Below, in pieces: positions 1 to 55,521 of a stretch of 55,521 nt of DNA. The position numbers and the translations under genes were made by a program. Under the pieces are notes generated by a model. The model was not told where the DNA came from and made no database searches. It saw only the letters and a list, made by a program, of their open reading frames with translations. This stretch comes from Magnetospirillum sp. SS-4 (lineage in GTDB: Bacteria > Pseudomonadota > Alphaproteobacteria > Rhodospirillales > Magnetospirillaceae): the NCBI RefSeq assembly GCF_902729425.1, contig NZ_CACVCH010000057.1, forward strand, positions 1-55,521. The letters run 5' to 3'. The number at the start of each line of letters is the position of its first letter. The stretch's first letter is position 1.

Positions 1-148
1 TGCCGTTCCCCCCATACACGGGATAAGGACGGTCATGGCATTGTTCATCCGCCAAGTCATCCGGCTTGGTCGAGCCGCTTGAGAGCTTGAATAGCGCGCC
101 CAATCGAACCGGGTTCCACGATCCTGCATGGCGTTCGATTCTAGTCAT
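1..148 (-). CDS. hsdS: HsdS specificity subunit of type I restriction-modification, N-terminal part only (cut by window edge)
   Basis: The minus strand opens with an ATG at 148 that overlaps the end of rhuM, and the frame stays open to the window edge (49 codons). The translation has a basic start, then LGALFKLSSGSTKPDD, then YPVYGGNG. The YPVYGGNG motif and its position are typical of the first target-recognition domain of HsdS proteins. HsdS chooses the DNA sequence recognised by the HsdM/HsdR complex. It lies last in the visible operon (half-S, hsdM, rhuM, hsdS), and an hsdR may follow outside the window. Only the N-terminus can be judged here. Confidence 0.75.
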   Translation of the reverse strand, partial: MTRIERHAGSWNPVRLGALFKLSSGSTKPDDLADEQCHDRPYPVYGGNG

Positions 149-1256
149 ATCGCCCCCCCTTCTTCCGCCCCTTCGATGCCTCGGCGATGCGCTGCAATTC
201 CGCCAGGTCGTCCACCTGCTCGGCGGCGGTGGCGAGGGCCTTCACCTCTTTGTCGAAATCGGATTCGAACAATCGGTCCTGAATGATCCGGTATTTCTCG
301 AATTCGCTGAAAGCGTGATCCTTGGCGAGTTGGGCGCTAATCTTGCCCGGATTGTCCAGGATGTCGCGGTCGTTGAATTCGATGAACAGGTCCAGGCGCT
401 TGGCCCAATCTTCCATGGTCATGGGGATTTTGCGTTTGGCGCGATCCTCGGCCAGGTCGAGATAGGCGTTGACGATCCGCCCCAGGCTGTCCAGTTCATC
501 GGCGGTCAGATAGTTCTTGGCCACCGTCACGTCGGTTTTCAGGATTTTGCCTTCGGGTGCGTTTTCCCAACTGGTCAACCCCATGTGGTCTTGGCGGCTG
601 TCGGCGCGTTGCTTGATCAGTTCCGCCGCCGTATGGCCATGGATGGCGTAATGCAGCTTGTTCTGCACCTTGGCGAAAAATTCCCGCGTCGTCGGGGCGT
701 CCTTGTTGTAATCGACACTGGTGGCGTAAATGTCGGTGACCTTCTGATAAAACCGCCGCTCGCTGAGGCGGATTTCGCGGATTTCCGCGAGCAAGCGTTC
801 GAAGTAGTCCTCGCCTAGAAAACTGCCGTTCTCCAGCCGTTTGCGGTCCAGCACGAAACCCTTGATGGAAAATTCGCGCAGAACCCGTGTCGCCCATTGG
901 CGAAACTGGGTGGCGCGCCGGGAATTGACCCGGTACCCCACCGAGATGATGGCGTCGAGGTTGTAGAACCGCGTCTGGTAGGTTTTACCGTCGGCCGCAG
1001 TCTGTGCAAAATTTGCACAGACTGAATTTTCGTCCAACTCGTTGTCCCTGAATATGTTTTTCAGGTGCTTGGTGATCACCGAGCGTTCGACGTCGAACAA
1101 TTCCGCCATCAGCTTTTGCGTCAGCCAGATGGTCTCATTCTCATAGCGCACCTCGATGCCGTTCTCCCCCGCGCTCGCGGTGAAGATCAGGAATTCCGCC
1201 GTGCTGTTGCGGATGGTCAGGCCGGTGGCTGCTGCCTGAGGGGGCTTCTTGCTCAT
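141..1256 (-). CDS. rhuM: RhuM family protein (Fic/KilA-N-like virulence RhuM) in a type I R-M operon
   Basis: A 371-aa protein starting MSKKPPQAAATGL. Its ATG overlaps the hsdM stop (ATGA), so translation is probably coupled. Visible family features are IWLTQKLMAELFDVERSVITKHLKNIF (split here as IWLTQKLMAELF and ITKHLKNIF), a DNA-binding-like N-terminal segment, then NSRRATQFRQWATRVLREF and a long charged C-terminal half. RhuM proteins are named from a Salmonella pathogenicity island, but their biochemical role is not established. They are commonly found between hsdM and hsdS, as here, so a role linked to restriction-modification is inferred from context only. It ends with YD and TAG, overlapping the next hsdS start. 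Confidence 0.85.
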   Translation of the reverse strand: MSKKPPQAAATGLTIRNSTAEFLIFTASAGENGIEVRYENETIWLTQKLMAELFDVERSVITKHLKNIFRDNELDENSVCANFAQTAADGKTYQTRFYNLDAIISVGYRVNSRRATQFRQWATRVLREFSIKGFVLDRKRLENGSFLGEDYFERLLAEIREIRLSERRFYQKVTDIYATSVDYNKDAPTTREFFAKVQNKLHYAIHGHTAAELIKQRADSRQDHMGLTSWENAPEGKILKTDVTVAKNYLTADELDSLGRIVNAYLDLAEDRAKRKIPMTMEDWAKRLDLFIEFNDRDILDNPGKISAQLAKDHAFSEFEKYRIIQDRLFESDFDKEVKALATAAEQVDDLAELQRIAEASKGRKKGGRYD

Positions 1257-2770
1257 ACGGTAATCCCCAGTTCCTTGAGGTACCCCGCCATGCGGCCGCG
1301 CACCTCGGCCAGTTCGCCCTCGATCCGGTCGATGTCCCTTTGCAGGGCGGTGACGTCGATTTCCTCCTCCGGCTCGAAGGTATCGACGTAGCGCGGGATG
1401 TTCAGATTGAAGTCGTTCTCGGCGATCTCGTCGGGGCTGGCGAGGTGGGAGTACTTGTCGATCTCGGCCCGGTTGGCGTAGGTCTCCAGGATCTTGGCCG
1501 TATGCTGCTCGTCCATCACATTCTGGGTCTTGCCCGGCGTGAATTCCTTGCTGGCGTCGATGAACAGCACGTCTCGCCGGTCCTCGTTGGCGCCGCCTTG
1601 TTCGCGGGAGCGGTCGAAGACCAGAATGGCGACCGGGATGCCGGTGGTGGTGAACAGGTTGGCCGGCAACCCGACCACGGCATCGAGCAGGTTTTCCTCG
1701 ATCAGGGCCTGACGGATGCGGCCTTCGGCGCCGCCCCGGAACAATACGCCGTGGGGCACGATCACCGCCACCCGGCCGCTCTGGCGCTTGGCGATCTCGA
1801 CCATGTGGGTGATGAAGCCGTAATCGCCCTTGGACTTGGGCGGGATGCCGCGCCAGAACCGCTTGAACGGGTCGGCGGGCGCGTCCTCGGCGCCCCACTT
1901 GTCCAGGCTGAAGGGGGGATTGGCCACCACCACGTCGAATTTCATCAGGTGGTCACCCTCGACCAGAGCCGGGCTGTTCAGAGTGTCGCACCATTCGATG
2001 CGGGCGGCGTCCTTGGCGTGCAGGAACATGTTCATCCGTGCCAGCGCCCAGGTGGCGCCGTTCACTTCCTGGCCGTAGAGGGCGAAGTTGTCCGAGCCGA
2101 CCTCTTCCGCCGCCCGGATCAGCAGCGAGCCCGATCCGCAGGCCGGATCGCAGATGGTGTCGCCCGGCTTTGGTGCGGCCAGCTTGGCCAGCAGGCGCGA
2201 CACGGCGGCGGGGGTGTAGAACTCCCCGGCCTTCTTGCCGGCGTCCGAGGCGAAGCGCGAGATGAGGTAGATGTAGCATTCGCCGATGATGTCCTCGGTC
2301 ACCCGCGACGGGCGCAGGTCGAGCGCGGGCTTGGCGAAGTCCTCCAGCATGTTCTTGAGGCGGCGGTTGCGGTCCTTGACGCGGCCCAGATTGGCCTCGG
2401 AATTGAAGTCGATGTTGCGGAACACCCCTTCCAGCTTGGCGCGGTTGGAGTCCTCGATCTTCTCCAGGGCGATGTTGATCCGCTCGCCGATATTGGCCTC
2501 GTTCCGCTGCTCGTGCAGGTCATAGAAGCTGGTGCCCTCGGGCAGCACGAAGCGTTCGCGCTCCAGCCGGCGGCGGATACGGGCCTCGTCGCCGCCATAC
2601 TGTTTGCGGTAGCTTTCGACGTGGTCGTTCCAGAGGTCCGAGATGTACTTCAGGAACAACATCACCAGGATGTAGTCCTTGTACTGCCCGGCATCGACGA
2701 CGCCACGGAAGGTATCGCAGGCCGCCCAAGCCGTCTGGTTGACCTGGTTCTGGGTGAGTTGATCGGTCAT
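1253..2770 (-). CDS. hsdM: Type I restriction-modification N6-adenine methyltransferase, HsdM
   Basis: A 505-aa protein of normal HsdM length. The N-terminal HsdM helical domain (residues 5-150) carries LVMLFLKYISDLW. GEFYTP is at about 182-187, the SAM-binding motif I DPACGSGSLL at 208-217 and the catalytic motif IV NPPF at 284-287. It methylates adenine within the sequence selected by HsdS and is the core of the type I complex. Its start overlaps the upstream half-S gene by 4 nt and its stop overlaps rhuM by 4 nt, so the operon is tightly coupled. All key residues are intact. Confidence 0.96.
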   Translation of the reverse strand: MTDQLTQNQVNQTAWAACDTFRGVVDAGQYKDYILVMLFLKYISDLWNDHVESYRKQYGGDEARIRRRLERERFVLPEGTSFYDLHEQRNEANIGERINIALEKIEDSNRAKLEGVFRNIDFNSEANLGRVKDRNRRLKNMLEDFAKPALDLRPSRVTEDIIGECYIYLISRFASDAGKKAGEFYTPAAVSRLLAKLAAPKPGDTICDPACGSGSLLIRAAEEVGSDNFALYGQEVNGATWALARMNMFLHAKDAARIEWCDTLNSPALVEGDHLMKFDVVVANPPFSLDKWGAEDAPADPFKRFWRGIPPKSKGDYGFITHMVEIAKRQSGRVAVIVPHGVLFRGGAEGRIRQALIEENLLDAVVGLPANLFTTTGIPVAILVFDRSREQGGANEDRRDVLFIDASKEFTPGKTQNVMDEQHTAKILETYANRAEIDKYSHLASPDEIAENDFNLNIPRYVDTFEPEEEIDVTALQRDIDRIEGELAEVRGRMAGYLKELGITV

Positions 2771-3372
2771 TTCGTCTTCCTTTCCCGCCCGGCGGTGGGG
2801 CGCATGCTTTTGGCTCGTTCGGCGAGGATCATGCAGGTCAGTCGCCGTCGCCCCTCGGCGGCCAGGATGCTCAGCTTCCGCTCGCGCTCGGCGAGGGCGT
2901 CGATGGCGACAATTTTTTGCTGAATGGCGATGTCGGGGATGTCGAGCTCCAGCTCGTCCAGGCTCGATCGCGGCACCATGCGGATGTTGGTGCCATAGGC
3001 GGCTTCGTCGAAGTGGCGCTGCGCGGCGGGCTGATTGATCGCCCAGGCCAGATATTCCGGCGTCACAACATCCCGCTTCGGGCGCAGGACAAGAAGCGGC
3101 AGCACCGCCACCGCCGGCTCGACGAACCGGACGTCCAGAGCGGAGGCAGTGTTCCGCTCGCCGCGCGAGCGGAAGAGCACATCACCAGCGCGCACGAAAT
3201 ATCGGTCCGCGGCTTCATTCAACTGCACCCGCGCAAGGCGATCCGGATCGGCCACGCCCTCGGCGGAGATGTCCCGCAACTGGATGGCGGGCACCCCGCC
3301 GACATCGACGGACTCCAGCTTGCCCCGGGCGGTGAAACCGCTGTGGATGGTGCAGACATCATGGAGGCGCAT
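2767..3372 (-). CDS. Single-TRD HsdS-like protein (half-length specificity subunit)
   Basis: A 201-aa protein. I chose the ATG at 3372 (MRLHDVCTIHSGF) because it has a GAGGAA Shine-Dalgarno 6 nt upstream. A longer frame to 3429 would start inside the palindrome upstream. The translation resembles one target-recognition domain plus one coiled-coil conserved region of HsdS: an SGFTARGK-like N-terminus, VRAGDVLFRSRG, YLAWAINQPAAQRHFD, GTNIRMVPRSSLDELELDIP and a charged helical tail. Normal HsdS has two such repeats and about 400 aa, so this is half-length. It may act as a dimer, as known for some half-S proteins, or as an accessory subunit beside the second hsdS at the window edge. Confidence 0.75.
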   Translation of the reverse strand: MRLHDVCTIHSGFTARGKLESVDVGGVPAIQLRDISAEGVADPDRLARVQLNEAADRYFVRAGDVLFRSRGERNTASALDVRFVEPAVAVLPLLVLRPKRDVVTPEYLAWAINQPAAQRHFDEAAYGTNIRMVPRSSLDELELDIPDIAIQQKIVAIDALAERERKLSILAAEGRRRLTCMILAERAKSMRPTAGRERKTK

Positions 3373-3380
3373 GGCAATTC

Positions 3381-3402
3381 CTCTGTAACTCACGCTACAG
3401 AG
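3381..3402. promoter_or_regulatory. Inverted repeat at the start of the R-M operon, possible operator
   Basis: The arms are CTCTGTA (3381-3387) and TACAGAG (3396-3402) with an 8-nt spacer. They lie immediately upstream of the half-S start codon and overlap its Shine-Dalgarno region. The perfect 7-bp symmetry in the leader of a restriction operon suggests a repressor site or an RNA hairpin that hides the ribosome site. The function is inferred. Confidence 0.4.
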
Positions 3403-3714
3403 AATATGTCGCCGAAATGGGTGCGTCAACGAAATTTCACGCTGTAGGCTTGCCTACTGCACGATACGGCAAAACTCGTGTGCCTCGTCCCCTCGGGCCG
3501 GGGCTTTGACGGCGCCCGTCAAAAGCCGCTTCGCCCATCATAGCGTGGAATCGCCGAACGTGACCCGCATTCTCACCCAAAGGTTTTGACGGTGGACGCC
3601 TTCGGGCCGAAAGCCCCTCCTTTCGGAGCGTAGTTCTCTCTGGCATAATCGCGAGCACGAAACAGGCGAGATGGCCTGGGGAATTACAAGTTCTGACCAA
3701 GGGGGCGATGCGCT
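3403..3714. other. Non-coding gap between the R-M operon and mrr, with a hairpin
   Basis: I see no credible gene in this stretch. It contains a perfect hairpin with arms TTTGACGG (3505-3512) and CCGTCAAA (3516-3523) and a 3-nt loop, followed by a short A-run. It would be a weak terminator reading leftward. It also holds the divergent promoter regions of the flanking genes, which I cannot place with confidence. Confidence 0.5.
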
Positions 3715-4629
3715 TTGGCTATTCCGGACTACCAGTCCTTGATGCTGCCGGTGCTGGAGGTCGCGGCGAAGGGCGAATCCTCCGTGCCGTTGGCCGAGGA
3801 AACCATCGCGGGGCATTTCGGGCTAACCGAGGAAGAGCGTACCTTGATGCTTCCCAGCGGCAAGCAGCGCGTTCTCCACAACCGCCTTCACTGGGCGAAA
3901 TTCTATCTGACCAAGGCCGGCCTACTTGAGAGCCCCAAGCGCGGCCGCTTCGTCATTTCCGACACCGGACGGAAGGTCCTGGCCGACCCGCCGGAGAAGC
4001 TGGACAATCAGTTTCTGCTGACCTTTCCGGCATTCCGGGAATTCTATCGAAGCGGAGAAGGCCAAGAAGCCGAGGGGCAGGTGGGTGCCACCACGGCACC
4101 GGCCGACACACCGGAGGAGGTCATAGAAGCCGCCTACACCGCGCTTCGCGCAGCCCTGCGCGCCGAGCTTCTGGACCGCATTCTGCAGAACAGCCCCAGT
4201 TTCTTCGAACGGGTCATCGTCGACCTGTTGGTCGCGATGGGGTATGGCGGCTCCCATCGAGACACCGCTGAGCAATTGGGCCGTTCCGGCGATGGCGGCG
4301 TGGACGGCGTCATCAACGAGGACGTCCTGGGCCTCGACCGCGTGTATGTCCAGGCGAAGCGGTACGGATCGGGGACGACCGTGGGGCGGCCGGAGGTTCA
4401 GGCATTTACGGGAAGCTTGGTGGGGCTTGGGGCATCAAAGGGGGTGTTCGTGACCACCTCCACCTTTACCGCCCAGGCGATCGAATTCGCTTCACGCATC
4501 CCGCAGCGTGTCATCCTGATAGACGGCAAACGGCTGACGGAGCTGATGGTCGAGCACTCGGTAGGCGTCCGCCCAAGCCGCACCCTGGAGTTCAAGAGGA
4601 TCGACGAAGACTTCTTCGCGGAGGAATAG
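3715..4629 (+). CDS. mrr: Mrr-type restriction endonuclease (modification-dependent)
   Basis: A 304-aa protein. The TTG start is preferred because MAIPDYQSLMLPVL aligns with the known Mrr N-terminus, and a GGGGG ribosome site lies 8 nt upstream. Residues 1-90 form the Mrr N-terminal winged-helix-like domain (NRLHWAKFYLTKAGLL). Residues 140-290 form the Mrr_cat nuclease domain with FERVIVDLLVAMGYGG, the acidic GDGGVDGVI and VYVQAKRY, matching the PD-(D/E)XK pattern D...QxK. Mrr proteins cut methylated foreign DNA. It stands alone on the plus strand, divergent from the type I operon, forming a small defence island. Confidence 0.92.
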   Translation: MAIPDYQSLMLPVLEVAAKGESSVPLAEETIAGHFGLTEEERTLMLPSGKQRVLHNRLHWAKFYLTKAGLLESPKRGRFVISDTGRKVLADPPEKLDNQFLLTFPAFREFYRSGEGQEAEGQVGATTAPADTPEEVIEAAYTALRAALRAELLDRILQNSPSFFERVIVDLLVAMGYGGSHRDTAEQLGRSGDGGVDGVINEDVLGLDRVYVQAKRYGSGTTVGRPEVQAFTGSLVGLGASKGVFVTTSTFTAQAIEFASRIPQRVILIDGKRLTELMVEHSVGVRPSRTLEFKRIDEDFFAEE

Positions 4630-4990
4630 GCCGGATTGGGGCTGCGGAAAGTTTGCCCTCAGGCACCATCGGCGGACACCCGCTTTTTCAGAGCGTTGCC
4701 GCGAAGGGCATAGTAGCGGAGATGGTTCGGTCTTGGTGGCCTCTCCTCCGCCAATTACTTCAAAGAATAGATTCTCTGACGCAAAGAGCCTTGGGCGGAA
4801 TCTCCAGGATCTGCGCCGTTTATTGCCTGTATATGTTGACCGCGCCAGAAAGATACTGGTTTTGAAGCCGCAAGTAATTCAATGAGTTACGGTGCGAAAA
4901 GCTGTTGACCTTTTCCTGGCTTTTGCTGATGTTGGCTGGAGTCCGGCTGCGGAACGGATGGTCAATGGCTCAGCCTGTCTCGGAACCGCC
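4630..4990. other. Intergenic stretch without a recognisable gene
   Basis: About 360 bp between mrr and the macro-domain gene. It is less GC-rich than the flanks. I find no ORF with a believable start, no tRNA fold and no strong terminator. It may mark the right boundary of the defence island. No further feature is supported. Confidence 0.5.
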
Positions 4991-5521
4991 CTAATGGCCC
5001 ATGGCGACGCGGTGCGCCAGGACGCTGTCGGGATCGAAGCAGCAGAACACCACCTTGTCCAGCTTGCGGCTGGCGGCAAGAAAGCCGTCGACGGTGGCGA
5101 CGGCGATGCGGGCGGCGCGGTCCTTGGGAAATCCGAACGTGCCGGTGGAAATGGCGCTGAAGGCGATGCTTCGGGCATGGGCCTCCACCGCCAGGTCCAG
5201 CGATCGTCGATAGCAGGATTCCAGCAGATGATCCTCGTCCTGCCCGCCGCCGCGCCATACCGGCCCCACGGCGTGTATCACCCATTTCGCCGGCAGGCGG
5301 AAACCGTGAGTGATCCTGGCTTCGCCGGTGGGACAGCCCCCCAGCAGGCGGCATTCCTCCAGCAGTTCGGGGCCGGCGGCGCGGTGAATGGCGCCGTCGA
5401 CGCCGCCGCCGCCCAGCAGCGATGAATTGGCGGCGTTGACGATGACGTCGACCCTGAGGCGGGTGATGTCGCCTTCGACGATGCTCATCCTGGGATCTGG
5501 ACTCGTCCTGGGGTTGGGCAT
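4991..5521 (-). CDS. Macro-domain protein, probable O-acetyl-ADP-ribose deacetylase
   Basis: A 176-aa protein. The start at 5521 (MPNPRTSP) has a GAGAAG site upstream and lies 12 nt after the VOC stop. MSIVEGD at 5488 is an alternative start. It is a single macro domain: the ligand-binding [18 protein letters not shown] near the N-terminus, [21 protein letters not shown] in the middle (with HAVGP as the family hallmark) and ISTGTFGFP for the phosphate loop. Family members hydrolyse O-acetyl-ADP-ribose or remove ADP-ribose from proteins in the cytoplasm. It is the last gene of a three-gene operon with a VOC protein and an unknown protein. Confidence 0.9.
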
Positions 5522-5532
5522 GGGATGTCTTC

Positions 5533-5997
5533 TCAGCGGAATTCCGGCCGTTCGGCGCCGTACTCGCACAATTCGACGATGGCGCCGTCGGGATCGCGAA
5601 CATAGCACATCCGCTTGCCGCCCCTGACGATGTCCGCGGGCACCTCGGCCACCGCCGCCTCCTGGCCGCACAGGGCCTTGAGGGCGGCCAGGCGGGCATC
5701 GAGGTCCGCGACCCGGATGGCGAGGTGTCGCAGGCCGATGGACGATGGACGGGCTGCCGGGGGCGGGGCGTCGGCGCGGCCGCCGGGGGCGGTGAACTGC
5801 AAAAGCTCGATCCGGCAGCCGCCGCCGGGGGCATCCAGGATGACGCACCTGGCCCTGGCCGAGGCGATTCCGGTGACGTGTTCGAACCAGTCGCCGGACA
5901 GCAGGCGGTCCATGACGGGGGCCAGGCCGAGGACGGAAGCGTAGAAGGCCACCGAGCGATCCATGTCCGTCACCACGACGTTAACGTGGTCCAGCAT
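5533..5997 (-). CDS. VOC family protein (glyoxalase/bleomycin resistance fold)
   Basis: A 154-aa protein with paired beta-alpha-beta modules of the vicinal-oxygen-chelate fold. It begins [19 protein letters not shown] with the metal-ligand His at position 4, then has LRHLAIRV (second His) and ends with [14 protein letters not shown] (Glu ligand). These are glyoxalase I or dioxygenase-like metal sites. The substrate cannot be read from the sequence. It starts 3 nt after the stop of the 441-aa protein and is followed 12 nt later by the macro-domain gene, so it is co-transcribed with both. Confidence 0.88.
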
Positions 5998-6000
5998 GGG

Positions 6001-7326
6001 CTATGCCCCCAGTTGCAGGACGAAGTCGGTGAGGAAGGGGGCGTTGCGCCGCCGCTCGGAATCGTTCTTGCCGAAACTGTTGAGCAGCTTGCGCATCCAG
6101 GGGCCATCCAGGCGGTCGAACTCGAAATGCGCCTTCATGGCCAGATGCTCGCCGATGTAGTCGGGCAACTTGGCGGTCCACTTCATGATGCCGTCGCGGA
6201 AGGCGCCCTCTCTCGCCTGGTCCATGCGGCCGCTGGGGGCGAATTCCTGGGTGTAGAGCTGGCTGAGTTCGCGCCAGCATTTGCCCATCACGTCGGCTTC
6301 AAACCGGATGATGTCTTGCAGCAGGATGATGTGGCTTTCGGTGGGCGGCTCGTAATTGTAGCGAGTGGCCTCCTCGCGCAGCAGCGGCCAGGGATTGTCG
6401 TCGGGCTTCTGGGCCGGCGCCTTCTTGCCCTTGACCGCCTTGGGAGTGCGGAACGCCGCCCAGCGGGCATCCCAGTTGTGCAGGATGGGGTTGTTGACTT
6501 CGCTGCCCTGAATGATCTCGATCAGCTTGTCGCCGCCGACCTCGGCCCAATTGTAGCTTTGTCCCAGGGCCTGCATGGCCCGGGTGGCCCGCATTTGCGG
6601 CAGGATGTATTTCTGGAGGATCTCGCGGTAGACCTGTCCGAATTCCGGCGCCAGCAGGAAGGGCAGGCGGATGCCGCGCGACGGGCCGGTGATGCGGAAA
6701 ATCCCCAGGGTCTTCTCGACATAGGCGCAGATGGTGTCGTCGAGCAGGGTGGCGAAATCGGTGAAGGTGACCTGGGGCTTTTCGCTGTTGTCCTCGGCCG
6801 CCTGCTGCAACTGGGCCATGCGCCGCGCCGCCGACAGTCCCTTGTCGCTGGACGGTCCCAACTGGGCGGCGAACAGGGGCGGCGGCTCGCGGGTGGGCGG
6901 CTGGGTGCGGGTGGTCCGGGGCGGCGGCGCCGCCGCCCCCCTGGCCAGCAGGGCATGAAAGCCGGCCTGGGTGCTTTCCGCCTCGCTCATCTGGGGCGGT
7001 CCCAGCAATTGGGAGGCGATGTCGCCGATGACGCGCAGGTCCTCGTCGCGGCCGGCGGGGTCGGGGGGCAGCAGCGGTTCGAAGTTGCGTTCGCGGGCGG
7101 CTTTCAGCTTGCCGATGCCATAGCGCTCGACGGTCTTGGTCAGGATGACCGAGAACACGACGTTGAGCTGCTTCTCGGTGGCCCACTTGCGCGCCTCGGG
7201 GTCGCGCATGGTCAGGCGCCGCAGCATCAGGATATGCGGGATTTCGAGATGACGAGTGGCCGCGATGAGGCTTGCAACCTTCGCTTCGAAGGTCTTCGTC
7301 CCCGCGCGCGGATCGGATTCGCTCAT
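6001..7326 (-). CDS. Conserved-looking protein of unknown function, 441 aa
   Basis: I do not recognise this protein. It is soluble with no signal peptide or membrane segment. Residues 1-110 are helical and charged (ARKWATEKQLNVVFSVILTK). Residues 150-185 are a proline-rich low-complexity linker (AAAPPPRTTRTQPPTREPPP). Residues 205-441 are a large helical region rich in aromatic residues (YNWAEVGGDKLIEIIQGSEV, then a HEFD-like stretch and PFLTDFVLQLGA). It heads a three-gene operon with the VOC and macro-domain genes. Codon use matches the chromosome. The two-domain-plus-linker layout suggests an adaptor or structural protein, but this is only a guess. Confidence 0.8.
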   Translation of the reverse strand: MSESDPRAGTKTFEAKVASLIAATRHLEIPHILMLRRLTMRDPEARKWATEKQLNVVFSVILTKTVERYGIGKLKAARERNFEPLLPPDPAGRDEDLRVIGDIASQLLGPPQMSEAESTQAGFHALLARGAAAPPPRTTRTQPPTREPPPLFAAQLGPSSDKGLSAARRMAQLQQAAEDNSEKPQVTFTDFATLLDDTICAYVEKTLGIFRITGPSRGIRLPFLLAPEFGQVYREILQKYILPQMRATRAMQALGQSYNWAEVGGDKLIEIIQGSEVNNPILHNWDARWAAFRTPKAVKGKKAPAQKPDDNPWPLLREEATRYNYEPPTESHIILLQDIIRFEADVMGKCWRELSQLYTQEFAPSGRMDQAREGAFRDGIMKWTAKLPDYIGEHLAMKAHFEFDRLDGPWMRKLLNSFGKNDSERRRNAPFLTDFVLQLGA

Positions 7327-7497
7327 CCGGCTCTTGCGGCCCTTCTGGGCCGTCCCTTTCCTTGCTCGTCCGGCCAGCCGCGGACGCGACCGTGCCCACT
7401 CCCTATCTCATTGGGATAGCTCATGATCGGCAGGACGCGCAAGCACGATCCGACGGAATCGTGACGCCGAGTGACGATGTCTCCCGATCCATGATGG

Positions 7498-7541
7498 AAA
7501 AAGGCCCAGGAACTCGCAGGGGTCTGCGCTTTCCTGGGCCT
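7498..7541 (-). terminator. Intrinsic terminator of the tRNA transcript
   Basis: Long hairpin with outer arms AGGCCCAGGAA (7502-7512) and TTCCTGGGCCT (7531-7541) and inner arms CGCAG and CTGCG. On the minus strand it ends in a run of Us (A-run at 7498-7502). It lies 4 nt beyond the 3' end of tRNA-Asn. Confidence 0.85.
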
Positions 7542-7544
7542 GAT

Positions 7545-7619
7545 TGGCTCCGGGGGAGGGATTCGAACCCCCGACCAGCCGGTTAACAGCCGGCTGCTCT
7601 ACCGCTGAGCTACCCCGGA
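7545..7619 (-). tRNA. tRNA-Asn(GTT)
   Basis: On the minus strand a full cloverleaf can be folded. The acceptor is TCCGGGG pairing with CCCCGGA, the D-arm is GCTCAGCGGTAGAGC, the anticodon loop is CTGTTAA with anticodon GTT, and the T-loop is GTTCGAATC. CCA is encoded at 7545-7547. It is followed directly by a strong terminator. Confidence 0.96.
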
Positions 7620-7691
7620 TCATCGGCGGCCCTAGCGGTGCGGCGCGCCGAAGAATTCTGTCTCCTCACGTATCCCCAAGTCCTGGGTCGG

Positions 7692-7765
7692 TGGAGGCCG
7701 AGGCCGGAATTGAACCGACGTACGCGGATTTGCAGTCCGCTGCATAGCCACTCTGCCACCCGGCC
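7692..7765 (-). tRNA. tRNA-Cys(GCA)
   Basis: Minus-strand cloverleaf with acceptor GGCCGGG pairing with CTCGGCC (one G-U pair), anticodon GCA in loop CTGCAAA, a T-loop GTTCAATTC and an encoded CCA at 7692-7694. It sits 72 bp upstream of tRNA-Asn in the same direction, so both are probably cut from one transcript. Confidence 0.95.
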
Positions 7766-7858
7766 TGACCGGCCCATTCGGCCGGGGGCCGACGTGAGGA
7801 CCGTGCTTATACGCGCTGATCGGTTTCCGGTCAAGCCGTGGTTTGACGTCCTGTGGCA

Positions 7859-7887
7859 TTGTTTTCACGCCGGCCGGCGACTATAAA
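7859..7887 (+). promoter_or_regulatory. Sigma70-type promoter candidate for the PCMT-like gene
   Basis: TTGTTT (7859-7864) and TATAAA (7882-7887) are separated by 17 bp. They lie about 75 bp before the start codon at 7961. Confidence 0.5.
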
Positions 7888-7960
7888 TTCTTCCAGGTGG
7901 CCGGCCTCCGATCGGAAACCGGCGCCGGACGGAAAATCCATCCGGAGGGGGAGACAGGTC

Positions 7961-8614
7961 ATGGATTTCGCCGCGGCTCGCTGCAACATGGTCGAAAGCC
8001 AGATTCGCACCAACCGGATCAGCGACCCGCGCCTGATCGCCGCCCTGGAGGCCATTCCCAGGGAACCGTTCCTGCCGCGTCAGCTTCGCGGGCTGGCCTA
8101 TCTGGACGAGGATATTCCCATCGGAGGCGGGCGCGTCATGGTCGAGCCGCTGGTGCTGGCGCGGCTGCTGCAAGGGGCGGGGGTGCGTCCCGCCGACGTG
8201 GTTCTCGCCATCGGCGACGCCACCGGCTGGGCCGGCGCGGTCCTGTCCCGGCTGGCCAGCACCGTCGTCCTGCTGGAATGCGATTCCGATCTGGCCAATC
8301 GCGGGGGAGCCGCCCTGGCCGAAATGGGATGCGACACCGTCGCCGTGGTCAAGGGCGCGCTGGCCGACGGCTACGCCGCCCAGGCTCCCTACGACGCGAT
8401 CGTGTTCGTGGGCGCGGTGTCGGAGATTCCTGCGGGAATCGTCCGTCAGCTGGCCGATGGCGGCCGGCTGGTGGCGGTGGTGTCCGGCGGCGCCGGGGGC
8501 GGGCGGGTCACCCTGGTCGTCCGTTCCGGCGATTCGTTCGGCCGGCGGACGCTGTTCGACGCCGCGACGCCGTTTCTTCCCGGTCTGGAGCCGCCGCCGC
8601 GCTTCGGGTTGTGA
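7961..8614 (+). CDS. Protein-L-isoaspartate O-methyltransferase family protein
   Basis: A 217-aa protein. The ATG at 7961 is preceded by GGAGGGGGAGACAGG. The N-terminus ARCNMVESQIRTNRISDPRL is characteristic of the alphaproteobacterial PCMT-like family that precedes tolC-type genes. A Rossmann methyltransferase core follows, with VVLAIGDATGWAGAVLSRLA as the SAM loop. That loop is weaker than the classic GTGSGY. Classical PCMT repairs isoaspartyl residues in damaged proteins. Because the SAM loop is altered, the activity here is uncertain. It lies 110 bp upstream of the TolC-family gene in the same direction, a neighbourhood known from related bacteria. Confidence 0.82.
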   Translation: MDFAAARCNMVESQIRTNRISDPRLIAALEAIPREPFLPRQLRGLAYLDEDIPIGGGRVMVEPLVLARLLQGAGVRPADVVLAIGDATGWAGAVLSRLASTVVLLECDSDLANRGGAALAEMGCDTVAVVKGALADGYAAQAPYDAIVFVGAVSEIPAGIVRQLADGGRLVAVVSGGAGGGRVTLVVRSGDSFGRRTLFDAATPFLPGLEPPPRFGL

Positions 8615-8724
8615 CGGCAGGAATAGTCCTTGATCTTCCCCGGCCAAGGGCTAATGTTCCTGATCGTTTGAATAATCGCTTCGGAGCGGGGGGGCGCCCG
8701 ACGTTGCGTAATAAGAGGTGTCAG

Positions 8725-10101
8725 ATGAGGAAGGCGGGCTTTTTGCTGGCCGGCGCCGTGGTTGTCGCCGTGGGAATCAACGGTGCTCCGGCTTCGGCCG
8801 AGAGTCTGGAGGAGGTCTTGTCCTCCGCCTATCAGTCCAATCCCACTCTTCAGGCTCGCCGGGCCAAGCTCCGCTCCGCCGACGAGGCGGTTCCCCAGGC
8901 GCTGTCCAACTGGCGTCCCACCGTTTCCATGACCGGCTCCATCGGGCGCGGCAACTACACCAACAACGCCTACAGCAAGTATCAGCAGGCCAGGACCCCC
9001 CGCACGGGCGCCATCACCGTCACCCAGCCGCTCTATCGCGGCGGCCGTACGCTCGCCGCCACGTCGCAGGCCGACAACACCGTGATGGCCGAGCGCTCGC
9101 AACTGACCGCCACCGAGCAGACGGTGCTGCTGAACGCCGCCACCGCCTATCTCAACGTGGTGCGCGACGCCGAGGTGGTCAAGCTCAGCATCAATAACGA
9201 GCAGGTCCTGCGCAAGCAGCTGGAGGCGACGCAGGAACGCTTCAGGGTGGGCGAACTGACCCGCACCGACGTCAGCCAGGCCGAAGCGCGCCTGTCCAAG
9301 GCCATCGCCGAGCGCGTCGCCGCCGAGGGCAACCTGCACAGCTCCCGGGCCAATTACATCAACAATGTCGGCCATGCACCGCAATCGCCGGTGCAGCCCG
9401 ACATGCCGCAGGGATTGCCGGCCACCCTTGACGAGGTGACCGCCGTCGCCCTGGCCCGCAATCCCAGCGTGGTCTCGGCCGATCACACCCTGGCCGCCGC
9501 CCGTGACGGCGTCGACCTTGTGTTCGGCGAATTGCTGCCGACTCTGTCGCTGTCGGGGGAACTGAGCCGGACGATTCAGATGTCGACCATGACGTCCGGG
9601 ACCATCGACCGCGAGGTGCTGTTGAATCTGACGGTGCCGCTGTACGAGGGCGGCGCCACCTATTCGCGGGTCCGGGCCTCCAAGCATACCGCCGGCCAGC
9701 GCCGCATCGAGGCCGATCAGGCGCGGCGCGATACCGTCGAGACCGCAACCAAGGCGTGGGAGAACCTTCAGGCCGCCCGTGCCCAGGCCAAGGCCTACGA
9801 GGCGCAGATCAAGGCCTCGGAGCTTGCCCTCGCCGGCGTGCGCGAGGAGGCCGGGGTGGGGTCGCGCACCGTGCTCGACGTGCTTAACGCCGAGCAGGAG
9901 CTGTTCGACGCCCGCGTCAACCTTACCAAGGCGCAGCGCGACGTTCTCGCCGCCGCCTTCCAGGTCAAGTCCGCCGTCGGCCTCATGACGGCGCAGGGGC
10001 TCAATCTTCCCGTCCCTGTTTATGATCCCGCCAAGCACTATGATGATGTTCGTGGCAAATGGATCGGCAACGGCATCGACATGGAGAAAGGATACGAGTA
10101 G
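8725..10101 (+). CDS. tolC: TolC family outer-membrane efflux/secretion channel
   Basis: A 458-aa precursor. The start at 8725 follows AAGAGG. Residues 1-25 form a signal peptide (FLLAGAVVVAVGINGAPASAES). Two OEP repeats follow. Each has long coiled-coil helices (ATAYLNVVRDAEVVKLSINN; then ETATKAWENLQAARAQAKAY) and beta-strands (GAITVTQPLYRGGRT and VLLNLTVPLYEGGATYSR). TVTQPLY and TVPLYEGG are the usual TolC strand motifs. The protein is a trimeric channel-tunnel that links inner-membrane exporters to the outside. The partner pump is not nearby. Confidence 0.94.
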   Translation: MRKAGFLLAGAVVVAVGINGAPASAESLEEVLSSAYQSNPTLQARRAKLRSADEAVPQALSNWRPTVSMTGSIGRGNYTNNAYSKYQQARTPRTGAITVTQPLYRGGRTLAATSQADNTVMAERSQLTATEQTVLLNAATAYLNVVRDAEVVKLSINNEQVLRKQLEATQERFRVGELTRTDVSQAEARLSKAIAERVAAEGNLHSSRANYINNVGHAPQSPVQPDMPQGLPATLDEVTAVALARNPSVVSADHTLAAARDGVDLVFGELLPTLSLSGELSRTIQMSTMTSGTIDREVLLNLTVPLYEGGATYSRVRASKHTAGQRRIEADQARRDTVETATKAWENLQAARAQAKAYEAQIKASELALAGVREEAGVGSRTVLDVLNAEQELFDARVNLTKAQRDVLAAAFQVKSAVGLMTAQGLNLPVPVYDPAKHYDDVRGKWIGNGIDMEKGYE

Positions 10102-10245
10102 AAATATGGGAGGATGTGGTTCCAGCCGCTCGACTGATCCATTTTCTCTTTGGCGGGGTTCAAATTTTAACGATTTGTTACCGGCCGTGCGTCACCATCG
10201 CGGCAGGACCCCTTCTCGGGCGCAGGCAGACAGAATAGCCGTGAC

Positions 10246-10971
10246 ATGAGCGAAGACAAGGCCCAGCAAGAACCATCCATGGAGGATATCCTCGCTTCGA
10301 TCCGGCGGATTCTGTCGGAGGATGAGGCCGAGGACAAGCCCAAGGCCCCCGAGCCTCCGCCGCCGGAGCCGGAGCCCATGCCCATGCCGGAACCAGAGCC
10401 GGAGCCGGCGCCGAGCTTTGCCCAGGACGATATCGATTCCCTGTTCGATTCCCCGGCTCCCGCCCCGGAACCCGAACCGGAGCCTGAACCCGAACCCGAA
10501 CCCGAACCCTTCCTCGCTCCGGAGCCGGAGCCCGAGGATGACATCCTCGAACTGACCGAGGACATGGTGATGGAGGAGGCCGAGCCCGAGCCCGCCTTCG
10601 ACATCAACGATTTCAAGGCCGATCTCGGCGATTTCGATCCCGATCCGCCGCCGGTGGTGACGGCCAGCCGCGTCATCGACGATTACGAGCCGCCGCCGCC
10701 GCCGCGTCGTCCCCGCCCGGCGGACGACGACGCCCTGATGTCGCCACCCAGTATCGATCACGGTGCGTCGCTGCTGTCCAATCTGGCGCGCGAGATCGTC
10801 CGCCAGAAGTCGTTCGGCCTCGGCAACAGCGCCGTGACCCTGGAGGACTTGGTCAACGAGCTGTTGCGTCCGATCCTGAAGGAATGGCTGGACCAGAACC
10901 TGCCCTACATGATCGAACGCATCGTCAAGAAAGAGATCGAGAGAATGGTAAACCGGTCGGAAGACTATTAG
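10246..10971 (+). CDS. popZ: PopZ-like polar organizing protein (DUF2497)
   Basis: A 241-aa protein with the PopZ architecture. A short N-terminal helix ([18 protein letters not shown], about residues 11-28) is followed by a long acidic, proline-rich disordered spacer with runs of EP repeats (about 35-165). The C-terminal DUF2497 region holds the oligomerisation helices ([16 protein letters not shown], then [20 protein letters not shown] and [17 protein letters not shown]). In Caulobacter, PopZ forms a polar network that tethers the chromosome origin and recruits regulators. The order popZ then valS, seen here, is also typical. The EP runs are low-complexity and probably vary in length between strains. 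Confidence 0.93.
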
Positions 10972-10990
10972 TCCCGGCCGTGTCGTATCT

Positions 10991-11028
10991 GGGGGGCGGC
11001 TCGGCGGACCGGGCCGCCCCTTCCGTTT
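10991..11028 (+). terminator. Probable intrinsic terminator after popZ
   Basis: GC-rich hairpin with arms GGGGCGGC (10993-11000) and GCCGCCCC (11013-11020), followed by a T-rich tail TTCCGTTT. The tail is imperfect, so termination may be partial and valS may also be read from upstream. Confidence 0.55.
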
Positions 11029-11082
11029 ATCATCGCTTCACCCGTTCCGTTTTCACCACCCTGAGACCGCGAGTCATTCGTC

Positions 11083-13746
11083 ATGCTGGATAAGACCTAT
11101 CGTCCCGCCGAGGTCGAGCCGAGGCACTACGAGCTTTGGGAGCAGGCCGGCGCCTTTGCCGCCGACACCGTCTCGAACCGCCAGCCTTACACCATCATGA
11201 TGCCGCCGCCCAACGTGACCGGCAGCCTGCACATGGGGCATGCGCTCACCTTCACCCTTCAGGACGTGCTGATCCGCTATCGCCGCATGACCGGCCGCGA
11301 CGCCCTGTGGCAGCCCGGCACCGACCATGCCGGCATCGCCACCCAGATGGTGGTGGAGCGTCAGCTGGAGGCCCGGAAGGTCACCCGCCACGACCTGGGG
11401 CGCGAGGACTTCATCAAGCGGGTGTGGGAGTGGAAGGCGGAATCGGGCGGCACCATCACCCGCCAGCTGCGCCGCCTGGGCGCCTCGCCCGACTGGGCCA
11501 AGGAGCGCTTCACCATGGACGAGGGGCTGTCGGCCGCCGTCCGCAAGGTGTTCGTCACCCTGCACCGCCAGGGGCTGATCTACCGCGCCCAGCGTCTGGT
11601 CAACTGGGACCCCAAGCTGCACACCGCCATTTCCGACCTGGAAGTGGAGCAGCGCGAGGTCAAGGGCCACATGTGGCACCTGAAATATCCGGTGGACGGG
11701 ATGCCCGGCGTCTTCATCACGGTCGCGACCACCCGGCCGGAGACCATGCTGGGCGATTCGGCGGTGGCGGTCCATCCCGAGGACGAGCGTTTCGCCGCTC
11801 TGGTGGGAAAGATGGTGCGGCTGCCCATCTGCGACCGCCTGATTCCCATCGTCGCCGACGAATATTCCGATCCGGCCAAGGGCACCGGCGCGGTCAAGAT
11901 CACCCCGGCGCATGACTTCAACGACTTCCAGGTGGGTTCGCGCCACGGCTTGCCCCTGATCAACATCTTCGACCGCGATGCCCGCGCCAACGACGCGGTG
12001 CCCGAGGGGTATCGCGGGCTGGACCGCTACGACGCCCGCAAGAAGGTGGTGGCCGAATTCGAGGCCCTGGGACTGCTGGAGAAGATCGAGCCCCACACCC
12101 ACATGGTGCCCTATGGCGACCGCTCCGGCGTGGTGATCGAGCCCTGGCTGACCGACCAGTGGTTCGTCGACGCCGCCACCCTGGCCAAGCCGGCCATCGA
12201 GGCGGTGGAGACCGGCAAGACCCGCTTCGTGCCCAGGCATTGGGAAAACACCTATTATGAATGGATGCGCAACATCCAGCCGTGGTGCATCTCGCGCCAG
12301 ATCTGGTGGGGCCATCAGGTGCCGGCGTGGTACGGCCCCGACGGGAAATTCTTCGTCGAGGAGACCGAGGCCGAGGCCGCCGCCGCCGCCCGCGCCCATT
12401 ATGGCCGGGACGTGGACCTGACCCGCGATTCCGACGTGCTGGACACCTGGTTCTCGTCGGCGCTGTGGCCGTTCTCGACGCTCGGCTGGCCGGAACAGAC
12501 CCCCGAACTGGCGCGCTACTATCCCGGCGACGTGCTGGTGACCGGCTTCGACATCATCTTCTTCTGGGTCGCCCGCATGATGATGATGGGCATCCATTTC
12601 ATGGGCGACGTGCCGTTCAAGGACATCTACATCCACGCCCTGGTCCGCGACGAGAAGGGCCAGAAGATGTCGAAGTCCAAGGGCAACATCATCGATCCGC
12701 TGGAACTGATCGACAAATACGGCTGCGACGCCCTGCGCTTCACCCTGGCGGCGCTGGCGGCGCAGGGCCGCGACGTCAAGCTGGCGGAAAGCCGGGTCGA
12801 GGGCTATCGCAACTTCGCCACCAAGCTGTGGAACGCGGCGCGGTTCTGCCAGATGAACGAGTGCCGTCCGGTGGCCGGCTTCGATCCCGGATCGGTCAAG
12901 GAAACCGTCAACCGCTGGATCGTCGCCAAGACCGCCGAGACCGCCGACAAGGTCGGCGCCGCCATCGGCAACTACCGCTACGACGCCGCCGCGCTGGGCG
13001 CCTATCACTTCGTGTGGGGCGGCTTCTGCGACTGGTATCTGGAATTCGCCAAACCCATATTCAATGGAACCGACGAGGCCGCCAAGGCCGAGACCCGTGC
13101 CACCGCCGCCTGGGTCCTGGACCAGATCCTGCACATCCTGCATCCGCTGATGCCGTTCATCACCGAGGAATTGTGGGGGCAGTTGGGGCGGCGCGACGGC
13201 ATGCTGATGCTGCGGCCATGGCCGCAACTGGACGGGCTGGCGGCGGCGGCGGCCGAGAACGAGATGGATTGGGTGGTTCGCGTCATCTCGGCGGTGCGCG
13301 CCGTGCGTTCCGAGATGAACGTGCCGCCCGCCGCCCAGGTCGACTTGCTGGTGGCCGGCCTTTCCGAGGTCAAGCGCGGTTGGGCCGTCACCCATGCCGA
13401 TCTGATCCGGCGGCTGGCGCGGCTGGCGGGCTTCGAGCCCCAGGCCGGGGCCGAGCGTCTGGCACAGGCGTCGTCGCACGGCGCCGCCCAGATGGTGGTG
13501 GACGAGGCGACCCTGGTGATGCCGCTGGGCGACGTCATCGACGTGGACAAGGAACGTTCGCGGCTGGCCAAGGAAATCGCCCGTCTGGAGGGCGAGATCG
13601 CCAAGGTGGACAAGAAGCTGGGCAATGCCGACTTCCTGGCCCGGGCGCCGGAGGAGGTGGTGGCCGAGCAGCGTGAGCGCCGGGCCGACTGGTCGGATTC
13701 GATGGCCAAACTGAAGGAAGCGTTGGAGCGTCTGTCCGGCGCCTGA
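11083..13746 (+). CDS. valS: Valine-tRNA ligase
   Basis: An 887-aa class I aminoacyl-tRNA synthetase. [15 protein letters not shown] (about residues 41-55) holds the HIGH signature, and QKMSKSKGN (about 526-534) is the KMSKS loop. The central insertion is the CP1 editing domain ([20 protein letters not shown], and the [19 protein letters not shown] core), which removes mischarged threonine. The C-terminus has the anticodon-binding domain and a coiled coil ([20 protein letters not shown]). It attaches valine to tRNA-Val in the cytoplasm. Length and motifs are normal. Confidence 0.98.
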
Positions 13747-13763
13747 GGGCTGAAACTGACGGG

Positions 13764-15701
13764 ATGGGAATGGCCGACCTCGGCGAGCGGGTCACGAGGG
13801 ATCTGACGATACGCTACATCGCCGTGCTGGCGGTGCTGGGCTTTGTCGCGCTGGTGTCCTTCGTCGGCCTGACCCGGGTGATCGGCGAACTGGACGGCAG
13901 CGGCGAGCGGATCAACGTCGCCGGCCGTCAGCGCATGCTGGTCGAGCGCGTGGCCTTCGCCGCCAACCGTCTGGCCCTGGCTGGTCCCGGCCGCCATGAC
14001 GAGACGGCCCGCATGCTGGTCGCCGGCCTCGACCAGTTGGAGGAGAGCCACGTCCGCCTGCTGTTCGACCGGCTTCCCGCCGACGTGGTGCCGATCTTCT
14101 TCGACGCGCCGTGGCGCCTGGACGCCGACATGCGCGCCTTTATCGCCCACGGCCGCGACCTGGTGAGGCGCCGGCCGCCCATCGCCGCCATCGACATCGA
14201 TCTGCTGGCCATTTCGGCGGCCGCCTCCCAGCCGCTGCTGGACCGGCTGGACGAAGTGACCATTCGCTTGCAGCGCCATGCCCAGACCATGACCGACCGG
14301 CTGATGCTGTTGCAGGCCGTCAGTCTGGCGGTGGGGTTGGGGACGCTGATCCTGTCGGCGTTCGGCGTGTTCCGGCCGATGGTGCGGCGGCTGCGCCAGG
14401 ATATCTCGGAGCGGTTCCGCTCGGCCCAGGATCTGCGCGAAAGCGAGGAACGGCTGTGGCGCATCCTGGAGGAAAGCCCCATGGGCGTTTCGGCCTCGCG
14501 GCGGAGCGACGGCAAGGTGGTGTTCGCCAACACCCGCTTCACCGAAATCCTCGGCATGCCCAGGGAGGAGTTCATCGGGTCGATCGCCCGCGATCATTAC
14601 GTGGACAAAGCCCAGCGCGAGGCGGTGCTGAACAGTCTGCGCCGCGACGGTCTCATCGACGACGCCGAGGTCGAATTCCGGCGCAGGAACGGCGAGGCCT
14701 TCTGGAGCCTGCTGACCATCCGTTCCACCCACTTCCAGCGCGAGCCGGTCAATCTGGCCTGGATCTACGACATCACTGAACGCAAGCTGGCCGAGCAGCA
14801 GATCCTGCTGGCCGCCAAGGTTCTGGAAAACGTGTCGGAAGGTGTGGTGATCACCGATTCCCAGAACAAGATCATCTTCGTCAATCCGGCCTTTTCCAAC
14901 ATCACCGAATACAGCCGCGACGACGTGCTGGGCTCGAATCCAAAATTCCTCAGTTCCGGCCGTCACGACCAGGATTTCTACAACGCCATGTGGGCAAAGC
15001 TGCGTCGTACCGGCAATTGGTCGGGCGAGGTGTGGAACCGTCGCAAGTCGGGCGAGTTCTTCGCCGAGTGGCTATCCATCACCATGATTCGGGATGCCGT
15101 CGGCGCCGTCACCCACTATGTCGCCGTCTTCACCGACATCACCCACCGCAAGGAGGATGAGGCGCGCGTCTGGCGTCAGGCCAATTACGACGCCCTGACC
15201 GGCCTGCCCAACCGTTCGCTGTTCCTGGACCGCCTGGCCCAGGCGGTCAGGCAGGCCCGGCGCGAGGCCAAGGGCTTCGCCCTGATGTTTCTCGATCTCG
15301 ATGGCTTCAAGCAGGTCAACGACACCCTGGGGCATGCCGCCGGCGACGTGCTGTTGCAGCAGACCGCCGTGCGGCTGTCGGAATGCATGCGCGGCAGCGA
15401 CACCCTGGCGCGGTTGGCCGGCGACGAGTTCGTGGTCATCTTGCAAGGAGTCCGCGGCCGCCAGGACCCGACCATCGTTGCCGGCAAGATCCTGGAACAG
15501 CTGTCGCGGCCCTATCCGCTCGACGGCGGCGACGCCCAAATCCAAGGCTCCATCGGCATCGCCATCTTTCCCGACGATTCCGAAAGCGGCGAGGGACTGC
15601 TCAAGCTGGCCGACGAAGCCATGTACGCGGTCAAGCGCCAGGGCAAGAACGGTTTCCGCTTCGCCGGCGAGATCAGGCCGTCTTCTGATCAGTCCTCGTA
15701 A
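13764..15701 (+). CDS. Membrane PAS-PAS diguanylate cyclase with type IV pili sensor-like N-terminus
   Basis: A 645-aa protein. A transmembrane segment at about residues 18-38 (YIAVLAVLGFVALVSFVGL) precedes a periplasmic PilJ-type helical sensor (INVAGRQRMLVERVAF, about 50-180). A second TM segment lies at about 185-205. Two PAS domains follow (about 230-345 and 350-475; the second has NPAFSNITEYSRDDVLGSNP), then a GGDEF domain (about 480-640). Its signature reads AGDEF instead of GGDEF, a change tolerated in active cyclases. LTGLPNRSLFLDRL is intact. No EAL domain is present. It should make cyclic di-GMP in response to a periplasmic or cytoplasmic signal. It starts 17 nt after valS. Its last 13 nt overlap the opposite-strand cytochrome gene. 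Confidence 0.92.
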   Translation: MGMADLGERVTRDLTIRYIAVLAVLGFVALVSFVGLTRVIGELDGSGERINVAGRQRMLVERVAFAANRLALAGPGRHDETARMLVAGLDQLEESHVRLLFDRLPADVVPIFFDAPWRLDADMRAFIAHGRDLVRRRPPIAAIDIDLLAISAAASQPLLDRLDEVTIRLQRHAQTMTDRLMLLQAVSLAVGLGTLILSAFGVFRPMVRRLRQDISERFRSAQDLRESEERLWRILEESPMGVSASRRSDGKVVFANTRFTEILGMPREEFIGSIARDHYVDKAQREAVLNSLRRDGLIDDAEVEFRRRNGEAFWSLLTIRSTHFQREPVNLAWIYDITERKLAEQQILLAAKVLENVSEGVVITDSQNKIIFVNPAFSNITEYSRDDVLGSNPKFLSSGRHDQDFYNAMWAKLRRTGNWSGEVWNRRKSGEFFAEWLSITMIRDAVGAVTHYVAVFTDITHRKEDEARVWRQANYDALTGLPNRSLFLDRLAQAVRQARREAKGFALMFLDLDGFKQVNDTLGHAAGDVLLQQTAVRLSECMRGSDTLARLAGDEFVVILQGVRGRQDPTIVAGKILEQLSRPYPLDGGDAQIQGSIGIAIFPDDSESGEGLLKLADEAMYAVKRQGKNGFRFAGEIRPSSDQSS

Positions 15702-16153
15702 TCGCCCTTCTCGGCGCGGACATGGCAGGCGGGGCAGTTGGACTTGGTCACCACCTCCGGCCTGGCCCACTCGCTGGCCGGCAGCCGGTGCTTGCGCAGG
15801 AAGCCGGGAGTTTCGGTGATGCGCAAAGGGGTGGCGTCCGGTCCCAGGCGGCGCATCACCTTGGCGCCGACCTTGCCGCCGCCGGTGTCTGCGGCGCCGT
15901 CCACCAACACCTTGCGGACATGGGCGGCCTTGTCGGCGGCCATGGCGGCGTTGTCGCCGAAGTGGTCGGCAAGGCCGTCCATCATCCTGGTCCACGACCG
16001 CGCCGGCAGGAAGGCGGGCTGGAACGCCATGTGGCATTCGCCGCAGGCCTGAAGCGTGAGGGGATCGGTGACGGGGCGGACCGAATCGGCCGAGGCGGGC
16101 AGGGCGGTGACGGCAAGGCCAAGGGCGAGAAGCAGTCGGTTGATGGCGTTCAT
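15689..16153 (-). CDS. Diheme cytochrome c (DHC family)
   Basis: A 154-aa precursor with a signal peptide (LLLALGLAVTALPASADS) and two heme-binding motifs, CGECH (about residues 37-41) and CPACH (about 143-147). The region between them (RSWTRMMDGLADHFGDNAAM) is typical of the DHC family known from Rhodobacter, where the protein is an electron partner of the sphaeroides heme protein SHP. It lies 2 nt after the cytochrome b-SHP fusion gene. It should be periplasmic and receive electrons from the cytochrome b or pass them on to SHP. Confidence 0.92.
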   Translation of the reverse strand: MNAINRLLLALGLAVTALPASADSVRPVTDPLTLQACGECHMAFQPAFLPARSWTRMMDGLADHFGDNAAMAADKAAHVRKVLVDGAADTGGGKVGAKVMRRLGPDATPLRITETPGFLRKHRLPASEWARPEVVTKSNCPACHVRAEKGDYED

Positions 16154-16155
16154 GG

Positions 16156-16977
16156 CTATTTTCCCCTCAGGAAGGTGATGTAGTCGCCCTTTTCCTGGGC
16201 GGTGCAGGCGCGGCCCAGCACGGTCTTGCAGTCGCGTTCGAAGCGTTCTTCGACCTTGGCGGCATCGGTGAAGCGCTTGGGGTTGGCCGAGACCGCCATG
16301 GGCAGGATGGCGCGGCCGGTCTTGGCGTGACGGCCCGGCCGGGTGGGGTCGGCGGTGTGGCAGGTGGCGCAGGACGGGAAATCCGGGCTGGCGGCGTTCA
16401 CCGAGCGGTACAGCGCCTCGCCGCGTTCGGCCGAGAAGACTTCGCCGGCCTGGACCCGGGCGGCGCCAAGGACGGCGAGCAGCGCCAGCAGCGAGGCCCG
16501 CGCCAGCCTGCCAGCCAGGACCTCGCGGATGCGGCGGCCCTGGAATATCCAGGCGATGATCGCGGCGTGGGCCAGCGCCAGCCACAGGCCGGCTTCGGCG
16601 AGCCCTTCGTGCAGGTCCTCGGCGATGGGCAGAAGATCGGCGACGATGCCGCTCAGCCCGCCCAGCGCCAGGGCCGGCAGCAGCAGGGCGGCCATCCAGA
16701 CGAACAGTGGATTGCGGCCGGGCTTTCCCGCCAGCTTGTCGCGGATGGCGGCAAGACTGGGGCGGGGCAGGCCGAGCGGCCCCCTGTCCGAGCCGGCCAG
16801 GGCCATGGCCAGACGCAGCGCCAGGGCGGTGACCACCCAATAGCCGGAGAAAACATGCATGTTGTAGGTGTCCTCGTCGGCGGTGACATAGGCCACCACG
16901 AAGCCGCCGGCCAGGGCGGCGTGCCACAGGCGCAGGGCCAGGAATTCCCATCTGGCGGGGGTGGAGCGCGGCGTCAT
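16156..16977 (-). CDS. Cytochrome b561-type membrane protein fused to SHP-like cytochrome c (DUF1924)
   Basis: A 273-aa protein in two parts. Residues 1-175 are a cytochrome b561 domain with four hydrophobic segments and His ligands in LRLWHAALAGGF, MHVFSGYWVV and DLHEGLAEAG/LALAHAAIIAW. Residues 176-273 resemble the sphaeroides heme protein (DUF1924), with one CATCH heme motif and the C-terminal RDCKTVLGRACTAQEKGDYI. In most bacteria these are two genes. Here a single frame joins them, and the segment LLALLAVLGAARVQAGEVF could serve as the former signal peptide. A quinol-to-SHP electron path is inferred. The start overlaps the upstream small gene by 4 nt. Confidence 0.85.
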   Translation of the reverse strand: MTPRSTPARWEFLALRLWHAALAGGFVVAYVTADEDTYNMHVFSGYWVVTALALRLAMALAGSDRGPLGLPRPSLAAIRDKLAGKPGRNPLFVWMAALLLPALALGGLSGIVADLLPIAEDLHEGLAEAGLWLALAHAAIIAWIFQGRRIREVLAGRLARASLLALLAVLGAARVQAGEVFSAERGEALYRSVNAASPDFPSCATCHTADPTRPGRHAKTGRAILPMAVSANPKRFTDAAKVEERFERDCKTVLGRACTAQEKGDYITFLRGK

Positions 16978-17114
16978 CGGCGATCCTCCCCGTGGTGGCC
17001 GGCGCTCCGTTCCTGGAATGTCGGCGGATGCTGGGCCGAGGCGGCGTAGACCGAGGACAGGGCGGCGACGATCAGGGTCGCGACCACGCCTTGCAGGATC
17101 ATGCGGCCGAACAT
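16974..17114 (-). CDS. Small membrane or exported protein, 46 aa
   Basis: First gene of the cytochrome operon. The ATG at 17114 has a strong AAGAGGAG ribosome site 8 nt upstream. The protein starts MFGRMILQGVVATLIVAALS, a single hydrophobic segment that is either a membrane anchor or a signal peptide, and ends in a short charged tail (FQERSAGHHGEDRR). Its stop overlaps the start of the cytochrome b fusion (ATGA). I do not recognise the family. A role in cytochrome assembly or as a small subunit is suggested by position only. Confidence 0.7.
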   Translation of the reverse strand: MFGRMILQGVVATLIVAALSSVYAASAQHPPTFQERSAGHHGEDRR

Positions 17115-17158
17115 GTCGGTTCTCCTCTTGTGGGTTGCTGTCACAGGAGGGATCATGG

Positions 17159-17206
17159 TGGACGCCGGCTGAACCGGTGGTGACGCGCCGGTTCATTGGC
17201 CGTTCA
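17159..17206. promoter_or_regulatory. Two mirrored PhoP-type boxes between the cytochrome operon and the PepSY-RR-HK operon
   Basis: On the plus strand GGTTCA (17190-17195) and CGTTCA (17201-17206) are separated by exactly 5 nt, an 11-bp period. On the minus strand GGTTCA (17175-17170) and CGTCCA (17164-17159) have the same 5-nt spacing. OmpR/PhoP-type regulators bind such direct hexamer repeats. The pair faces both divergent operons. It is therefore the likely target of the response regulator encoded at 17543. The assignment is inferred from the pattern and position. Confidence 0.6.
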
Positions 17207-17231
17207 TGGTGAGGAGAGCAGGCTGGATTCC

Positions 17232-17546
17232 ATGACAAGACTTGCCTTCGCCCTTCTGGCCGCTCTTTTCCTGCTTCCCGCCGCCACCGCCGCCGGGGCC
17301 GGCGGCGATCACGATCACGACTGGGTCCGCCGGGCGGTGCAGAGCGGCGAGATACTGCCGTTGTCGGCCATTCTCGAACGGGTCGGTTCGGAATATGACG
17401 GCGAGATGGTCGAGGCCGAACTGGAACGCAAGCGCGGCCATCCCATCTACGAGATCAAGATGGTGACCCGCGACGGCCGGCTGCTGAAGCTGCATTACGA
17501 CGCCCGCGACGGCCGCAAGCTGCTGGTGCGGGAGAAGCATCGATGA
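17232..17546 (+). CDS. PepSY domain periplasmic protein
   Basis: A 104-aa precursor with signal peptide LAFALLAALFLLPAATAAGA and one PepSY domain: VRRAVQSGEILPLSAILERV, followed by VEAELERKRGHPIYEIKMV and the strand GRLLKLHYDARDGRKLL. Such short PepSY proteins are often encoded with a two-component pair and cytochrome b/DHC/SHP genes. The stop overlaps the response-regulator start (ATGA). It probably senses or modulates the periplasmic input of the kinase. That role is inferred. Confidence 0.88.
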   Translation: MTRLAFALLAALFLLPAATAAGAGGDHDHDWVRRAVQSGEILPLSAILERVGSEYDGEMVEAELERKRGHPIYEIKMVTRDGRLLKLHYDARDGRKLLVREKHR

Positions 17547-18214
17547 GGGTGCTGGTGGTCGAGGACGAACCGCAGCTGACATTGCGGTTGCAGCAGGCGC
17601 TGGAGGCGGCGGGCTTCGCCGTCGACACCGCCTATGACGGCGAGGAAGGCTGCTTCCTCGGCGATACCGAATCCTATGACGCGGTGGTGCTGGACCTGGG
17701 CCTGCCCAAGCTGGACGGCATCAGCGTGCTGGGGCGCTGGCGCGAGGCGGGGCGGGCAATGCCGGTGCTGGTGCTGACGGCGCGCGGCCGCTGGGCCGAC
17801 AAATCGGCCGCCTTCGCCGCCGGCGCCGATGATTACGTCACCAAGCCGTTCGAGATGGACGAGGTCGTCACCCGCATCCGCGCCCTGATCCGCCGCGCCG
17901 CCGGCCATGCCTCGCCCGAGATCGTCTGCGGGCCGGTGCGCATCGACACCAATGGCGGCCGCGTTGCGGTGGACGGCATGGCGGTCGCCCTGACCGCCCA
18001 GGAATTCCGCATCCTGTCCTATCTCGCCCATCACCAGGGACGAGTGGTCGGGCGAGGCGAACTGGTCGAGCATGTCTACGACCGCAACGCCGATCCGGAA
18101 TCCAACGTGCTGGACGTTCTGGTGGCCCGCATCCGCCGCAAGCTGAAGGCCGAGGTCATCCACACCCTGCGCGGCCAGGGCTGGCGCATGGAACCGCCCG
18201 CAAATGCCGGCTGA
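17543..18214 (+). CDS. OmpR/PhoP family response regulator
   Basis: A 223-aa protein. The receiver domain (1-115) has VVEDEP acidic residues, the phosphoacceptor Asp in VVLDLGLPKLDG, Thr in VLVLTAR and Lys in YVTKPF. A winged-helix DNA-binding domain follows (about 125-220) with LTAQEFRILSYLAHHQGRVV and SNVLDVLVARIRRKLKAE. It overlaps PepSY by 4 nt and the kinase by 11 nt. It likely binds the mirrored boxes at 17159-17206 and so controls its own operon and the divergent cytochrome operon. Confidence 0.96.
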   Translation: MRVLVVEDEPQLTLRLQQALEAAGFAVDTAYDGEEGCFLGDTESYDAVVLDLGLPKLDGISVLGRWREAGRAMPVLVLTARGRWADKSAAFAAGADDYVTKPFEMDEVVTRIRALIRRAAGHASPEIVCGPVRIDTNGGRVAVDGMAVALTAQEFRILSYLAHHQGRVVGRGELVEHVYDRNADPESNVLDVLVARIRRKLKAEVIHTLRGQGWRMEPPANAG

Positions 18215-19514
18215 CTCGCTCCGGCGGCGCCTGATCCTGGGTGCCGGCCTGTGGCTGGCGCTGGCGCTGGCGGCAGGCGGCGCGGTGCTGGGCCATGCCT
18301 TCCGCGATTCGGCGCTGCATGGTTTCCGCGAGCGGCTGGGCGCCCATCTGCGTTCGCTGACGGCGGCCATGGAAGTGGGGTCCGACGGCGCGGTCGACGT
18401 GATTCGGCCGGTGGGCGATCCCCGTTTCGAGCAGCCCTATTCCGGTTGGTACTGGCAGATTTCCGACGGTGCTGAGGTCAGGGTGCGGTCGCGCTCGCTG
18501 TGGGATTTCGCCCTGCCGGTGTCCCATGCCGCCATTCCCGGCGCCCTGCACGCGCGCGGCGAGACCGGACCGCGCGGCGAGGCGCTGGAGGTGGTGGAGC
18601 GCGACATCGTGACGGGCGACGACGGCCGTTTGGTGCATGTGGCTATCGCCGCCAGCCGGGCCGAGATCGATGCCGAGGTCGGACGCTTCGACCTGCTGCT
18701 GGCCGTATCGCTGGGGGGGCTGGGATTGGGCCTGATGGCGGCGGTGGCCTTGCAGGTGGGCTATGGATTGCGGCCGCTGGGGCGTCTTGCCGGCGAACTG
18801 GACGGCCTCAGGCGGCGGGGCGGGCGGATCAAGGGCGATTATCCCGCCGAGGTGGCCCCCCTGGTCGGGGCCATGAACGAAGTCCTCGACCATGACGCCC
18901 GCCTGATCGAGCGCGCCCGCACCCATGTCGGCAATCTGGCCCACGGCCTCAAGACGCCGCTGGCGGTGCTGGAGGTGGAACTGTCGAGCCCGAAGCCCGA
19001 CCGGGCGGTCCTGGTCGAGCAATTGCGGCGGCTCGGCCGGATGGTGGATATCCATCTTGGCCGCGCCCGCGCCCAGGCGGCCCCGGCCGAGGGGCTGGGC
19101 GACCGGGTGGCGGTGGCCGAGGTGGCCGGTGAAATCGCCGCCGCGCTGCGCCGCATTCATGCCGGGCGGGGGCTGGCGATCGAGGTCGATTGCGCCGCCG
19201 ACGCCTTGTTCGCCGGCAGCCGCGACGATCTGGCCGAAATTCTCGGCAACCTGATGGACAACGCCTGCAAATGGGCCGCCGGGCGGGTGCTGGTCACCGC
19301 CCGCGCAGCCGTCATCGTCGTGGAGGACGACGGTCCCGGCCTGTCGCCGGATCAGGCGAACGCTGCGGTGCGGCGGGGGGCCAGGCTGGATGAAAGCGCC
19401 CCTGGTTCCGGTCTGGGCCTGTCCATTGTCGCCGATCTGTGCGGATTGCTGGGACTTTCCCTCGATTTCAGCCGGTCCGGGCTTGGCGGCCTGCGGGTGG
19501 AGGTCGGCCGGTAG
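18204..19514 (+). CDS. PhoQ-like sensor histidine kinase
   Basis: A 436-aa inner-membrane kinase with two TM segments (about residues 8-30 and 160-185) flanking a periplasmic sensor of about 130 aa. The H-box is VGNLAHGLKTPLAVLE, of the PhoQ type HGLKTPL. The N-box is LGNLMDNACKW, G1 is VEDDGPGLS and G2 is GSGLGLSIV. All are intact. It is the cognate partner of the regulator encoded just upstream, whose gene it overlaps by 11 nt. Confidence 0.95.
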   Translation: MPADSLRRRLILGAGLWLALALAAGGAVLGHAFRDSALHGFRERLGAHLRSLTAAMEVGSDGAVDVIRPVGDPRFEQPYSGWYWQISDGAEVRVRSRSLWDFALPVSHAAIPGALHARGETGPRGEALEVVERDIVTGDDGRLVHVAIAASRAEIDAEVGRFDLLLAVSLGGLGLGLMAAVALQVGYGLRPLGRLAGELDGLRRRGGRIKGDYPAEVAPLVGAMNEVLDHDARLIERARTHVGNLAHGLKTPLAVLEVELSSPKPDRAVLVEQLRRLGRMVDIHLGRARAQAAPAEGLGDRVAVAEVAGEIAAALRRIHAGRGLAIEVDCAADALFAGSRDDLAEILGNLMDNACKWAAGRVLVTARAAVIVVEDDGPGLSPDQANAAVRRGARLDESAPGSGLGLSIVADLCGLLGLSLDFSRSGLGGLRVEVGR

Positions 19515-19535
19515 GGTATTCCCCGCTTCACCACC

Positions 19536-21689
19536 CTATCCGTCGCTTTCCCCGGCCGCCGGAAGGGTGAAACGGAAGGTGCTGCCCTGGTCCGGCACCG
19601 ATTCGACCCAGATCCGGCCGCCATGGTGCTCGACGATCTTCTTGCAGATGGCCAGCCCGATGCCGCTGCCCTCGTACTTATCGCGGGTGTGGAGGCGTTG
19701 GAAGATGAGGAATATCCGTTCGAAATACTGCGGCTGGATGCCGATGCCGTTATCGGTCACCGCGAATTCCCACATGCCGCCATCGCGGCGGGCGGTAATG
19801 CGGATCGCCGGGGGACGGCCGGGGTGGCGGTACTTGACCGCGTTGCCGATCAGGTTCTGCATCAGGGCGAGGAACTGGTGCGACCGCACCCGGATGTGCG
19901 GCATGTCGTGGTATTCGACGGCGGCGCCGGTCTTTTGGATGGCGGACGAAAGATTGCGCAAGGTCGCCGCCACGCCGTCGGCGGCGTTGATGTCGGTTGG
20001 CTGGTCCTCCCTGCGGCCGATCCTCGAAAATTCCAGCAGATCGAGAATCATCGCCTGCATGCGGGACGCCCCCTCGACCATGAAGGCGATGAAGTCCTGG
20101 CCGTCCCTGTCCAAGGTGTCGCCATAGCGGCGTGAAATCAGCTGGGCATAGCTGGAAATCATCCGCAGCGGTTCCTGGAGGTCGTGGCTGGCCACATAGG
20201 CGAATTGCTCCAGTTCGGCGTTGGAGCGTCGCAATTGCTCGGCCTGGGATTCCAGCCGGCTGTTGATTTCGGCCATGCGGGCGGTGGCGGTCTTGTGCTC
20301 GGTGATGTCGGTGGCGATGCCGCAGATGGCGATGGGAACGCCGTCGATGCCGGGGATGGGGAACTTGACCGTCAGGTAGGTGCGGGTTCCATCGGGGTGG
20401 GGGGCCTCCTCCTCGATGGTGAGGGCGGCGCCGCCATCCAGGACCTTGCGGTCGTTCTCGACGAATATCTCGGCCACCTCGCGGGGGAAGATGTCGAAAT
20501 CGGTCTTGCCGTAGATGTCGGCCTTGGTGACCTTGAAAAGGGTCTCATAGACGGAATTGACCAGCAGGAAACGGCCGTCGAGACCCTTGACGAAGATCAC
20601 CGCCGAGGAATTGTCGACGATCCCCTGAAGCAGCGACTGATTTTCGCGCAGCGAGCGGGTCTTCTCGTCGGCGATGGCCTCGGCCCGGTCCGTGACCCGG
20701 CTGAGCGACCAGGTGATGCCGAACAGCAGCAGGCTGAACGCCACTCCCAGGCCCAGAACCAGCCACGGCCGGCCGATTTCGGCCGCCGCCTCCAGCCCGG
20801 GACGGCTGGAGAATTCCAGGGTCCATCTCCGTCCTCCCACCTCCAGGGTCTGGCGGGTGACGAGACGGGGCGTCGCGTTGTCCTCCGGGCGGCTGCGGTA
20901 GAACAGGGTGTCGGGAGTCGCCTCGGCGCCGTCATGGATGGCAAGGCTCAGGAATTCATCGTTGCGGCCCAGCAGATCCTGAAGCAGGGTCGGCATGCGG
21001 AACGGACTCAGCACGTATCCGAGGATCTCGCCGTTCATCGTCACCGGCAGATACATGATGAAGGCCGGCACCGGATTGACGGTCTCGTCGATGCGAAGGG
21101 TGATGCGCCGGGTGATCATCGGCTGGCCACTGGCGGCCGCCCGTTCCATGGTGGCGCGGCGGTCGGCGTCCTGCCACATGTCGTATCCCAGCGCCTTGAC
21201 GTTGCCGCCGACGAACGGTTCGGAAAAGGCGTTGATCACATAGGCGTCGCGCCGGCCCGGCGGGCGGACGGAAAAGTCTTCTATTCCCGACCGTCGCATC
21301 TCGTCGATGAAACCGTCGAGGTCCTGCGCCCTCACATGGCGGGCGAACGCCACCGCCGGCAGGGCCGGATAATGGAGGTCAAGCTCCAAGGTGGTCACAT
21401 AGCGCCGGAAATCGTCGCGACTGACCCGTCCCTCCGCCGCCGCGAACAGGCCGGTGACGCCGCGCAGCACCTGCGTGTAGTCGGTGATGCGTTCATCGAG
21501 CTTGCGCCTAGTTTCCTGGATCAGGGCGTTGAATTCGCTGTTCAGGTGATGGTCCACCGCCCGGCGGCTTTCCTGCCAGGCGAAGGCCGACAGCCCCAGC
21601 GACAGGGCCAGCACCATCCAGCAGGCCCAGATTCCATGACGGAAGCCGCCCGGAGGGCGCTGGTTGGCATGGGGGGCTTGGCTTTGCAT
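19536..21689 (-). CDS. CHASE-PAS sensor histidine kinase
   Basis: A 717-aa protein. TM1 is at about residues 18-36. A periplasmic CHASE domain follows (about 70-270; YPALPAVAFARHV, AYVINAFSEPFVGGN), then TM2 (about 315-335, LVLGLGVAFSLLLFGITW). A PAS domain (about 360-480; IFVKGLDGRFLLVN) and a coiled coil precede the HisKA domain with the phospho-acceptor His in YVASHDLQEPLRMISSYAQL. HATPase motifs are NLIGNAVKYRH, DNGIGIQPQYFERIF and GSGIGLAICKKI. The output part is the phytochrome-type DLQEPLR kinase. No receiver domain or cognate regulator is adjacent, so its partner is unknown. Confidence 0.93.
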   Translation of the reverse strand: MQSQAPHANQRPPGGFRHGIWACWMVLALSLGLSAFAWQESRRAVDHHLNSEFNALIQETRRKLDERITDYTQVLRGVTGLFAAAEGRVSRDDFRRYVTTLELDLHYPALPAVAFARHVRAQDLDGFIDEMRRSGIEDFSVRPPGRRDAYVINAFSEPFVGGNVKALGYDMWQDADRRATMERAAASGQPMITRRITLRIDETVNPVPAFIMYLPVTMNGEILGYVLSPFRMPTLLQDLLGRNDEFLSLAIHDGAEATPDTLFYRSRPEDNATPRLVTRQTLEVGGRRWTLEFSSRPGLEAAAEIGRPWLVLGLGVAFSLLLFGITWSLSRVTDRAEAIADEKTRSLRENQSLLQGIVDNSSAVIFVKGLDGRFLLVNSVYETLFKVTKADIYGKTDFDIFPREVAEIFVENDRKVLDGGAALTIEEEAPHPDGTRTYLTVKFPIPGIDGVPIAICGIATDITEHKTATARMAEINSRLESQAEQLRRSNAELEQFAYVASHDLQEPLRMISSYAQLISRRYGDTLDRDGQDFIAFMVEGASRMQAMILDLLEFSRIGRREDQPTDINAADGVAATLRNLSSAIQKTGAAVEYHDMPHIRVRSHQFLALMQNLIGNAVKYRHPGRPPAIRITARRDGGMWEFAVTDNGIGIQPQYFERIFLIFQRLHTRDKYEGSGIGLAICKKIVEHHGGRIWVESVPDQGSTFRFTLPAAGESDG

Positions 21690-21792
21690 GCGTCGTCGGC
21701 GATCCGGAGGCGAGGGGGGCTTGGGCTTTCCGTCCCCACTGTATATTCAAGGGCATGTCCGATACACATCAAATGAGCGGGAGATAGCTGGA

Positions 21793-23049
21793 TCACTCCA
21801 CCATGATCGCGCGAAAATCGTTGACGTTGGTTTGGGTCGGCCCGGTGACGACCAGATCGCCAAGCGTCTTGAAAAAGCCGTGGGAATCGTTGTCGGCCAG
21901 CATGGTCGCCGCGTCGAGCCCCAGCAGGGCGGCGCGCTTCAGGGTGTCGGGGCCGATGACGGCGCCGGCATTGTTCTCGGACCCGTCGATGCCGTCGGTG
22001 TCGCAGGCGATGGCGTGAATGCCGGAGGCGCCGTTCAGCGCCAGGGCCAGTGCCAGGGCGAATTCCGCATTGGGGCCGCCGCGCCCGCGGCCTCGCAGCG
22101 TCACGGTGGCCTCGCCCCCGGACAGAATCACCGCTGGCCCGGCCACCGGCCGGCGGTGGCGGCGGACCGACAGGGCGATTCCCGCCATCACCCTGGCCAT
22201 CTCGCGAGCCTCGCCCTCGATGGCGTCGCCCAGGACCAGGGGCCTGTAGCCCATGGCCTCGGCCTGGGCGGCGGCGGCTTCCAGCGCCATTGCGGGGGTG
22301 GCGATCAGCCGGTATTCGGTGCCGGCGAAGACGCCGTCGCCGGGCTTGGGGGTTTCGTGGGTGGGATCGGCCAGATGCCGGGCCACCGGATCGGGCGGCA
22401 CGATGGCGTAACGCGCCAGCACTGCCCTGGCCTCGGCCAGGGTGGAAGGATCGGGAACCGTGGGGCCGGAGGCGATCACCGAGGCGTCGTCGCCGGCTAC
22501 GTCGGAAATGGCCAGGGTCAGCAACCGGGCGGGGCGAACCAGTTCCGCCAGCCTGCCGCCCTTGATGGCCGACAGATGCTTGCGAACGCAGTTGATCTCG
22601 TGGATCGAGGCGCCCGAGCGCAGCAGGGCGGCGGTGACCGCGCGCTTGTCCTCCAGGGCGATGCCGGGGGCGGGCAGGGCAAGCAGGGCCGAACCACCGC
22701 CCGAGAGCAGGCACAGCACCAGATCGTCGGACGAGAGATTTTCCACCAGTTCGACGATGCGCGCCGCCGCGTCGCGGCCGGCCTCGTCGGGAACCGGGTG
22801 GGCGGCCTCGGCCACTTCGATGAAGCGGGTGGGGACGCGATGGCCGGCGCGGGTGATCACCAATCCGGCCGGCGGGACGGGCCAATGGTCCTCGACCGCC
22901 CTGGCCATGGCGGCGGCGGCCTTGCCGGCGCCGATCGCCACCACGCGGCCGGATGGCGGGGCGGGCAGGGCGGGGGGCAGGCAGGCGGCGGGCTGGGCCG
23001 CCGCCACCGCCGCCTCGAATAGCCGCCGAAGATCGGTTCGGACCGTCAT
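21793..23049 (-). CDS. Glycerate 2-kinase (MOFRL family)
   Basis: A 418-aa protein from the ATG at 23049. The N-terminal DUF4147 domain has VVAIGAGKAAAAMARAVE and LSGGGSALLALPAPG. The C-terminal MOFRL domain has VILSGGEATVTLRG, GGPNAEFALALA and the DTDGIDGSENNAGAVI motif. These enzymes phosphorylate D-glycerate at C2 with ATP, feeding glycerate from glyoxylate or hydroxypyruvate into glycolysis. It runs 10 nt after the binding-protein gene upstream, so they are probably co-transcribed. Confidence 0.94.
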   Translation of the reverse strand: MTVRTDLRRLFEAAVAAAQPAACLPPALPAPPSGRVVAIGAGKAAAAMARAVEDHWPVPPAGLVITRAGHRVPTRFIEVAEAAHPVPDEAGRDAAARIVELVENLSSDDLVLCLLSGGGSALLALPAPGIALEDKRAVTAALLRSGASIHEINCVRKHLSAIKGGRLAELVRPARLLTLAISDVAGDDASVIASGPTVPDPSTLAEARAVLARYAIVPPDPVARHLADPTHETPKPGDGVFAGTEYRLIATPAMALEAAAAQAEAMGYRPLVLGDAIEGEAREMARVMAGIALSVRRHRRPVAGPAVILSGGEATVTLRGRGRGGPNAEFALALALALNGASGIHAIACDTDGIDGSENNAGAVIGPDTLKRAALLGLDAATMLADNDSHGFFKTLGDLVVTGPTQTNVNDFRAIMVE

Positions 23050-23059
23050 GGGCCGAAGC

Positions 23060-23848
23060 CTAATGCAATTCGACGATGGCCTCCAGCCCATTGGCCCTGG
23101 CGGCGTTCAGCAGGCGTCCATCGGTCTTGACGCGGGCGACGAAGGCGTTCATCGCGTCCAGCCAGCCGGCATCGTTGGGCGCCAGGGCATAGGCGTAGGG
23201 GCTGGGGGCCAGCGGCGCCGGCGGCGTCAGCAGCACGGCCCAGTCGTGACGGGCCAGCATCTTGCGGCTGTAGGGGTAGTCGGTGACGAACAGGTCGGCG
23301 CGGCCGCTCATGACCTCCTGTTCGCGGGCCTCGGGGTTGGCCACCTCCAGCAGGCGGGCCCGCCGCAATTCCGTCTTCATGACGTCGACCATGTAGGTGC
23401 CGCTGGCGGCGGCGACCACCACGCCGTCGCGGTCGATGTCGCCCCAGGTTCGGATGGTCGGATGGGTGCGGGTGGTGACGGCGTAGACGCCGCTGCGCAG
23501 ATGCGGTCGGGTGAAGGCCAGCTTTTCCTGGCGTGCCGGCGTGATGGCGACGCCGTGCATGGAGACGTCGCAGCGGTCGCCCAGCAGGTCGCCGATCATG
23601 GTCTTGAACGACGAATCGACGAAGCGGACCCTGACCCCCAGATCCTTGCCCAATTCCCGGGCCAGATCGATGTCGATACCTTCCAACTGGCCGGTGCGGG
23701 TATTGCGGTACGAGATGGAGTAGTAATCGGGCCAGATGCAGACCCGGACCTCGCCGGCCGTCCGAATGCGGTCCAGCCGGACCGGTTCGGCCTGAACCGG
23801 GGAAGACGGGAGCAGAACGGCCAGGGCCGCCACCGCGCGCCACTTCAT
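23060..23848 (-). CDS. Periplasmic substrate-binding protein, ABC family 3 (amino-acid type)
   Basis: A 262-aa precursor. The start at 23848 is chosen for its strong AGGAGGG site. The signal peptide is WRAVAALAVLLPSSPVQAEP. The SBP_bac_3 core has GEVRVCIWPDYYSISYRN, LEGIDIDLARELGKDL, DVSMHGVAITPARQEKLAFT and the hinge GTYMVDVMKTEL. No permease or ATPase lies next to it. It may therefore deliver its ligand to a distant transporter or work as a sensor input. It is divergent from the kinase gene at 23893, 44 bp away. Confidence 0.9.
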   Translation of the reverse strand: MKWRAVAALAVLLPSSPVQAEPVRLDRIRTAGEVRVCIWPDYYSISYRNTRTGQLEGIDIDLARELGKDLGVRVRFVDSSFKTMIGDLLGDRCDVSMHGVAITPARQEKLAFTRPHLRSGVYAVTTRTHPTIRTWGDIDRDGVVVAAASGTYMVDVMKTELRRARLLEVANPEAREQEVMSGRADLFVTDYPYSRKMLARHDWAVLLTPPAPLAPSPYAYALAPNDAGWLDAMNAFVARVKTDGRLLNAARANGLEAIVELH

Positions 23849-23892
23849 TTTTCCCTCCTGATACATTGGTAATATGCTATGTCATTTCCCTC

Positions 23893-26007
23893 ATGACTGG
23901 AAAGCGGAACAATCACGACGCATCATCTGCCACCGCTCCGATTCTGAGGCGGGTGCCGGTGAAGCCCCTCTATTCCACCACCCTGATCCGGCTGGTGGGA
24001 GTGTTCGGAATCACCGTCGCCCTGGTGGTGGCCATCGCCACCGGCGCGGCTTTGCTGGCCGGCCGCCAGGAGGCGGTGACCTCGGCCCGCGACATCACCG
24101 CCAGTCTGGCCCGTCCCCTGACCGAGGCGGTGGCGCGCTCGTTCAACTCCATCGACGTAACCCTGGCGTCGGTGGCCGACCTGGCCCGGGAAAGCGGGCT
24201 GGCGGGCGATGCCATCGATCTGGTGCGGCCGGTGGCCCAGCGCCTGGTTTTCACCCCCCATCTGCGTCAGGTGCTGGTGGTGGCCGCCGATGGCAGGGTC
24301 CTGTTCGACAGCGCCAACATCCTGACCGGCGGCCGTCTCGACGTGGCGGCGACGCTGGAGGATCATCGCCGCATGCCGCGTCCGCTGGTGATCGGCATCC
24401 CGGTGGCCGGCCGCTATATCGGCGGCGAGGCCAAGGCGGCGGGGCAAAGCCTGATTCCGGTCAGCCGGGCCATTCTCCACTCCGATGGCGCCATCGCCGC
24501 CCTGGTGGTGGCCGCGGTCAATCCCGAGCATTTCCATGGCAGCTTCGACGCGCTGCGGATGCAATCCGGGGTCCGGGTCCAGTTGTGGCGCTTCGACGGA
24601 ATCCTGCTGGCCAGCAGCGATGGCGGGGGGGTGTCCCCCGGTTTCATCCCGGCCGACGCCGCCTTGTTCAAATCCCATCTCAAGGCGTCGGAGATGGGGA
24701 CCTTCATCGACGACGACCATGACGGCGTCCGGCGCATCACCAGCTACCGCACCACCTTGTCGTGGCCGCTGGTGATCAGCGTCGGATTGCCCATGGACAG
24801 GGCCTTGGCCAATTGGCGGGCCAATGTCGCCAATGTCGGCTGGCCGGTGGGACTGGTCACCCTGGTGGTGCTGGGCTTCACCGTCTTGCTGATGCGCACC
24901 CTGGCGCGGCGCGCCCGCGACGAGGCGACGCTCCGCCTCAGCGACCGGGTGCTGGCCAACGTCTCCAACGGCGTCACCATCGCCGATGCCCAATCGGGCG
25001 ACCTGCCGCTACTTTACGTCAATCCCGCCTTCGAGCGCATCACCGGCTACAGCGCCGGCGAGGCGTTGGGCCGCAATGCCCGCTTTCTCCACGCCGACGA
25101 GGCCGATCAGGAAGGGTTGGACGCCATCCGCGTCGCCCTGGCCGAGGGGAGCGCGGTCACGGTCAAGCTGCGCAACACCCGTGCCGATGGTGGGCGGTTC
25201 TGGAACCAGGTGTCGCTGACGCCGGTACGCAACCCGGCGGGGACGATCACCCACTGGGTGGGGGTGCAGCGCGACATCACCAATGAAGAGGAATCCCGCG
25301 CCGCCCTGGCCGCCGCCTATGACGACGTCGCCCGCTACAGCGCCGATCTGGAGCGGTTTTCGTTCGTGCTGGCGCACCATCTTCAGGAACCGGCGCGACA
25401 GATGCGGCTGCAAGCCCAGATATTGCAGCAGCAGACGGGGAACGGAGGACGCGGCGACGGAGGAAGCGGTCCGGCCAGCCTGATCATCGATGCGTCCGCC
25501 CGCCTGATCGAATTGCTGCGCGACGTCCAGGCCTATCTGGCGGTGGAACGCCACGCCCCCAAGGGGGCGGTCGGGTCGGCGCAGCAGGCGCTGGAATCCG
25601 CGGTCCGGCGGCTGGAGGCCCAGGAGGATGGCTGGCTCGAAGCCGTGCCCCTTCCCCATGTGGCGCTGCCCCAGAAGCAATTGGACGATCTGTTCGAGAT
25701 CATTTTGGAGAACGCCATCCGCTTCCGTCATCCCGGCCGGGGATTGCGGGTCAGGATATCGGTGGTCTTCGACGAGGGGAAATGGCGGTTCCGCATCGCC
25801 GACAACGGCATCGGCGTCGAATCCTGCTATTTCGAGCGGATATTCGTTCCGCTGGAGCGCCTGCACCATGATACCGAGCGGTCCGGCGGAACCGGCATAG
25901 GCCTGGCGATCGCCCGCAAGACCGTCGAGGCCGCCGGCGGCCGCATCTGGGTCGAATCCGACGGCGCCAGCGGCTCGACCTTCGTCTTCACCCTGCCGGG
26001 AGCGTGA
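23893..26007 (+). CDS. Cache-PAS sensor histidine kinase with LOV-like PAS lacking the photoactive Cys
   Basis: About 704 aa from the ATG at 23893. A TTG at 23866 is an alternative that would overlap the divergent gene's ribosome site. TM1 ([18 protein letters not shown]) is followed by a double-Cache periplasmic sensor of about 240 aa and TM2 ([16 protein letters not shown]). The PAS domain carries [20 protein letters not shown], where LOV photoreceptors have GRNCRFL but this protein has GRNARFL. A PAC motif follows ([13 protein letters not shown]). The H-box is [14 protein letters not shown] and the ATPase motifs are [21 protein letters not shown] and [11 protein letters not shown]. The divergent binding protein might be its ligand carrier. 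Confidence 0.92.
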
Positions 26008-26042
26008 TTTCCCCGCTGTGGATGCTTTTCCCGTGGATTTCG

Positions 26043-26070
26043 TTGACAAGCCATCCGCGATCCGTATAGT
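26043..26070 (+). promoter_or_regulatory. Strong sigma70-type promoter of rpsD
   Basis: TTGACA (26043-26048) and TATAGT (26065-26070) with a 16-bp spacer, 128 bp upstream of the rpsD start. The -35 is a perfect consensus. Confidence 0.8.
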
Positions 26071-26197
26071 TCCGCCCTCTCTCCCGAGAAAGCGGGTGGG
26101 CGGCCCCTTGGCGCGCTCACCCCGCCCCCGGCGCAAGCCGGACAGGGACTATCGGGACAACCGCAGCAACCGATCAAATCGGGCGAATAGGAAGACC

Positions 26198-26815
26198 ATG
26201 ACCAAGCGCATCGAATCCAAGTTCAAGATCAACCGCCGCCTGGGCGCCAATCTGTGGGGCCGCTCCAAGAGCCCGCTGGCCCGCGGCAAGGAAAATCCTC
26301 CCGGCCAGCATGGCCAGCGCCGCAAGAAGCCGTCCGATTTCGGCACCCAGCTGATGGCTAAGCAGAAGCTGAAGGGCTATTACGGCAACATCGGCGAGAA
26401 GCAGTTCCGCCGCCTGTACGACGAGGCCGTGCGCCGCCGTGGCGACACCTCTGAGAACCTGATCGGCCTGCTGGAAAGCCGCCTGGACGCCATCGTCTTC
26501 CGCCTCAAGTTCGCCCCGACCCCGTTTGCTTCCCGGCAGTTGATCAATCACTGCCACATCCGGGTCAACGGCAAGCGCGTCAACATCGCGTCCTATCGTT
26601 GCAAGGAAGGCGACGAGGTTTCGGTGAAGCCGAAGTCCAAGGATCTCGCCCTCATCCTGGAAGCCGCCCAGTCGGGCGAGCGCGACGTTCCGGATTACCT
26701 GGAAGTCGACCATAAGGAAATGAAGGGCAAGTTCATCCGCACCCCCAAGCTGGCCGACGTGCCCTACGCGGTGCAGATGGAACCCAATCTGGTCGTCGAA
26801 TTCTATTCGCGCTAA
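26198..26815 (+). CDS. rpsD: 30S ribosomal protein S4
   Basis: A 205-aa protein, normal length. It has the N-terminal S4 domain ([38 protein letters not shown]) and the S4 RNA-binding fold ([38 protein letters not shown]), and ends VVEFYSR. S4 is a primary 16S rRNA-binding protein that nucleates 30S assembly. Its last 9 codon bases form the attachment core of the adjacent integrative elements. The stop is now TAA supplied by element DNA. The original stop was probably TAG, as preserved at 37248-37251, and its terminator now lies 10.4 kb away. Confidence 0.98.
26807..26814. repeat. Attachment-site core, left (attL), copy 1 of 3
   Basis: TCGCGCTA, the last two sense codons and first two stop bases of rpsD. 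The same octamer recurs at 32288 and 37243. The extended match to the middle copy is TTCGCGCTAACAC. Confidence 0.85.
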
Positions 26816-26864
26816 CACGTATGACCAATTCCTGCGGCGACGCAGGGTTTGGAACGTGACGAAG

Positions 26865-26899
26865 AAGCTGTTCAGCACAAGGTGTTGGGCAGCTTTTTT
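26865..26899 (+). terminator. Element-borne intrinsic terminator just downstream of rpsD
   Basis: Stem arms AAGCTG (26865-26870) and CAGCTT (26890-26895) with inner pairing GCAC/GTGT, followed by a run of six Ts. It is 50 bp after the rpsD stop and replaces the native terminator displaced to 37282. The same structure is at 32346 in element 2. Confidence 0.75.
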
Positions 26900-26916
26900 G
26901 TTGGGCGGACGACACG

Positions 26917-27375
26917 ATGCAGAACGCACTGAATGCAAGGATACTGATTATTGACGACAACGTTGCGGAAGCGACGCTGACAAAACTGACGCTACAGGCA
27001 GGCAAGATTGGCTGTAGCATTGAGCACGTGACAAACGGCTATATGGGCATTGACAGGCTGAAGGAAGCTAAGCGGACAGAGCGCCCATACCATATCGTAA
27101 TACTAGACGTGCAAATGCCCGGAATTAGTGGCTGTGAGACGCTTGAGATAATACGGAAAACAGACGAGATTGCGGACACTTACGTGGCGATTTTAACGAG
27201 CTTGAAGTGTAAGACAGACTGCCCGCGCGATTTATTTTTGTGTCACGAAAAAAAAGCTGACATATACTTGCATAAAGAAACGACACTTGAAGACTTTGAG
27301 GCAGAACTTATACAGCTAAAGGCTGACTACGAAAATCAGAAGGAAGTCATTAGCATTAACACTAAAGATATATAG
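26917..27375 (+). CDS. Stand-alone receiver (CheY-like) protein, cargo of element 1
   Basis: A 152-aa single receiver domain without an output domain. All phosphorylation residues are present: Asp13-Asp14 in ILIIDDN, phosphoacceptor Asp64 in VILDVQMPGISG, Thr94 in AILTS and Lys120 in YLHKE. A 25-residue tail follows. It should accept phosphate from a histidine kinase or phosphotransfer protein of the host, but no partner is encoded on the element. It occupies the slot between the terminator and the integrase, where element 2 has an unrelated-looking receiver gene. Codon use is unlike the host. Confidence 0.85.
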   Translation: MQNALNARILIIDDNVAEATLTKLTLQAGKIGCSIEHVTNGYMGIDRLKEAKRTERPYHIVILDVQMPGISGCETLEIIRKTDEIADTYVAILTSLKCKTDCPRDLFLCHEKKADIYLHKETTLEDFEAELIQLKADYENQKEVISINTKDI

Positions 27376-27395
27376 GTTACTATTTAGGACAGCAA

Positions 27396-27442
27396 GACGC
27401 TATACTAACACATAGCTAACACGCACTTTTGAAGGTGCAGCT
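27396..27442 (+). promoter_or_regulatory. Integrase leader: promoter and repeated CTAACAC sites
   Basis: This block is identical in both elements (32920-32966 in element 2). It carries TATACT (27401-27406) as a good -10 with only a weak -35, then two close copies of CTAACAC and a small hairpin with arms GCAC and GTGC around the ribosome site. The same CTAACAC follows the att core at 26812 and 32293. The repeats may be arm-type binding sites for the recombinase. That function is inferred. Confidence 0.45.
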
Positions 27443-28660
27443 ATGGACGTTGGACAGCGTGAAATTGAACTGCGTGGCGGACGAATTGTGCTGTACACGC
27501 GGGCAGATGACAGACACGGGATTTGGCAGGCGCGGTTTAGGCTGGGCACGGATCGCACGCTGGTTAGGCGCAGCACGAAGACGACGGACTTGGCGGAGGC
27601 GAAACGGACGGCGGAAGAGCTGTACGAGGAGCTGCGCTACAAGCAGCGCAACAATCATCCCCTGAAAGACCAGACCTTTAAGCTGCTTGCGGACGACTTT
27701 GTGCGGAAAACGGCGCGGGAGACGCTGGAAGGACGGCTGAGCAAGGGACGGCTGGTGCTGATTGAGGGCACGCTGAGGCGGTACTTGCTCCCATTTTTCG
27801 GCAAGCGACCGATTAACAGCATAACGACGGCGGATTTCAACGAGTACGACGAATGGCGGCTGGACTATTGGACACGGGGCTATGGCGCGGACAAGGTGGT
27901 GGCAACAGCGGCGGCAGTTCCATCCCCAAAAACGCTGGTGATGGAACAGAGCATCTTGCGGCAGATTTTGAAGCACGGGCTGGAGCAAGGTAGCTTGAAG
28001 CAGCTTGCGTTTATGCGGGCGAAACGGGCGAAGACGAACAGGCGCGGCGCATTTGACGTGAAGGAGTACAGGCTGTTGGTGCGGACGGCACGGCAGCGCA
28101 GCAACGAGGCTGAACACCCACGTGTAAAACGGGACAGGCAGCTTTTGGAACTGTACGTGCGCTTGCTGGTGGGCACGGGCATGAGGGTTGGCGAGGCACG
28201 TGGGCTGACATGGCGCGACGTTGAACTGATCCACACGGGCAACGGCAAGCTGACGGAGACGCTGCGGCTTTGGGTGGATGGCAAGACGGGCAAGCGGGCG
28301 GTGATTGGGACACGGGCGGCGAAGAACACGCTGAAGAAGCTATTGGCGCACTATGGCTGGAAGGACTTGGACGAAGCACGGGCGAACGGCAACGGGCTAT
28401 TTAGGAACAGCAAGGGCGAGGACATTGGCACGTTTGAGGTGGGCTTTGGCAAGCTGATGGAAGCAGCGGGCTTGGACAAGGACAGGCACGGCAACGCGAG
28501 GACGCTGTACAGCTTACGGCACACATACGCTACTTTTAGGCTACTGTACGGCGGCACGGACGTTTACTTGCTGGCGCGGAACATGGGCACGAGCGTGAAC
28601 ATGATTGAACAGCATTACGGGCACGTGAGCACGACGCTGGCGGCGGACAAGCTGATTTGA
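27443..28660 (+). CDS. int: Tyrosine recombinase (integrase) of element 1
   Basis: A 405-aa phage-type integrase. The N-terminal part (1-70) has an arm/AP2-like segment (GIWQARFRLGTDRTLVRRS). The core-binding domain is at about 75-200. The catalytic domain (205-405) has Arg248 in GTGMRVGEARGL, a box II of YSLRHTYAT (Arg359, His360; the first His of the usual HxLR is Tyr356) and the nucleophile Tyr392 in MIEQHYGHV. It differs from the element 2 copy at only 9 of 405 positions. It should catalyse site-specific integration at the TCGCGCTA core in rpsD. Its last 24 bp recur at 29238, where a cargo gene has been inserted. Confidence 0.95.
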   Translation: MDVGQREIELRGGRIVLYTRADDRHGIWQARFRLGTDRTLVRRSTKTTDLAEAKRTAEELYEELRYKQRNNHPLKDQTFKLLADDFVRKTARETLEGRLSKGRLVLIEGTLRRYLLPFFGKRPINSITTADFNEYDEWRLDYWTRGYGADKVVATAAAVPSPKTLVMEQSILRQILKHGLEQGSLKQLAFMRAKRAKTNRRGAFDVKEYRLLVRTARQRSNEAEHPRVKRDRQLLELYVRLLVGTGMRVGEARGLTWRDVELIHTGNGKLTETLRLWVDGKTGKRAVIGTRAAKNTLKKLLAHYGWKDLDEARANGNGLFRNSKGEDIGTFEVGFGKLMEAAGLDKDRHGNARTLYSLRHTYATFRLLYGGTDVYLLARNMGTSVNMIEQHYGHVSTTLAADKLI

Positions 28661-28663
28661 CGG
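28640..28663. repeat. 24-bp direct repeat at the integrase 3' end, left copy
   Basis: The end of the integrase gene, including its TGA, is repeated perfectly at 29238-29261. The pair brackets the extra receiver gene. Element 2 has only one copy, at the end of its integrase. Confidence 0.85.
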
Positions 28664-28807
28664 AGCGCGGCGGCTTGACGCACGAGAGGCTAAAACTATT
28701 GGATAGGTCTGTAACGCAATAGCATAGCTGGTAAGCGAAAAGCTTTATGCTGATAGACTTTTGGGGCATACGTAACGGTGAAAACACGTATGGCAAAGGT
28801 TGGGACA

Positions 28808-29230
28808 ATGACGCGGGCGTTGAGTTTTTTCATCATTGATGAAAGCAAAGCGAACATAGCGCTTATAACGGCTGCGCTTCATAAGCAAAACTACGACTGC
28901 GAAGTTCTATCTGAAAGCAATGTAGATTCGGCACTTGCACGGCTGATGGAGCTGAACAGAAACGACAAAAATTCTCTTCCAAATGTTATTCTGATTGGGC
29001 GGCTTGATAGCGATCTAAACGCAATTGGTGTGCTGTGCTATTTGAGCACTGCGAAAATTTCTGAGCATTCGGTGGCTGTGGTTATATGCGGGCATACGGA
29101 CTACAACGACAAGGCGCTGTACCTGAACAACGGCGCTGAGCACGTGATTGCGTGGCATTTTGATTGCAAGGAGCTTGAGGATGGGCTGCGCATTTTTGAG
29201 GAATACGCGGAGGAAATGGCTGCACAGTAG
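28808..29230 (+). CDS. Degenerate receiver-like protein, extra cargo of element 1
   Basis: A 140-aa protein from the ATG at 28808, which has AAAGG 8 nt upstream (28778 and 28790 are alternatives). It has the alternating strand-helix pattern of a receiver domain: ALSFFIIDESKAN, NVILIGRLDSDLNAIG and VAVVICGHTDYNDK, ending GAEHVIAWHFDCKELEDGL. The phosphoacceptor position is Gly64, the Thr/Ser position is Cys94 and the conserved Lys is Trp116. It therefore should not be phosphorylated in the normal way. It may be a pseudo-receiver that binds partners constitutively. It sits between 24-bp direct repeats and is absent from element 2. Confidence 0.75.
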   Translation: MTRALSFFIIDESKANIALITAALHKQNYDCEVLSESNVDSALARLMELNRNDKNSLPNVILIGRLDSDLNAIGVLCYLSTAKISEHSVAVVICGHTDYNDKALYLNNGAEHVIAWHFDCKELEDGLRIFEEYAEEMAAQ

Positions 29231-29237
29231 AAAATCT

Positions 29238-29261
29238 GCGGCGGACAAGCTGATTTGACGG
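29238..29261. repeat. 24-bp direct repeat of the integrase 3' end, right copy
   Basis: A perfect copy of 28640-28663. From here onward the sequence again matches the region that directly follows the integrase in element 2. Confidence 0.85.
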
Positions 29262-29272
29262 GCAAATCAGCG

Positions 29273-29291
29273 AACATACTTGATGTATGTT
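29273..29291. repeat. AACATAC hairpin, copy 1 of 4
   Basis: Perfect inverted repeat with AACATAC and GTATGTT arms and loop TTGAT. Other copies are at 31363, 34199 and 36296, two per element, always followed by GG. The stem-loop reads ACTTGATG across the 5' stem end and loop, resembling the CTTG-ATA nick core of pC194/phiX174-type Rep proteins. It is a possible origin or protein-binding site. Confidence 0.6.
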
Positions 29292-29352
29292 GGAGGCAAA
29301 TGGCGGCCGGATTTTTTGAGCAGATCGGCGACGACGCTGCATAAATAGTGGC

Positions 29353-29607
29353 ATGAAGGCACGAGAGATATTGGACGCTGACGCTTGGCTGGCGCGGAAG
29401 AAGGAACGCAGGGGCGAGACGATTAGCGATGAACGACGGCAATTGATGGCAATGATCTACAGCGACACGACGCTGGAACGGGAACAGCTTGAGCTTGAAC
29501 GGGCGAGATTGGAGCTTGGGCAGATAAAGGCTGAGATAATGAAAACAAAGGCGGAGGCAGTCAAAGACACAGCCCAAGCAAAATACAGTTGCAGGAAAAG
29601 TTACTAA
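29353..29607 (+). CDS. Highly charged coiled-coil protein, 84 aa (element 1)
   Basis: Starts MKAREILDADAWLARKKERR. A long helix follows (LEREQLELERARLELGQIK) with heptad spacing typical of a coiled coil. Residues 1-60 are almost identical to the element 2 protein at 34278, and the last 20 residues diverge completely. No clear Shine-Dalgarno precedes the ATG. Instead TTGAGC and CATAAA lie just upstream, which could give a leaderless mRNA. I do not recognise the family. It may act in replication or copy control, judging only from its place beside the iterons and rep. Confidence 0.7.
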   Translation: MKAREILDADAWLARKKERRGETISDERRQLMAMIYSDTTLEREQLELERARLELGQIKAEIMKTKAEAVKDTAQAKYSCRKSY

Positions 29608-29733
29608 ACTTAAATACTTTCATTTATCATTTTATACTTGAAAACAGCTATTTTACTTGGTTTTTTTGAAGCTAACTTGGGCAGGTGAAATTCTACAGTT
29701 TGTATAATATAGTTACCAACTATTCTTCATCAT

Positions 29734-29845
29734 CCATAATCACCAAATTCCATAATCACCAAATTCCATAATCACCAAATTCCATAATCAATAAATTCCA
29801 CATCCATCATCGTCCACAGTCGTAAAACTCCATAGTCACTAAATT
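29734..29845. repeat. Iteron-like tandem repeats downstream of rep (element 1)
   Basis: Three perfect head-to-tail 16-bp units CCATAATCACCAAATT start at 29734, 29750 and 29766. A variant follows at 29782-29797 and another, spaced, at 29830-29845. They lie in an AT-rich non-coding stretch of about 300 bp between two convergent genes. Such iterons commonly mark replication origins or partition sites. Element 2 lacks them. Confidence 0.75.
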
Positions 29846-29910
29846 CAAAGACCTTAACACCGTTACAGCAATCAGATTGGATAATAGTTTAATAGTCAGG
29901 CGTAGCCTGA

Positions 29911-30798
29911 TTACGTATATCGTCTTGTTTTCAGCCCCTGAAATCCGTTGCAACTCTCCACAGCCATAACAACTGACTTGGCGATAATCGGACTATATAA
30001 AGTTGAATATTGAGTGCGAGTGAATTGTTTTGAATTATCGTCGCTTGCGACGCTGACCGAATGCTGCAATCTGAACTTAAGCATATAGGTAGCTATATCG
30101 TGTAAATTGTCCGTGTGCGACTTGTCGTCACGCAACTTGGTAAAATCCACTTGATAGCTATTTTGGTATATTTTTCGCAGTTCGCCCTCTATGTCGTACT
30201 TTTCATTTTTGAACTTCGGCATACATATAACAGCATGAAAATGAAGAAGAAAACTTGGCGATTTTTTATCTTTGTCGTAGCCGAGTGCCGAAAGCGTATT
30301 CACTTTTCGGTCGGATAGTTTCTCATCAGCAGCAATCGCGTGAATTTCATAAGCGCCCAAAAGTCTGATGTTTTCATCAGCGAAGAGCTGAAGTTTGTCC
30401 AAATCATTATCAAGCTTCTTTTTCAATTTCTTAATAAGCGTCAGATTTATGTCCGCTGAATTGTAGTGGACCTCGTGCAGAATTGTAAGGAAGCGCAGCT
30501 TGTCAGCATCCACGTTGCCAAAATTTTCAATCATACTTTGAGCAAATAACTCTTGCTGGGCATGACGACATTTAGGACAGAACGGATTATTGCAAGGGTG
30601 GCGTCCTGTGCAATTTAGTATTCTCAAAGCAAGTGTTGTGGCTTTTTTATCGGAAAAATCTGTACACAAATTTTCAACCACATATTTCCGTTGACGTATT
30701 TTGCCTTCAGCGTAGTCACCAATTTTTTCTGTGTATCTGTATTTCTGTTCAAATGCAGACTGATTTTGAATTTCAGCGATGGTAAATTTCTTTGTCAT
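29911..30798 (-). CDS. rep: HUH-type rolling-circle Rep protein (element 1)
   Basis: A 295-aa protein from the ATG at 30798, which overlaps the stop of the small upstream ORF (ATGA). A zinc-finger-like cluster has Cys63, Cys69, Cys74 and Cys77 (CNNPFCPKCRHAQQ). Rep motif 1 is LRFLTILHEVHYN (102-113), motif 2 is LLHFHAVI with His186 and His188, and motif 3 is ATYMLKF with Tyr238 and Lys241. This layout fits the Rep_1 (pC194/pUB110-like) family, which nicks one strand at a double-strand origin to start rolling-circle replication. It is only about 40 percent similar by eye to the element 2 Rep. A hairpin with arms TCAGGC/GCCTGA lies right after its stop. Confidence 0.85.
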   Translation of the reverse strand: MTKKFTIAEIQNQSAFEQKYRYTEKIGDYAEGKIRQRKYVVENLCTDFSDKKATTLALRILNCTGRHPCNNPFCPKCRHAQQELFAQSMIENFGNVDADKLRFLTILHEVHYNSADINLTLIKKLKKKLDNDLDKLQLFADENIRLLGAYEIHAIAADEKLSDRKVNTLSALGYDKDKKSPSFLLHFHAVICMPKFKNEKYDIEGELRKIYQNSYQVDFTKLRDDKSHTDNLHDIATYMLKFRLQHSVSVASDDNSKQFTRTQYSTLYSPIIAKSVVMAVESCNGFQGLKTRRYT

Positions 30799-30911
30799 TT
30801 TACGGTCTTCTTTGAACAACACACGGTCAACATGATTGCATAGATGGCGAGCACTTCAATACTTGCCATCTTTCCATTAAATCCATATTCAACTAATTTT
30901 TCTCGCTCCAT
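30795..30911 (-). CDS. Conserved 38-aa small ORF ahead of rep (element 1)
   Basis: ATG at 30911 with GGAGA 6 nt upstream. The stop TGA overlaps the rep ATG, so translation of rep is probably coupled to it. The translation begins MEREKLVEYGFNGKMASIEV, continues LAIYAIMLTVCC and ends KKTVK. Element 2 has a 38-aa ORF of exactly the same length at the same place. They share 14 of 38 positions without gaps (the GF.G and LA.YAI..T..C pattern), although the DNA differs. Conservation of length and pattern argues for a real gene: a leader peptide or a small membrane-associated regulator. Confidence 0.7.
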   Translation of the reverse strand: MEREKLVEYGFNGKMASIEVLAIYAIMLTVCCSKKTVK

Positions 30912-30939
30912 TGTCTATCTCCATAAATAACAGCGCTAC

Positions 30940-31009
30940 ATGCGCAGCGGTATTTATGACGGACGACGATAAATATTGATGGGAAACTCAAAATATCTTT
31001 GGAGACATT
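30940..31009. promoter_or_regulatory. Conserved divergent control region between rep operon and the 92-aa gene
   Basis: Almost identical to 35811-35880 in element 2, although the rep genes beside it differ. It includes GCGC-tacat-GCGC symmetry and ATTTAT (11 nt) ATAAAT inverted arms, then TTGGAGACATT as the ribosome site of the 92-aa gene. It is a likely common operator/promoter region for both directions. Confidence 0.55.
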
Positions 31010-31288
31010 ATGAACGCATTACAACACGCATATATTACCTTAAAATCCAACGACTTAACTGATGGACAGTACGATTTTAGCAGGAAGTGGCTGGGACGTG
31101 ACAGGAGCTATTACGGAAGCATGAAGGCGAGGCAGCGGCAAGCTGGACTGCGGACAATGCTGGCACTTGCGGGCAATCTGACGAAGGCGCTGGTTCGGGC
31201 GAAGGCTGAACGGCGTGGCAATGACGCGGCGGTGCTGGAGAAACTGAGTGGTCGCATTTGGGACGGCGTGATGGCTGGACGGGCTTGA
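31010..31288 (+). CDS. Small conserved protein, 92 aa (DUF6626-like), element 1
   Basis: Basic, helical protein: MNALQHAYITLKSNDLTDGQ, YDFSRKWLGRDRSYYGSMKA, then LAGNLTKALVRAKAERRG. It has a good GGAG ribosome site. It is identical in amino-acid sequence to the copy at 35881 in element 2. From memory it resembles the DUF6626 family of alphaproteobacteria, which has no known function. The WLGRDRSYYGSMKAR segment looks like a short DNA-binding helix-turn-helix, so a regulator of the divergent rep operon is plausible. That role is inferred. Confidence 0.75.
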   Translation: MNALQHAYITLKSNDLTDGQYDFSRKWLGRDRSYYGSMKARQRQAGLRTMLALAGNLTKALVRAKAERRGNDAAVLEKLSGRIWDGVMAGRA

Positions 31289-31723
31289 ACAGCTCGGCGG
31301 CCACGCGGATCAACTTGTCGTGTAACACGACAACTTCGGTGGGCTTGAACAGCACGGCAGCGAACATACTTGCTGTATGTTGGTGCGGATCGGTGCGGAC
31401 ACGGCGGAAACGCAATTGCACTGCCCTACTCCATTTTTCCCAACGCGCATTGCGTCGGAAACGCACACTACAGCAGCAAAGCAACTTTGGGAGCTACCTA
31501 CACACAGCGCAGTGCAAAACTGCGCTGTGTGACGACGAGCGGAGCTTGGCGGTTGAATTTGAGCTGCACCGAGCACCGAAAACGCAGTCAGGTTTAGTAC
31601 ACATACATTATATGAAAATGCGCTGCATAGGACAATGATTACAGCAACTTACAGATATATCGGTCACTGATGCACTGACATAGACATTACTGTACTGCAA
31701 GCGAACGACTTGGAGTACAGGAC
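31289..31723. other. Structured, conserved non-coding region (element 1)
   Basis: No convincing ORF over 435 bp, yet the right-hand 380 bp is nearly identical in element 2 (36270-36656). It contains a near-perfect palindrome TTGTCGTGT-A-ACACGACAA (31315-31333), an AACATAC hairpin (31363-31381) and a long 12-bp hairpin (31501-31531). The phrase GGGCTTGAACAGC is repeated on both sides of the first palindrome. Candidates are an origin of replication (single- or double-strand), an ncRNA, or both. Confidence 0.6.
31501..31531. repeat. Perfect 12-bp-arm hairpin, element 1 copy
   Basis: Arms CACACAGCGCAG (31501-31512) and CTGCGCTGTGTG (31520-31531) with loop TGCAAAA. It has no T-run, so it is not a standard terminator. 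The identical structure is at 36434-36464. Confidence 0.8.
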
Positions 31724-32167
31724 ATGACTGCATTGGCGAAATTGAAGCTGACGACTGCGACGCGCAAAACGGAGAAGCTGAGCGCGGAACAGTACACGCG
31801 ACAGCGCATGCTGGCGAACTTGGCGGAACAGCTTGGCATGGCGCGGGCGATGCTGGATGGCTCGGCCTTCACTGTTAAGCAGACGCGATACAAGACGGAC
31901 GAGAACGGCGAGCGCATTGGGTACGAGCGCAGCAAGCGGCTGCGTCAGTGGTTCTGGCAGGATGCTGACGGCAACTGGCTGTTGGAACTGCGCTACGGGA
32001 ACAAGCTTCTGAAGCTGAGCGGCGACAGCACGGCGGTGCTGGTGGGCAAGCTGGAGCAGCTTGCGGGCGTGATCGAGACGCTGATCGAGGCTGTGGCGGC
32101 GGGCGAACTGGACAAGGCGCTGGCGGCGGCGAAGAAGGAGCGCATGGCAACGCTGCGGAAGGGCTGA
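31724..32167 (+). CDS. Conserved protein, 147 aa (DUF6641-like), element 1
   Basis: Starts MTALAKLKLTTATRKTEKLS after a GGAG site. It has a helical N-terminus (RQRMLANLAEQLGMARAMLD), a central strand-rich part (RLRQWFWQDADGNWLLELRY) and a C-terminal helical pair (LEQLAGVIETLIEAVAAGEL) ending in lysines. The element 2 copy differs at about a dozen positions. From memory this is the DUF6641 family seen in Rhodospirillales, with no known function. It is the last gene before the att core in both elements, a usual place for an integration-associated or DNA-binding protein. Confidence 0.75.
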   Translation: MTALAKLKLTTATRKTEKLSAEQYTRQRMLANLAEQLGMARAMLDGSAFTVKQTRYKTDENGERIGYERSKRLRQWFWQDADGNWLLELRYGNKLLKLSGDSTAVLVGKLEQLAGVIETLIEAVAAGELDKALAAAKKERMATLRKG

Positions 32168-32287
32168 CGATGCAAAGGTGGTAGATTGCGACTATGCTTT
32201 TGGGGTATAACAGGTATGAAGCTGACAGCATTTTAATGCGCAAAAAACGCAATACATCCAATGCATTACTCGCATTAGATGTATAAT

Positions 32288-32295
32288 TCGCGCTA
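32288..32295. repeat. Attachment-site core, middle, copy 2 of 3
   Basis: TCGCGCTA at the junction of the two elements. The left side (GTATAAT) matches the right end of element 2 and the right side (ACAC) matches the left end of element 1, as expected for tandem integration. Confidence 0.85.
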
Positions 32296-32345
32296 ACACA
32301 CATCACCAAATTCTGCGGTAACGCAGGGTTTGGAACGTGACGAAG

Positions 32346-32380
32346 AAGCTGCTCGGCACAAGGTGTTGGGCAGCTTTTTT
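32346..32380 (+). terminator. Element-borne intrinsic terminator at the left end of element 2
   Basis: Arms AAGCTGC (32346-32352) and GCAGCTT (32370-32376), then a T-run. Equivalent to 26865-26899. Confidence 0.75.
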
Positions 32381-32402
32381 GTTGGCTGGGGGGAGGCTGA
32401 AA

Positions 32403-32849
32403 ATGGCGCGAGAAGCGGAGGTGCTATTTGTTGAAGATAGCGAGTGTTACGCGCATCTTTTTGAAATTATTGTTGGTCAGATTGAATATAAATGCAGATT
32501 AGACAAAGCTGTTAATGGCGCAGAGGCAATAAGGAAATTAAAGGAGCGCTTTGAAAGCGAGGACACCTTTTACGACGTTGTTATCACAGACTTACATATG
32601 AACTTTATTAATGGCATTGAGCTTACAAAATACATACGATCGCTTTACGCAAATATGAATATCCCAATTGTTGTTATGTCATCGCAGGACGCAAGCGAAG
32701 TTGGCATGTTGGCGCACGATGCTGGCGCGAACCGCTTTATACAAAAACCGGCACATATTGACGAGCTATTCCAAGCCATTACCAATGTCATATCTGATTT
32801 TATAGTTAAAATTGGACATGACATTGAGCGACGAAAAGTTGACAATTAG
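32403..32849 (+). CDS. Stand-alone receiver (CheY-like) protein, cargo of element 2
   Basis: 148 aa from the ATG at 32403, which has GGAGG 6 nt upstream. A GTG at 32337 lies before the terminator hairpin and is unlikely. It is a single receiver domain with all key residues: Glu11-Asp12 in VLFVEDS, Asp63 in VVITDLHMN, Ser93 in VVMSSQD and Lys115 in RFIQKPAHI. It has no output domain. It holds the same slot as the receiver gene of element 1 but the sequences are only distantly alike, so the cargo has been exchanged. The codons are AT-rich, even compared with the neighbouring integrase. Confidence 0.85.
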   Translation: MAREAEVLFVEDSECYAHLFEIIVGQIEYKCRLDKAVNGAEAIRKLKERFESEDTFYDVVITDLHMNFINGIELTKYIRSLYANMNIPIVVMSSQDASEVGMLAHDAGANRFIQKPAHIDELFQAITNVISDFIVKIGHDIERRKVDN

Positions 32850-32966
32850 CACAATAGCTTGGAATGACTGTATTAATAGTGAATACCATTACTATTGCTG
32901 GGAGAATTTCTGAAATTTAGACGCTATACTAACACATAGCTAACACGCACTTTTGAAGGTGCAGCT

Positions 32967-34184
32967 ATGGACGTTGGACAGCGTGAAATTGAACTGCGTG
33001 GCGGACGGATTGTACTGTACACGCGGGCTGATGACAGACACGGCATATGGCAGGCGCGGTTTAGGCTGGGCACTGAACGGACGCTGGTTAGGCGCAGCAC
33101 GAAGACGACGGACTTGGCGGAGGCGAAGCGGACAGCGGAGGAGCTGTACGAGGAACTGCGCTATAAGCAGCGGAACAATCACCCCCTGAAAGATCAAACG
33201 TTTAAGCAGCTTGCGGAGGACTTTGTCAGAAAGTCGGCGCGAGACACGCTGGAAGGACGCTTGAGCAAGGGCAGATTGGTGCTGATTGAGGGCACGCTGA
33301 GGCGGTACTTGCTCCCATTTTTCGGCAAGCGACCGATTAACAGCATAACGACGGCGGATTTCAACGAGTACGACGAATGGCGGCTGGACTATTGGACGCG
33401 GGGCTACGGTGCGGACAAGGTGGTTGCAACATCGGCGGCAGTGCCCTCGGCGAAAACGCTGGTGATGGAACAGAGCATATTGCGGCAGATTTTGAAGCAC
33501 GGGCTGGAGCAAGGCAGCTTGAAGCAGCTTGCGTTTATGCGGGCGAAACGGGCGAAGACGAACAGGCGCGGCGCATTTGACGTGAAGGAGTACAGGCTGT
33601 TGGTGCGGACAGCACGGCAGCGCAGCAACCAGGCGGAACATCCACGTGTGAAGCGAGACAGGCAGCTTTTGGAGCTGTACGTGCGCTTGCTGGTGGGCAC
33701 GGGCATGAGGGTTGGCGAGGCACGCGGGCTGACATGGCGCGACGTTGAACTGATCCACACGGGCAACGGCAAGCTGACGGAGACGCTGCGGCTTTGGGTG
33801 GATGGCAAGACGGGCAAGCGGGCGGTGATTGGGACACGGGCGGCGAAGAACACGCTGAAGAAGCTGTTGGCGCATTACGGCTGGAAGGATTTGGACGAGG
33901 CACGGGCGAACGGCAACGGGCTATTTAGGAACAGCAAGGGCGAGGACATTGGCACGTTTGAGGTGGGCTTTGGCAAGCTGATGGAAGCAGCGGGCTTGGA
34001 CAAGGACAGGCACGGCAACGCGAGGACGCTGTACAGCTTGCGGCACACATATGCCACTTTTAGGCTACTGTACGGCGGCACGGACATTTACTTGCTGGCG
34101 CGGAACATGGGCACGAGCGTGAACATGATTGAACAGCATTACGGGCACGTGAGCACGACGCTGGCGGCTGACAAGCTGATTTGA
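32967..34184 (+). CDS. int: Tyrosine recombinase (integrase) of element 2
   Basis: A 405-aa protein, near-identical to the element 1 integrase. Differences by eye are conservative (for example Asp37 to Glu, Thr90 to Ser, Val374 to Ile). The catalytic Arg248, RHT at 359-361 and Tyr392 are unchanged. Both integrases should therefore recognise the same core and could excise either or both elements. The leader sequence is the same as in element 1. Confidence 0.95.
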   Translation: MDVGQREIELRGGRIVLYTRADDRHGIWQARFRLGTERTLVRRSTKTTDLAEAKRTAEELYEELRYKQRNNHPLKDQTFKQLAEDFVRKSARDTLEGRLSKGRLVLIEGTLRRYLLPFFGKRPINSITTADFNEYDEWRLDYWTRGYGADKVVATSAAVPSAKTLVMEQSILRQILKHGLEQGSLKQLAFMRAKRAKTNRRGAFDVKEYRLLVRTARQRSNQAEHPRVKRDRQLLELYVRLLVGTGMRVGEARGLTWRDVELIHTGNGKLTETLRLWVDGKTGKRAVIGTRAAKNTLKKLLAHYGWKDLDEARANGNGLFRNSKGEDIGTFEVGFGKLMEAAGLDKDRHGNARTLYSLRHTYATFRLLYGGTDIYLLARNMGTSVNMIEQHYGHVSTTLAADKLI

Positions 34185-34198
34185 CGGGCAGATTGACG

Positions 34199-34217
34199 AA
34201 CATACTTGATGTATGTT
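34199..34217. repeat. AACATAC hairpin, copy 3 of 4 (element 2)
   Basis: Arms AACATAC and GTATGTT with loop TTGAT, 15 bp after the integrase stop. The same arrangement follows the right 24-bp repeat in element 1. Confidence 0.6.
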
Positions 34218-34277
34218 GGCGGCAATGGCGGCCGGATTTTTTGAGCAGATTGGCGACCACGCTGCATAAATAGTGGC

Positions 34278-34538
34278 ATGAAGGCGCGAGAGATATTGGA
34301 CGCTGACGCTTGGCTGGCGCGGAAGAAGGAGCGCAGGGGCGAGACGATTAGCGACGAGCGACGGCAATTGATGGCAATGATTTACAGCGACGCGACGCTG
34401 GAACGGGAACAGCTTGAGCTTGAACGGGCGCGATTGGAGCTTGGACAGATAAAGGCTGACATAATAAAAGCAAAGGCAGTGGCAGCGAAAAATAACGCTG
34501 AAGCAAATGAAACTGAAATGTCTGCGAAGCACTTTTGA
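34278..34538 (+). CDS. Highly charged coiled-coil protein, 86 aa (element 2)
   Basis: Residues 1-60 match the element 1 protein at 29353 with one or two changes (MIYSDATLEREQLELERARL). The tail is different (AVAAKNNAEANETEMSAKHF). The point of divergence marks the left border of the exchanged replication module. No Shine-Dalgarno is visible. The same CATAAAT hexamer region lies just upstream of the ATG. Confidence 0.7.
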   Translation: MKAREILDADAWLARKKERRGETISDERRQLMAMIYSDATLEREQLELERARLELGQIKADIIKAKAVAAKNNAEANETEMSAKHF

Positions 34539-34782
34539 AGATGCTGCAAATTTTACTGACAGTAAAAACACAATATAGCAAATACTATACTGAACGGCGC
34601 GGAAACATTGGACTTTTTGACGCAGGTAATTTTGGAGCACTGACTATAGTTTGTATTAAGTTATATAGTACTTACCTTAATCAATTCAAAATTACAAACA
34701 TCAATCTCATATCAACAAAGTCAAACACAAACTCTAAACCACAATCAAAGACCTTAACTCGTTTCTAAACACGATATTGGTA
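34539..34782. other. AT-rich non-coding stretch downstream of rep (element 2)
   Basis: Very AT-rich and unlike the matching region of element 1, with no iterons. One 14-bp phrase, TCAAAGACCTTAAC (34745-34758), is shared exactly with element 1 (29845-29858). In both it lies within about 50 bp of the rep stop codon. It may be a functional site of the replication module. Confidence 0.5.
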
Positions 34783-35655
34783 TTAGACATTGTAGCTAAA
34801 TGAAAGACCGTTGAACTTTTTACATGAATTGACTGACATGACGACAGCTTTAGCTATCGGAATTTCATAGAGACTTGCATAGCACGTACGCTTGTACATT
34901 TGATTTTGATCATCTTCAAATTTGAGACGCTGACTATGCTGCAAGCGGAACTTGAGCATATAGGTAGCAAGCGTTTCTAAATTTTTATCTTGTGATTTAT
35001 CGGAGTGCAGATGCTGAAGCAGTACTTGATACTTATGCGGGAAATGAGCGGAGCTTTTGAGCATAGATAGCAGTTTAGATTCTGACAGCGACCCGAGATT
35101 TACAACTGCATGAAAATGCAGAAGAAAAAACGGCAGATTACTACTTTCTACGAGCCCGAGAGGCTTTAGAGAAAGAAGCTTGCGGTCGCTGAGAATTGCA
35201 TTAGCAGCGAACGCTTCAATTTCAAAACTCCCGAGCAATTGCACGGAAGTGCCATTGTTTTTGTTGATGACATTGAGGGCATTGCGAACGGAACGCTTAA
35301 CACGTTTGACAAGCGTGCTGCTGATTGACGCTGCATCATAGTGCACGCTGTGCAGGAAGGTGAGAAAGCGCAACTGGCTTGCGGGCACGTGGCTGAACGC
35401 GGCGAGCATTTTGTCCGCGAACTTGCGCTGCTGATTATGGCGGCACATGGGGCAAAATGGCTGCTTGCAGGGCTTATGGGTTGAGCAGTGCATGAGGCGA
35501 TGGGCAAGCGCGGTTGCGTCTTTATCGGCAAGATCGCTGCACAGGGCATTGATGACGTAGGCACGCTGGCGGATTTTGCTGACAGCGTGGTCACCGATTT
35601 TTTCCTTAAATCGGTACTCTAAATCGGCGGCGCTGACGTTTTTGAGGGCGGACAT
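34783..35655 (-). CDS. rep: HUH-type rolling-circle Rep protein (element 2)
   Basis: A 290-aa protein with the same motif order as the element 1 Rep. The Cys cluster is Cys57, Cys63, Cys68 and Cys71 (CKQPFCPMCRHNQQ). Motif 1 is LRFLTFLHSVHYD (95-107). The HUH motif is LLHFHAVV (His180, His182). Tyr232 and Lys235 lie in TYMLKFRLQHS. Between motifs the two Reps differ widely, whereas the integrases hardly differ. The replication module has therefore been swapped by recombination. It follows the 38-aa ORF, whose stop is 9 nt upstream. Confidence 0.85.
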   Translation of the reverse strand: MSALKNVSAADLEYRFKEKIGDHAVSKIRQRAYVINALCSDLADKDATALAHRLMHCSTHKPCKQPFCPMCRHNQQRKFADKMLAAFSHVPASQLRFLTFLHSVHYDAASISSTLVKRVKRSVRNALNVINKNNGTSVQLLGSFEIEAFAANAILSDRKLLSLKPLGLVESSNLPFFLLHFHAVVNLGSLSESKLLSMLKSSAHFPHKYQVLLQHLHSDKSQDKNLETLATYMLKFRLQHSQRLKFEDDQNQMYKRTCYASLYEIPIAKAVVMSVNSCKKFNGLSFSYNV

Positions 35656-35664
35656 GGCGGCGAG

Positions 35665-35781
35665 CTATTTGAGGCGGGACGCGGCACAGCGCAGCGTGGC
35701 GCGGATAGCATAGAGGGCGAGCTGATTAATGCAAACAAGCTCCCCACGAAATCCCACTGAGACGTAATGATTGGACGACAT
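35665..35781 (-). CDS. Conserved 38-aa small ORF ahead of rep (element 2)
   Basis: ATG at 35781 with GGGAGA 7 nt upstream. The translation begins MSSNHYVSVGFRGELVCINQ, continues LALYAIRATLRC and ends AASRLK. It is the same length as the element 1 ORF and aligns without gaps (GF.G, I..LA.YAI..T..C). A longer frame to 35862 exists, but its extension has no good ribosome site. The stop TAG lies 9 nt before the rep ATG. Confidence 0.65.
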   Translation of the reverse strand: MSSNHYVSVGFRGELVCINQLALYAIRATLRCAASRLK

Positions 35782-35880
35782 TTTATTTCTCCCAAATTGA
35801 ACTGCGCTACATGCGCAGCGGTATTTATGACGGACGACGATAAATATTGATGGGAAACTCAAAATATTTTTGGAGACATT

Positions 35881-36159
35881 ATGAACGCACTACAACACGC
35901 ATATATTACCTTAAAATCCAACGACTTAACTGATGGACAGTACGATTTTAGCAGGAAGTGGCTGGGACGTGACAGGAGCTATTACGGAAGCATGAAGGCG
36001 AGGCAGCGGCAAGCTGGACTGCGGACAATGCTGGCGCTTGCTGGCAATCTGACGAAGGCGCTGGTTCGGGCGAAGGCTGAGCGGCGCGGCAATGACGCGG
36101 CGGTGCTGGAGAAACTGAGCGGGCGCATTTGGGACGGCGTGATGGCTGGACGGGCTTGA
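35881..36159 (+). CDS. Small conserved protein, 92 aa (DUF6626-like), element 2
   Basis: Amino-acid sequence identical to the protein at 31010, with only silent DNA changes. The upstream region is also conserved, including the TTGGAGACATT ribosome site. Complete protein identity beside a strongly diverged Rep suggests strong selection or recent recombination. Confidence 0.75.
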   Translation: MNALQHAYITLKSNDLTDGQYDFSRKWLGRDRSYYGSMKARQRQAGLRTMLALAGNLTKALVRAKAERRGNDAAVLEKLSGRIWDGVMAGRA

Positions 36160-36656
36160 ACAGCTCGGACGACAACAAGCAATACGGATATGTCCAAAGT
36201 TTGAACGCGGAGTGCTTGGACCTAAAATTGTAGCGCATTGCGACAACGTGTCGTGTAACACGACAACTTCGGTGGGCTTGAACAGCTCGGCGGCGAACAT
36301 ACATGCTGTATGTTGGCGCGGATCGGCGCGGGCGTGGCTGAAGCGCAATTGCACTGCCCTACTCCATTTTTCCCAACGCGCATTGCGTCGGAAACGCATG
36401 CTACAGCGGCAAAGCAACTTTGGGAGCTACCTACACACAGCGCAGTGCAAAACTGCGCTGTGTGACGACGAGCGGAGCTTGTCGGTTGAATTTTAGCTAC
36501 ACCGAGCACCGAAAACGCAGTCAGGTTTAGTACACTTACATTATATGAAAATGCGCTGCATAGGACAATGATTACAGCAACTTACAGATATATCGGTCAC
36601 TGATGCACTGACATAGACATTACTGTACTGCGAGCGAACGACTTGGAGTACAGGAC
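36160..36656. other. Structured, conserved non-coding region (element 2)
   Basis: Matches 31289-31723 from about 36270 onward. The left part has an extra stretch of about 60 bp (36170-36240) not found in element 1, lying between ACGACAAC direct repeats. Features are a palindrome TGTCGTGT-A-ACACGACA (36249-36265), an AACATAC hairpin with loop ATGCT (36296-36314) and the 12-bp-arm hairpin (36434-36464). Confidence 0.6.
36434..36464. repeat. Perfect 12-bp-arm hairpin, element 2 copy
   Basis: Arms at 36434-36445 and 36453-36464 with the same loop TGCAAAA as in element 1. No base differs between the two copies. Confidence 0.8.
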
Positions 36657-37100
36657 ATGACTGCATTGGCAAAATTGAAGTTGACGACTGCGACGCGCAA
36701 AAATGAGAAGCTGAGCGCGGAACAGTACACGCGACAGCGCATGCTGGCGAACTTGGCGGAACAGCTTGGTATGGCGCGGGCGATGCTGGATGGCACTGCG
36801 TTTACGGTGAAGCAGACGCGATACAGGACGGACGAGAACGGCGAGCGCATTGGGTACGAGCGCAGCAAGCGGCTGCGTCAATGGTTCTGGCAAGATGCTG
36901 ACGGCAACTGGCTGTTGGAACTGCGCTACGGGAACAAGCTTCTGAAGCTGAACGGCGACAACACTGCGGTGGTGGTGGGCAAGCTGGAGCAGCTGACCAG
37001 CGTGATTGAGACGCTGATGGAGGCAGTGACGGCGGGCGAACTGGACAAGGCGCTGGCGGCAGCGAAGAAGGAGCGCATGGCAACGCTGCGGAAGAGCTGA
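36657..37100 (+). CDS. Conserved protein, 147 aa (DUF6641-like), element 2
   Basis: Same length and fold pattern as the protein at 31724. Changes cluster in the C-terminal helices (LTSVIETLMEAVTAGELD). It has the same GGAG leader. Last gene before attR. Confidence 0.75.
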   Translation: MTALAKLKLTTATRKNEKLSAEQYTRQRMLANLAEQLGMARAMLDGTAFTVKQTRYRTDENGERIGYERSKRLRQWFWQDADGNWLLELRYGNKLLKLNGDNTAVVVGKLEQLTSVIETLMEAVTAGELDKALAAAKKERMATLRKS

Positions 37101-37242
37101 CGGCAACATGCGTCACAATATGGCTATATCCGAAGGTATATTTTTGAAGACCTTTTGGTGTATAACAGGCATATGGCTGACAGCTTTTTAAGGCGCAAAA
37201 ACCACAGCAATAACAATGCAATGCTCGCATTAGCTGTATAAC

Positions 37243-37250
37243 TCGCGCTA
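37243..37250. repeat. Attachment-site core, right (attR), copy 3 of 3
   Basis: TCGCGCTA followed by GGCTCTGG. This keeps the original rpsD end with a TAG stop (37249-37251) and then the native rpsD terminator, so it marks the chromosome junction. Confidence 0.85.
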
Positions 37251-37281
37251 GGCTCTGGGTCGAAAGTTCCAGCCAAGATCG

Positions 37282-37309
37282 ACGCGCCGCCGCAAGGTGG
37301 CGCGTTTTT
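37282..37309 (+). terminator. Original rpsD terminator, displaced 10.4 kb
   Basis: Ten-base-pair GC stem (ACGCGCCGCC with GGTGGCGCGT) closed by a GCAA tetraloop and followed by five Ts. It now lies between attR and rarA with no gene reading into it from the chromosome. Confidence 0.85.
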
Positions 37310-37332
37310 CGTTGTGTCCGCCCCGTCGTCCG

Positions 37333-38634
37333 TCATTCCGTCCCGGAACCGGCCTTCCTGGCCCGAAGGCGTTCCCAGTAGTCGAGGCGTTTTTTGACCT
37401 CGCGCTCGAAGCCGCGTTCCACCGGCTGGTAGAAACGGCGGCGCTCCATGTCGTCGGGGAAGTAGTTCTGTCCCGAGAATCCGTCCGGGTCGTCATGGTC
37501 GTACCGATAGCCCTTGCCGTAGCCGATTTCCTTCATCAGCCGGGTGGGGGCGTTCAGTATGTGCTTGGGCGGCATCAGCGAGCCGGTGTCCCTGGCCGAT
37601 TTCATCACCGCCTTGAAGGCTGTGTAGGCGGCGTTGGACTTGGGCGCGGTGCCGAGATAGATCACCAGTTGGGCCAGGGCCAGTTCGCCTTCCGGGCTGC
37701 CCAGGCGTTCATAGACATCCCAGGCGGCCAGGGCCTGAATGACCGCGTTGGGGTCGGCCAGCCCGATGTCCTCGACCGCGAAGCGGGTCAGGCGCCGGGC
37801 GATGAACAGCGGGTCCTCGCCGCCGGTCAGCATGCGCGCCATCCAGTACAGCGCCGCGTCGGTGTCCGAGCCGCGCAGGGATTTGTGGAGCGCGCTGATC
37901 AGGTTGTAATGTCCCTCGCGATCCTTGTCGTAGGCCGGCGCCCGGCGCTGGACCGCCTCGGCCAGCCCGGACGGCGACAGTGGCGGTTCCGTCGGCAGCA
38001 GCGCCAGATCCTCGGCCAGATTGAGCAGATAGCGGCCATCGCCGTCGGCCATGGCCTTGACGGCGGCGCGGGCATCGGCGTCCAGCGGCAGGGGACGTCC
38101 CAGCGCCGTCTCGGCCCGGACCAGCAGCGCCTCCAGCGCCGCTTCGTCGAGGCGGTGCAATACCAGCACCTGAAGTCGCGACAGCAGCGCCCCGTTCAGT
38201 TCAAAGGACGGGTTCTCGGTGGTGGCGCCCACCAGCACCACGGTGCCGTTCTCCACATAGGGCAGGAAGCCATCCTGCTGGGCGCGGTTGAAGCGGTGAA
38301 TTTCGTCGACGAACAGCAAGGTTCCCTGGCCGAGTTCCTTGCGCTTGCCGGCGGCGTCGAACACCTTGCGCAGGTCGGCGACTCCGGAAAACACCGCCGA
38401 CAGCGGGTCGAAATGCAGGTCGGTGCGCTCGGCCAGCAGGCGGGCGATGGTGGTCTTGCCGCAGCCCGGCGGTCCCCACAAGATGATGGAGGCCAGTCTT
38501 CCCGCCGCCAGCATGCGGCCCAGCGGAGCGTTGGCCGCCAGCAGATGCCCCTGGCCCACCACCTCGTCGAGAACGGTGGGCCGCAGCCGTTCCGCCAGCG
38601 GCCGGTCTTCGTCCCTTTGGAACAGTCCGGTCAC
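37333..38634 (-). CDS. rarA: Replication-associated recombination protein A (MgsA/RarA AAA ATPase)
   Basis: A 433-aa protein starting with GTG that overlaps the DegQ stop. Walker A is GPPGCGKTTIARLLA (about residues 54-68), Walker B is LLFVDEIHRFNRAQQD, sensor 1 is VLVGATTENPSFELN, and the C-terminal tetramerisation part has DTDAALYWMARML and RYDHDDPDGF. It acts at stalled replication forks with SSB and RecA. It would originally have been the convergent neighbour of rpsD. Confidence 0.96.
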   Translation of the reverse strand: MTGLFQRDEDRPLAERLRPTVLDEVVGQGHLLAANAPLGRMLAAGRLASIILWGPPGCGKTTIARLLAERTDLHFDPLSAVFSGVADLRKVFDAAGKRKELGQGTLLFVDEIHRFNRAQQDGFLPYVENGTVVLVGATTENPSFELNGALLSRLQVLVLHRLDEAALEALLVRAETALGRPLPLDADARAAVKAMADGDGRYLLNLAEDLALLPTEPPLSPSGLAEAVQRRAPAYDKDREGHYNLISALHKSLRGSDTDAALYWMARMLTGGEDPLFIARRLTRFAVEDIGLADPNAVIQALAAWDVYERLGSPEGELALAQLVIYLGTAPKSNAAYTAFKAVMKSARDTGSLMPPKHILNAPTRLMKEIGYGKGYRYDHDDPDGFSGQNYFPDDMERRRFYQPVERGFEREVKKRLDYWERLRARKAGSGTE

Positions 38635-40025
38635 CCGCCGATCACCTGGGTCATCACCTCGCCGTTGCGGTTGACGGTGATGGACCAGCGCTGCCGTTCG
38701 CCCTGAAGCTGCTGTTTCAACTCGGCCACCGTCGGCACCGGCTTCTCGTTGACCCGCAAGACGATGTCGCCCGGCTGCACTCCCAGGCGATGGGCGACCG
38801 AGCCGCGCTTGACTCCCAGGACCAGCACTCCGGACAGGCCGGAACTGATGCCGATCTCCTCGGCCAGGGCGGGGTTGATGTTGACCACGGTGGCGCCGCT
38901 GAAGGGATGGCGGCCGGCAAGATCGCTGCGGTCGCGGGGCGGAGTCTCGGGCGGGGCCAGCAGGCGGACGCTGATCTGACGTTCGCTTCCGCCCCGCAGG
39001 ACGGTCAGCCGCGCCTCGCTGCCGACCGGCAGGGTGGCGAGGCGAAAGCGCATGGCCTCGGAATCCTCGACCTCATAGCCCTGGACCGCCAGCACCACGT
39101 CGCCGTTCTGCAAGCCGGCGGCGGCGGCCGGGGAATCGCGGTGGATGTTGTTGATCAGAACGCCGACCGGACGGGCTAGCTTCAGCGCCTGGGCCAGGTC
39201 GGCGGTGACCGGCTGGCCGCCGATTCCCAGCCACGGCCGCACCACCTTGCCGCCCTTGGTGATGCTGTCGACCACGTTGCGGACCAGGGCGGTGGGAATG
39301 GCGAAGCCGATGCCGTTCGAGCCGCCGTCCTTGGAATAGATGGCGGTGTTGATGCCGATCAGCTTGCCTTCCATGTCCACCAGGGCGCCGCCGGAATTGC
39401 CGGGATTGATGGCCGCGTCGGTCTGGATGAACGACCGGTAGTCGGACACCCCCACATTGGTCCGGGCCAGGGCCGAGACGATGCCCTGGGTCACGGTCTG
39501 GCCGACCCCGAACGGATTGCCGATGGCCAGCACCAGGTCGCCGACCTCCATCTTGTCGGAATCGCCAAGGACCAGGGTGGGGAAGTTTTCCCCCCGCGCC
39601 TCGATCTTCAGCACCGCCAGATCGGTCCGCTCGTCCGAGCCGACGACGCGGGCCTCGAACTCGCGGCGGTCGGACAGCACCACCGTGACCTCGTCGGCGT
39701 CCTTGATGACGTGGTGATTGGTGACCACCGTGCCGTCGCTCCTCAGCAGCACGCCCGAACCCAGCGAGCTTTGCACCCGGTCACGGGTCATGCCCGGAAC
39801 CTCGCCGAAGAAGCGGCGGAAGAACGGATCGGCGAACAGCGGCGATGCCGCCGTGTGCACCACCCGCTTGGTGTAGATGTTGACCACCGCCGGCGCCACC
39901 TGGCGCACCACCGGCGAGAAGGTCAGGCGAATCTGTTCGCGCGACGACGGCGCCATGGCGGTCTGGGCGTGGGCCGGGCCAAGGCCGGCAAGAACGAGAA
40001 TGGCGCAGGAGATGAGAATCTTCAT
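38631..40025 (-). CDS. degQ: Periplasmic DegP/DegQ-type serine protease
   Basis: A 464-aa precursor with signal peptide MKILISCAILVLAGLGPAHA. The trypsin-like domain has the catalytic triad His105 (TNHHVIKDA), Asp135 (DERTDLAVLKI) and Ser211 (NPGNSGGALVD). Two PDZ domains follow (about 255-340 and 370-455, the second with GVLVLGVKRGSVAHRLGVQPG). It degrades or refolds misfolded periplasmic proteins. It overlaps rarA by 4 nt and lies 92 bp after the MlaC-like gene, so the three may form one transcript. Confidence 0.95.
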   Translation of the reverse strand: MKILISCAILVLAGLGPAHAQTAMAPSSREQIRLTFSPVVRQVAPAVVNIYTKRVVHTAASPLFADPFFRRFFGEVPGMTRDRVQSSLGSGVLLRSDGTVVTNHHVIKDADEVTVVLSDRREFEARVVGSDERTDLAVLKIEARGENFPTLVLGDSDKMEVGDLVLAIGNPFGVGQTVTQGIVSALARTNVGVSDYRSFIQTDAAINPGNSGGALVDMEGKLIGINTAIYSKDGGSNGIGFAIPTALVRNVVDSITKGGKVVRPWLGIGGQPVTADLAQALKLARPVGVLINNIHRDSPAAAAGLQNGDVVLAVQGYEVEDSEAMRFRLATLPVGSEARLTVLRGGSERQISVRLLAPPETPPRDRSDLAGRHPFSGATVVNINPALAEEIGISSGLSGVLVLGVKRGSVAHRLGVQPGDIVLRVNEKPVPTVAELKQQLQGERQRWSITVNRNGEVMTQVIGG

Positions 40026-40117
40026 GGGGCGATCACGATGCGGGGGGATGGAACCACTTCTATATAGCGGTCGAACCACCGTCTGAACAGGCCCGGCCTT
40101 TCCCGTCCTGAACGCTC

Positions 40118-40762
40118 CTATTGCTGCTGGGTGTTGCTGGCGTCGTTGGTGGTGATCTTGCGGCCGAGGGCCTCCATCAGCGGCTCGATCCTGCCGCCGG
40201 AATTCCGCAGCACCGAGGCGAAGTCCTCGCGCATGGCGCGGATGATGCTGACGCCCTCGGCGGTGACGTCGATGATCACCGGCCTGCCGTCGGGGGCGTC
40301 GACCACGTCCCAGTCGACCGGGATGGGAATGCTGGGCTGCGACGGCAGCGTGACCATGCTCGCCACCCGGAAACGTCCGTCGACGGGTCGCGCGTCGCCG
40401 ACCTGGACGGCCACCCCGGTCTTCAGGTTCTTCAGCAGCCCCACATAGCTTGAAACCAGATAGCGCATGAAGACGTCGGAGAAGGCGGTCCGCTCGGCGG
40501 CCTCCAGCTTGCCCCAGTGGCGTCCCAGGATATAGGACGACAGCATGGATGGATCGCTGTGCCGGCGCAGCAATCCGTCCAGCAGGCGGGTCCGTTCGGC
40601 CAGGGAGTGCCCCTTGGCCACGAAGGTGTCCAGCCCCTCGCCGACGGCCGCCTGGACGGCGTCGCGGGCGGTTCGGGCGTCTCCGGCCCCGGCGGGGCGG
40701 AGCGGCAGGACCGTCACCAGCAGGGAAAGCGTCAGGGCGGCAAGTAGTCGCGAAGCGGTCAT
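40118..40762 (-). CDS. mlaC: MlaC/Ttg2D family phospholipid-binding periplasmic protein
   Basis: A 214-aa precursor with signal peptide LLAALTLSLLVTVLPLRPAGA. The MlaC domain has SYILGRHWGKLEAAERTAFSDVF (YILGRHW and AERTAFSDVF as hallmarks) and a tail VDWDVVDAPDGRPVIIDVTA with EGVSIIRAMREDFASVLR. MlaC carries phospholipids between membranes for the Mla transporter. The other mla genes are not in the window. It ends with a polar NTQQQ tail. Confidence 0.88.
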   Translation of the reverse strand: MTASRLLAALTLSLLVTVLPLRPAGAGDARTARDAVQAAVGEGLDTFVAKGHSLAERTRLLDGLLRRHSDPSMLSSYILGRHWGKLEAAERTAFSDVFMRYLVSSYVGLLKNLKTGVAVQVGDARPVDGRFRVASMVTLPSQPSIPIPVDWDVVDAPDGRPVIIDVTAEGVSIIRAMREDFASVLRNSGGRIEPLMEALGRKITTNDASNTQQQ

Positions 40763-40835
40763 GGCTATCCTCGAACCTAATTCCAGGCATCCACACGGAT
40801 GGAATTATGTCGATTCCGCGTTTCGCCGCAACAGA

Positions 40836-41333
40836 TCACAGCGCGACGATCTCGGGAACGTGGCCGGTGTGGCGAAGAAAGCGCAGCAGGCCGGACGAGG
40901 CGACGGTGGTGGTCATGTCGTTGCGCAACGGATGATAGTTGACCAGCGGCTGCTGCATCATCCAGGCGTCCAGCACCGGGGTGACCCGACGCCCGGAATC
41001 GTTGAGCAGGGCGAACGGCGTCACCGAGCCGGGTTCGATGCCCAGCGTCTCGCCCAGCAATTCGGCCGAGCCGAACGACAGCCGCGCCGAACCGATCCTG
41101 GCCGGCAGGCGTTTCAGGTCGATTTGCCGTTCCGCCGGCGCCACCACCAGCCACAGCCGGGCCTTGGCGTCCTTCAGGAACAGGTTCTTGCAATGAATTC
41201 CGGGAATGCCGCTCCATACCGCGTTGCCTTGCTCGACGGTGAAGGCGGGTTCGTGGCGGTGGGTGGTAGCCTCGATCTCCAGGCGCTCCAGCAGGGCCAG
41301 CAGGGATTCCGTGGTGGCGGCGACGGGTGGCAT
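40836..41333 (-). CDS. Aminoacyl-tRNA editing protein of the YbaK/ProX type (ProXp-ala-like)
   Basis: A 165-aa protein from the ATG at 41333. It is a free-standing INS-like editing domain with HRHEPAFTVEQGNAVWSGIP, the conserved Lys in HCKNLFLKDAK and LSFGSAELLGETLGIEPGSV followed by TPFALLND. ProXp-ala enzymes hydrolyse Ala-tRNA-Pro made in error by ProRS. It follows the ATPase gene by 2 nt. Confidence 0.9.
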   Translation of the reverse strand: MPPVAATTESLLALLERLEIEATTHRHEPAFTVEQGNAVWSGIPGIHCKNLFLKDAKARLWLVVAPAERQIDLKRLPARIGSARLSFGSAELLGETLGIEPGSVTPFALLNDSGRRVTPVLDAWMMQQPLVNYHPLRNDMTTTVASSGLLRFLRHTGHVPEIVAL

Positions 41334-41335
41334 GC

Positions 41336-43939
41336 TTACGCTCTCCTTGGGGTCAGCACTTTGCGGAGTTCCTCCAGCACCAGCACCAGCGACGCCAGCC
41401 CGGCGGCCAGCAGCCATTGTCCGCCGTCCAGGCCGGTGGTGTGGAACAGGGTCTGCGCCGGTCCCCAATGCACCACCACCGCCTGCAATGCGAGGATTCC
41501 GCACAGCGCCAGCCACAGCTTGCCGTTGGCGAGGGCACCGCGGCCCAGGGCGGATTCGGCGCCGACCCGGGCGTTGAAGACGTTGAAGACCTGGAACAGC
41601 ACGAAGGTGGTGAAGGCCACGGTCCTGGCTTCCTCCAGTCCGGCGCCGGCCGCCAGGGCCATGTGCATGGCCGTCAGGGTTCCCGCCGCCATCAGCAGCC
41701 CGAACCAGGCCAGCCGCAGCAGCCGCCACGGCGGCAGGATGGTGCTGTTCAGTCCCCTGGGGGGCTCGCGCATGGCCGACGGCCGGGCGGGATCAAAGGC
41801 CAGCGCCATGGCCGGCGGCCCGTCCATGATGATGTTGACCCACAGGATCTGGATAGCGCCGAACGGCAGCGGCATTCCCAGCAGCGGCGCCGCCATCACC
41901 GCCAGCAGGGCGCCGATATTGGTGGACAGCTGGAAGCGGACGAACTTCACGATATTGTCGGCGATGGTGCGGCCTTCGCGCACCGCCCGGACGATGGTGG
42001 AAAAGTCGTCGTCGGTCAGCACCATGGCGGCGGCCTCGCGGGTGACGTCCGACCCCGCCCGCCCCATGGCGATGCCCAGGTGGGCGGTCTTCAGCGCGGC
42101 GGCATCGTTGACGCCGTCGCCGGTCATGGCGACCACATGGCCCTGGCGGCGCAGGGCCTCGACGATGCGGACCTTGTGCTGGGGGGAAACGCGGGCGAAC
42201 ACCGCGACGGCGCCGATGCGCCCGGCCAGGGCGTCGTCGTCCAGCCGGTCCAGCTCGGTTCCGGTCATCACCGCGCCGTCAAGTCCGAGCTGGGCGGCGA
42301 TGGCGGCTGCGGTGGCGGCATGGTCGCCGGTGATCATCTTGACCGTGATGCCGGCGTCGTGGCAGGTGGCGACGGATTCGGCCACGCCCGGCCGGGGGGG
42401 GTCGGCCAGTCCGATCAGGGCGTGCAGGCACAGGCCGTGCAACTGGTCGATCGGATCGGCGTCGGCGGCCACCGGCCTGGACGCCACCGCGATGACCCGC
42501 AGGGCCCGGCCGCCCAGCCGTTCGATCTCGGCTGCGATGGCGTGGCGCGATTCATCGTCCAGGGCCAGGGCGCCGTCCTCGCCCAGGACCCGGTCGCACA
42601 GTCCAAGCACCACGTCGGGGGCCCCCTTGACGGACAACAGGCCGCCGTCCCCGCCCTCGTGCACCGTCGCCATCAGCTTGCGCGCCGAATCGAACGGCAC
42701 CTCGGCCCGCCGCCGCCAGAGTCCGGGGGGCGGGCAGGCGCCGGCGGCGGCGGCCAGGGCCAGCAAGGCGGTTTCGGTGGGGTCGCCCAGCGCCTCGCCG
42801 TCGGGTGTCAGGCGGGCGTCGTTGCACAGGGCGGCGGGCAGCAGGATCGGGCCGAGCGACGGTAATCCGGCCGTCTCCAGCGTCCGTCCCCGCGCCCAGC
42901 CCGCCAGGGCGGTCATGCGGTTCAGCGTCAGGGTGCCGGTCTTGTCCGAGCAGATCACCGTGGTGGATCCCAGGGTTTCCACCGCCGCCAGCCGGCGGAC
43001 GATGGCGCCGCGCCCGGCCATCCGGTACATGCCGATGGCCAGGGTGACGGTGACCACCGCCGGCAGTCCCTCGGGAATGGCGGCGACGGCAAGGGCCACC
43101 GAGGTCAGGACCACCTCGGCCAGTCCCAGTCCCCGCGCCAGTCCCTGAAGCGCCACCAGGGTGACCACCACCCCGGCGACGGCTGCCAGCCGTCGTCCCA
43201 GCTGGTCGAGGCGAACCTGCAACGGCGTCGGCGGCGTCTCGGCCTCGTCCAGCATGCCGGCGATACGGCCAATCTCGGTGGCGGGGCCGGTGGCGGTCAC
43301 GATCATCTCGGCGCGGCCGGCCGTCATCACCGTGTTCATGAAGGCCATGCCGGTCCGGTCCGCCAGCGGCGTGTCGGCGGCGGCGACGGTCTCCGCCTGC
43401 TTGGCTACCGGCGCCGATTCGCCGGTCAGGGTGGATTCGTCGATCTCGACGGCGCGGGTCAGCCACAGGCGGCCGTCGGCGGGAATGCGGTCTCCGGCCT
43501 CCAGCAGCACCATGTCGCCTGGAACCAGGCTGTCGGCGGGCACCACCGTCACCTCGCCCCGGCGCCGCACCCGCGCCGTCTGGGCCAGCATGGCCCTGAG
43601 CGAGTCGAGGATGCGGCCGGCCCGGCGTTCCTGGACGAAACCGAGGGTGACGTTGAACAGGGTCACCGCCAGGACCGCGACCATGTCGGTCACATGGCCG
43701 ATCAGGCCGGCGAACAGGCCGGCGGCGATCAGCATGGCGGTCAGGAGATTGCGGAACTGGTCGAGAAAGACGGCCCATCCCGGCCGGGGCGGGCGTTCGG
43801 CGAGACGGTTGGGGCCAAAACGGGCCAGCCGCGACCCGGCCTCGGCGTCGCTCAGCCCGTCGGGGCCGCCGCCCAGCGTGGCCGCGACGTCGCCCGCGTC
43901 GCGGGCGTGCCAGGGAATCGGGTCAGGGGCGGGGGTCAG
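41336..43939 (-). CDS. Ca2+-type P-type cation ATPase without a standard start codon
   Basis: The frame has all P2-ATPase parts: TGES actuator motif, ALAVAAIPEGLPAVVTVTLA ion-site helix, ICSDKTGTLTLN phosphorylation site, SVKGAP nucleotide site and MTGDGVNDAAALKTA hinge. The first ATG is at 43735, but the homologous N-terminal domain (IPWHARDAGDVAATLGGG, then RFGPNRLAERPPRP and FLDQFRNLL) continues upstream to about 43918. No ATG, GTG or TTG is in frame between 43735 and the TGA at 43946-43948. A CTG at 43939 or an ATT at 43918 must serve, or the N-terminus is lost. I give the CTG. It overlaps the response-regulator gene by 17 nt. Substrate may be Ca2+ or another cation. Confidence 0.88.
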   Translation of the reverse strand: MTPAPDPIPWHARDAGDVAATLGGGPDGLSDAEAGSRLARFGPNRLAERPPRPGWAVFLDQFRNLLTAMLIAAGLFAGLIGHVTDMVAVLAVTLFNVTLGFVQERRAGRILDSLRAMLAQTARVRRRGEVTVVPADSLVPGDMVLLEAGDRIPADGRLWLTRAVEIDESTLTGESAPVAKQAETVAAADTPLADRTGMAFMNTVMTAGRAEMIVTATGPATEIGRIAGMLDEAETPPTPLQVRLDQLGRRLAAVAGVVVTLVALQGLARGLGLAEVVLTSVALAVAAIPEGLPAVVTVTLAIGMYRMAGRGAIVRRLAAVETLGSTTVICSDKTGTLTLNRMTALAGWARGRTLETAGLPSLGPILLPAALCNDARLTPDGEALGDPTETALLALAAAAGACPPPGLWRRRAEVPFDSARKLMATVHEGGDGGLLSVKGAPDVVLGLCDRVLGEDGALALDDESRHAIAAEIERLGGRALRVIAVASRPVAADADPIDQLHGLCLHALIGLADPPRPGVAESVATCHDAGITVKMITGDHAATAAAIAAQLGLDGAVMTGTELDRLDDDALAGRIGAVAVFARVSPQHKVRIVEALRRQGHVVAMTGDGVNDAAALKTAHLGIAMGRAGSDVTREAAAMVLTDDDFSTIVRAVREGRTIADNIVKFVRFQLSTNIGALLAVMAAPLLGMPLPFGAIQILWVNIIMDGPPAMALAFDPARPSAMREPPRGLNSTILPPWRLLRLAWFGLLMAAGTLTAMHMALAAGAGLEEARTVAFTTFVLFQVFNVFNARVGAESALGRGALANGKLWLALCGILALQAVVVHWGPAQTLFHTTGLDGGQWLLAAGLASLVLVLEELRKVLTPRRA

Positions 43940-44579
43940 GAGCGGTCAGCCCCAGTTGTGATGCAGCCACCACCGCGCGGGTGCGGTTGTTGACGTTGAG
44001 CGCCTTCAAGATGGCGGTGACGTGCAGCTTGACGGTGCCTTCCGCCAGTTCCAGCACGCGGGCGATCTCCTTGTTGGACTTGCCCTGGCCCAGCAGGGCC
44101 AGCACTTCCTTCTGGCGCGGCGTCAGGGCCGCCATGGCCGCGTCGCCGGTCACCGGACCGCCGTCATCGCCCGGATGGCTGGGTTCCAGCAGGGCCGGCG
44201 GCAGATAGACGCCGCCCGACAGAACCAGCTTCAGCGCTGACAGCATGATCCGGCTGGACGATGTCTTGGGAATGAAGCCGGCCGCCCCCATGTTGACCGC
44301 CTGGAGCACATGGCGGCGGTCGTCGGAGGCCGACAGGACGATTACCGGCACGGTGTTGGGCAGCATGGATTTCAGCTTGGCCAGTGCCTCGACCCAATCC
44401 ATCCCCGGCATGGTGAGGTCGAGCAGGACGATGTCCAGGTCGGCCTCGTTCTGGACGGCGGCGATGGTCTGGGGGAAATCGCAGGCCTCGACGATGGTCG
44501 GAGGGCCTTCGAACTGGTCCAGGACAAGCCTCAGCCCGTCGCGGAACAATTCATGGTCGTCGGCGATCAGGATCTTCAT
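43923..44579 (-). CDS. NarL/FixJ family response regulator
   Basis: 218 aa from the ATG at 44579, which directly follows GGGGGGAAG. Receiver domain: LIADDHELFRDGL, Asp in VLLDLTMPGMD, Ser in VIVLSASDD and Lys in FIPKTSS. The LuxR-type helix-turn-helix at the C-terminus is LTPRQKEVLALLGQGKSNKE followed by IARVLELAEGTVKLHVTAIL. It lies upstream of and overlaps the P-type ATPase, which may be its target. No kinase is adjacent. Confidence 0.94.
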   Translation of the reverse strand: MKILIADDHELFRDGLRLVLDQFEGPPTIVEACDFPQTIAAVQNEADLDIVLLDLTMPGMDWVEALAKLKSMLPNTVPVIVLSASDDRRHVLQAVNMGAAGFIPKTSSSRIMLSALKLVLSGGVYLPPALLEPSHPGDDGGPVTGDAAMAALTPRQKEVLALLGQGKSNKEIARVLELAEGTVKLHVTAILKALNVNNRTRAVVAASQLGLTAPDPRP

Positions 44580-44588
44580 CTTCCCCCC

Positions 44589-44607
44589 AACCGGTTTCCC
44601 GCCGGTT
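44589..44607. promoter_or_regulatory. Inverted repeat in the leader of the NarL-type regulator
   Basis: AACCGG (44589-44594) and CCGGTT (44602-44607) with 7 nt between. It lies between a TATACA-like -10 on the minus strand (44608-44620) and the ribosome site. A possible autoregulatory operator. Confidence 0.35.
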
Positions 44608-44820
44608 AATGTATAAAACATCCGGGTGGCGATACCGTCTCAGACTTGCCGGCCCAGCGCCACAAAAAACGAATATACCCCGCAGCCCCCGATTCCGGCC
44701 ACGGCCCCAAGGTCCCCATCACTTGCGGTTAATACCTAGTCTAAAGGAAGGGCGACGGAATCCATAACGAAAAAGCCGGTCTCTGGCCTTTGACGCGATC
44801 ATCTTGTATGGTCCGCCCCC

Positions 44821-45177
44821 ATGACGCAAGCGCGCACCATCTATCATGCTTGCCGCATATCCGAATGGGATGCGGCGGTCGAGGCCGGAAGCTACGGCGG
44901 CTCGTCCCAGGACGAGGCCGACGGCTTCATTCATTTTTCCTCGGCCGCGCAGGTCACGGACAGCGTCGCTAAGCATCGCGCCGGTCAGGACGGGCTGGTG
45001 CTGGTGGCGGTGGACGCGGGCTGTCTGGGGGAGGAACTTCGCTGGGAACCATCGCGGGGCGGCGCGCTGTTTCCCCATCTCCATGGAAGGCTGCCGCTGG
45101 ACGCGGTGCGCTGGGTCCGCGACCTGCCGCTGGACCCGGCGACCGGGCGGCATGTCTTTCCCGTGATCGAGGACTGA
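44821..45177 (+). CDS. DUF952 family protein
   Basis: A 118-aa protein: TIYHACRISEWDAAVEAGSY, GFIHFSSAAQVTDSVAKH, FPHLHGRLPLDAVRWVRDLP. The motifs IYH, GFIHFS and FPH(L/I)(H/Y) define DUF952, whose fold resembles ADP-ribosyl transferases. The function is not known. It is directly followed by pyrD (TGA then ATG with no gap), an arrangement common in alphaproteobacteria. Confidence 0.92.
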   Translation: MTQARTIYHACRISEWDAAVEAGSYGGSSQDEADGFIHFSSAAQVTDSVAKHRAGQDGLVLVAVDAGCLGEELRWEPSRGGALFPHLHGRLPLDAVRWVRDLPLDPATGRHVFPVIED

Positions 45178-46251
45178 ATGGTCGATTATTTTCGATTCCT
45201 TGGGCCGCTGGTCCGTCTGCTCGACGCCGAAACCGCCCATGGCCTGACCATCCGCCTGCTGAAGGCCGGGCTGGTGCCGGCCCAGCCCCGCTTCGACCCG
45301 CCCGCCCTCAAGGTCAGGCTGTGGGGGCGCGACTTCGCCAATCCGATCGGACTGGCCGCCGGGTTCGACAAGAACGCCGAGGTTCCCGACGCCATGCTGG
45401 ACCAGGGGTTCGGCTTCGTCGAGATCGGTTCGGTCACCCCCCGGCCGCAGCCCGGCAATCCCCGGCCGCGCATGTTCCGCCTGCCCGAGGACGCGGCGGT
45501 GATCAACCGCATGGGCTTCAACAACCAGGGGCTTGACGCGGTGGCTGCGCGGCTGGCCGCGCGCCGGCGGGTCGGCGTCGTCGGCGCCAATCTCGGTAAG
45601 AACAAGGATACCGAGGATGCCGCCGCCGATTACGAGGCCGGCGCCGCCCGGCTGGCGTCATTGTCCGACTATCTGGTGATCAACGTCTCGTCGCCCAACA
45701 CGCCCGGCCTGCGGGCGTTGCAGGGGCGCGACCAGCTGGAGTCCCTGGTGGGCCGGACCCGAAGCGCCCTGACCAGGGCGATGCCGGAAGGCGCGCCGCC
45801 GCTGCTGCTGAAGATCGCCCCCGATCTCGCCTGGGAGGATCTGGCCGACATCGCCGCCGTGGCGTTGGCCGGCGGGCTCGACGGGCTGATCGTTTCCAAT
45901 ACCACGGTGGCGCGGCCGGACTCGCTGCGTTCGGCCAATGCCCGGGAAACCGGCGGCCTGTCTGGGGCGCCCCTGTTCGAATCCTCCACCGCCATGCTGC
46001 GCCGCATGTACGAACTGACCCACGGCAAGCTCCCCATCGTCGGGGTCGGCGGCGTCGCCTCGGGCTCCGAGGCCTATGCCAAGTTCAGGGCGGGGGCCTC
46101 GCTCGTCCAGCTCTACTCCGCCATGGTCTATCAGGGGCCGGCCCTGGTCACTCGCATCAAGCATGAATTGCTGGACCTGTTGCAGCGTGACGGCTTTGCC
46201 TCCATCGCCGAGGTTGTGGGGGTGGACCATCGGGAGGCCAAGGGAGGATGA
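45178..46251 (+). CDS. pyrD: Dihydroorotate dehydrogenase, quinone-dependent (class 2)
   Basis: A 357-aa protein with the N-terminal membrane-associating helices of class 2 enzymes (FRFLGPLVRLLDAETAHGLT). The barrel has FANPIGLAAGFDKNAEVPDA, GFVEIGSVTPRPQPGNPRPR, VINRMGFNNQGLDAV, INVSSPNTPGLRALQ (with the catalytic Ser of NVSSPNT) and LIVSNTT; the FMN-phosphate site is GVGGVASGSEAYAK. It oxidises dihydroorotate to orotate in pyrimidine synthesis at the inner membrane. Confidence 0.98.
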   Translation: MVDYFRFLGPLVRLLDAETAHGLTIRLLKAGLVPAQPRFDPPALKVRLWGRDFANPIGLAAGFDKNAEVPDAMLDQGFGFVEIGSVTPRPQPGNPRPRMFRLPEDAAVINRMGFNNQGLDAVAARLAARRRVGVVGANLGKNKDTEDAAADYEAGAARLASLSDYLVINVSSPNTPGLRALQGRDQLESLVGRTRSALTRAMPEGAPPLLLKIAPDLAWEDLADIAAVALAGGLDGLIVSNTTVARPDSLRSANARETGGLSGAPLFESSTAMLRRMYELTHGKLPIVGVGGVASGSEAYAKFRAGASLVQLYSAMVYQGPALVTRIKHELLDLLQRDGFASIAEVVGVDHREAKGG

Positions 46252-47123
46252 TGGGCGCGGTTCCGCTGATTTCCGGCCTGTCCCGTCTGGCCGGGCGCTA
46301 TGACGGTTTCGTCCTCGACCTGTGGGGGGTCATCCATGACGGGGTCGAGGCCTATCCCGGCGTCGTCGCCACCCTGGCGGCGCTGCGGACGGCGGGCAAG
46401 CGCACCGTCATGCTGTCCAACGCGCCCCGGCGCTCGGCGGCGCTGATCGAGCAGCTTGGCCGCCTCGGCATCGCCCGCGATCTGTACGACGAGGTGATGT
46501 CCTCGGGCGAGGCGGTGCATCTGGAACTGGAACGGCGCACCGACCCGGCGTTCGCCGCCCTGGGCCGCCGGCTTTACCATCTGGGGCCGGAGCGCGACCG
46601 CAATGTCTTCGAGGGCCTGGATTACCGCCCGGCCGGGTTGGACGAGGCTGATTTCGTGCTGAATACCGGGCCGGTCGACCTGACGGAAAGCGTCGCCGAC
46701 TACCAGGACGCGCTGGACCGGGCGCTGGCCCGCCGCCTGCCCATGGTCTGCGCCAATCCCGACCATGTGGTGATCCGCCAGGGCAGCCGCGTCACCTGCG
46801 CCGGCGCCATCGCGGAGCGCTACGCCGACATGGGCGGGGCGGTGGTCTGGCGCGGCAAGCCCGATCCCGCCATCTACGATCTGGCGCTGGCCCGCCTTGG
46901 CGTCGCCGACCGCAAGCGGGTCTGCGCCGTGGGCGACGCGCTGCACACCGATATCAAGGGGGCGCGCCTGGCCGGATTCGATGCCGTGCTGGTGACCGGC
47001 GGCATCCATGCCGAGGAACTTGGCGTCCGCTGGGGCGAGGCTCCGGTTCCGGCCCGGCTGGACGATCTGGTCCGCCGCCATGGCGAGACTCCGGTGGCGG
47101 CCATGGTCAAATTCTGCTGGTAG
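46248..47123 (+). CDS. NagD-like HAD phosphatase (TIGR01459 type)
   Basis: A 291-aa protein overlapping the pyrD stop by 4 nt. HAD motif I is FVLDLWGVIHDG, where the usual DxD is DLW as in the TIGR01459 subfamily, motif II is TVMLSNAPR and motif III/IV is WRGKPDPAIYD with VGDALHTDIKGA. The cap is of the C2 type. The lack of the second Asp in motif I suggests altered or absent phosphatase activity. The substrate is not known. Confidence 0.88.
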   Translation: MMGAVPLISGLSRLAGRYDGFVLDLWGVIHDGVEAYPGVVATLAALRTAGKRTVMLSNAPRRSAALIEQLGRLGIARDLYDEVMSSGEAVHLELERRTDPAFAALGRRLYHLGPERDRNVFEGLDYRPAGLDEADFVLNTGPVDLTESVADYQDALDRALARRLPMVCANPDHVVIRQGSRVTCAGAIAERYADMGGAVVWRGKPDPAIYDLALARLGVADRKRVCAVGDALHTDIKGARLAGFDAVLVTGGIHAEELGVRWGEAPVPARLDDLVRRHGETPVAAMVKFCW

Positions 47124-47137
47124 GGAAGGGGGACGCG

Positions 47138-48157
47138 ATGACCGTTCACGAAACCGATGCCGTGGTGGTGGGGGCCGGCCCGGTGGGTCTGTTCGCGGTG
47201 TTCCAGTGCGGCATGGTCAAGGTCCGCTGCCATGTGGTCGATGCCCTGGAGGCGGTGGGCGGCCAGCTCAGCGCGCTGTATCCGGAAAAGCCCATCTATG
47301 ACATTCCCGGCCATCCCAGCATCCTGGCGGCCGAACTGGTCGATCGGCTGGCCGAGCAGGCGGCGCCGTTCGCGCCCATCTATCATTTCGGTGTCCAGGT
47401 GGAAAGCCTGTCGCGGGAATCCGACGGCCGCTGGCGTTGCGGCCTGTCCGACGGTTCCGCCATCCTGGCCAGGGCGGTGATCATCGCCGCCGGAGCCGGG
47501 GCGTTCGGCCCCAACCGGCCGCCGCTGGACGGGCTGGAGCGGTTCGAGGGAACCGGCGTGTTCTATCTGGTGCGTCGCCGCGAGGATTTCCGGGACAAGC
47601 GGGTGGTGATCGCCGGCGGCGGCGATTCCGCCGTCGACTGGGCCATTTCGCTGTCCGAAATCGCCGCCAGGGTGATGGTGGTGCATCGCCGTCCCAAGTT
47701 CCGCGCCGCCCCGGAAAACGAGGCCAGGTTGAAGCAATTGGCCGAGACCGGCGCCGTCGAATTGGTGGTGCCCTATCAGCTGCACGGGCTGGAAGGCGAG
47801 GCGGGCCGGTTGTCGGCGGTGACGGTGGCCGACCTGGACGGCAATGTCCGCCGTCTCGACGCCGACGTGTTGCTGCCGTTCTATGGCCTGTCCACCGATC
47901 TCGGACCCATCGCCGGATGGGGGCTGGCCATGGATCGCAACGTCATCGCCGTCGATCCCGCCACCGGGGCCACCAGCGCCCCGGCCATCTTCGCCGCCGG
48001 CGACATCTGCGCCTATCCCGGCAAGCTGAAGCTGATCCTGTCCGGTTTCGCCGAGGCCGCCCGCGTCGCCCATTCCGCCTACGAGGTGGTGCATCCCGGC
48101 GAGGCGCTGCATTTCGAGCATTCCACCACCTCGGGCGTGCCGGCGCGGCCGTTGTGA
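47138..48157 (+). CDS. Thioredoxin-reductase-like ferredoxin-NADP reductase
   Basis: A 339-aa flavoprotein. The FAD-binding motif VVVGAGPVGLFAVFQCGM is at the N-terminus and is followed by GGQLSALYPEKPIYDIPG, a hallmark of the YumC/TrxR-like FNR group. The NADPH-binding motif is VVIAGGGDSAVDWAISLSE. The CxxC of thioredoxin reductases is absent. The C-terminal FAD segment is AIFAAGDICAYPGKLKLI. It transfers electrons between ferredoxin and NADP in the cytoplasm. Confidence 0.93.
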   Translation: MTVHETDAVVVGAGPVGLFAVFQCGMVKVRCHVVDALEAVGGQLSALYPEKPIYDIPGHPSILAAELVDRLAEQAAPFAPIYHFGVQVESLSRESDGRWRCGLSDGSAILARAVIIAAGAGAFGPNRPPLDGLERFEGTGVFYLVRRREDFRDKRVVIAGGGDSAVDWAISLSEIAARVMVVHRRPKFRAAPENEARLKQLAETGAVELVVPYQLHGLEGEAGRLSAVTVADLDGNVRRLDADVLLPFYGLSTDLGPIAGWGLAMDRNVIAVDPATGATSAPAIFAAGDICAYPGKLKLILSGFAEAARVAHSAYEVVHPGEALHFEHSTTSGVPARPL

Positions 48158-48162
48158 CGGCG

Positions 48163-49623
48163 ATGGCGATGATACGGGACGCCGACGACCGATCCTACCG
48201 CGTCGCGGTGCTGTGCCTGTTCATCCTGGCGGTGGCCCTGATGGCCTATCCGGCGCTGCGGATCGCCTGGATCGCCGAGATCGACAATACCGAGGGCTGG
48301 AACGCCTATCACCAGGCCCGCGCCATCGCCGGCCAGTCACTCTACAAGGCCGGCTCGCCCTATTTCTTCAACAATTATCCGCCGCTGTCGTTCTACATGG
48401 TCGGCGCCCTGTCGGTGCCGCTGGGCGATGTCATCCTGGCCGGACGGCTGGCGTCGCTGGCGGCGGTGATCGCCCTCTGCCTGGGGGTGGCCGGCATCGT
48501 CCGTTCGGCCGGGGCGTCCCGGCTGGATTGCCTGTTCGCCGCCACCACCTGTGCCCTGCTCTTCGCCGCCTTCGCCACCGATTACGTCGGCAAGAACAAT
48601 CCCCAGGTGCTGGGGCTGGCCTTCGTGGTCGCCGGGCTGGCGGTTCATCTGGCCGGGCCTTCCGACGCCCGGCGGGGGGCGCTGTCCGCCCTGCTGTTCG
48701 CCGTCGGGGTGATGACCAAGCACAGCCTGATCGCCCTGCCGCTGATCGTCGCCGCCGACATCGCCCTTCGGGGCTCGTTTCGGTCCCGGCTGGCTTTCTT
48801 CGCCACCGGACTGGGGCTGGCGGCGGCCAGCGTCGCCGGCCTGTGGCTGGTGGTGGGCGAGGCCTTCTTCACCCAGCTTCTGGCGTCGCGCACCTGGGAC
48901 CTGCCGCGCTCGTTCCTGTTCACCACCGAGATCCTGGCCCAGTATCAGGCGCCCATGGCGGTGGTGGGGCTGGCGCTGCTGGCCTTTCGCCGGCGGCGGC
49001 CGGCCGGGTTGGCGCTGGCCTATCTGGGGCTGGCCTGGGGGATGGGCATCTTCTATTCCGGCGGTGCCGGCACCGACATGAACGTGTTCTTCGAGGTGGC
49101 GGTGGCCCTGTCCATCGGCGCCGGCCTGGTGGTCCACATGATCGGGCTGCCCAGGGCAAAGACGGCCATGGCGCTGGCCATCAATGCCGGCGTGCTGTTC
49201 TACGCGCCGTTCTGCCTGGGCCGGTTCGGAGTCGACATGGCGGGCGAACTGGACAGCCGCGAACAGGCGTTCAAGGCCGATATCGCCTATGTGACGTCCA
49301 TTCCCGGCACCACCTTGTGCCAGTCGCATTCCCTGTGTTTCCGCGCCGGCAAGCCGCCGTTCTACGATCCCATCAATACCCTTCAGGCCATGGTCATGGG
49401 GCGTCTTCCGGCCGATACCCTGACCGGCATGCTGGAACGCCGCGAGATCGCGCTGGTGCAGATCACCGATCCGCTGCCGCATCCCGATGCCGACAATCCG
49501 GGAATGCAGACCATGCCGGCCCGCTTCGTCGATTTCCAGCCCGAGGTGTTCGAGGTGCTGAAGCGCCGCTATGTCATCGACCGGGTGGGGATTTCCGGGC
49601 GGTTCTACCGTCCCCGGAGTTAG
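48163..49623 (+). CDS. Multi-pass membrane glycosyltransferase-like protein (GT-C type)
   Basis: A 486-aa integral membrane protein with about 10 TM segments. GT39/GT87-like features are an acidic pair in the first loop (AEIDNTEGWNAYHQAR), NNYPPLSFYMVG, and a soluble C-terminal part of about 120 aa (LCQSHSLCFRAGKPPFYDPI). Such enzymes move sugars from polyprenyl phosphates onto lipids or glycans in the periplasm. The acceptor is unknown. A GTG at 48154 overlapping the FNR stop is an alternative start. Its last 4 nt overlap gloB on the other strand. Confidence 0.82.
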   Translation: MAMIRDADDRSYRVAVLCLFILAVALMAYPALRIAWIAEIDNTEGWNAYHQARAIAGQSLYKAGSPYFFNNYPPLSFYMVGALSVPLGDVILAGRLASLAAVIALCLGVAGIVRSAGASRLDCLFAATTCALLFAAFATDYVGKNNPQVLGLAFVVAGLAVHLAGPSDARRGALSALLFAVGVMTKHSLIALPLIVAADIALRGSFRSRLAFFATGLGLAAASVAGLWLVVGEAFFTQLLASRTWDLPRSFLFTTEILAQYQAPMAVVGLALLAFRRRRPAGLALAYLGLAWGMGIFYSGGAGTDMNVFFEVAVALSIGAGLVVHMIGLPRAKTAMALAINAGVLFYAPFCLGRFGVDMAGELDSREQAFKADIAYVTSIPGTTLCQSHSLCFRAGKPPFYDPINTLQAMVMGRLPADTLTGMLERREIALVQITDPLPHPDADNPGMQTMPARFVDFQPEVFEVLKRRYVIDRVGISGRFYRPRS

Positions 49624-50393
49624 AACGCATCCTTGCGGCGGCGCAATTCGGCGAAGACGCGGATGGGATCGGTGCCCGGCTCCATGCCCACCGCCTTGGC
49701 CACCGCGTTGGTGTCGGCCCGCAGGAACGGGTTCGCCGCCCTCTCAACTGCGATGGTCGTTGGGATGGTGGGCAAGCCCTGGGCGCGCAGCTTCTCCACC
49801 TGGTCCAGGCGGGCCTGGAGGGCGGGGTTGTCGCGTTCGACCAGTCTGGCGAAGCGGCCGTTGCCGGCGGTGTATTCGTGGGCGCAATAGACCATGGTGT
49901 CGGGCGGCAGGTCGCGCAGCTTCTTCAGCGACGACCACATCTCCTCGGCCGATCCCTCGAACAGCCGGCCGCAGCCCAGCGAGAACAGACTGTCGCCGGC
50001 GAACACCACATGGCTGTCGGGAAACCAGAAGGCGATATGGCCCGAGGTATGGCCGGGAACCTCCAGCACCACGGCGGCGGCGGCGCCCAGCATGAAGGTG
50101 TCGCCTTCGCCGACCTCGACCGAAATGCCGGGAATGCGTTCGGAATCCCGGGCGGCGCCCACAACGACGCAACCGGTGCGGCGGATCAGGTCCAGGTTGC
50201 CGCCGGTGTGGTCGCCATGGTGATGGGTGTTGAGGATGTGGCTGAGCCGCCAGCCCCTGGCGTCGAGGCGCTCCATCACCGGTTCGGCCAGCGCGGGGTC
50301 GACCGCGGCGGTGGCGCCGCTGCCCGGTTCGTGCAGCAAGGTGATGTAGTTGTCCGACAGGACGGGAATCTGCTCGACGACGATCTTCGCCAT
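49620..50393 (-). CDS. gloB: Hydroxyacylglutathione hydrolase (glyoxalase II)
   Basis: A 257-aa metallo-beta-lactamase-fold enzyme. THHHGDHTGGN provides the metal ligands, VPGHTSGHIAFW the third His and VFAGDSLFSLGCGRLFEGSA the bridging Asp. The C-terminal glyoxalase II domain is YCAHEYTAGNGRFA, with LPTIPTTIAVERAANPFLR. It hydrolyses S-lactoylglutathione to lactate and glutathione, the second step of methylglyoxal detoxification. Confidence 0.96.
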   Translation of the reverse strand: MAKIVVEQIPVLSDNYITLLHEPGSGATAAVDPALAEPVMERLDARGWRLSHILNTHHHGDHTGGNLDLIRRTGCVVVGAARDSERIPGISVEVGEGDTFMLGAAAAVVLEVPGHTSGHIAFWFPDSHVVFAGDSLFSLGCGRLFEGSAEEMWSSLKKLRDLPPDTMVYCAHEYTAGNGRFARLVERDNPALQARLDQVEKLRAQGLPTIPTTIAVERAANPFLRADTNAVAKAVGMEPGTDPIRVFAELRRRKDAF

Positions 50394-50662
50394 GGCGGCC
50401 TCGCGTTTCGGGAGTCCTGGTTTTAGCACCGGGGCGGCCTGAATGATATTCAAAGAGAACGAAGGGAAGGGATGGGGCGCACGCGCGGCCGGCCACGCGG
50501 GACATGCGCGGGGGGCGGAGCGATGGACGGCGGCAGGCTTGGCGTCGTTCGTTGCTTTTTTCGAAACTATGCTGTGAATAATTGGTAGATTGTTGTTCTT
50601 GGTATGGTGTGGCTAACTTGTCGCCAACAGCCCAGGACGTCTGGGGGCCAAGGAATGCAGTC
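50394..50662. other. Intergenic stretch between gloB and the pirin gene
   Basis: Divergent promoter region of about 270 bp. The left half is GC-rich (poly-G/C without clear hairpins) and the right half from 50550 is AT-rich with several weak -10-like boxes ahead of the pirin gene. I cannot name a single promoter with confidence. Confidence 0.4.
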
Positions 50663-51364
50663 ATGAAGGCTATTATCCGTCCGGCGGAGGAACGCGGCCA
50701 TGCCGACCACGGTTGGCTCGACACCCGCAACTCGTTTTCCTTCGGAGATTATTTCGATCCCGGCCATATGGGCTTTCGCGCCCTGCGCGTCATCAACGAT
50801 GATGTGGTCAGGCCGGGCACCGGGTTCGGGACCCATGGCCACCGGGACATGGAAATCATCAGCTACGTGGTCGGCGGCGCGCTGGCCCACGAAGACAGCA
50901 CCGGCGGCAAGGGAGTCATCCGGCGCGGAGACATCCAGGTGATGTCGGCGGGGACCGGCATCCGCCACAGCGAATACAACGCCTCCCATCGCGAGGACGT
51001 CCGGTTCCTCCAGATCTGGATTCTGCCGTCGCGGGACGGGTTGCCGGCCTCCTATCGGCAGCGGACCATTCCGGAATCCGACAAGCGCAACCGTCTTGCC
51101 TTGATCGCAGGCCCGCGAGACAGCGGCGCCGCGCTGCCGATTCACCAGGATGTCCTGGCCTATGCCTGCCTGCTCGACGATGTCCGGATCGTCAGCCATC
51201 CGATTGGCCCCGGACGCGGTGTCTGGGTGCAGGTGGTCGACGGCTCGGTTTCTGTCAATGGAATCCTTCTCGGGTGCGGGGACGGCCTGTCCATCGAGGA
51301 CGAATCCCGTATCGAGATCCGCTCAGCCGGGAGTGCTGAATTCCTGCTGTTCGATCTGGCCTGA
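50663..51364 (+). CDS. Pirin family protein (YhaK-like bicupin)
   Basis: A 233-aa protein from the ATG at 50663, preceded by AAGGA. The N-terminal cupin holds the metal-binding pattern FGTHGHRDMEIISYVVGG (His, His, Glu) with HSEYNASHREDVRFLQIWI. The C-terminal cupin is degraded. YhaK-type pirins are small redox-sensitive or quercetinase-like proteins of the cytoplasm. Confidence 0.92.
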   Translation: MKAIIRPAEERGHADHGWLDTRNSFSFGDYFDPGHMGFRALRVINDDVVRPGTGFGTHGHRDMEIISYVVGGALAHEDSTGGKGVIRRGDIQVMSAGTGIRHSEYNASHREDVRFLQIWILPSRDGLPASYRQRTIPESDKRNRLALIAGPRDSGAALPIHQDVLAYACLLDDVRIVSHPIGPGRGVWVQVVDGSVSVNGILLGCGDGLSIEDESRIEIRSAGSAEFLLFDLA

Positions 51365-51455
51365 CCTGACCTGATGCCGGCTTGCCGGCCCGATCATCAT
51401 CGCCTTGAGGGAAAAAGTCCCCGGCGATCATGGCGCCGTGCTGCCGATGAAGAGA

Positions 51456-51530
51456 TGGTGGGCGATGCAAGGATTGAACTTGCGACCCCTCCCGTGTGAA
51501 GGGAGTGCTCTCCCGCTGAGCTAATCGCCC
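51456..51530 (-). tRNA. tRNA-Val(CAC)
   Basis: Minus-strand cloverleaf with acceptor GGGCGAT pairing with ATCGCCC, D-arm GCTCAGCGGGAGAGC, anticodon CAC in CTTCACA and T-loop GTTCAATCC, with CCA encoded at 51456-51458. Confidence 0.95.
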
Positions 51531-51648
51531 ATCTCTTCCATCAGAGGCCTGCCTCTGCGGCCGTGCCGGGGCGGATGCCGCCCCCCGCGCGGGGAGGCCG
51601 TTTTATATGGCGTGGCCGCGGGAGTGTCAAGCCGTTCATGCGCGCCGT

Positions 51649-52860
51649 TCAGATGATCTTCAGGCCGCGCAGGCGATCGATCTCGTCGGGCGGCAATCCC
51701 AGCACATCGGCCATGACCTCTTGCGTGTCCTGCCCCAGCATGGGGGGCGGGCGGCCATAGGCGACCGGGCTTGCCGACATCCGGATGGGGTTGGCGGCGA
51801 CGGTGACGCCGTCTGCCAGGGGGTGGGCCATGGTCACCGCCATGCCGCGATGGCGGACCTGAGGGTCGGCGAACACCTCGGGCAGGGTGTTGATGGGGCC
51901 GCAGGGGATCGAGGCGGCCTCCAGGGCGGCGATCCAGTCGCGGCTGTCCCGCCCGCCGATGACGGTCTCCAGGATGGGGACAAGCCCGTCGCGATTACGC
52001 ACCCGCTCGGCATTGCTGGCGTAGCGGGGGTCGTCGGCCAGTTCTGGACGGCCGGCCACCTCGCAGAACCGGCGGAACTGGGTGTCGTTGCCCACCGCCA
52101 GGATGATATGGCCGTCGCTGGTGGCGAAGGCCTGGTAGGGGACGATATTGGGGTGGGCATTGCCCAGCCGGCCGGGCGTCCGGCCTCCGATCAGGTAATT
52201 GGCCGCCTGATTGGCCAGGACCGCCACCTGCACGTCCAGCAGCGCCAGATCGATATGCTGGCCCTGGCCGGTGCGGTCGCGGTGGGCCAGGGCGGCCAGC
52301 ACGGCGAAACCGGCGTACATGCCGGTGAAGATGTCGGTCAGCGCCACCCCGACCTTCATGGGCTCGCCGTCGGGGGCGCCGGTCAGGCTCATCAGCCCTC
52401 CCATGGCCTGGATCAGAAAGTCGTAGCCGGCGCGGGCGGCATAGGGACCGTCCTGGCCGAAGCCGGTGATGGAGCAATAGACGATGTCGGACCTGACCGC
52501 CCTGATGCCGGCGTAGTCGAGTCCGTACCGGGCCAACCCGCCGACCTTGAAGTTTTCCAGCACCACGTCGGAACCGGCCGCCAGCCGCCGGATCAGGTCC
52601 TGGCCTTCCGGCCGGGTGAAGTCGATGGTGACCGAGCGCTTGCCGCGGTTCGCCGACAGGTAATAGGCGCTTTCCGCCGTATCCTTGCCGTCGTGGTCCT
52701 TGAGGAAGGGGGGGCCCCAGGCGCGGGTGTCGTCGCCTTCGCCCGGGCGTTCCACCTTGATGACCTCGGCTCCCATGTCGGCGAGAAGCTGCCCCGCCCA
52801 AGGGCCGGCCAGCACCCGGCTGAGGTCGAGGACGCGAAGATGGGACAGGGCTCCGGGCAT
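51649..52860 (-). CDS. Class III CoA-transferase (CaiB/BaiF family)
   Basis: A 403-aa protein of the formyl-CoA transferase family. LRVLDLSRVLAGPWAGQLLA and DMGAEVIKVERPGEGDDTR lie at the N-terminus. The catalytic Asp is in AARAGYDFLIQAMGG, with TGAPDGEPMKVGVALTDIFT and GQGQHIDLALLDV following. It moves CoA between carboxylic acids. The acids are not evident from context. It is followed upstream by a PilZ gene in the same direction with a 19-bp gap. Confidence 0.93.
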   Translation of the reverse strand: MPGALSHLRVLDLSRVLAGPWAGQLLADMGAEVIKVERPGEGDDTRAWGPPFLKDHDGKDTAESAYYLSANRGKRSVTIDFTRPEGQDLIRRLAAGSDVVLENFKVGGLARYGLDYAGIRAVRSDIVYCSITGFGQDGPYAARAGYDFLIQAMGGLMSLTGAPDGEPMKVGVALTDIFTGMYAGFAVLAALAHRDRTGQGQHIDLALLDVQVAVLANQAANYLIGGRTPGRLGNAHPNIVPYQAFATSDGHIILAVGNDTQFRRFCEVAGRPELADDPRYASNAERVRNRDGLVPILETVIGGRDSRDWIAALEAASIPCGPINTLPEVFADPQVRHRGMAVTMAHPLADGVTVAANPIRMSASPVAYGRPPPMLGQDTQEVMADVLGLPPDEIDRLRGLKII

Positions 52861-52879
52861 GGGCGCGCCTCCGTGCCGG

Positions 52880-53233
52880 TCAATGCCGGAACAGGTGGCT
52901 CCGTCCCAGCAGCAGACGGCCGATATGCCGTCCCACCACCTTCATCAGCGAGAAGGTCGGGCGGACGAATTCAATGGCGACCCAGTCGTCCTTGCAGGCC
53001 CGCACCACCGCCACGCCCTTGGCCAGCGGGTTCGGGTCCTCGTAGGCGGAGCGCAGTTCGAAGGTGAAGCGGTGGCCGATATCGAGCCGGAACGGAGGCC
53101 TGCGGAACTTCAATCCGCCGACGGAAATGTCCACCACCTCGACCAGGTGTTCCTCGAACACCATGAACAGGCCGTCGCCTTCATGCCGGTCGTCGATGCG
53201 GCGGTCGTTGGCGCTGGATTTACGGCTCGGCAC
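52880..53233 (-). CDS. PilZ domain protein, probable c-di-GMP receptor
   Basis: A 117-aa single-domain protein. NDRRIDDRHEGDG provides the Arg pair of the first PilZ motif. VEVVDISVGGLKFRRPP provides the (D/N)xSxxG motif. It ends in a hydrophobic helix (MKVVGRHIGRLLLGRSH). PilZ proteins bind cyclic di-GMP and adjust motility or exopolysaccharide. The GGDEF protein in the window could supply the signal. Confidence 0.87.
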   Translation of the reverse strand: MPSRKSSANDRRIDDRHEGDGLFMVFEEHLVEVVDISVGGLKFRRPPFRLDIGHRFTFELRSAYEDPNPLAKGVAVVRACKDDWVAIEFVRPTFSLMKVVGRHIGRLLLGRSHLFRH

Positions 53234-53309
53234 GGACAGCCCCCTGGCTACAATTCATCCGGCCAGTCTATGCGCATATCCCGGATATGCCAAGAGCGCA
53301 TCCCCAGCC

Positions 53310-55223
53310 TCAATTGCGCCAGTCTCCGCGTTTCCACAATCCGCTGATCAGGGCGCGGCGCTCGTTGTTGTTGCGGCGCAGCAAGGTGCCGAACAGGCGG
53401 CCGCCCCAATTGACCGAACGCTTGGGCTCTTCCCAGGCCTTGCGGCTTTCGCGGACCAGGATCAGGCCGTCGGGGGTTTGCGTCAGGGTGAGCTTGCGCT
53501 GGTGATAGGGTTCCAGGTCGGCGTGGAAGCCGACGGTCAGGATGGTGGCGGTGGGGAATTCGTCGGTCAGCAATTGCATCAGCCTGCGTTCGCCTTCAGG
53601 GTCCAGGGCGTCGGTGGCCTCCTGGAGGAACATCCATTTCGGCCGATGCAGCAGCAGGCGGGCAAAGCCCAGGCGCTGCTGCTCGCCGGCGGTCAGAATC
53701 TGCTCCCAGGCGTCGGATTGCTCCAGCCGTTCGGCCAGATGGCCAAGTCCGACCCGGTCCAGCGCGCCGGCCAGGGCGTCGTCGGCGAAGCATTCGGTGG
53801 CCGAGGGATAGGCCAGCACGCCGCGCAGGGTGCCGATAGGCATGTAGGGCCGTTGCGGCATGAAGAACAAGGTGGAATCGCAGGGCAGGCCGACGGTACC
53901 CTTGCCCCACGGCCACAGCCCCGCCACCACCTTGAACAGCTTGACGGCGGCGCCGGGATCGCCGCCGATCAGCACATGCTCGCCGGGGGCGATCTCGGCG
54001 CTGAAGCCGTCCAGAACCACGTTGCCGTCGGCGTTGGCGATGGTCAGATCGTGGAAGGTCAGGGTCGGCATGGTGGATTTCTGGACCACGATAGTGTGGG
54101 CGTCGGGCCGCGAGGTCTCCTCCTTCAGCGCCGACAGGGCTTCATGCAGCGCCAGGACCCGTTCGACCGAGGCGCGCCACTCCGCCACCTTCTGCATGTT
54201 GTCCACCGGCCACGACAGCGCCTGGGACAGTTGCTGGAAGGCCTGGGCGGTCTGCATCAGCTGGCCCAGCGATATGGTGCCGGCGATGTAGCGCGGCGCC
54301 GCGATCAGGATCGGGAAGGCGGTGGAGAACACCGCGTAGCCCGAGGTGAACAGGAACAGGCGGATCAGGCTGTTGGTCTGGCGGTTCCAGGCGCCCTCGA
54401 TGCCCCGGAACAGTTCCGAGAAACGGCGCCGTTCGCCGACCTCGCCATGCAGCAGGGCGATGGCCTCGGAATTCTCGCGGGCGCGGACCAGTCCGAAGCG
54501 GAAATTAGCCTCGGCGGTCTGGCGCTTGTCGGTGGCGTGGACCAGGGGATAGCCCAGCAACAGCGCCAGCCCCGAAGCGGCCGAGGCATAGATCAGCGCC
54601 ACCCATACCATGTGGCCGGGAATGGGGAGTTCCATGCCGCCGACGGTCAGGGACAGCTCGCCCGACAGGAACCACAGGATCTGGATGAAGCTGGCCAGCA
54701 GCAGGCAGCAATAGACCAGCGAATGGGCAAGGTCGATGGCGGTTTCGGTGGTGTTGCGGATGTCCTCGGCGATGCGGCCGTCGGGATTGTCGTGGTCGCC
54801 CGGCATGTGCAGCAATTGATAGTGGTGGCCGGTGGCCATCCAGTTGTCCTGGAGCCTGCGCGTCAGCCAGCGCCGCCAGCTCAGCTGAATGGCCCGTTTC
54901 ACCTTCAGGTGGGTGGCGGTGATGGTCATGCTGGCCACCAAGATGCCGCCGATGACCAGGATCTGGCGGTAGAAGCGGCTCATGGATTTCTGTTCGAGGG
55001 CGTCGAACAGCTCCGCGCTCCAGACATTGATCATGATGGGAACGATGACCTGGGCGACGGTCAGGACCAGCAGCAGGGCGGCCAGGCCCCGGACCGTCCA
55101 TTTCTCGTGGGAGTTCCAGTATGGCCCCGCCAGCCGCAGGAAGCGGCGCATGAAGCTGGGCGTCGGCTGACGCGCCGCCTCACCGTCGCTGGGCGTGGTC
55201 TGAGTGGTTCCGTCCGTTTCCAT
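53310..55223 (-). CDS. SbmA/YddA-like ABC exporter with degenerate ATPase motifs
   Basis: A 637-aa half-transporter. The membrane domain of about residues 50-350 has 6 hydrophobic segments and YRWR-like LSWRRWLTRRLQDNWM plus DNPDGRIAEDIRN, hallmarks of the SbmA_BacA/YddA family. In the ATPase domain the Walker A reads GGDPGAAVKLFK where active members have GxxGxGKS/T, so both the Lys and the Ser/Thr are lost. Walker B reads WMFLQEATDALD, with Gln in place of the magnesium-binding Asp. The signature is LTAGEQQRLGFARLLL. It may be inactive as an ATPase or use another energy source like SbmA. No partner half-transporter is next to it. Confidence 0.88.
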   Translation of the reverse strand: METDGTTQTTPSDGEAARQPTPSFMRRFLRLAGPYWNSHEKWTVRGLAALLLVLTVAQVIVPIMINVWSAELFDALEQKSMSRFYRQILVIGGILVASMTITATHLKVKRAIQLSWRRWLTRRLQDNWMATGHHYQLLHMPGDHDNPDGRIAEDIRNTTETAIDLAHSLVYCCLLLASFIQILWFLSGELSLTVGGMELPIPGHMVWVALIYASAASGLALLLGYPLVHATDKRQTAEANFRFGLVRARENSEAIALLHGEVGERRRFSELFRGIEGAWNRQTNSLIRLFLFTSGYAVFSTAFPILIAAPRYIAGTISLGQLMQTAQAFQQLSQALSWPVDNMQKVAEWRASVERVLALHEALSALKEETSRPDAHTIVVQKSTMPTLTFHDLTIANADGNVVLDGFSAEIAPGEHVLIGGDPGAAVKLFKVVAGLWPWGKGTVGLPCDSTLFFMPQRPYMPIGTLRGVLAYPSATECFADDALAGALDRVGLGHLAERLEQSDAWEQILTAGEQQRLGFARLLLHRPKWMFLQEATDALDPEGERRLMQLLTDEFPTATILTVGFHADLEPYHQRKLTLTQTPDGLILVRESRKAWEEPKRSVNWGGRLFGTLLRRNNNERRALISGLWKRGDWRN

Positions 55224-55521
55224 CCCGCTTCCCCGACGGATGCTGTTTTTGTTCCGTCCCTATCCAATAAACCCTGTTTTGGCCTCCAGGTGAAGTGATT
55301 GTGCGCCAATGGGCTTTACTGGTGGTTAAATGAAGCCGCCTTTCCTCGTTTGGCGATGTTCAGACAAAATGAAATGGAAACGGGAATGTGAATTGCGCCT
55401 GACTGGCATCAGGTGGCGGCATCCGTCCCGGGCGGCGGAAGGAAAATGCGTCGCTCGTAGGGTTTTTCCCTTAACCGTAATGGCATATGCGGACGCATGG
55501 TGCCCCCCCTCACCATCCATC
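55224..55521. other. Non-coding right end of the window
   Basis: About 300 bp upstream of the ABC transporter gene with no believable gene. The frame at 55326-55520 on the minus strand has no ribosome site and looks random. The promoter of the transporter should lie here. Confidence 0.4.

Follow-up and report, generated by a model that had tools for sequence, protein, structure and literature searches.

What lies behind rpsD in Magnetospirillum sp. SS-4, and does it belong to a known kind of mobile element? In the window, i.e. the whole stretch of 55,521 nucleotides analysed, two integrated elements stand in tandem at the 3' end of this gene (positions 26807-37250), the left unit being 5481 bases long and the right one 4955. 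The initial annotation had described three copies of TCGCGCTA bracketing two lower-GC blocks of 5.48 and 4.95 kb, and the positions, the lengths and the G+C dip were all confirmed. Indeed, in 500-base windows the G+C content is 0.35-0.62 inside the array versus 0.62-0.71 outside, and the + strand shows an excess of G over C across most of the array. The left copy is the actual end of rpsD, as had been proposed.

26198..26815, + strand: rpsD (30S ribosomal protein S4), the target gene, 205 aa; its last codons and stop form att copy 1
26807..26814, + strand: att copy 1 (attL), TCGCGCTA, at the end of rpsD; the ACAC after it is supplied by the element
32288..32295, + strand: att copy 2, the junction of both elements, where the right end of one is joined to the left end of the other
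37243..37250, + strand: att copy 3 (attR)

The bare octamer is not significant, as at least three copies occur in 21 of 100 window shuffles, and the whole genome contains 49 of them. While the octamer alone is no evidence, we judge the att repeats to be real because their extended context is significant: the 100-base stretches starting just before att copies 1 and 2 are 91% identical, the left flanks of copies 2 and 3 are the same kind of sequence, and the same att-start block opens units in relatives. The rpsD protein itself is 88-96% identical in 16 same-genus relatives. Behind the rebuilt rpsD end, each unit provides a terminator.

26858..26902, + strand: the left element's replacement rpsD terminator, a 21-bp hairpin running into a T tract (-28.5 kcal/mol, z -6.6)
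32339..32383, + strand: the right element's terminator, of the same design (-30.2 kcal/mol, z -6.35)
37281..37306, + strand: intrinsic terminator behind the array, after att copy 3

None of 200 shuffles was as good as the left terminator, and this stretch was found in 8 of 9 aligned unit starts, the ninth row being partial. The terminator behind the array is taken as the displaced native one, in line with the earlier claim that the right att copy is followed by the rpsD terminator.

Each window unit carries, in addition to its own terminator, one or two receivers, a tyrosine integrase, a HUH-like Rep and three small conserved proteins. The reported identity of gene order holds for the shared genes and fails for an extra receiver in the left unit (28778-29230).

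27443..28660, + strand: tyrosine integrase of the left element, 405 aa (PF00589 3.9e-9; phrog_1 4.7e-33)
32967..34184, + strand: tyrosine integrase of the right element, 405 aa, 98% identical to the left one
29353..29607, + strand: K84 of the left element, a conserved 84-aa protein
34278..34538, + strand: K84 of the right element, 86 aa
31010..31288, + strand: DUF6626 protein of the left element, 92 aa (PF20331 8.4e-11), HTH-like by eye, a candidate regulator
35881..36159, + strand: DUF6626 protein of the right element
31724..32167, + strand: DUF6641-like protein of the left element, 147 aa (PF20346 3.4e-4, 21.1 of 27 bits, below cut-off)
36657..37100, + strand: DUF6641-like protein of the right element

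The DUF6641-like protein model has a pLDDT of 85 and gave no PDB match at E <= 0.001. Between the left and right units, the DUF6626 proteins are 100% identical and the DUF6641-like proteins 93%, with the Reps at only 45% and the first receivers at about 20%. Since these last two differ so much, neither window unit is a simple copy of the other.

Both units contain an integrase gene and are flanked by direct att repeats, and the end of rpsD is rebuilt. We hold it probable, with good confidence, that these are two related compact integrative elements stacked at the rpsD 3' end through circle-joining by the integrase and accretion, copied by rolling circle, moved by borrowed transfer functions and carrying receivers as cargo. 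The att of the circle would read element right end + TCGCGCTAACAC + element left end, and it is here that the integrase would join the circle to the end of rpsD; arrays would grow by accretion at an existing att. Junction-like sequences occur within arrays. Candidate arm sites for the integrase lie in front of its gene.

27405..27425, + strand: two CTAACACRYA repeats just before the left int, with the motif as at the att copy (26812)
32929..32949, + strand: two CTAACACRYA repeats before the right int

This motif occurs 6 times in the window versus 0.06 expected, each of the 6 inside the two elements, and is absent from G017.

The receivers occupy two slots, one before int and the other between int and K84. 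The location of slot 1 directly before int could mean that the receivers serve the element, which counts against seeing them as cargo.

26917..27375, + strand: slot 1 receiver of the left element, a single-domain response regulator of the RR1 group (PF00072 5e-13)
28778..29230, + strand: slot 2 receiver of the left element, a conserved pseudo-receiver of the RR2 group (PF00072 0.0037, below cut-off)
32337..32849, + strand: slot 1 receiver of the right element, RR3 group (PF00072 1.3e-18)

The RR3 reading frame crosses the right element's terminator, and its likely start is the ATG at 32403. By eye, the left slot 1 receiver keeps the acid pair, the phospho-Asp, the Thr and the Lys; in RR2 (3 of 3, likewise by eye) the phospho-Asp position is occupied by Gly, Thr/Ser by Cys and Lys by Trp. 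Altogether, 13 of 14 units contain 19 receivers of several divergent groups, and the Pfam scan detected no DNA-binding domain in them. The remaining unit, G075, has no receiver, and an unrelated 75-aa ORF occupies its slot 1. Slot 1 receivers of different groups, only about 20-30% alike, stand beside integrases that are 87-98% alike. For 7 of the 8 RR1 genes (G009a was left out), dN/dS is 0.125-0.342 in 20 of 21 pairs, the remaining pair having no synonymous change, and it is about 0.1 in 2 of 3 RR2 pairs. Judged by these codon comparisons, purifying selection seems to act on RR1 and RR2, although RR2 has lost the phosphorylation site. RR1 relatives are found in G008 downstream of a GAF/PAS kinase and an MCP, and in G050 they adjoin GGDEF/EAL and MCP genes. 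As cargo, the receivers would most likely be plugged into host phosphorelays, chemosensory or cyclic-di-GMP circuits, where they could act as extra phosphate acceptors or competitors, and the pseudo-receiver as a phosphorylation-independent binding partner. An exclusion between co-resident units based on receivers is contradicted by G009 and G010, each with two units carrying RR1.

The second receiver of the left unit is framed by a short direct repeat.

28640..28663, + strand: 24-nt direct repeat copy 1, the end of int, left of the second receiver
29238..29261, + strand: 24-nt direct repeat copy 2, a copy of the int 3' end, right of the second receiver

After RR2, the int 3' end is repeated over 24 nt in this genome and over 32 nt, exact, in the left G001 unit; G008 showed no comparable repeat of at least 12 nt. 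The repeat could mark the insertion of a receiver cassette, or be what is left of a second int once an array had collapsed. A remnant seems the more likely: in units lacking a second receiver a palindrome stretch comes after int, and in this genome that stretch comes after the second repeat copy.

Could the receivers instead be a control part of the element, which reads the phosphorylation state of the host and sets integrase or Rep activity, with excision when the host pathway is active? The near-constant presence of a receiver, its slot 1 position in the window, the phosphorylation residues retained by eye in RR1 types, the CTAACAC repeats between receiver and int, and the promoter-like matches at the receiver's end (20 such matches versus 10 expected) are consistent with this. 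On the other hand, G075 has int, DUF6626 and DUF6641-like genes but no receiver, the receivers lack a DNA-binding domain, and such variable slot 1 receivers next to such similar integrases would be odd for a dedicated control part. We regard this explanation as possible but rather doubtful, and retain integrative elements with receivers as cargo.

Each element carries a probable replication protein of its own.

29911..30822, - strand: HUH-like Rep variant A of the left element, 303 aa; the fold evidence comes from the variant B model
34783..35655, - strand: HUH-like Rep variant B of the right element, 290 aa, 45% identical to variant A

H180, F181, H182 and Y232 are invariant in 8 aligned Rep rows; we take these, by eye, to be the HFH motif and the catalytic Tyr. 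Against predicted viral proteins, the variant B model gave 11 matches at E <= 0.001 (best 2.5e-5), with low TM-scores (query-normalised about 0.25-0.57). Among the top 50 viral fold matches, the 4 that bear names are all microviral replication proteins, most being unnamed. The PDB fold search gave no match at E <= 0.001, and Pfam only weak ones, none over cut-off and the best in the zinc-finger region. Searches of plasmids, phages and viral contigs turned up no Rep relative, and a scan of 84,980 species genomes found this Rep only in Terasakiella sp. PR1 and an uncultured Rhodospirillaceae MAG. No relative was found in the G009 assembly either, where contig ends cut both units, and G075 has a different HUH-type Rep, REP_ORF2-G2P (PF23343, 5.6e-8), beside the same int, a DUF6626 protein and the DUF6641-like protein. 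We infer that the excised circle would be copied by rolling circle via the HUH-like Rep, from a site among the following palindromes and hairpins.

29273..29291, + strand: palindrome AACATACTTGATGTATGTT (AACATAC..GTATGTT), left element copy 1, a candidate Rep site
31363..31381, + strand: AACATAC..GTATGTT palindrome, left element copy 2
34199..34217, + strand: AACATAC..GTATGTT palindrome, right element
36296..36314, + strand: AACATAC..GTATGTT palindrome, right element
31317..31331, + strand: palindrome GTCGTGTAACACGAC, left element
36250..36264, + strand: palindrome GTCGTGTAACACGAC, right element
31501..31531, + strand: strong 13-bp hairpin of the left element, in a conserved non-coding stretch (z -4.6), a candidate replication origin
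36434..36464, + strand: strong hairpin of the right element (z -5.3)

In this genome, the AACATAC..GTATGTT palindrome is restricted to these two units and one place on contig C18; G017, G075, the right G008 unit and the left G001 unit contain no exact match to it. The palindrome GTCGTGTAACACGAC occurs at 2 places in the window versus 0 expected. Three arrays contain two complete Reps, and in each of them these co-resident Reps differ (41, 45 and 53% identity). These three pairs prove nothing, since only 7 of 33 cross-genome Rep pairs reach 68%, and an exclusion between co-resident units by Rep type was rejected on this ground.

The named fold matches of the Rep, the REP_ORF2-G2P of G075, the small size, the tandem arrays and the strand bias in G over C would also suit viral satellites, in which an inovirus- or microvirus-type helper phage would package the excised circle after its replication as single-stranded DNA. 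However, no virion, packaging or capsid-hijack gene was recognised in the 10 ORFs scanned (of the 13 assigned, the other three being near-copies), no related viral contig or phage record was found at the sensitivity used, and HUH-type Reps are equally at home in plasmids, so we consider satellites unlikely and keep to integrative elements with borrowed transfer.

Seven other genomes have related units behind rpsD, and these reach into another genus and another family. Of 199 genomes, 7 encode an integrase with at least 70% identity, and all 7 have a copy in an array behind rpsD; one G009 copy sits on a 3.9-kb contig without rpsD. More distant integrase relatives were found on 2 plasmid records, both at 31% identity. 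Could homologous recombination simply have duplicated the first unit to give the second? The near-identity of integrases and DUF6626 proteins in the window pair fits, but the integrase genes differ at dS 0.21, the Reps and slot 1 receivers are far apart, and the arrays of G008 and G001 join units even more different than the window pair; duplication is largely refuted and very improbable. That the array is an ancient island, unable to move and passed down together with rpsD in this group, which the single target in all carriers read might suggest, is refuted by the unoccupied rpsD ends of G007, G011 and G014, the closest relatives by rpsD, and by near-identical genes across genera.

Overall, 24 of 30 rpsD loci are unoccupied (75-95 bases read after the stop), and the att core is common to other copies, so the fixed island without empty sites against which the initial annotation had set its proposal was not found. 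Between G041, of another genus, and G009, dS is 0.07 for int and 0 for RR1 versus 0.50 for rpsD; between G041 and G001, the slot 2 receivers are 99.3% identical in nucleotides at an rpsD dS of 0.55. Near-identical integrase and receiver genes despite an rpsD dS of about 0.5 establish, at the level of sequence comparison, horizontal transfer of the elements between genera. The rpsD-rarA interval, recommended as a search handle, would miss the relatives because rarA is the right-hand neighbour only here: it was found at 0 of 36 other rpsD loci or regions (31 genomes, mostly 1.5-kb flanks). In the same comparison, the kinase-like gene left of rpsD (23866-26007) had a match at only 3 of the 36, at 25-33%, and was rejected as receiver partner; the analysis found no partner kinase for the window receivers.

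As initially described, these are compact tandem integrative elements with receiver cargo and no detected conjugation or virion genes: conjugation pore and coupling genes were absent from the same 10 ORFs. Relaxase models matched none of the 10 and anti-phage defence models 0 of 10; Rfam gave no match. Since no transfer gene was detected, we propose that transfer would rely on foreign machinery (a conjugative pore, a phage capsid or DNA uptake); the HUH-like Rep could serve as a relaxase. Each unit is predicted to work like a minimal integrating rolling-circle plasmid or an IME. Actinobacterial AICEs such as pSAM2 also combine an integrase with an RCR-type Rep and integrate site-specifically; they use a double-strand DNA translocase for transfer and target tRNA genes, and no translocase gene was found in the window units. 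SEs (strand-biased circularizing integrative elements) are likewise integrative without known mobilization genes; they are described as carrying intA, tfp, intB and srap, with a median size of 15.7 kb, and the tfp-srap block was found only in Gammaproteobacteria. Their layout as described (an intA-tfp-intB operon, with srap at the left end) is not found in the window, which has one integrase per unit and a receiver before it.

The claim that the array fits no known element class was not supported. Elements that carry a single tyrosine integrase and sit at the 3' end of a ribosomal protein gene are described as IMEs, often in tandem and some listed with Rep_Trans (PMC5704250), and in Streptococcus agalactiae rpsD itself is already known as a target (PMC4129442, PMC7487436). 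The rpsD 3' end is not a new target, since integration at the 3' ends of ribosomal genes, that of rpsD among them, is known from streptococci (PMC4129442, PMC7487436, PMC5090054, PMC5704250). IMESag-rpsI and IME_Sga2069_rpmE share with the window units a tyrosine integrase, a ribosomal protein gene 3' end and small size; Rep_Trans is listed for both, and tandem accretion is described for IMEs (PMC5090054, PMC5704250). However, IMESag-rpsI measures about 9 kb versus about 5 kb per window unit, and the window units differ from both in lacking a recognised relaxase, in their alphaproteobacterial hosts and in their receiver cargo, with integrase and Rep likened by description only. SagCI, stated to lie at the 3' end, and PICI1 and PICI2 of S. 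agalactiae use the same target rpsD; unlike the window units, PICI1 and PICI2 are about 15 kb long with a DNA primase and typical PICI features (PMC4129442, PMC7487436).

The unusual part is the receiver cargo, i.e. orphan receivers of divergent groups, including a conserved pseudo-receiver without phospho-Asp. We tentatively suggest a minimal mobile-element family, with orphan receivers as main recognisable cargo, stacked at rpsD, which may horizontally supply interchangeable parts that rewire host chemotaxis and phosphorelays, array collapse giving multi-receiver units. Receiver domains have mostly been studied in the chromosome, each with its fixed kinase; here, small elements take receivers from one genus to another with no kinase alongside, so that very small elements can spread signalling parts among bacteria. 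If the receivers act on host circuits, they would offer a single-step route for signalling network change and a natural test of network insulation. At about 5 kb, a unit is small enough for whole-unit testing in a laboratory alphaproteobacterium.

Larger integrative elements with int, DUF6641 genes and a short recombinase occur in the same hosts, namely on this genome's contig C18 and in G008 (C1, about 4053-4072 kb). Their integrases match the rpsD-type profile (E about 1e-44 for C18; 31% identity for the G008 stretch), and in addition to DUF6641 genes C18 has DUF6626 genes and the G008 stretch kinase, MCP and receiver genes. They differ in the 16-19 kb spacing of the C18 DUF6641 genes, in their other sites, in clamp-loader-like and MmeI-like genes, and in having no Rep of the rpsD-element type among their ORFs. 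C18 also holds a relic of an rpsD-type junction.

The array consists of two units, 5481 and 4955 bases long, arranged in direct tandem at 26807-37250. Three copies of the octamer TCGCGCTA, proposed in the initial annotation as unit borders, were indeed recovered at 26807, 32288 and 37243 by a search of the window. Since three or more copies were present in 21 of 100 shuffles of the window, the bare octamer is weak evidence, whereas its extended context is strong: the left ends of both units are 91% identical over 100 bases, units of relatives start with the same block, and the right ends have a sequence of their own in common. The G+C content in 500-base windows is 0.35-0.62 inside the array versus 0.62-0.71 outside. 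Both units follow the order att (the element/target junction repeat), terminator, receiver, tyrosine integrase gene (int), the small conserved protein K84, a replication protein (Rep) on the opposite strand, DUF6626, a DUF6641-like protein and att, and the left unit alone has a second receiver between int and K84. Given a dS of 0.21 for the int pair and 45% identity for the Rep pair, a fresh duplication is very unlikely and the array is made of stacked related units with exchanged modules. The int 3' end is also found as a copy behind an RR2-group receiver, both in the window (28640-28663 and 29238-29261) and in the relative's locus L034 (about 7676 and 8297). The two units concerned have different integrases, and this copy could be a nested cassette or what remains of a second int.

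The end of rpsD forms the left att. This gene was matched in 56 of 60 genomes, and among the 30 loci returned and read, six carry the element (this genome, G001, G008, G009, G010 and G017), while each of the 24 others has its own G+C-rich hairpin after the stop codon, judged by eye, within the 75-95 bases read. Two further carriers, G041 from another genus and G075 from another family, were read as regions. The neighbourhood of rpsD varies from genome to genome: at 36 other rpsD loci or regions of 31 genomes, rarA of the window was never seen and the kinase-like gene of the window had matches (25-33%) in only three. These differences identify the end of the gene as the target. Three terminators are associated with the array:

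26858-26902, element terminator of the left unit, 21-bp hairpin into a T tract (z -6.6)
32339-32383, element terminator of the right unit, 21-bp hairpin into a T tract (z -6.35)
37281-37306, further terminator behind the last att

Each element terminator is supplied by its unit and lies right after the rpsD stop, and none of 200 shuffles gave one as good; the third is taken as the displaced native rpsD terminator. As each window unit brings its own hairpin and a further terminator follows the last att, the element would substitute its own terminator for that of an essential gene and, at the same time, shield itself from rpsD transcription. At the att of G010 (L032:6440-6480), one extra base shifts the rpsD frame, so that the protein S4 would end in a tail coded by the element in place of its last residues; this is either a real change or a sequencing error.

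The integrase was matched (E <= 1e-30) in 32 of 199 genomes, with at least 70% identity in seven, all of which have a copy in an array behind rpsD. Among the other matches (28-40% identity), at least two are also located directly behind rpsD, namely those of G017 and of the G001 left unit. The window has six copies of the motif CTAACACRYA against 0.06 expected, always inside the units, with one copy at each att and two just upstream of each int; related units carry it at att and usually once before int, and none was found in G017. These repeats are taken as putative integrase-binding sites. In total, 14 units were counted: two each in this genome, G001, G008 and G009 (both cut by contig ends), three in G010 and one each in G041, G017 and G075. 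Since G008 and G010 are single-contig genomes, arrays are not artefacts of short contigs. Units 2 and 3 of G010 (L032:12494-15499) lack Rep and have integrases cut and fused to a DUF6641-like gene, with the receivers kept. Between G041 and G009, rpsD (200 codons) has a dS of 0.50 (81.3% nucleotide identity), versus 0.07 for one integrase pair (98.4%) and 0 for one RR1 receiver pair (99.8%). Similarly, the slot 2 receiver, located between int and K84, is 99.3% identical in nucleotides between G041 and G001, beside an rpsD dS of 0.55. Such near-identity of element genes shows their horizontal movement between genera.

The target, layout and stacking are of an already known kind, since PMC5704250 describes IMEs that carry a tyrosine integrase and sit at the 3' ends of ribosomal protein genes, a Rep_Trans protein being present in some, together with their tandem accretion. 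IMESag-rpsI is an example (PMC5090054), and in Streptococcus agalactiae rpsD is a known island target, at its 3' end for SagCI (PMC4129442 and PMC7487436). Among the matches listed from the open-access literature, no description was found of this family or of elements with orphan-receiver cargo. The element is real, mobile on the dS evidence and ordinary in its logic; its cargo and small size are unusual.

The minus-strand Rep carries a Cys cluster together with an HFH motif and a Tyr that are invariant in 8 of 8 aligned rows; their putative roles were assigned by eye. Its Pfam matches are weak. An AlphaFold2 model (pLDDT 77) had no match in the PDB at E <= 0.001 and 11 among predicted viral proteins at the same threshold, with modest TM-scores; the four named entries among its best 50 viral matches are all microviral replication proteins. 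The best support for a replication role comes from G075, where an unrelated Rep of the same HUH-type mechanism (REP_ORF2-G2P, 5.6e-8, above cut-off) accompanies the integrase (71%) along with DUF6626 and DUF6641-like (54%) proteins. With its own genome counted both times, Rep has matches in nine of 199 relatives, of which three are distant, and in two out of a class-wide sample of 385 genomes; no match was obtained in G009, whose units are truncated. In the GTDB 220 collection, two records had a Rep match: Terasakiella sp. PR1 and an uncultured Rhodospirillaceae MAG. Candidate origins are AACATACNTGNTGTATGTT, GTCGTGTAACACGAC (two places in the window, none expected) and a 13-bp hairpin between the DUF6626 and DUF6641-like genes. 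Allowing up to one mismatch, the whole genome has five sites for AACATACNTGNTGTATGTT: contig C18 has one of them, and the other four lie in the two units. In relatives it is present twice in several units and once in G041; G017, G075, the G008 right unit and the G001 left unit lack an exact match. In G141, from another family of the order, a 7.2-kb stretch (L082:5161-12367) combines DUF6641-like and DUF6626 genes with an integrase and a distant Rep (E 4e-24), and is possibly a more distant relative of the element.

We propose that a small circle would integrate at the rpsD end through its own integrase, in a reaction that would rebuild the gene end and bring the terminator, as the integrated product itself displays. 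The excised circle would be copied by rolling circle and, as no transfer gene was found in the units, presumably transferred with borrowed machinery. The main rival explanation concerns the receivers, which could control the element rather than act as cargo on host signalling. The units have 19 receivers in total, at least one in 13 of 14 units, with none in the G075 unit. They form about four groups, 11-35% alike between groups, and different groups occupy one slot. RR1 comprises eight genes, 74-99% alike, in slot 1 before int, with dN/dS of 0.125-0.342 in 20 of 21 pairs (seven genes compared). RR3 and a group that we take to be Rcp1-like have, by eye, the acid pair, Asp, Thr/Ser and Lys typical of receivers. 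The three RR2 genes (64-72%), each positioned after int, all align Gly, Cys and Trp, by eye, at the Asp, Thr/Ser and Lys positions; two of their pairs, both with high dS, have dN/dS of 0.09 and 0.12, and the value for the third pair could not be computed. RR2 matches (E <= 1e-12) came from three of the 199 genomes, every time within an rpsD unit. RR1 was matched in at least nine (E <= 1e-15), at least seven of them at 55% or more, and RR3 in at least two (E <= 1e-20), with no more than 19 and 18 candidates per genome scored, so that weak relatives may be missed. Outside rpsD units, an RR1 relative in G008 (74%) follows a GAF/PAS histidine kinase and an MCP and belongs to a stretch with an integrase and a DUF6641 gene of its own, and another in G050 (55%) adjoins GGDEF/EAL, REC-GGDEF and MCP genes. 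The presence of different groups in the same slot, the purifying selection, the receiver-free G075 unit and the relatives beside chemoreceptors and kinases favour receivers as cargo that would act on host signalling.

On C18, another contig of this genome, a relic (L103:4179-5046) comprises a DUF6641-like end, the att variant TTTTGCGCTAACAC, a terminator and an RR3-type receiver, and is 80.6% identical in nucleotides to the window junction region over 797 columns. It is flanked by an integrase and a DUF6641 gene of a different kind. C18 (L102, L103, L104) has DUF6641 genes at three positions, 4.9, 23.5 and 39.4 kb, along with two DUF6626 genes, three related integrases and short recombinases. 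The genes for a clamp-loader-like ATPase and an MmeI-like restriction enzyme are also present, as are, by eye, signalling genes; C18 is apparently another array, of larger integrative elements. DUF6641 genes near and facing integrases of other types (G010:C1:3439-3441 kb, G009:C74, G003:C70, G002:C65, G014:C68) suggest a general partnership between this protein and these integrases. A short protein of about 190-200 residues, with the catalytic domain of tyrosine integrases only, recurs in these elements; two were checked with Pfam and the others are alike at the start, by eye:

L034:8965-9537, short integrase-domain protein
L080:3728-4333, short integrase-domain protein
L102:679-1245, short integrase-domain protein
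L102:11578-12144, short integrase-domain protein
L103:11324-11890, short integrase-domain protein
L082:8335-8922, short integrase-domain protein
L123:1354-1932, short integrase-domain protein
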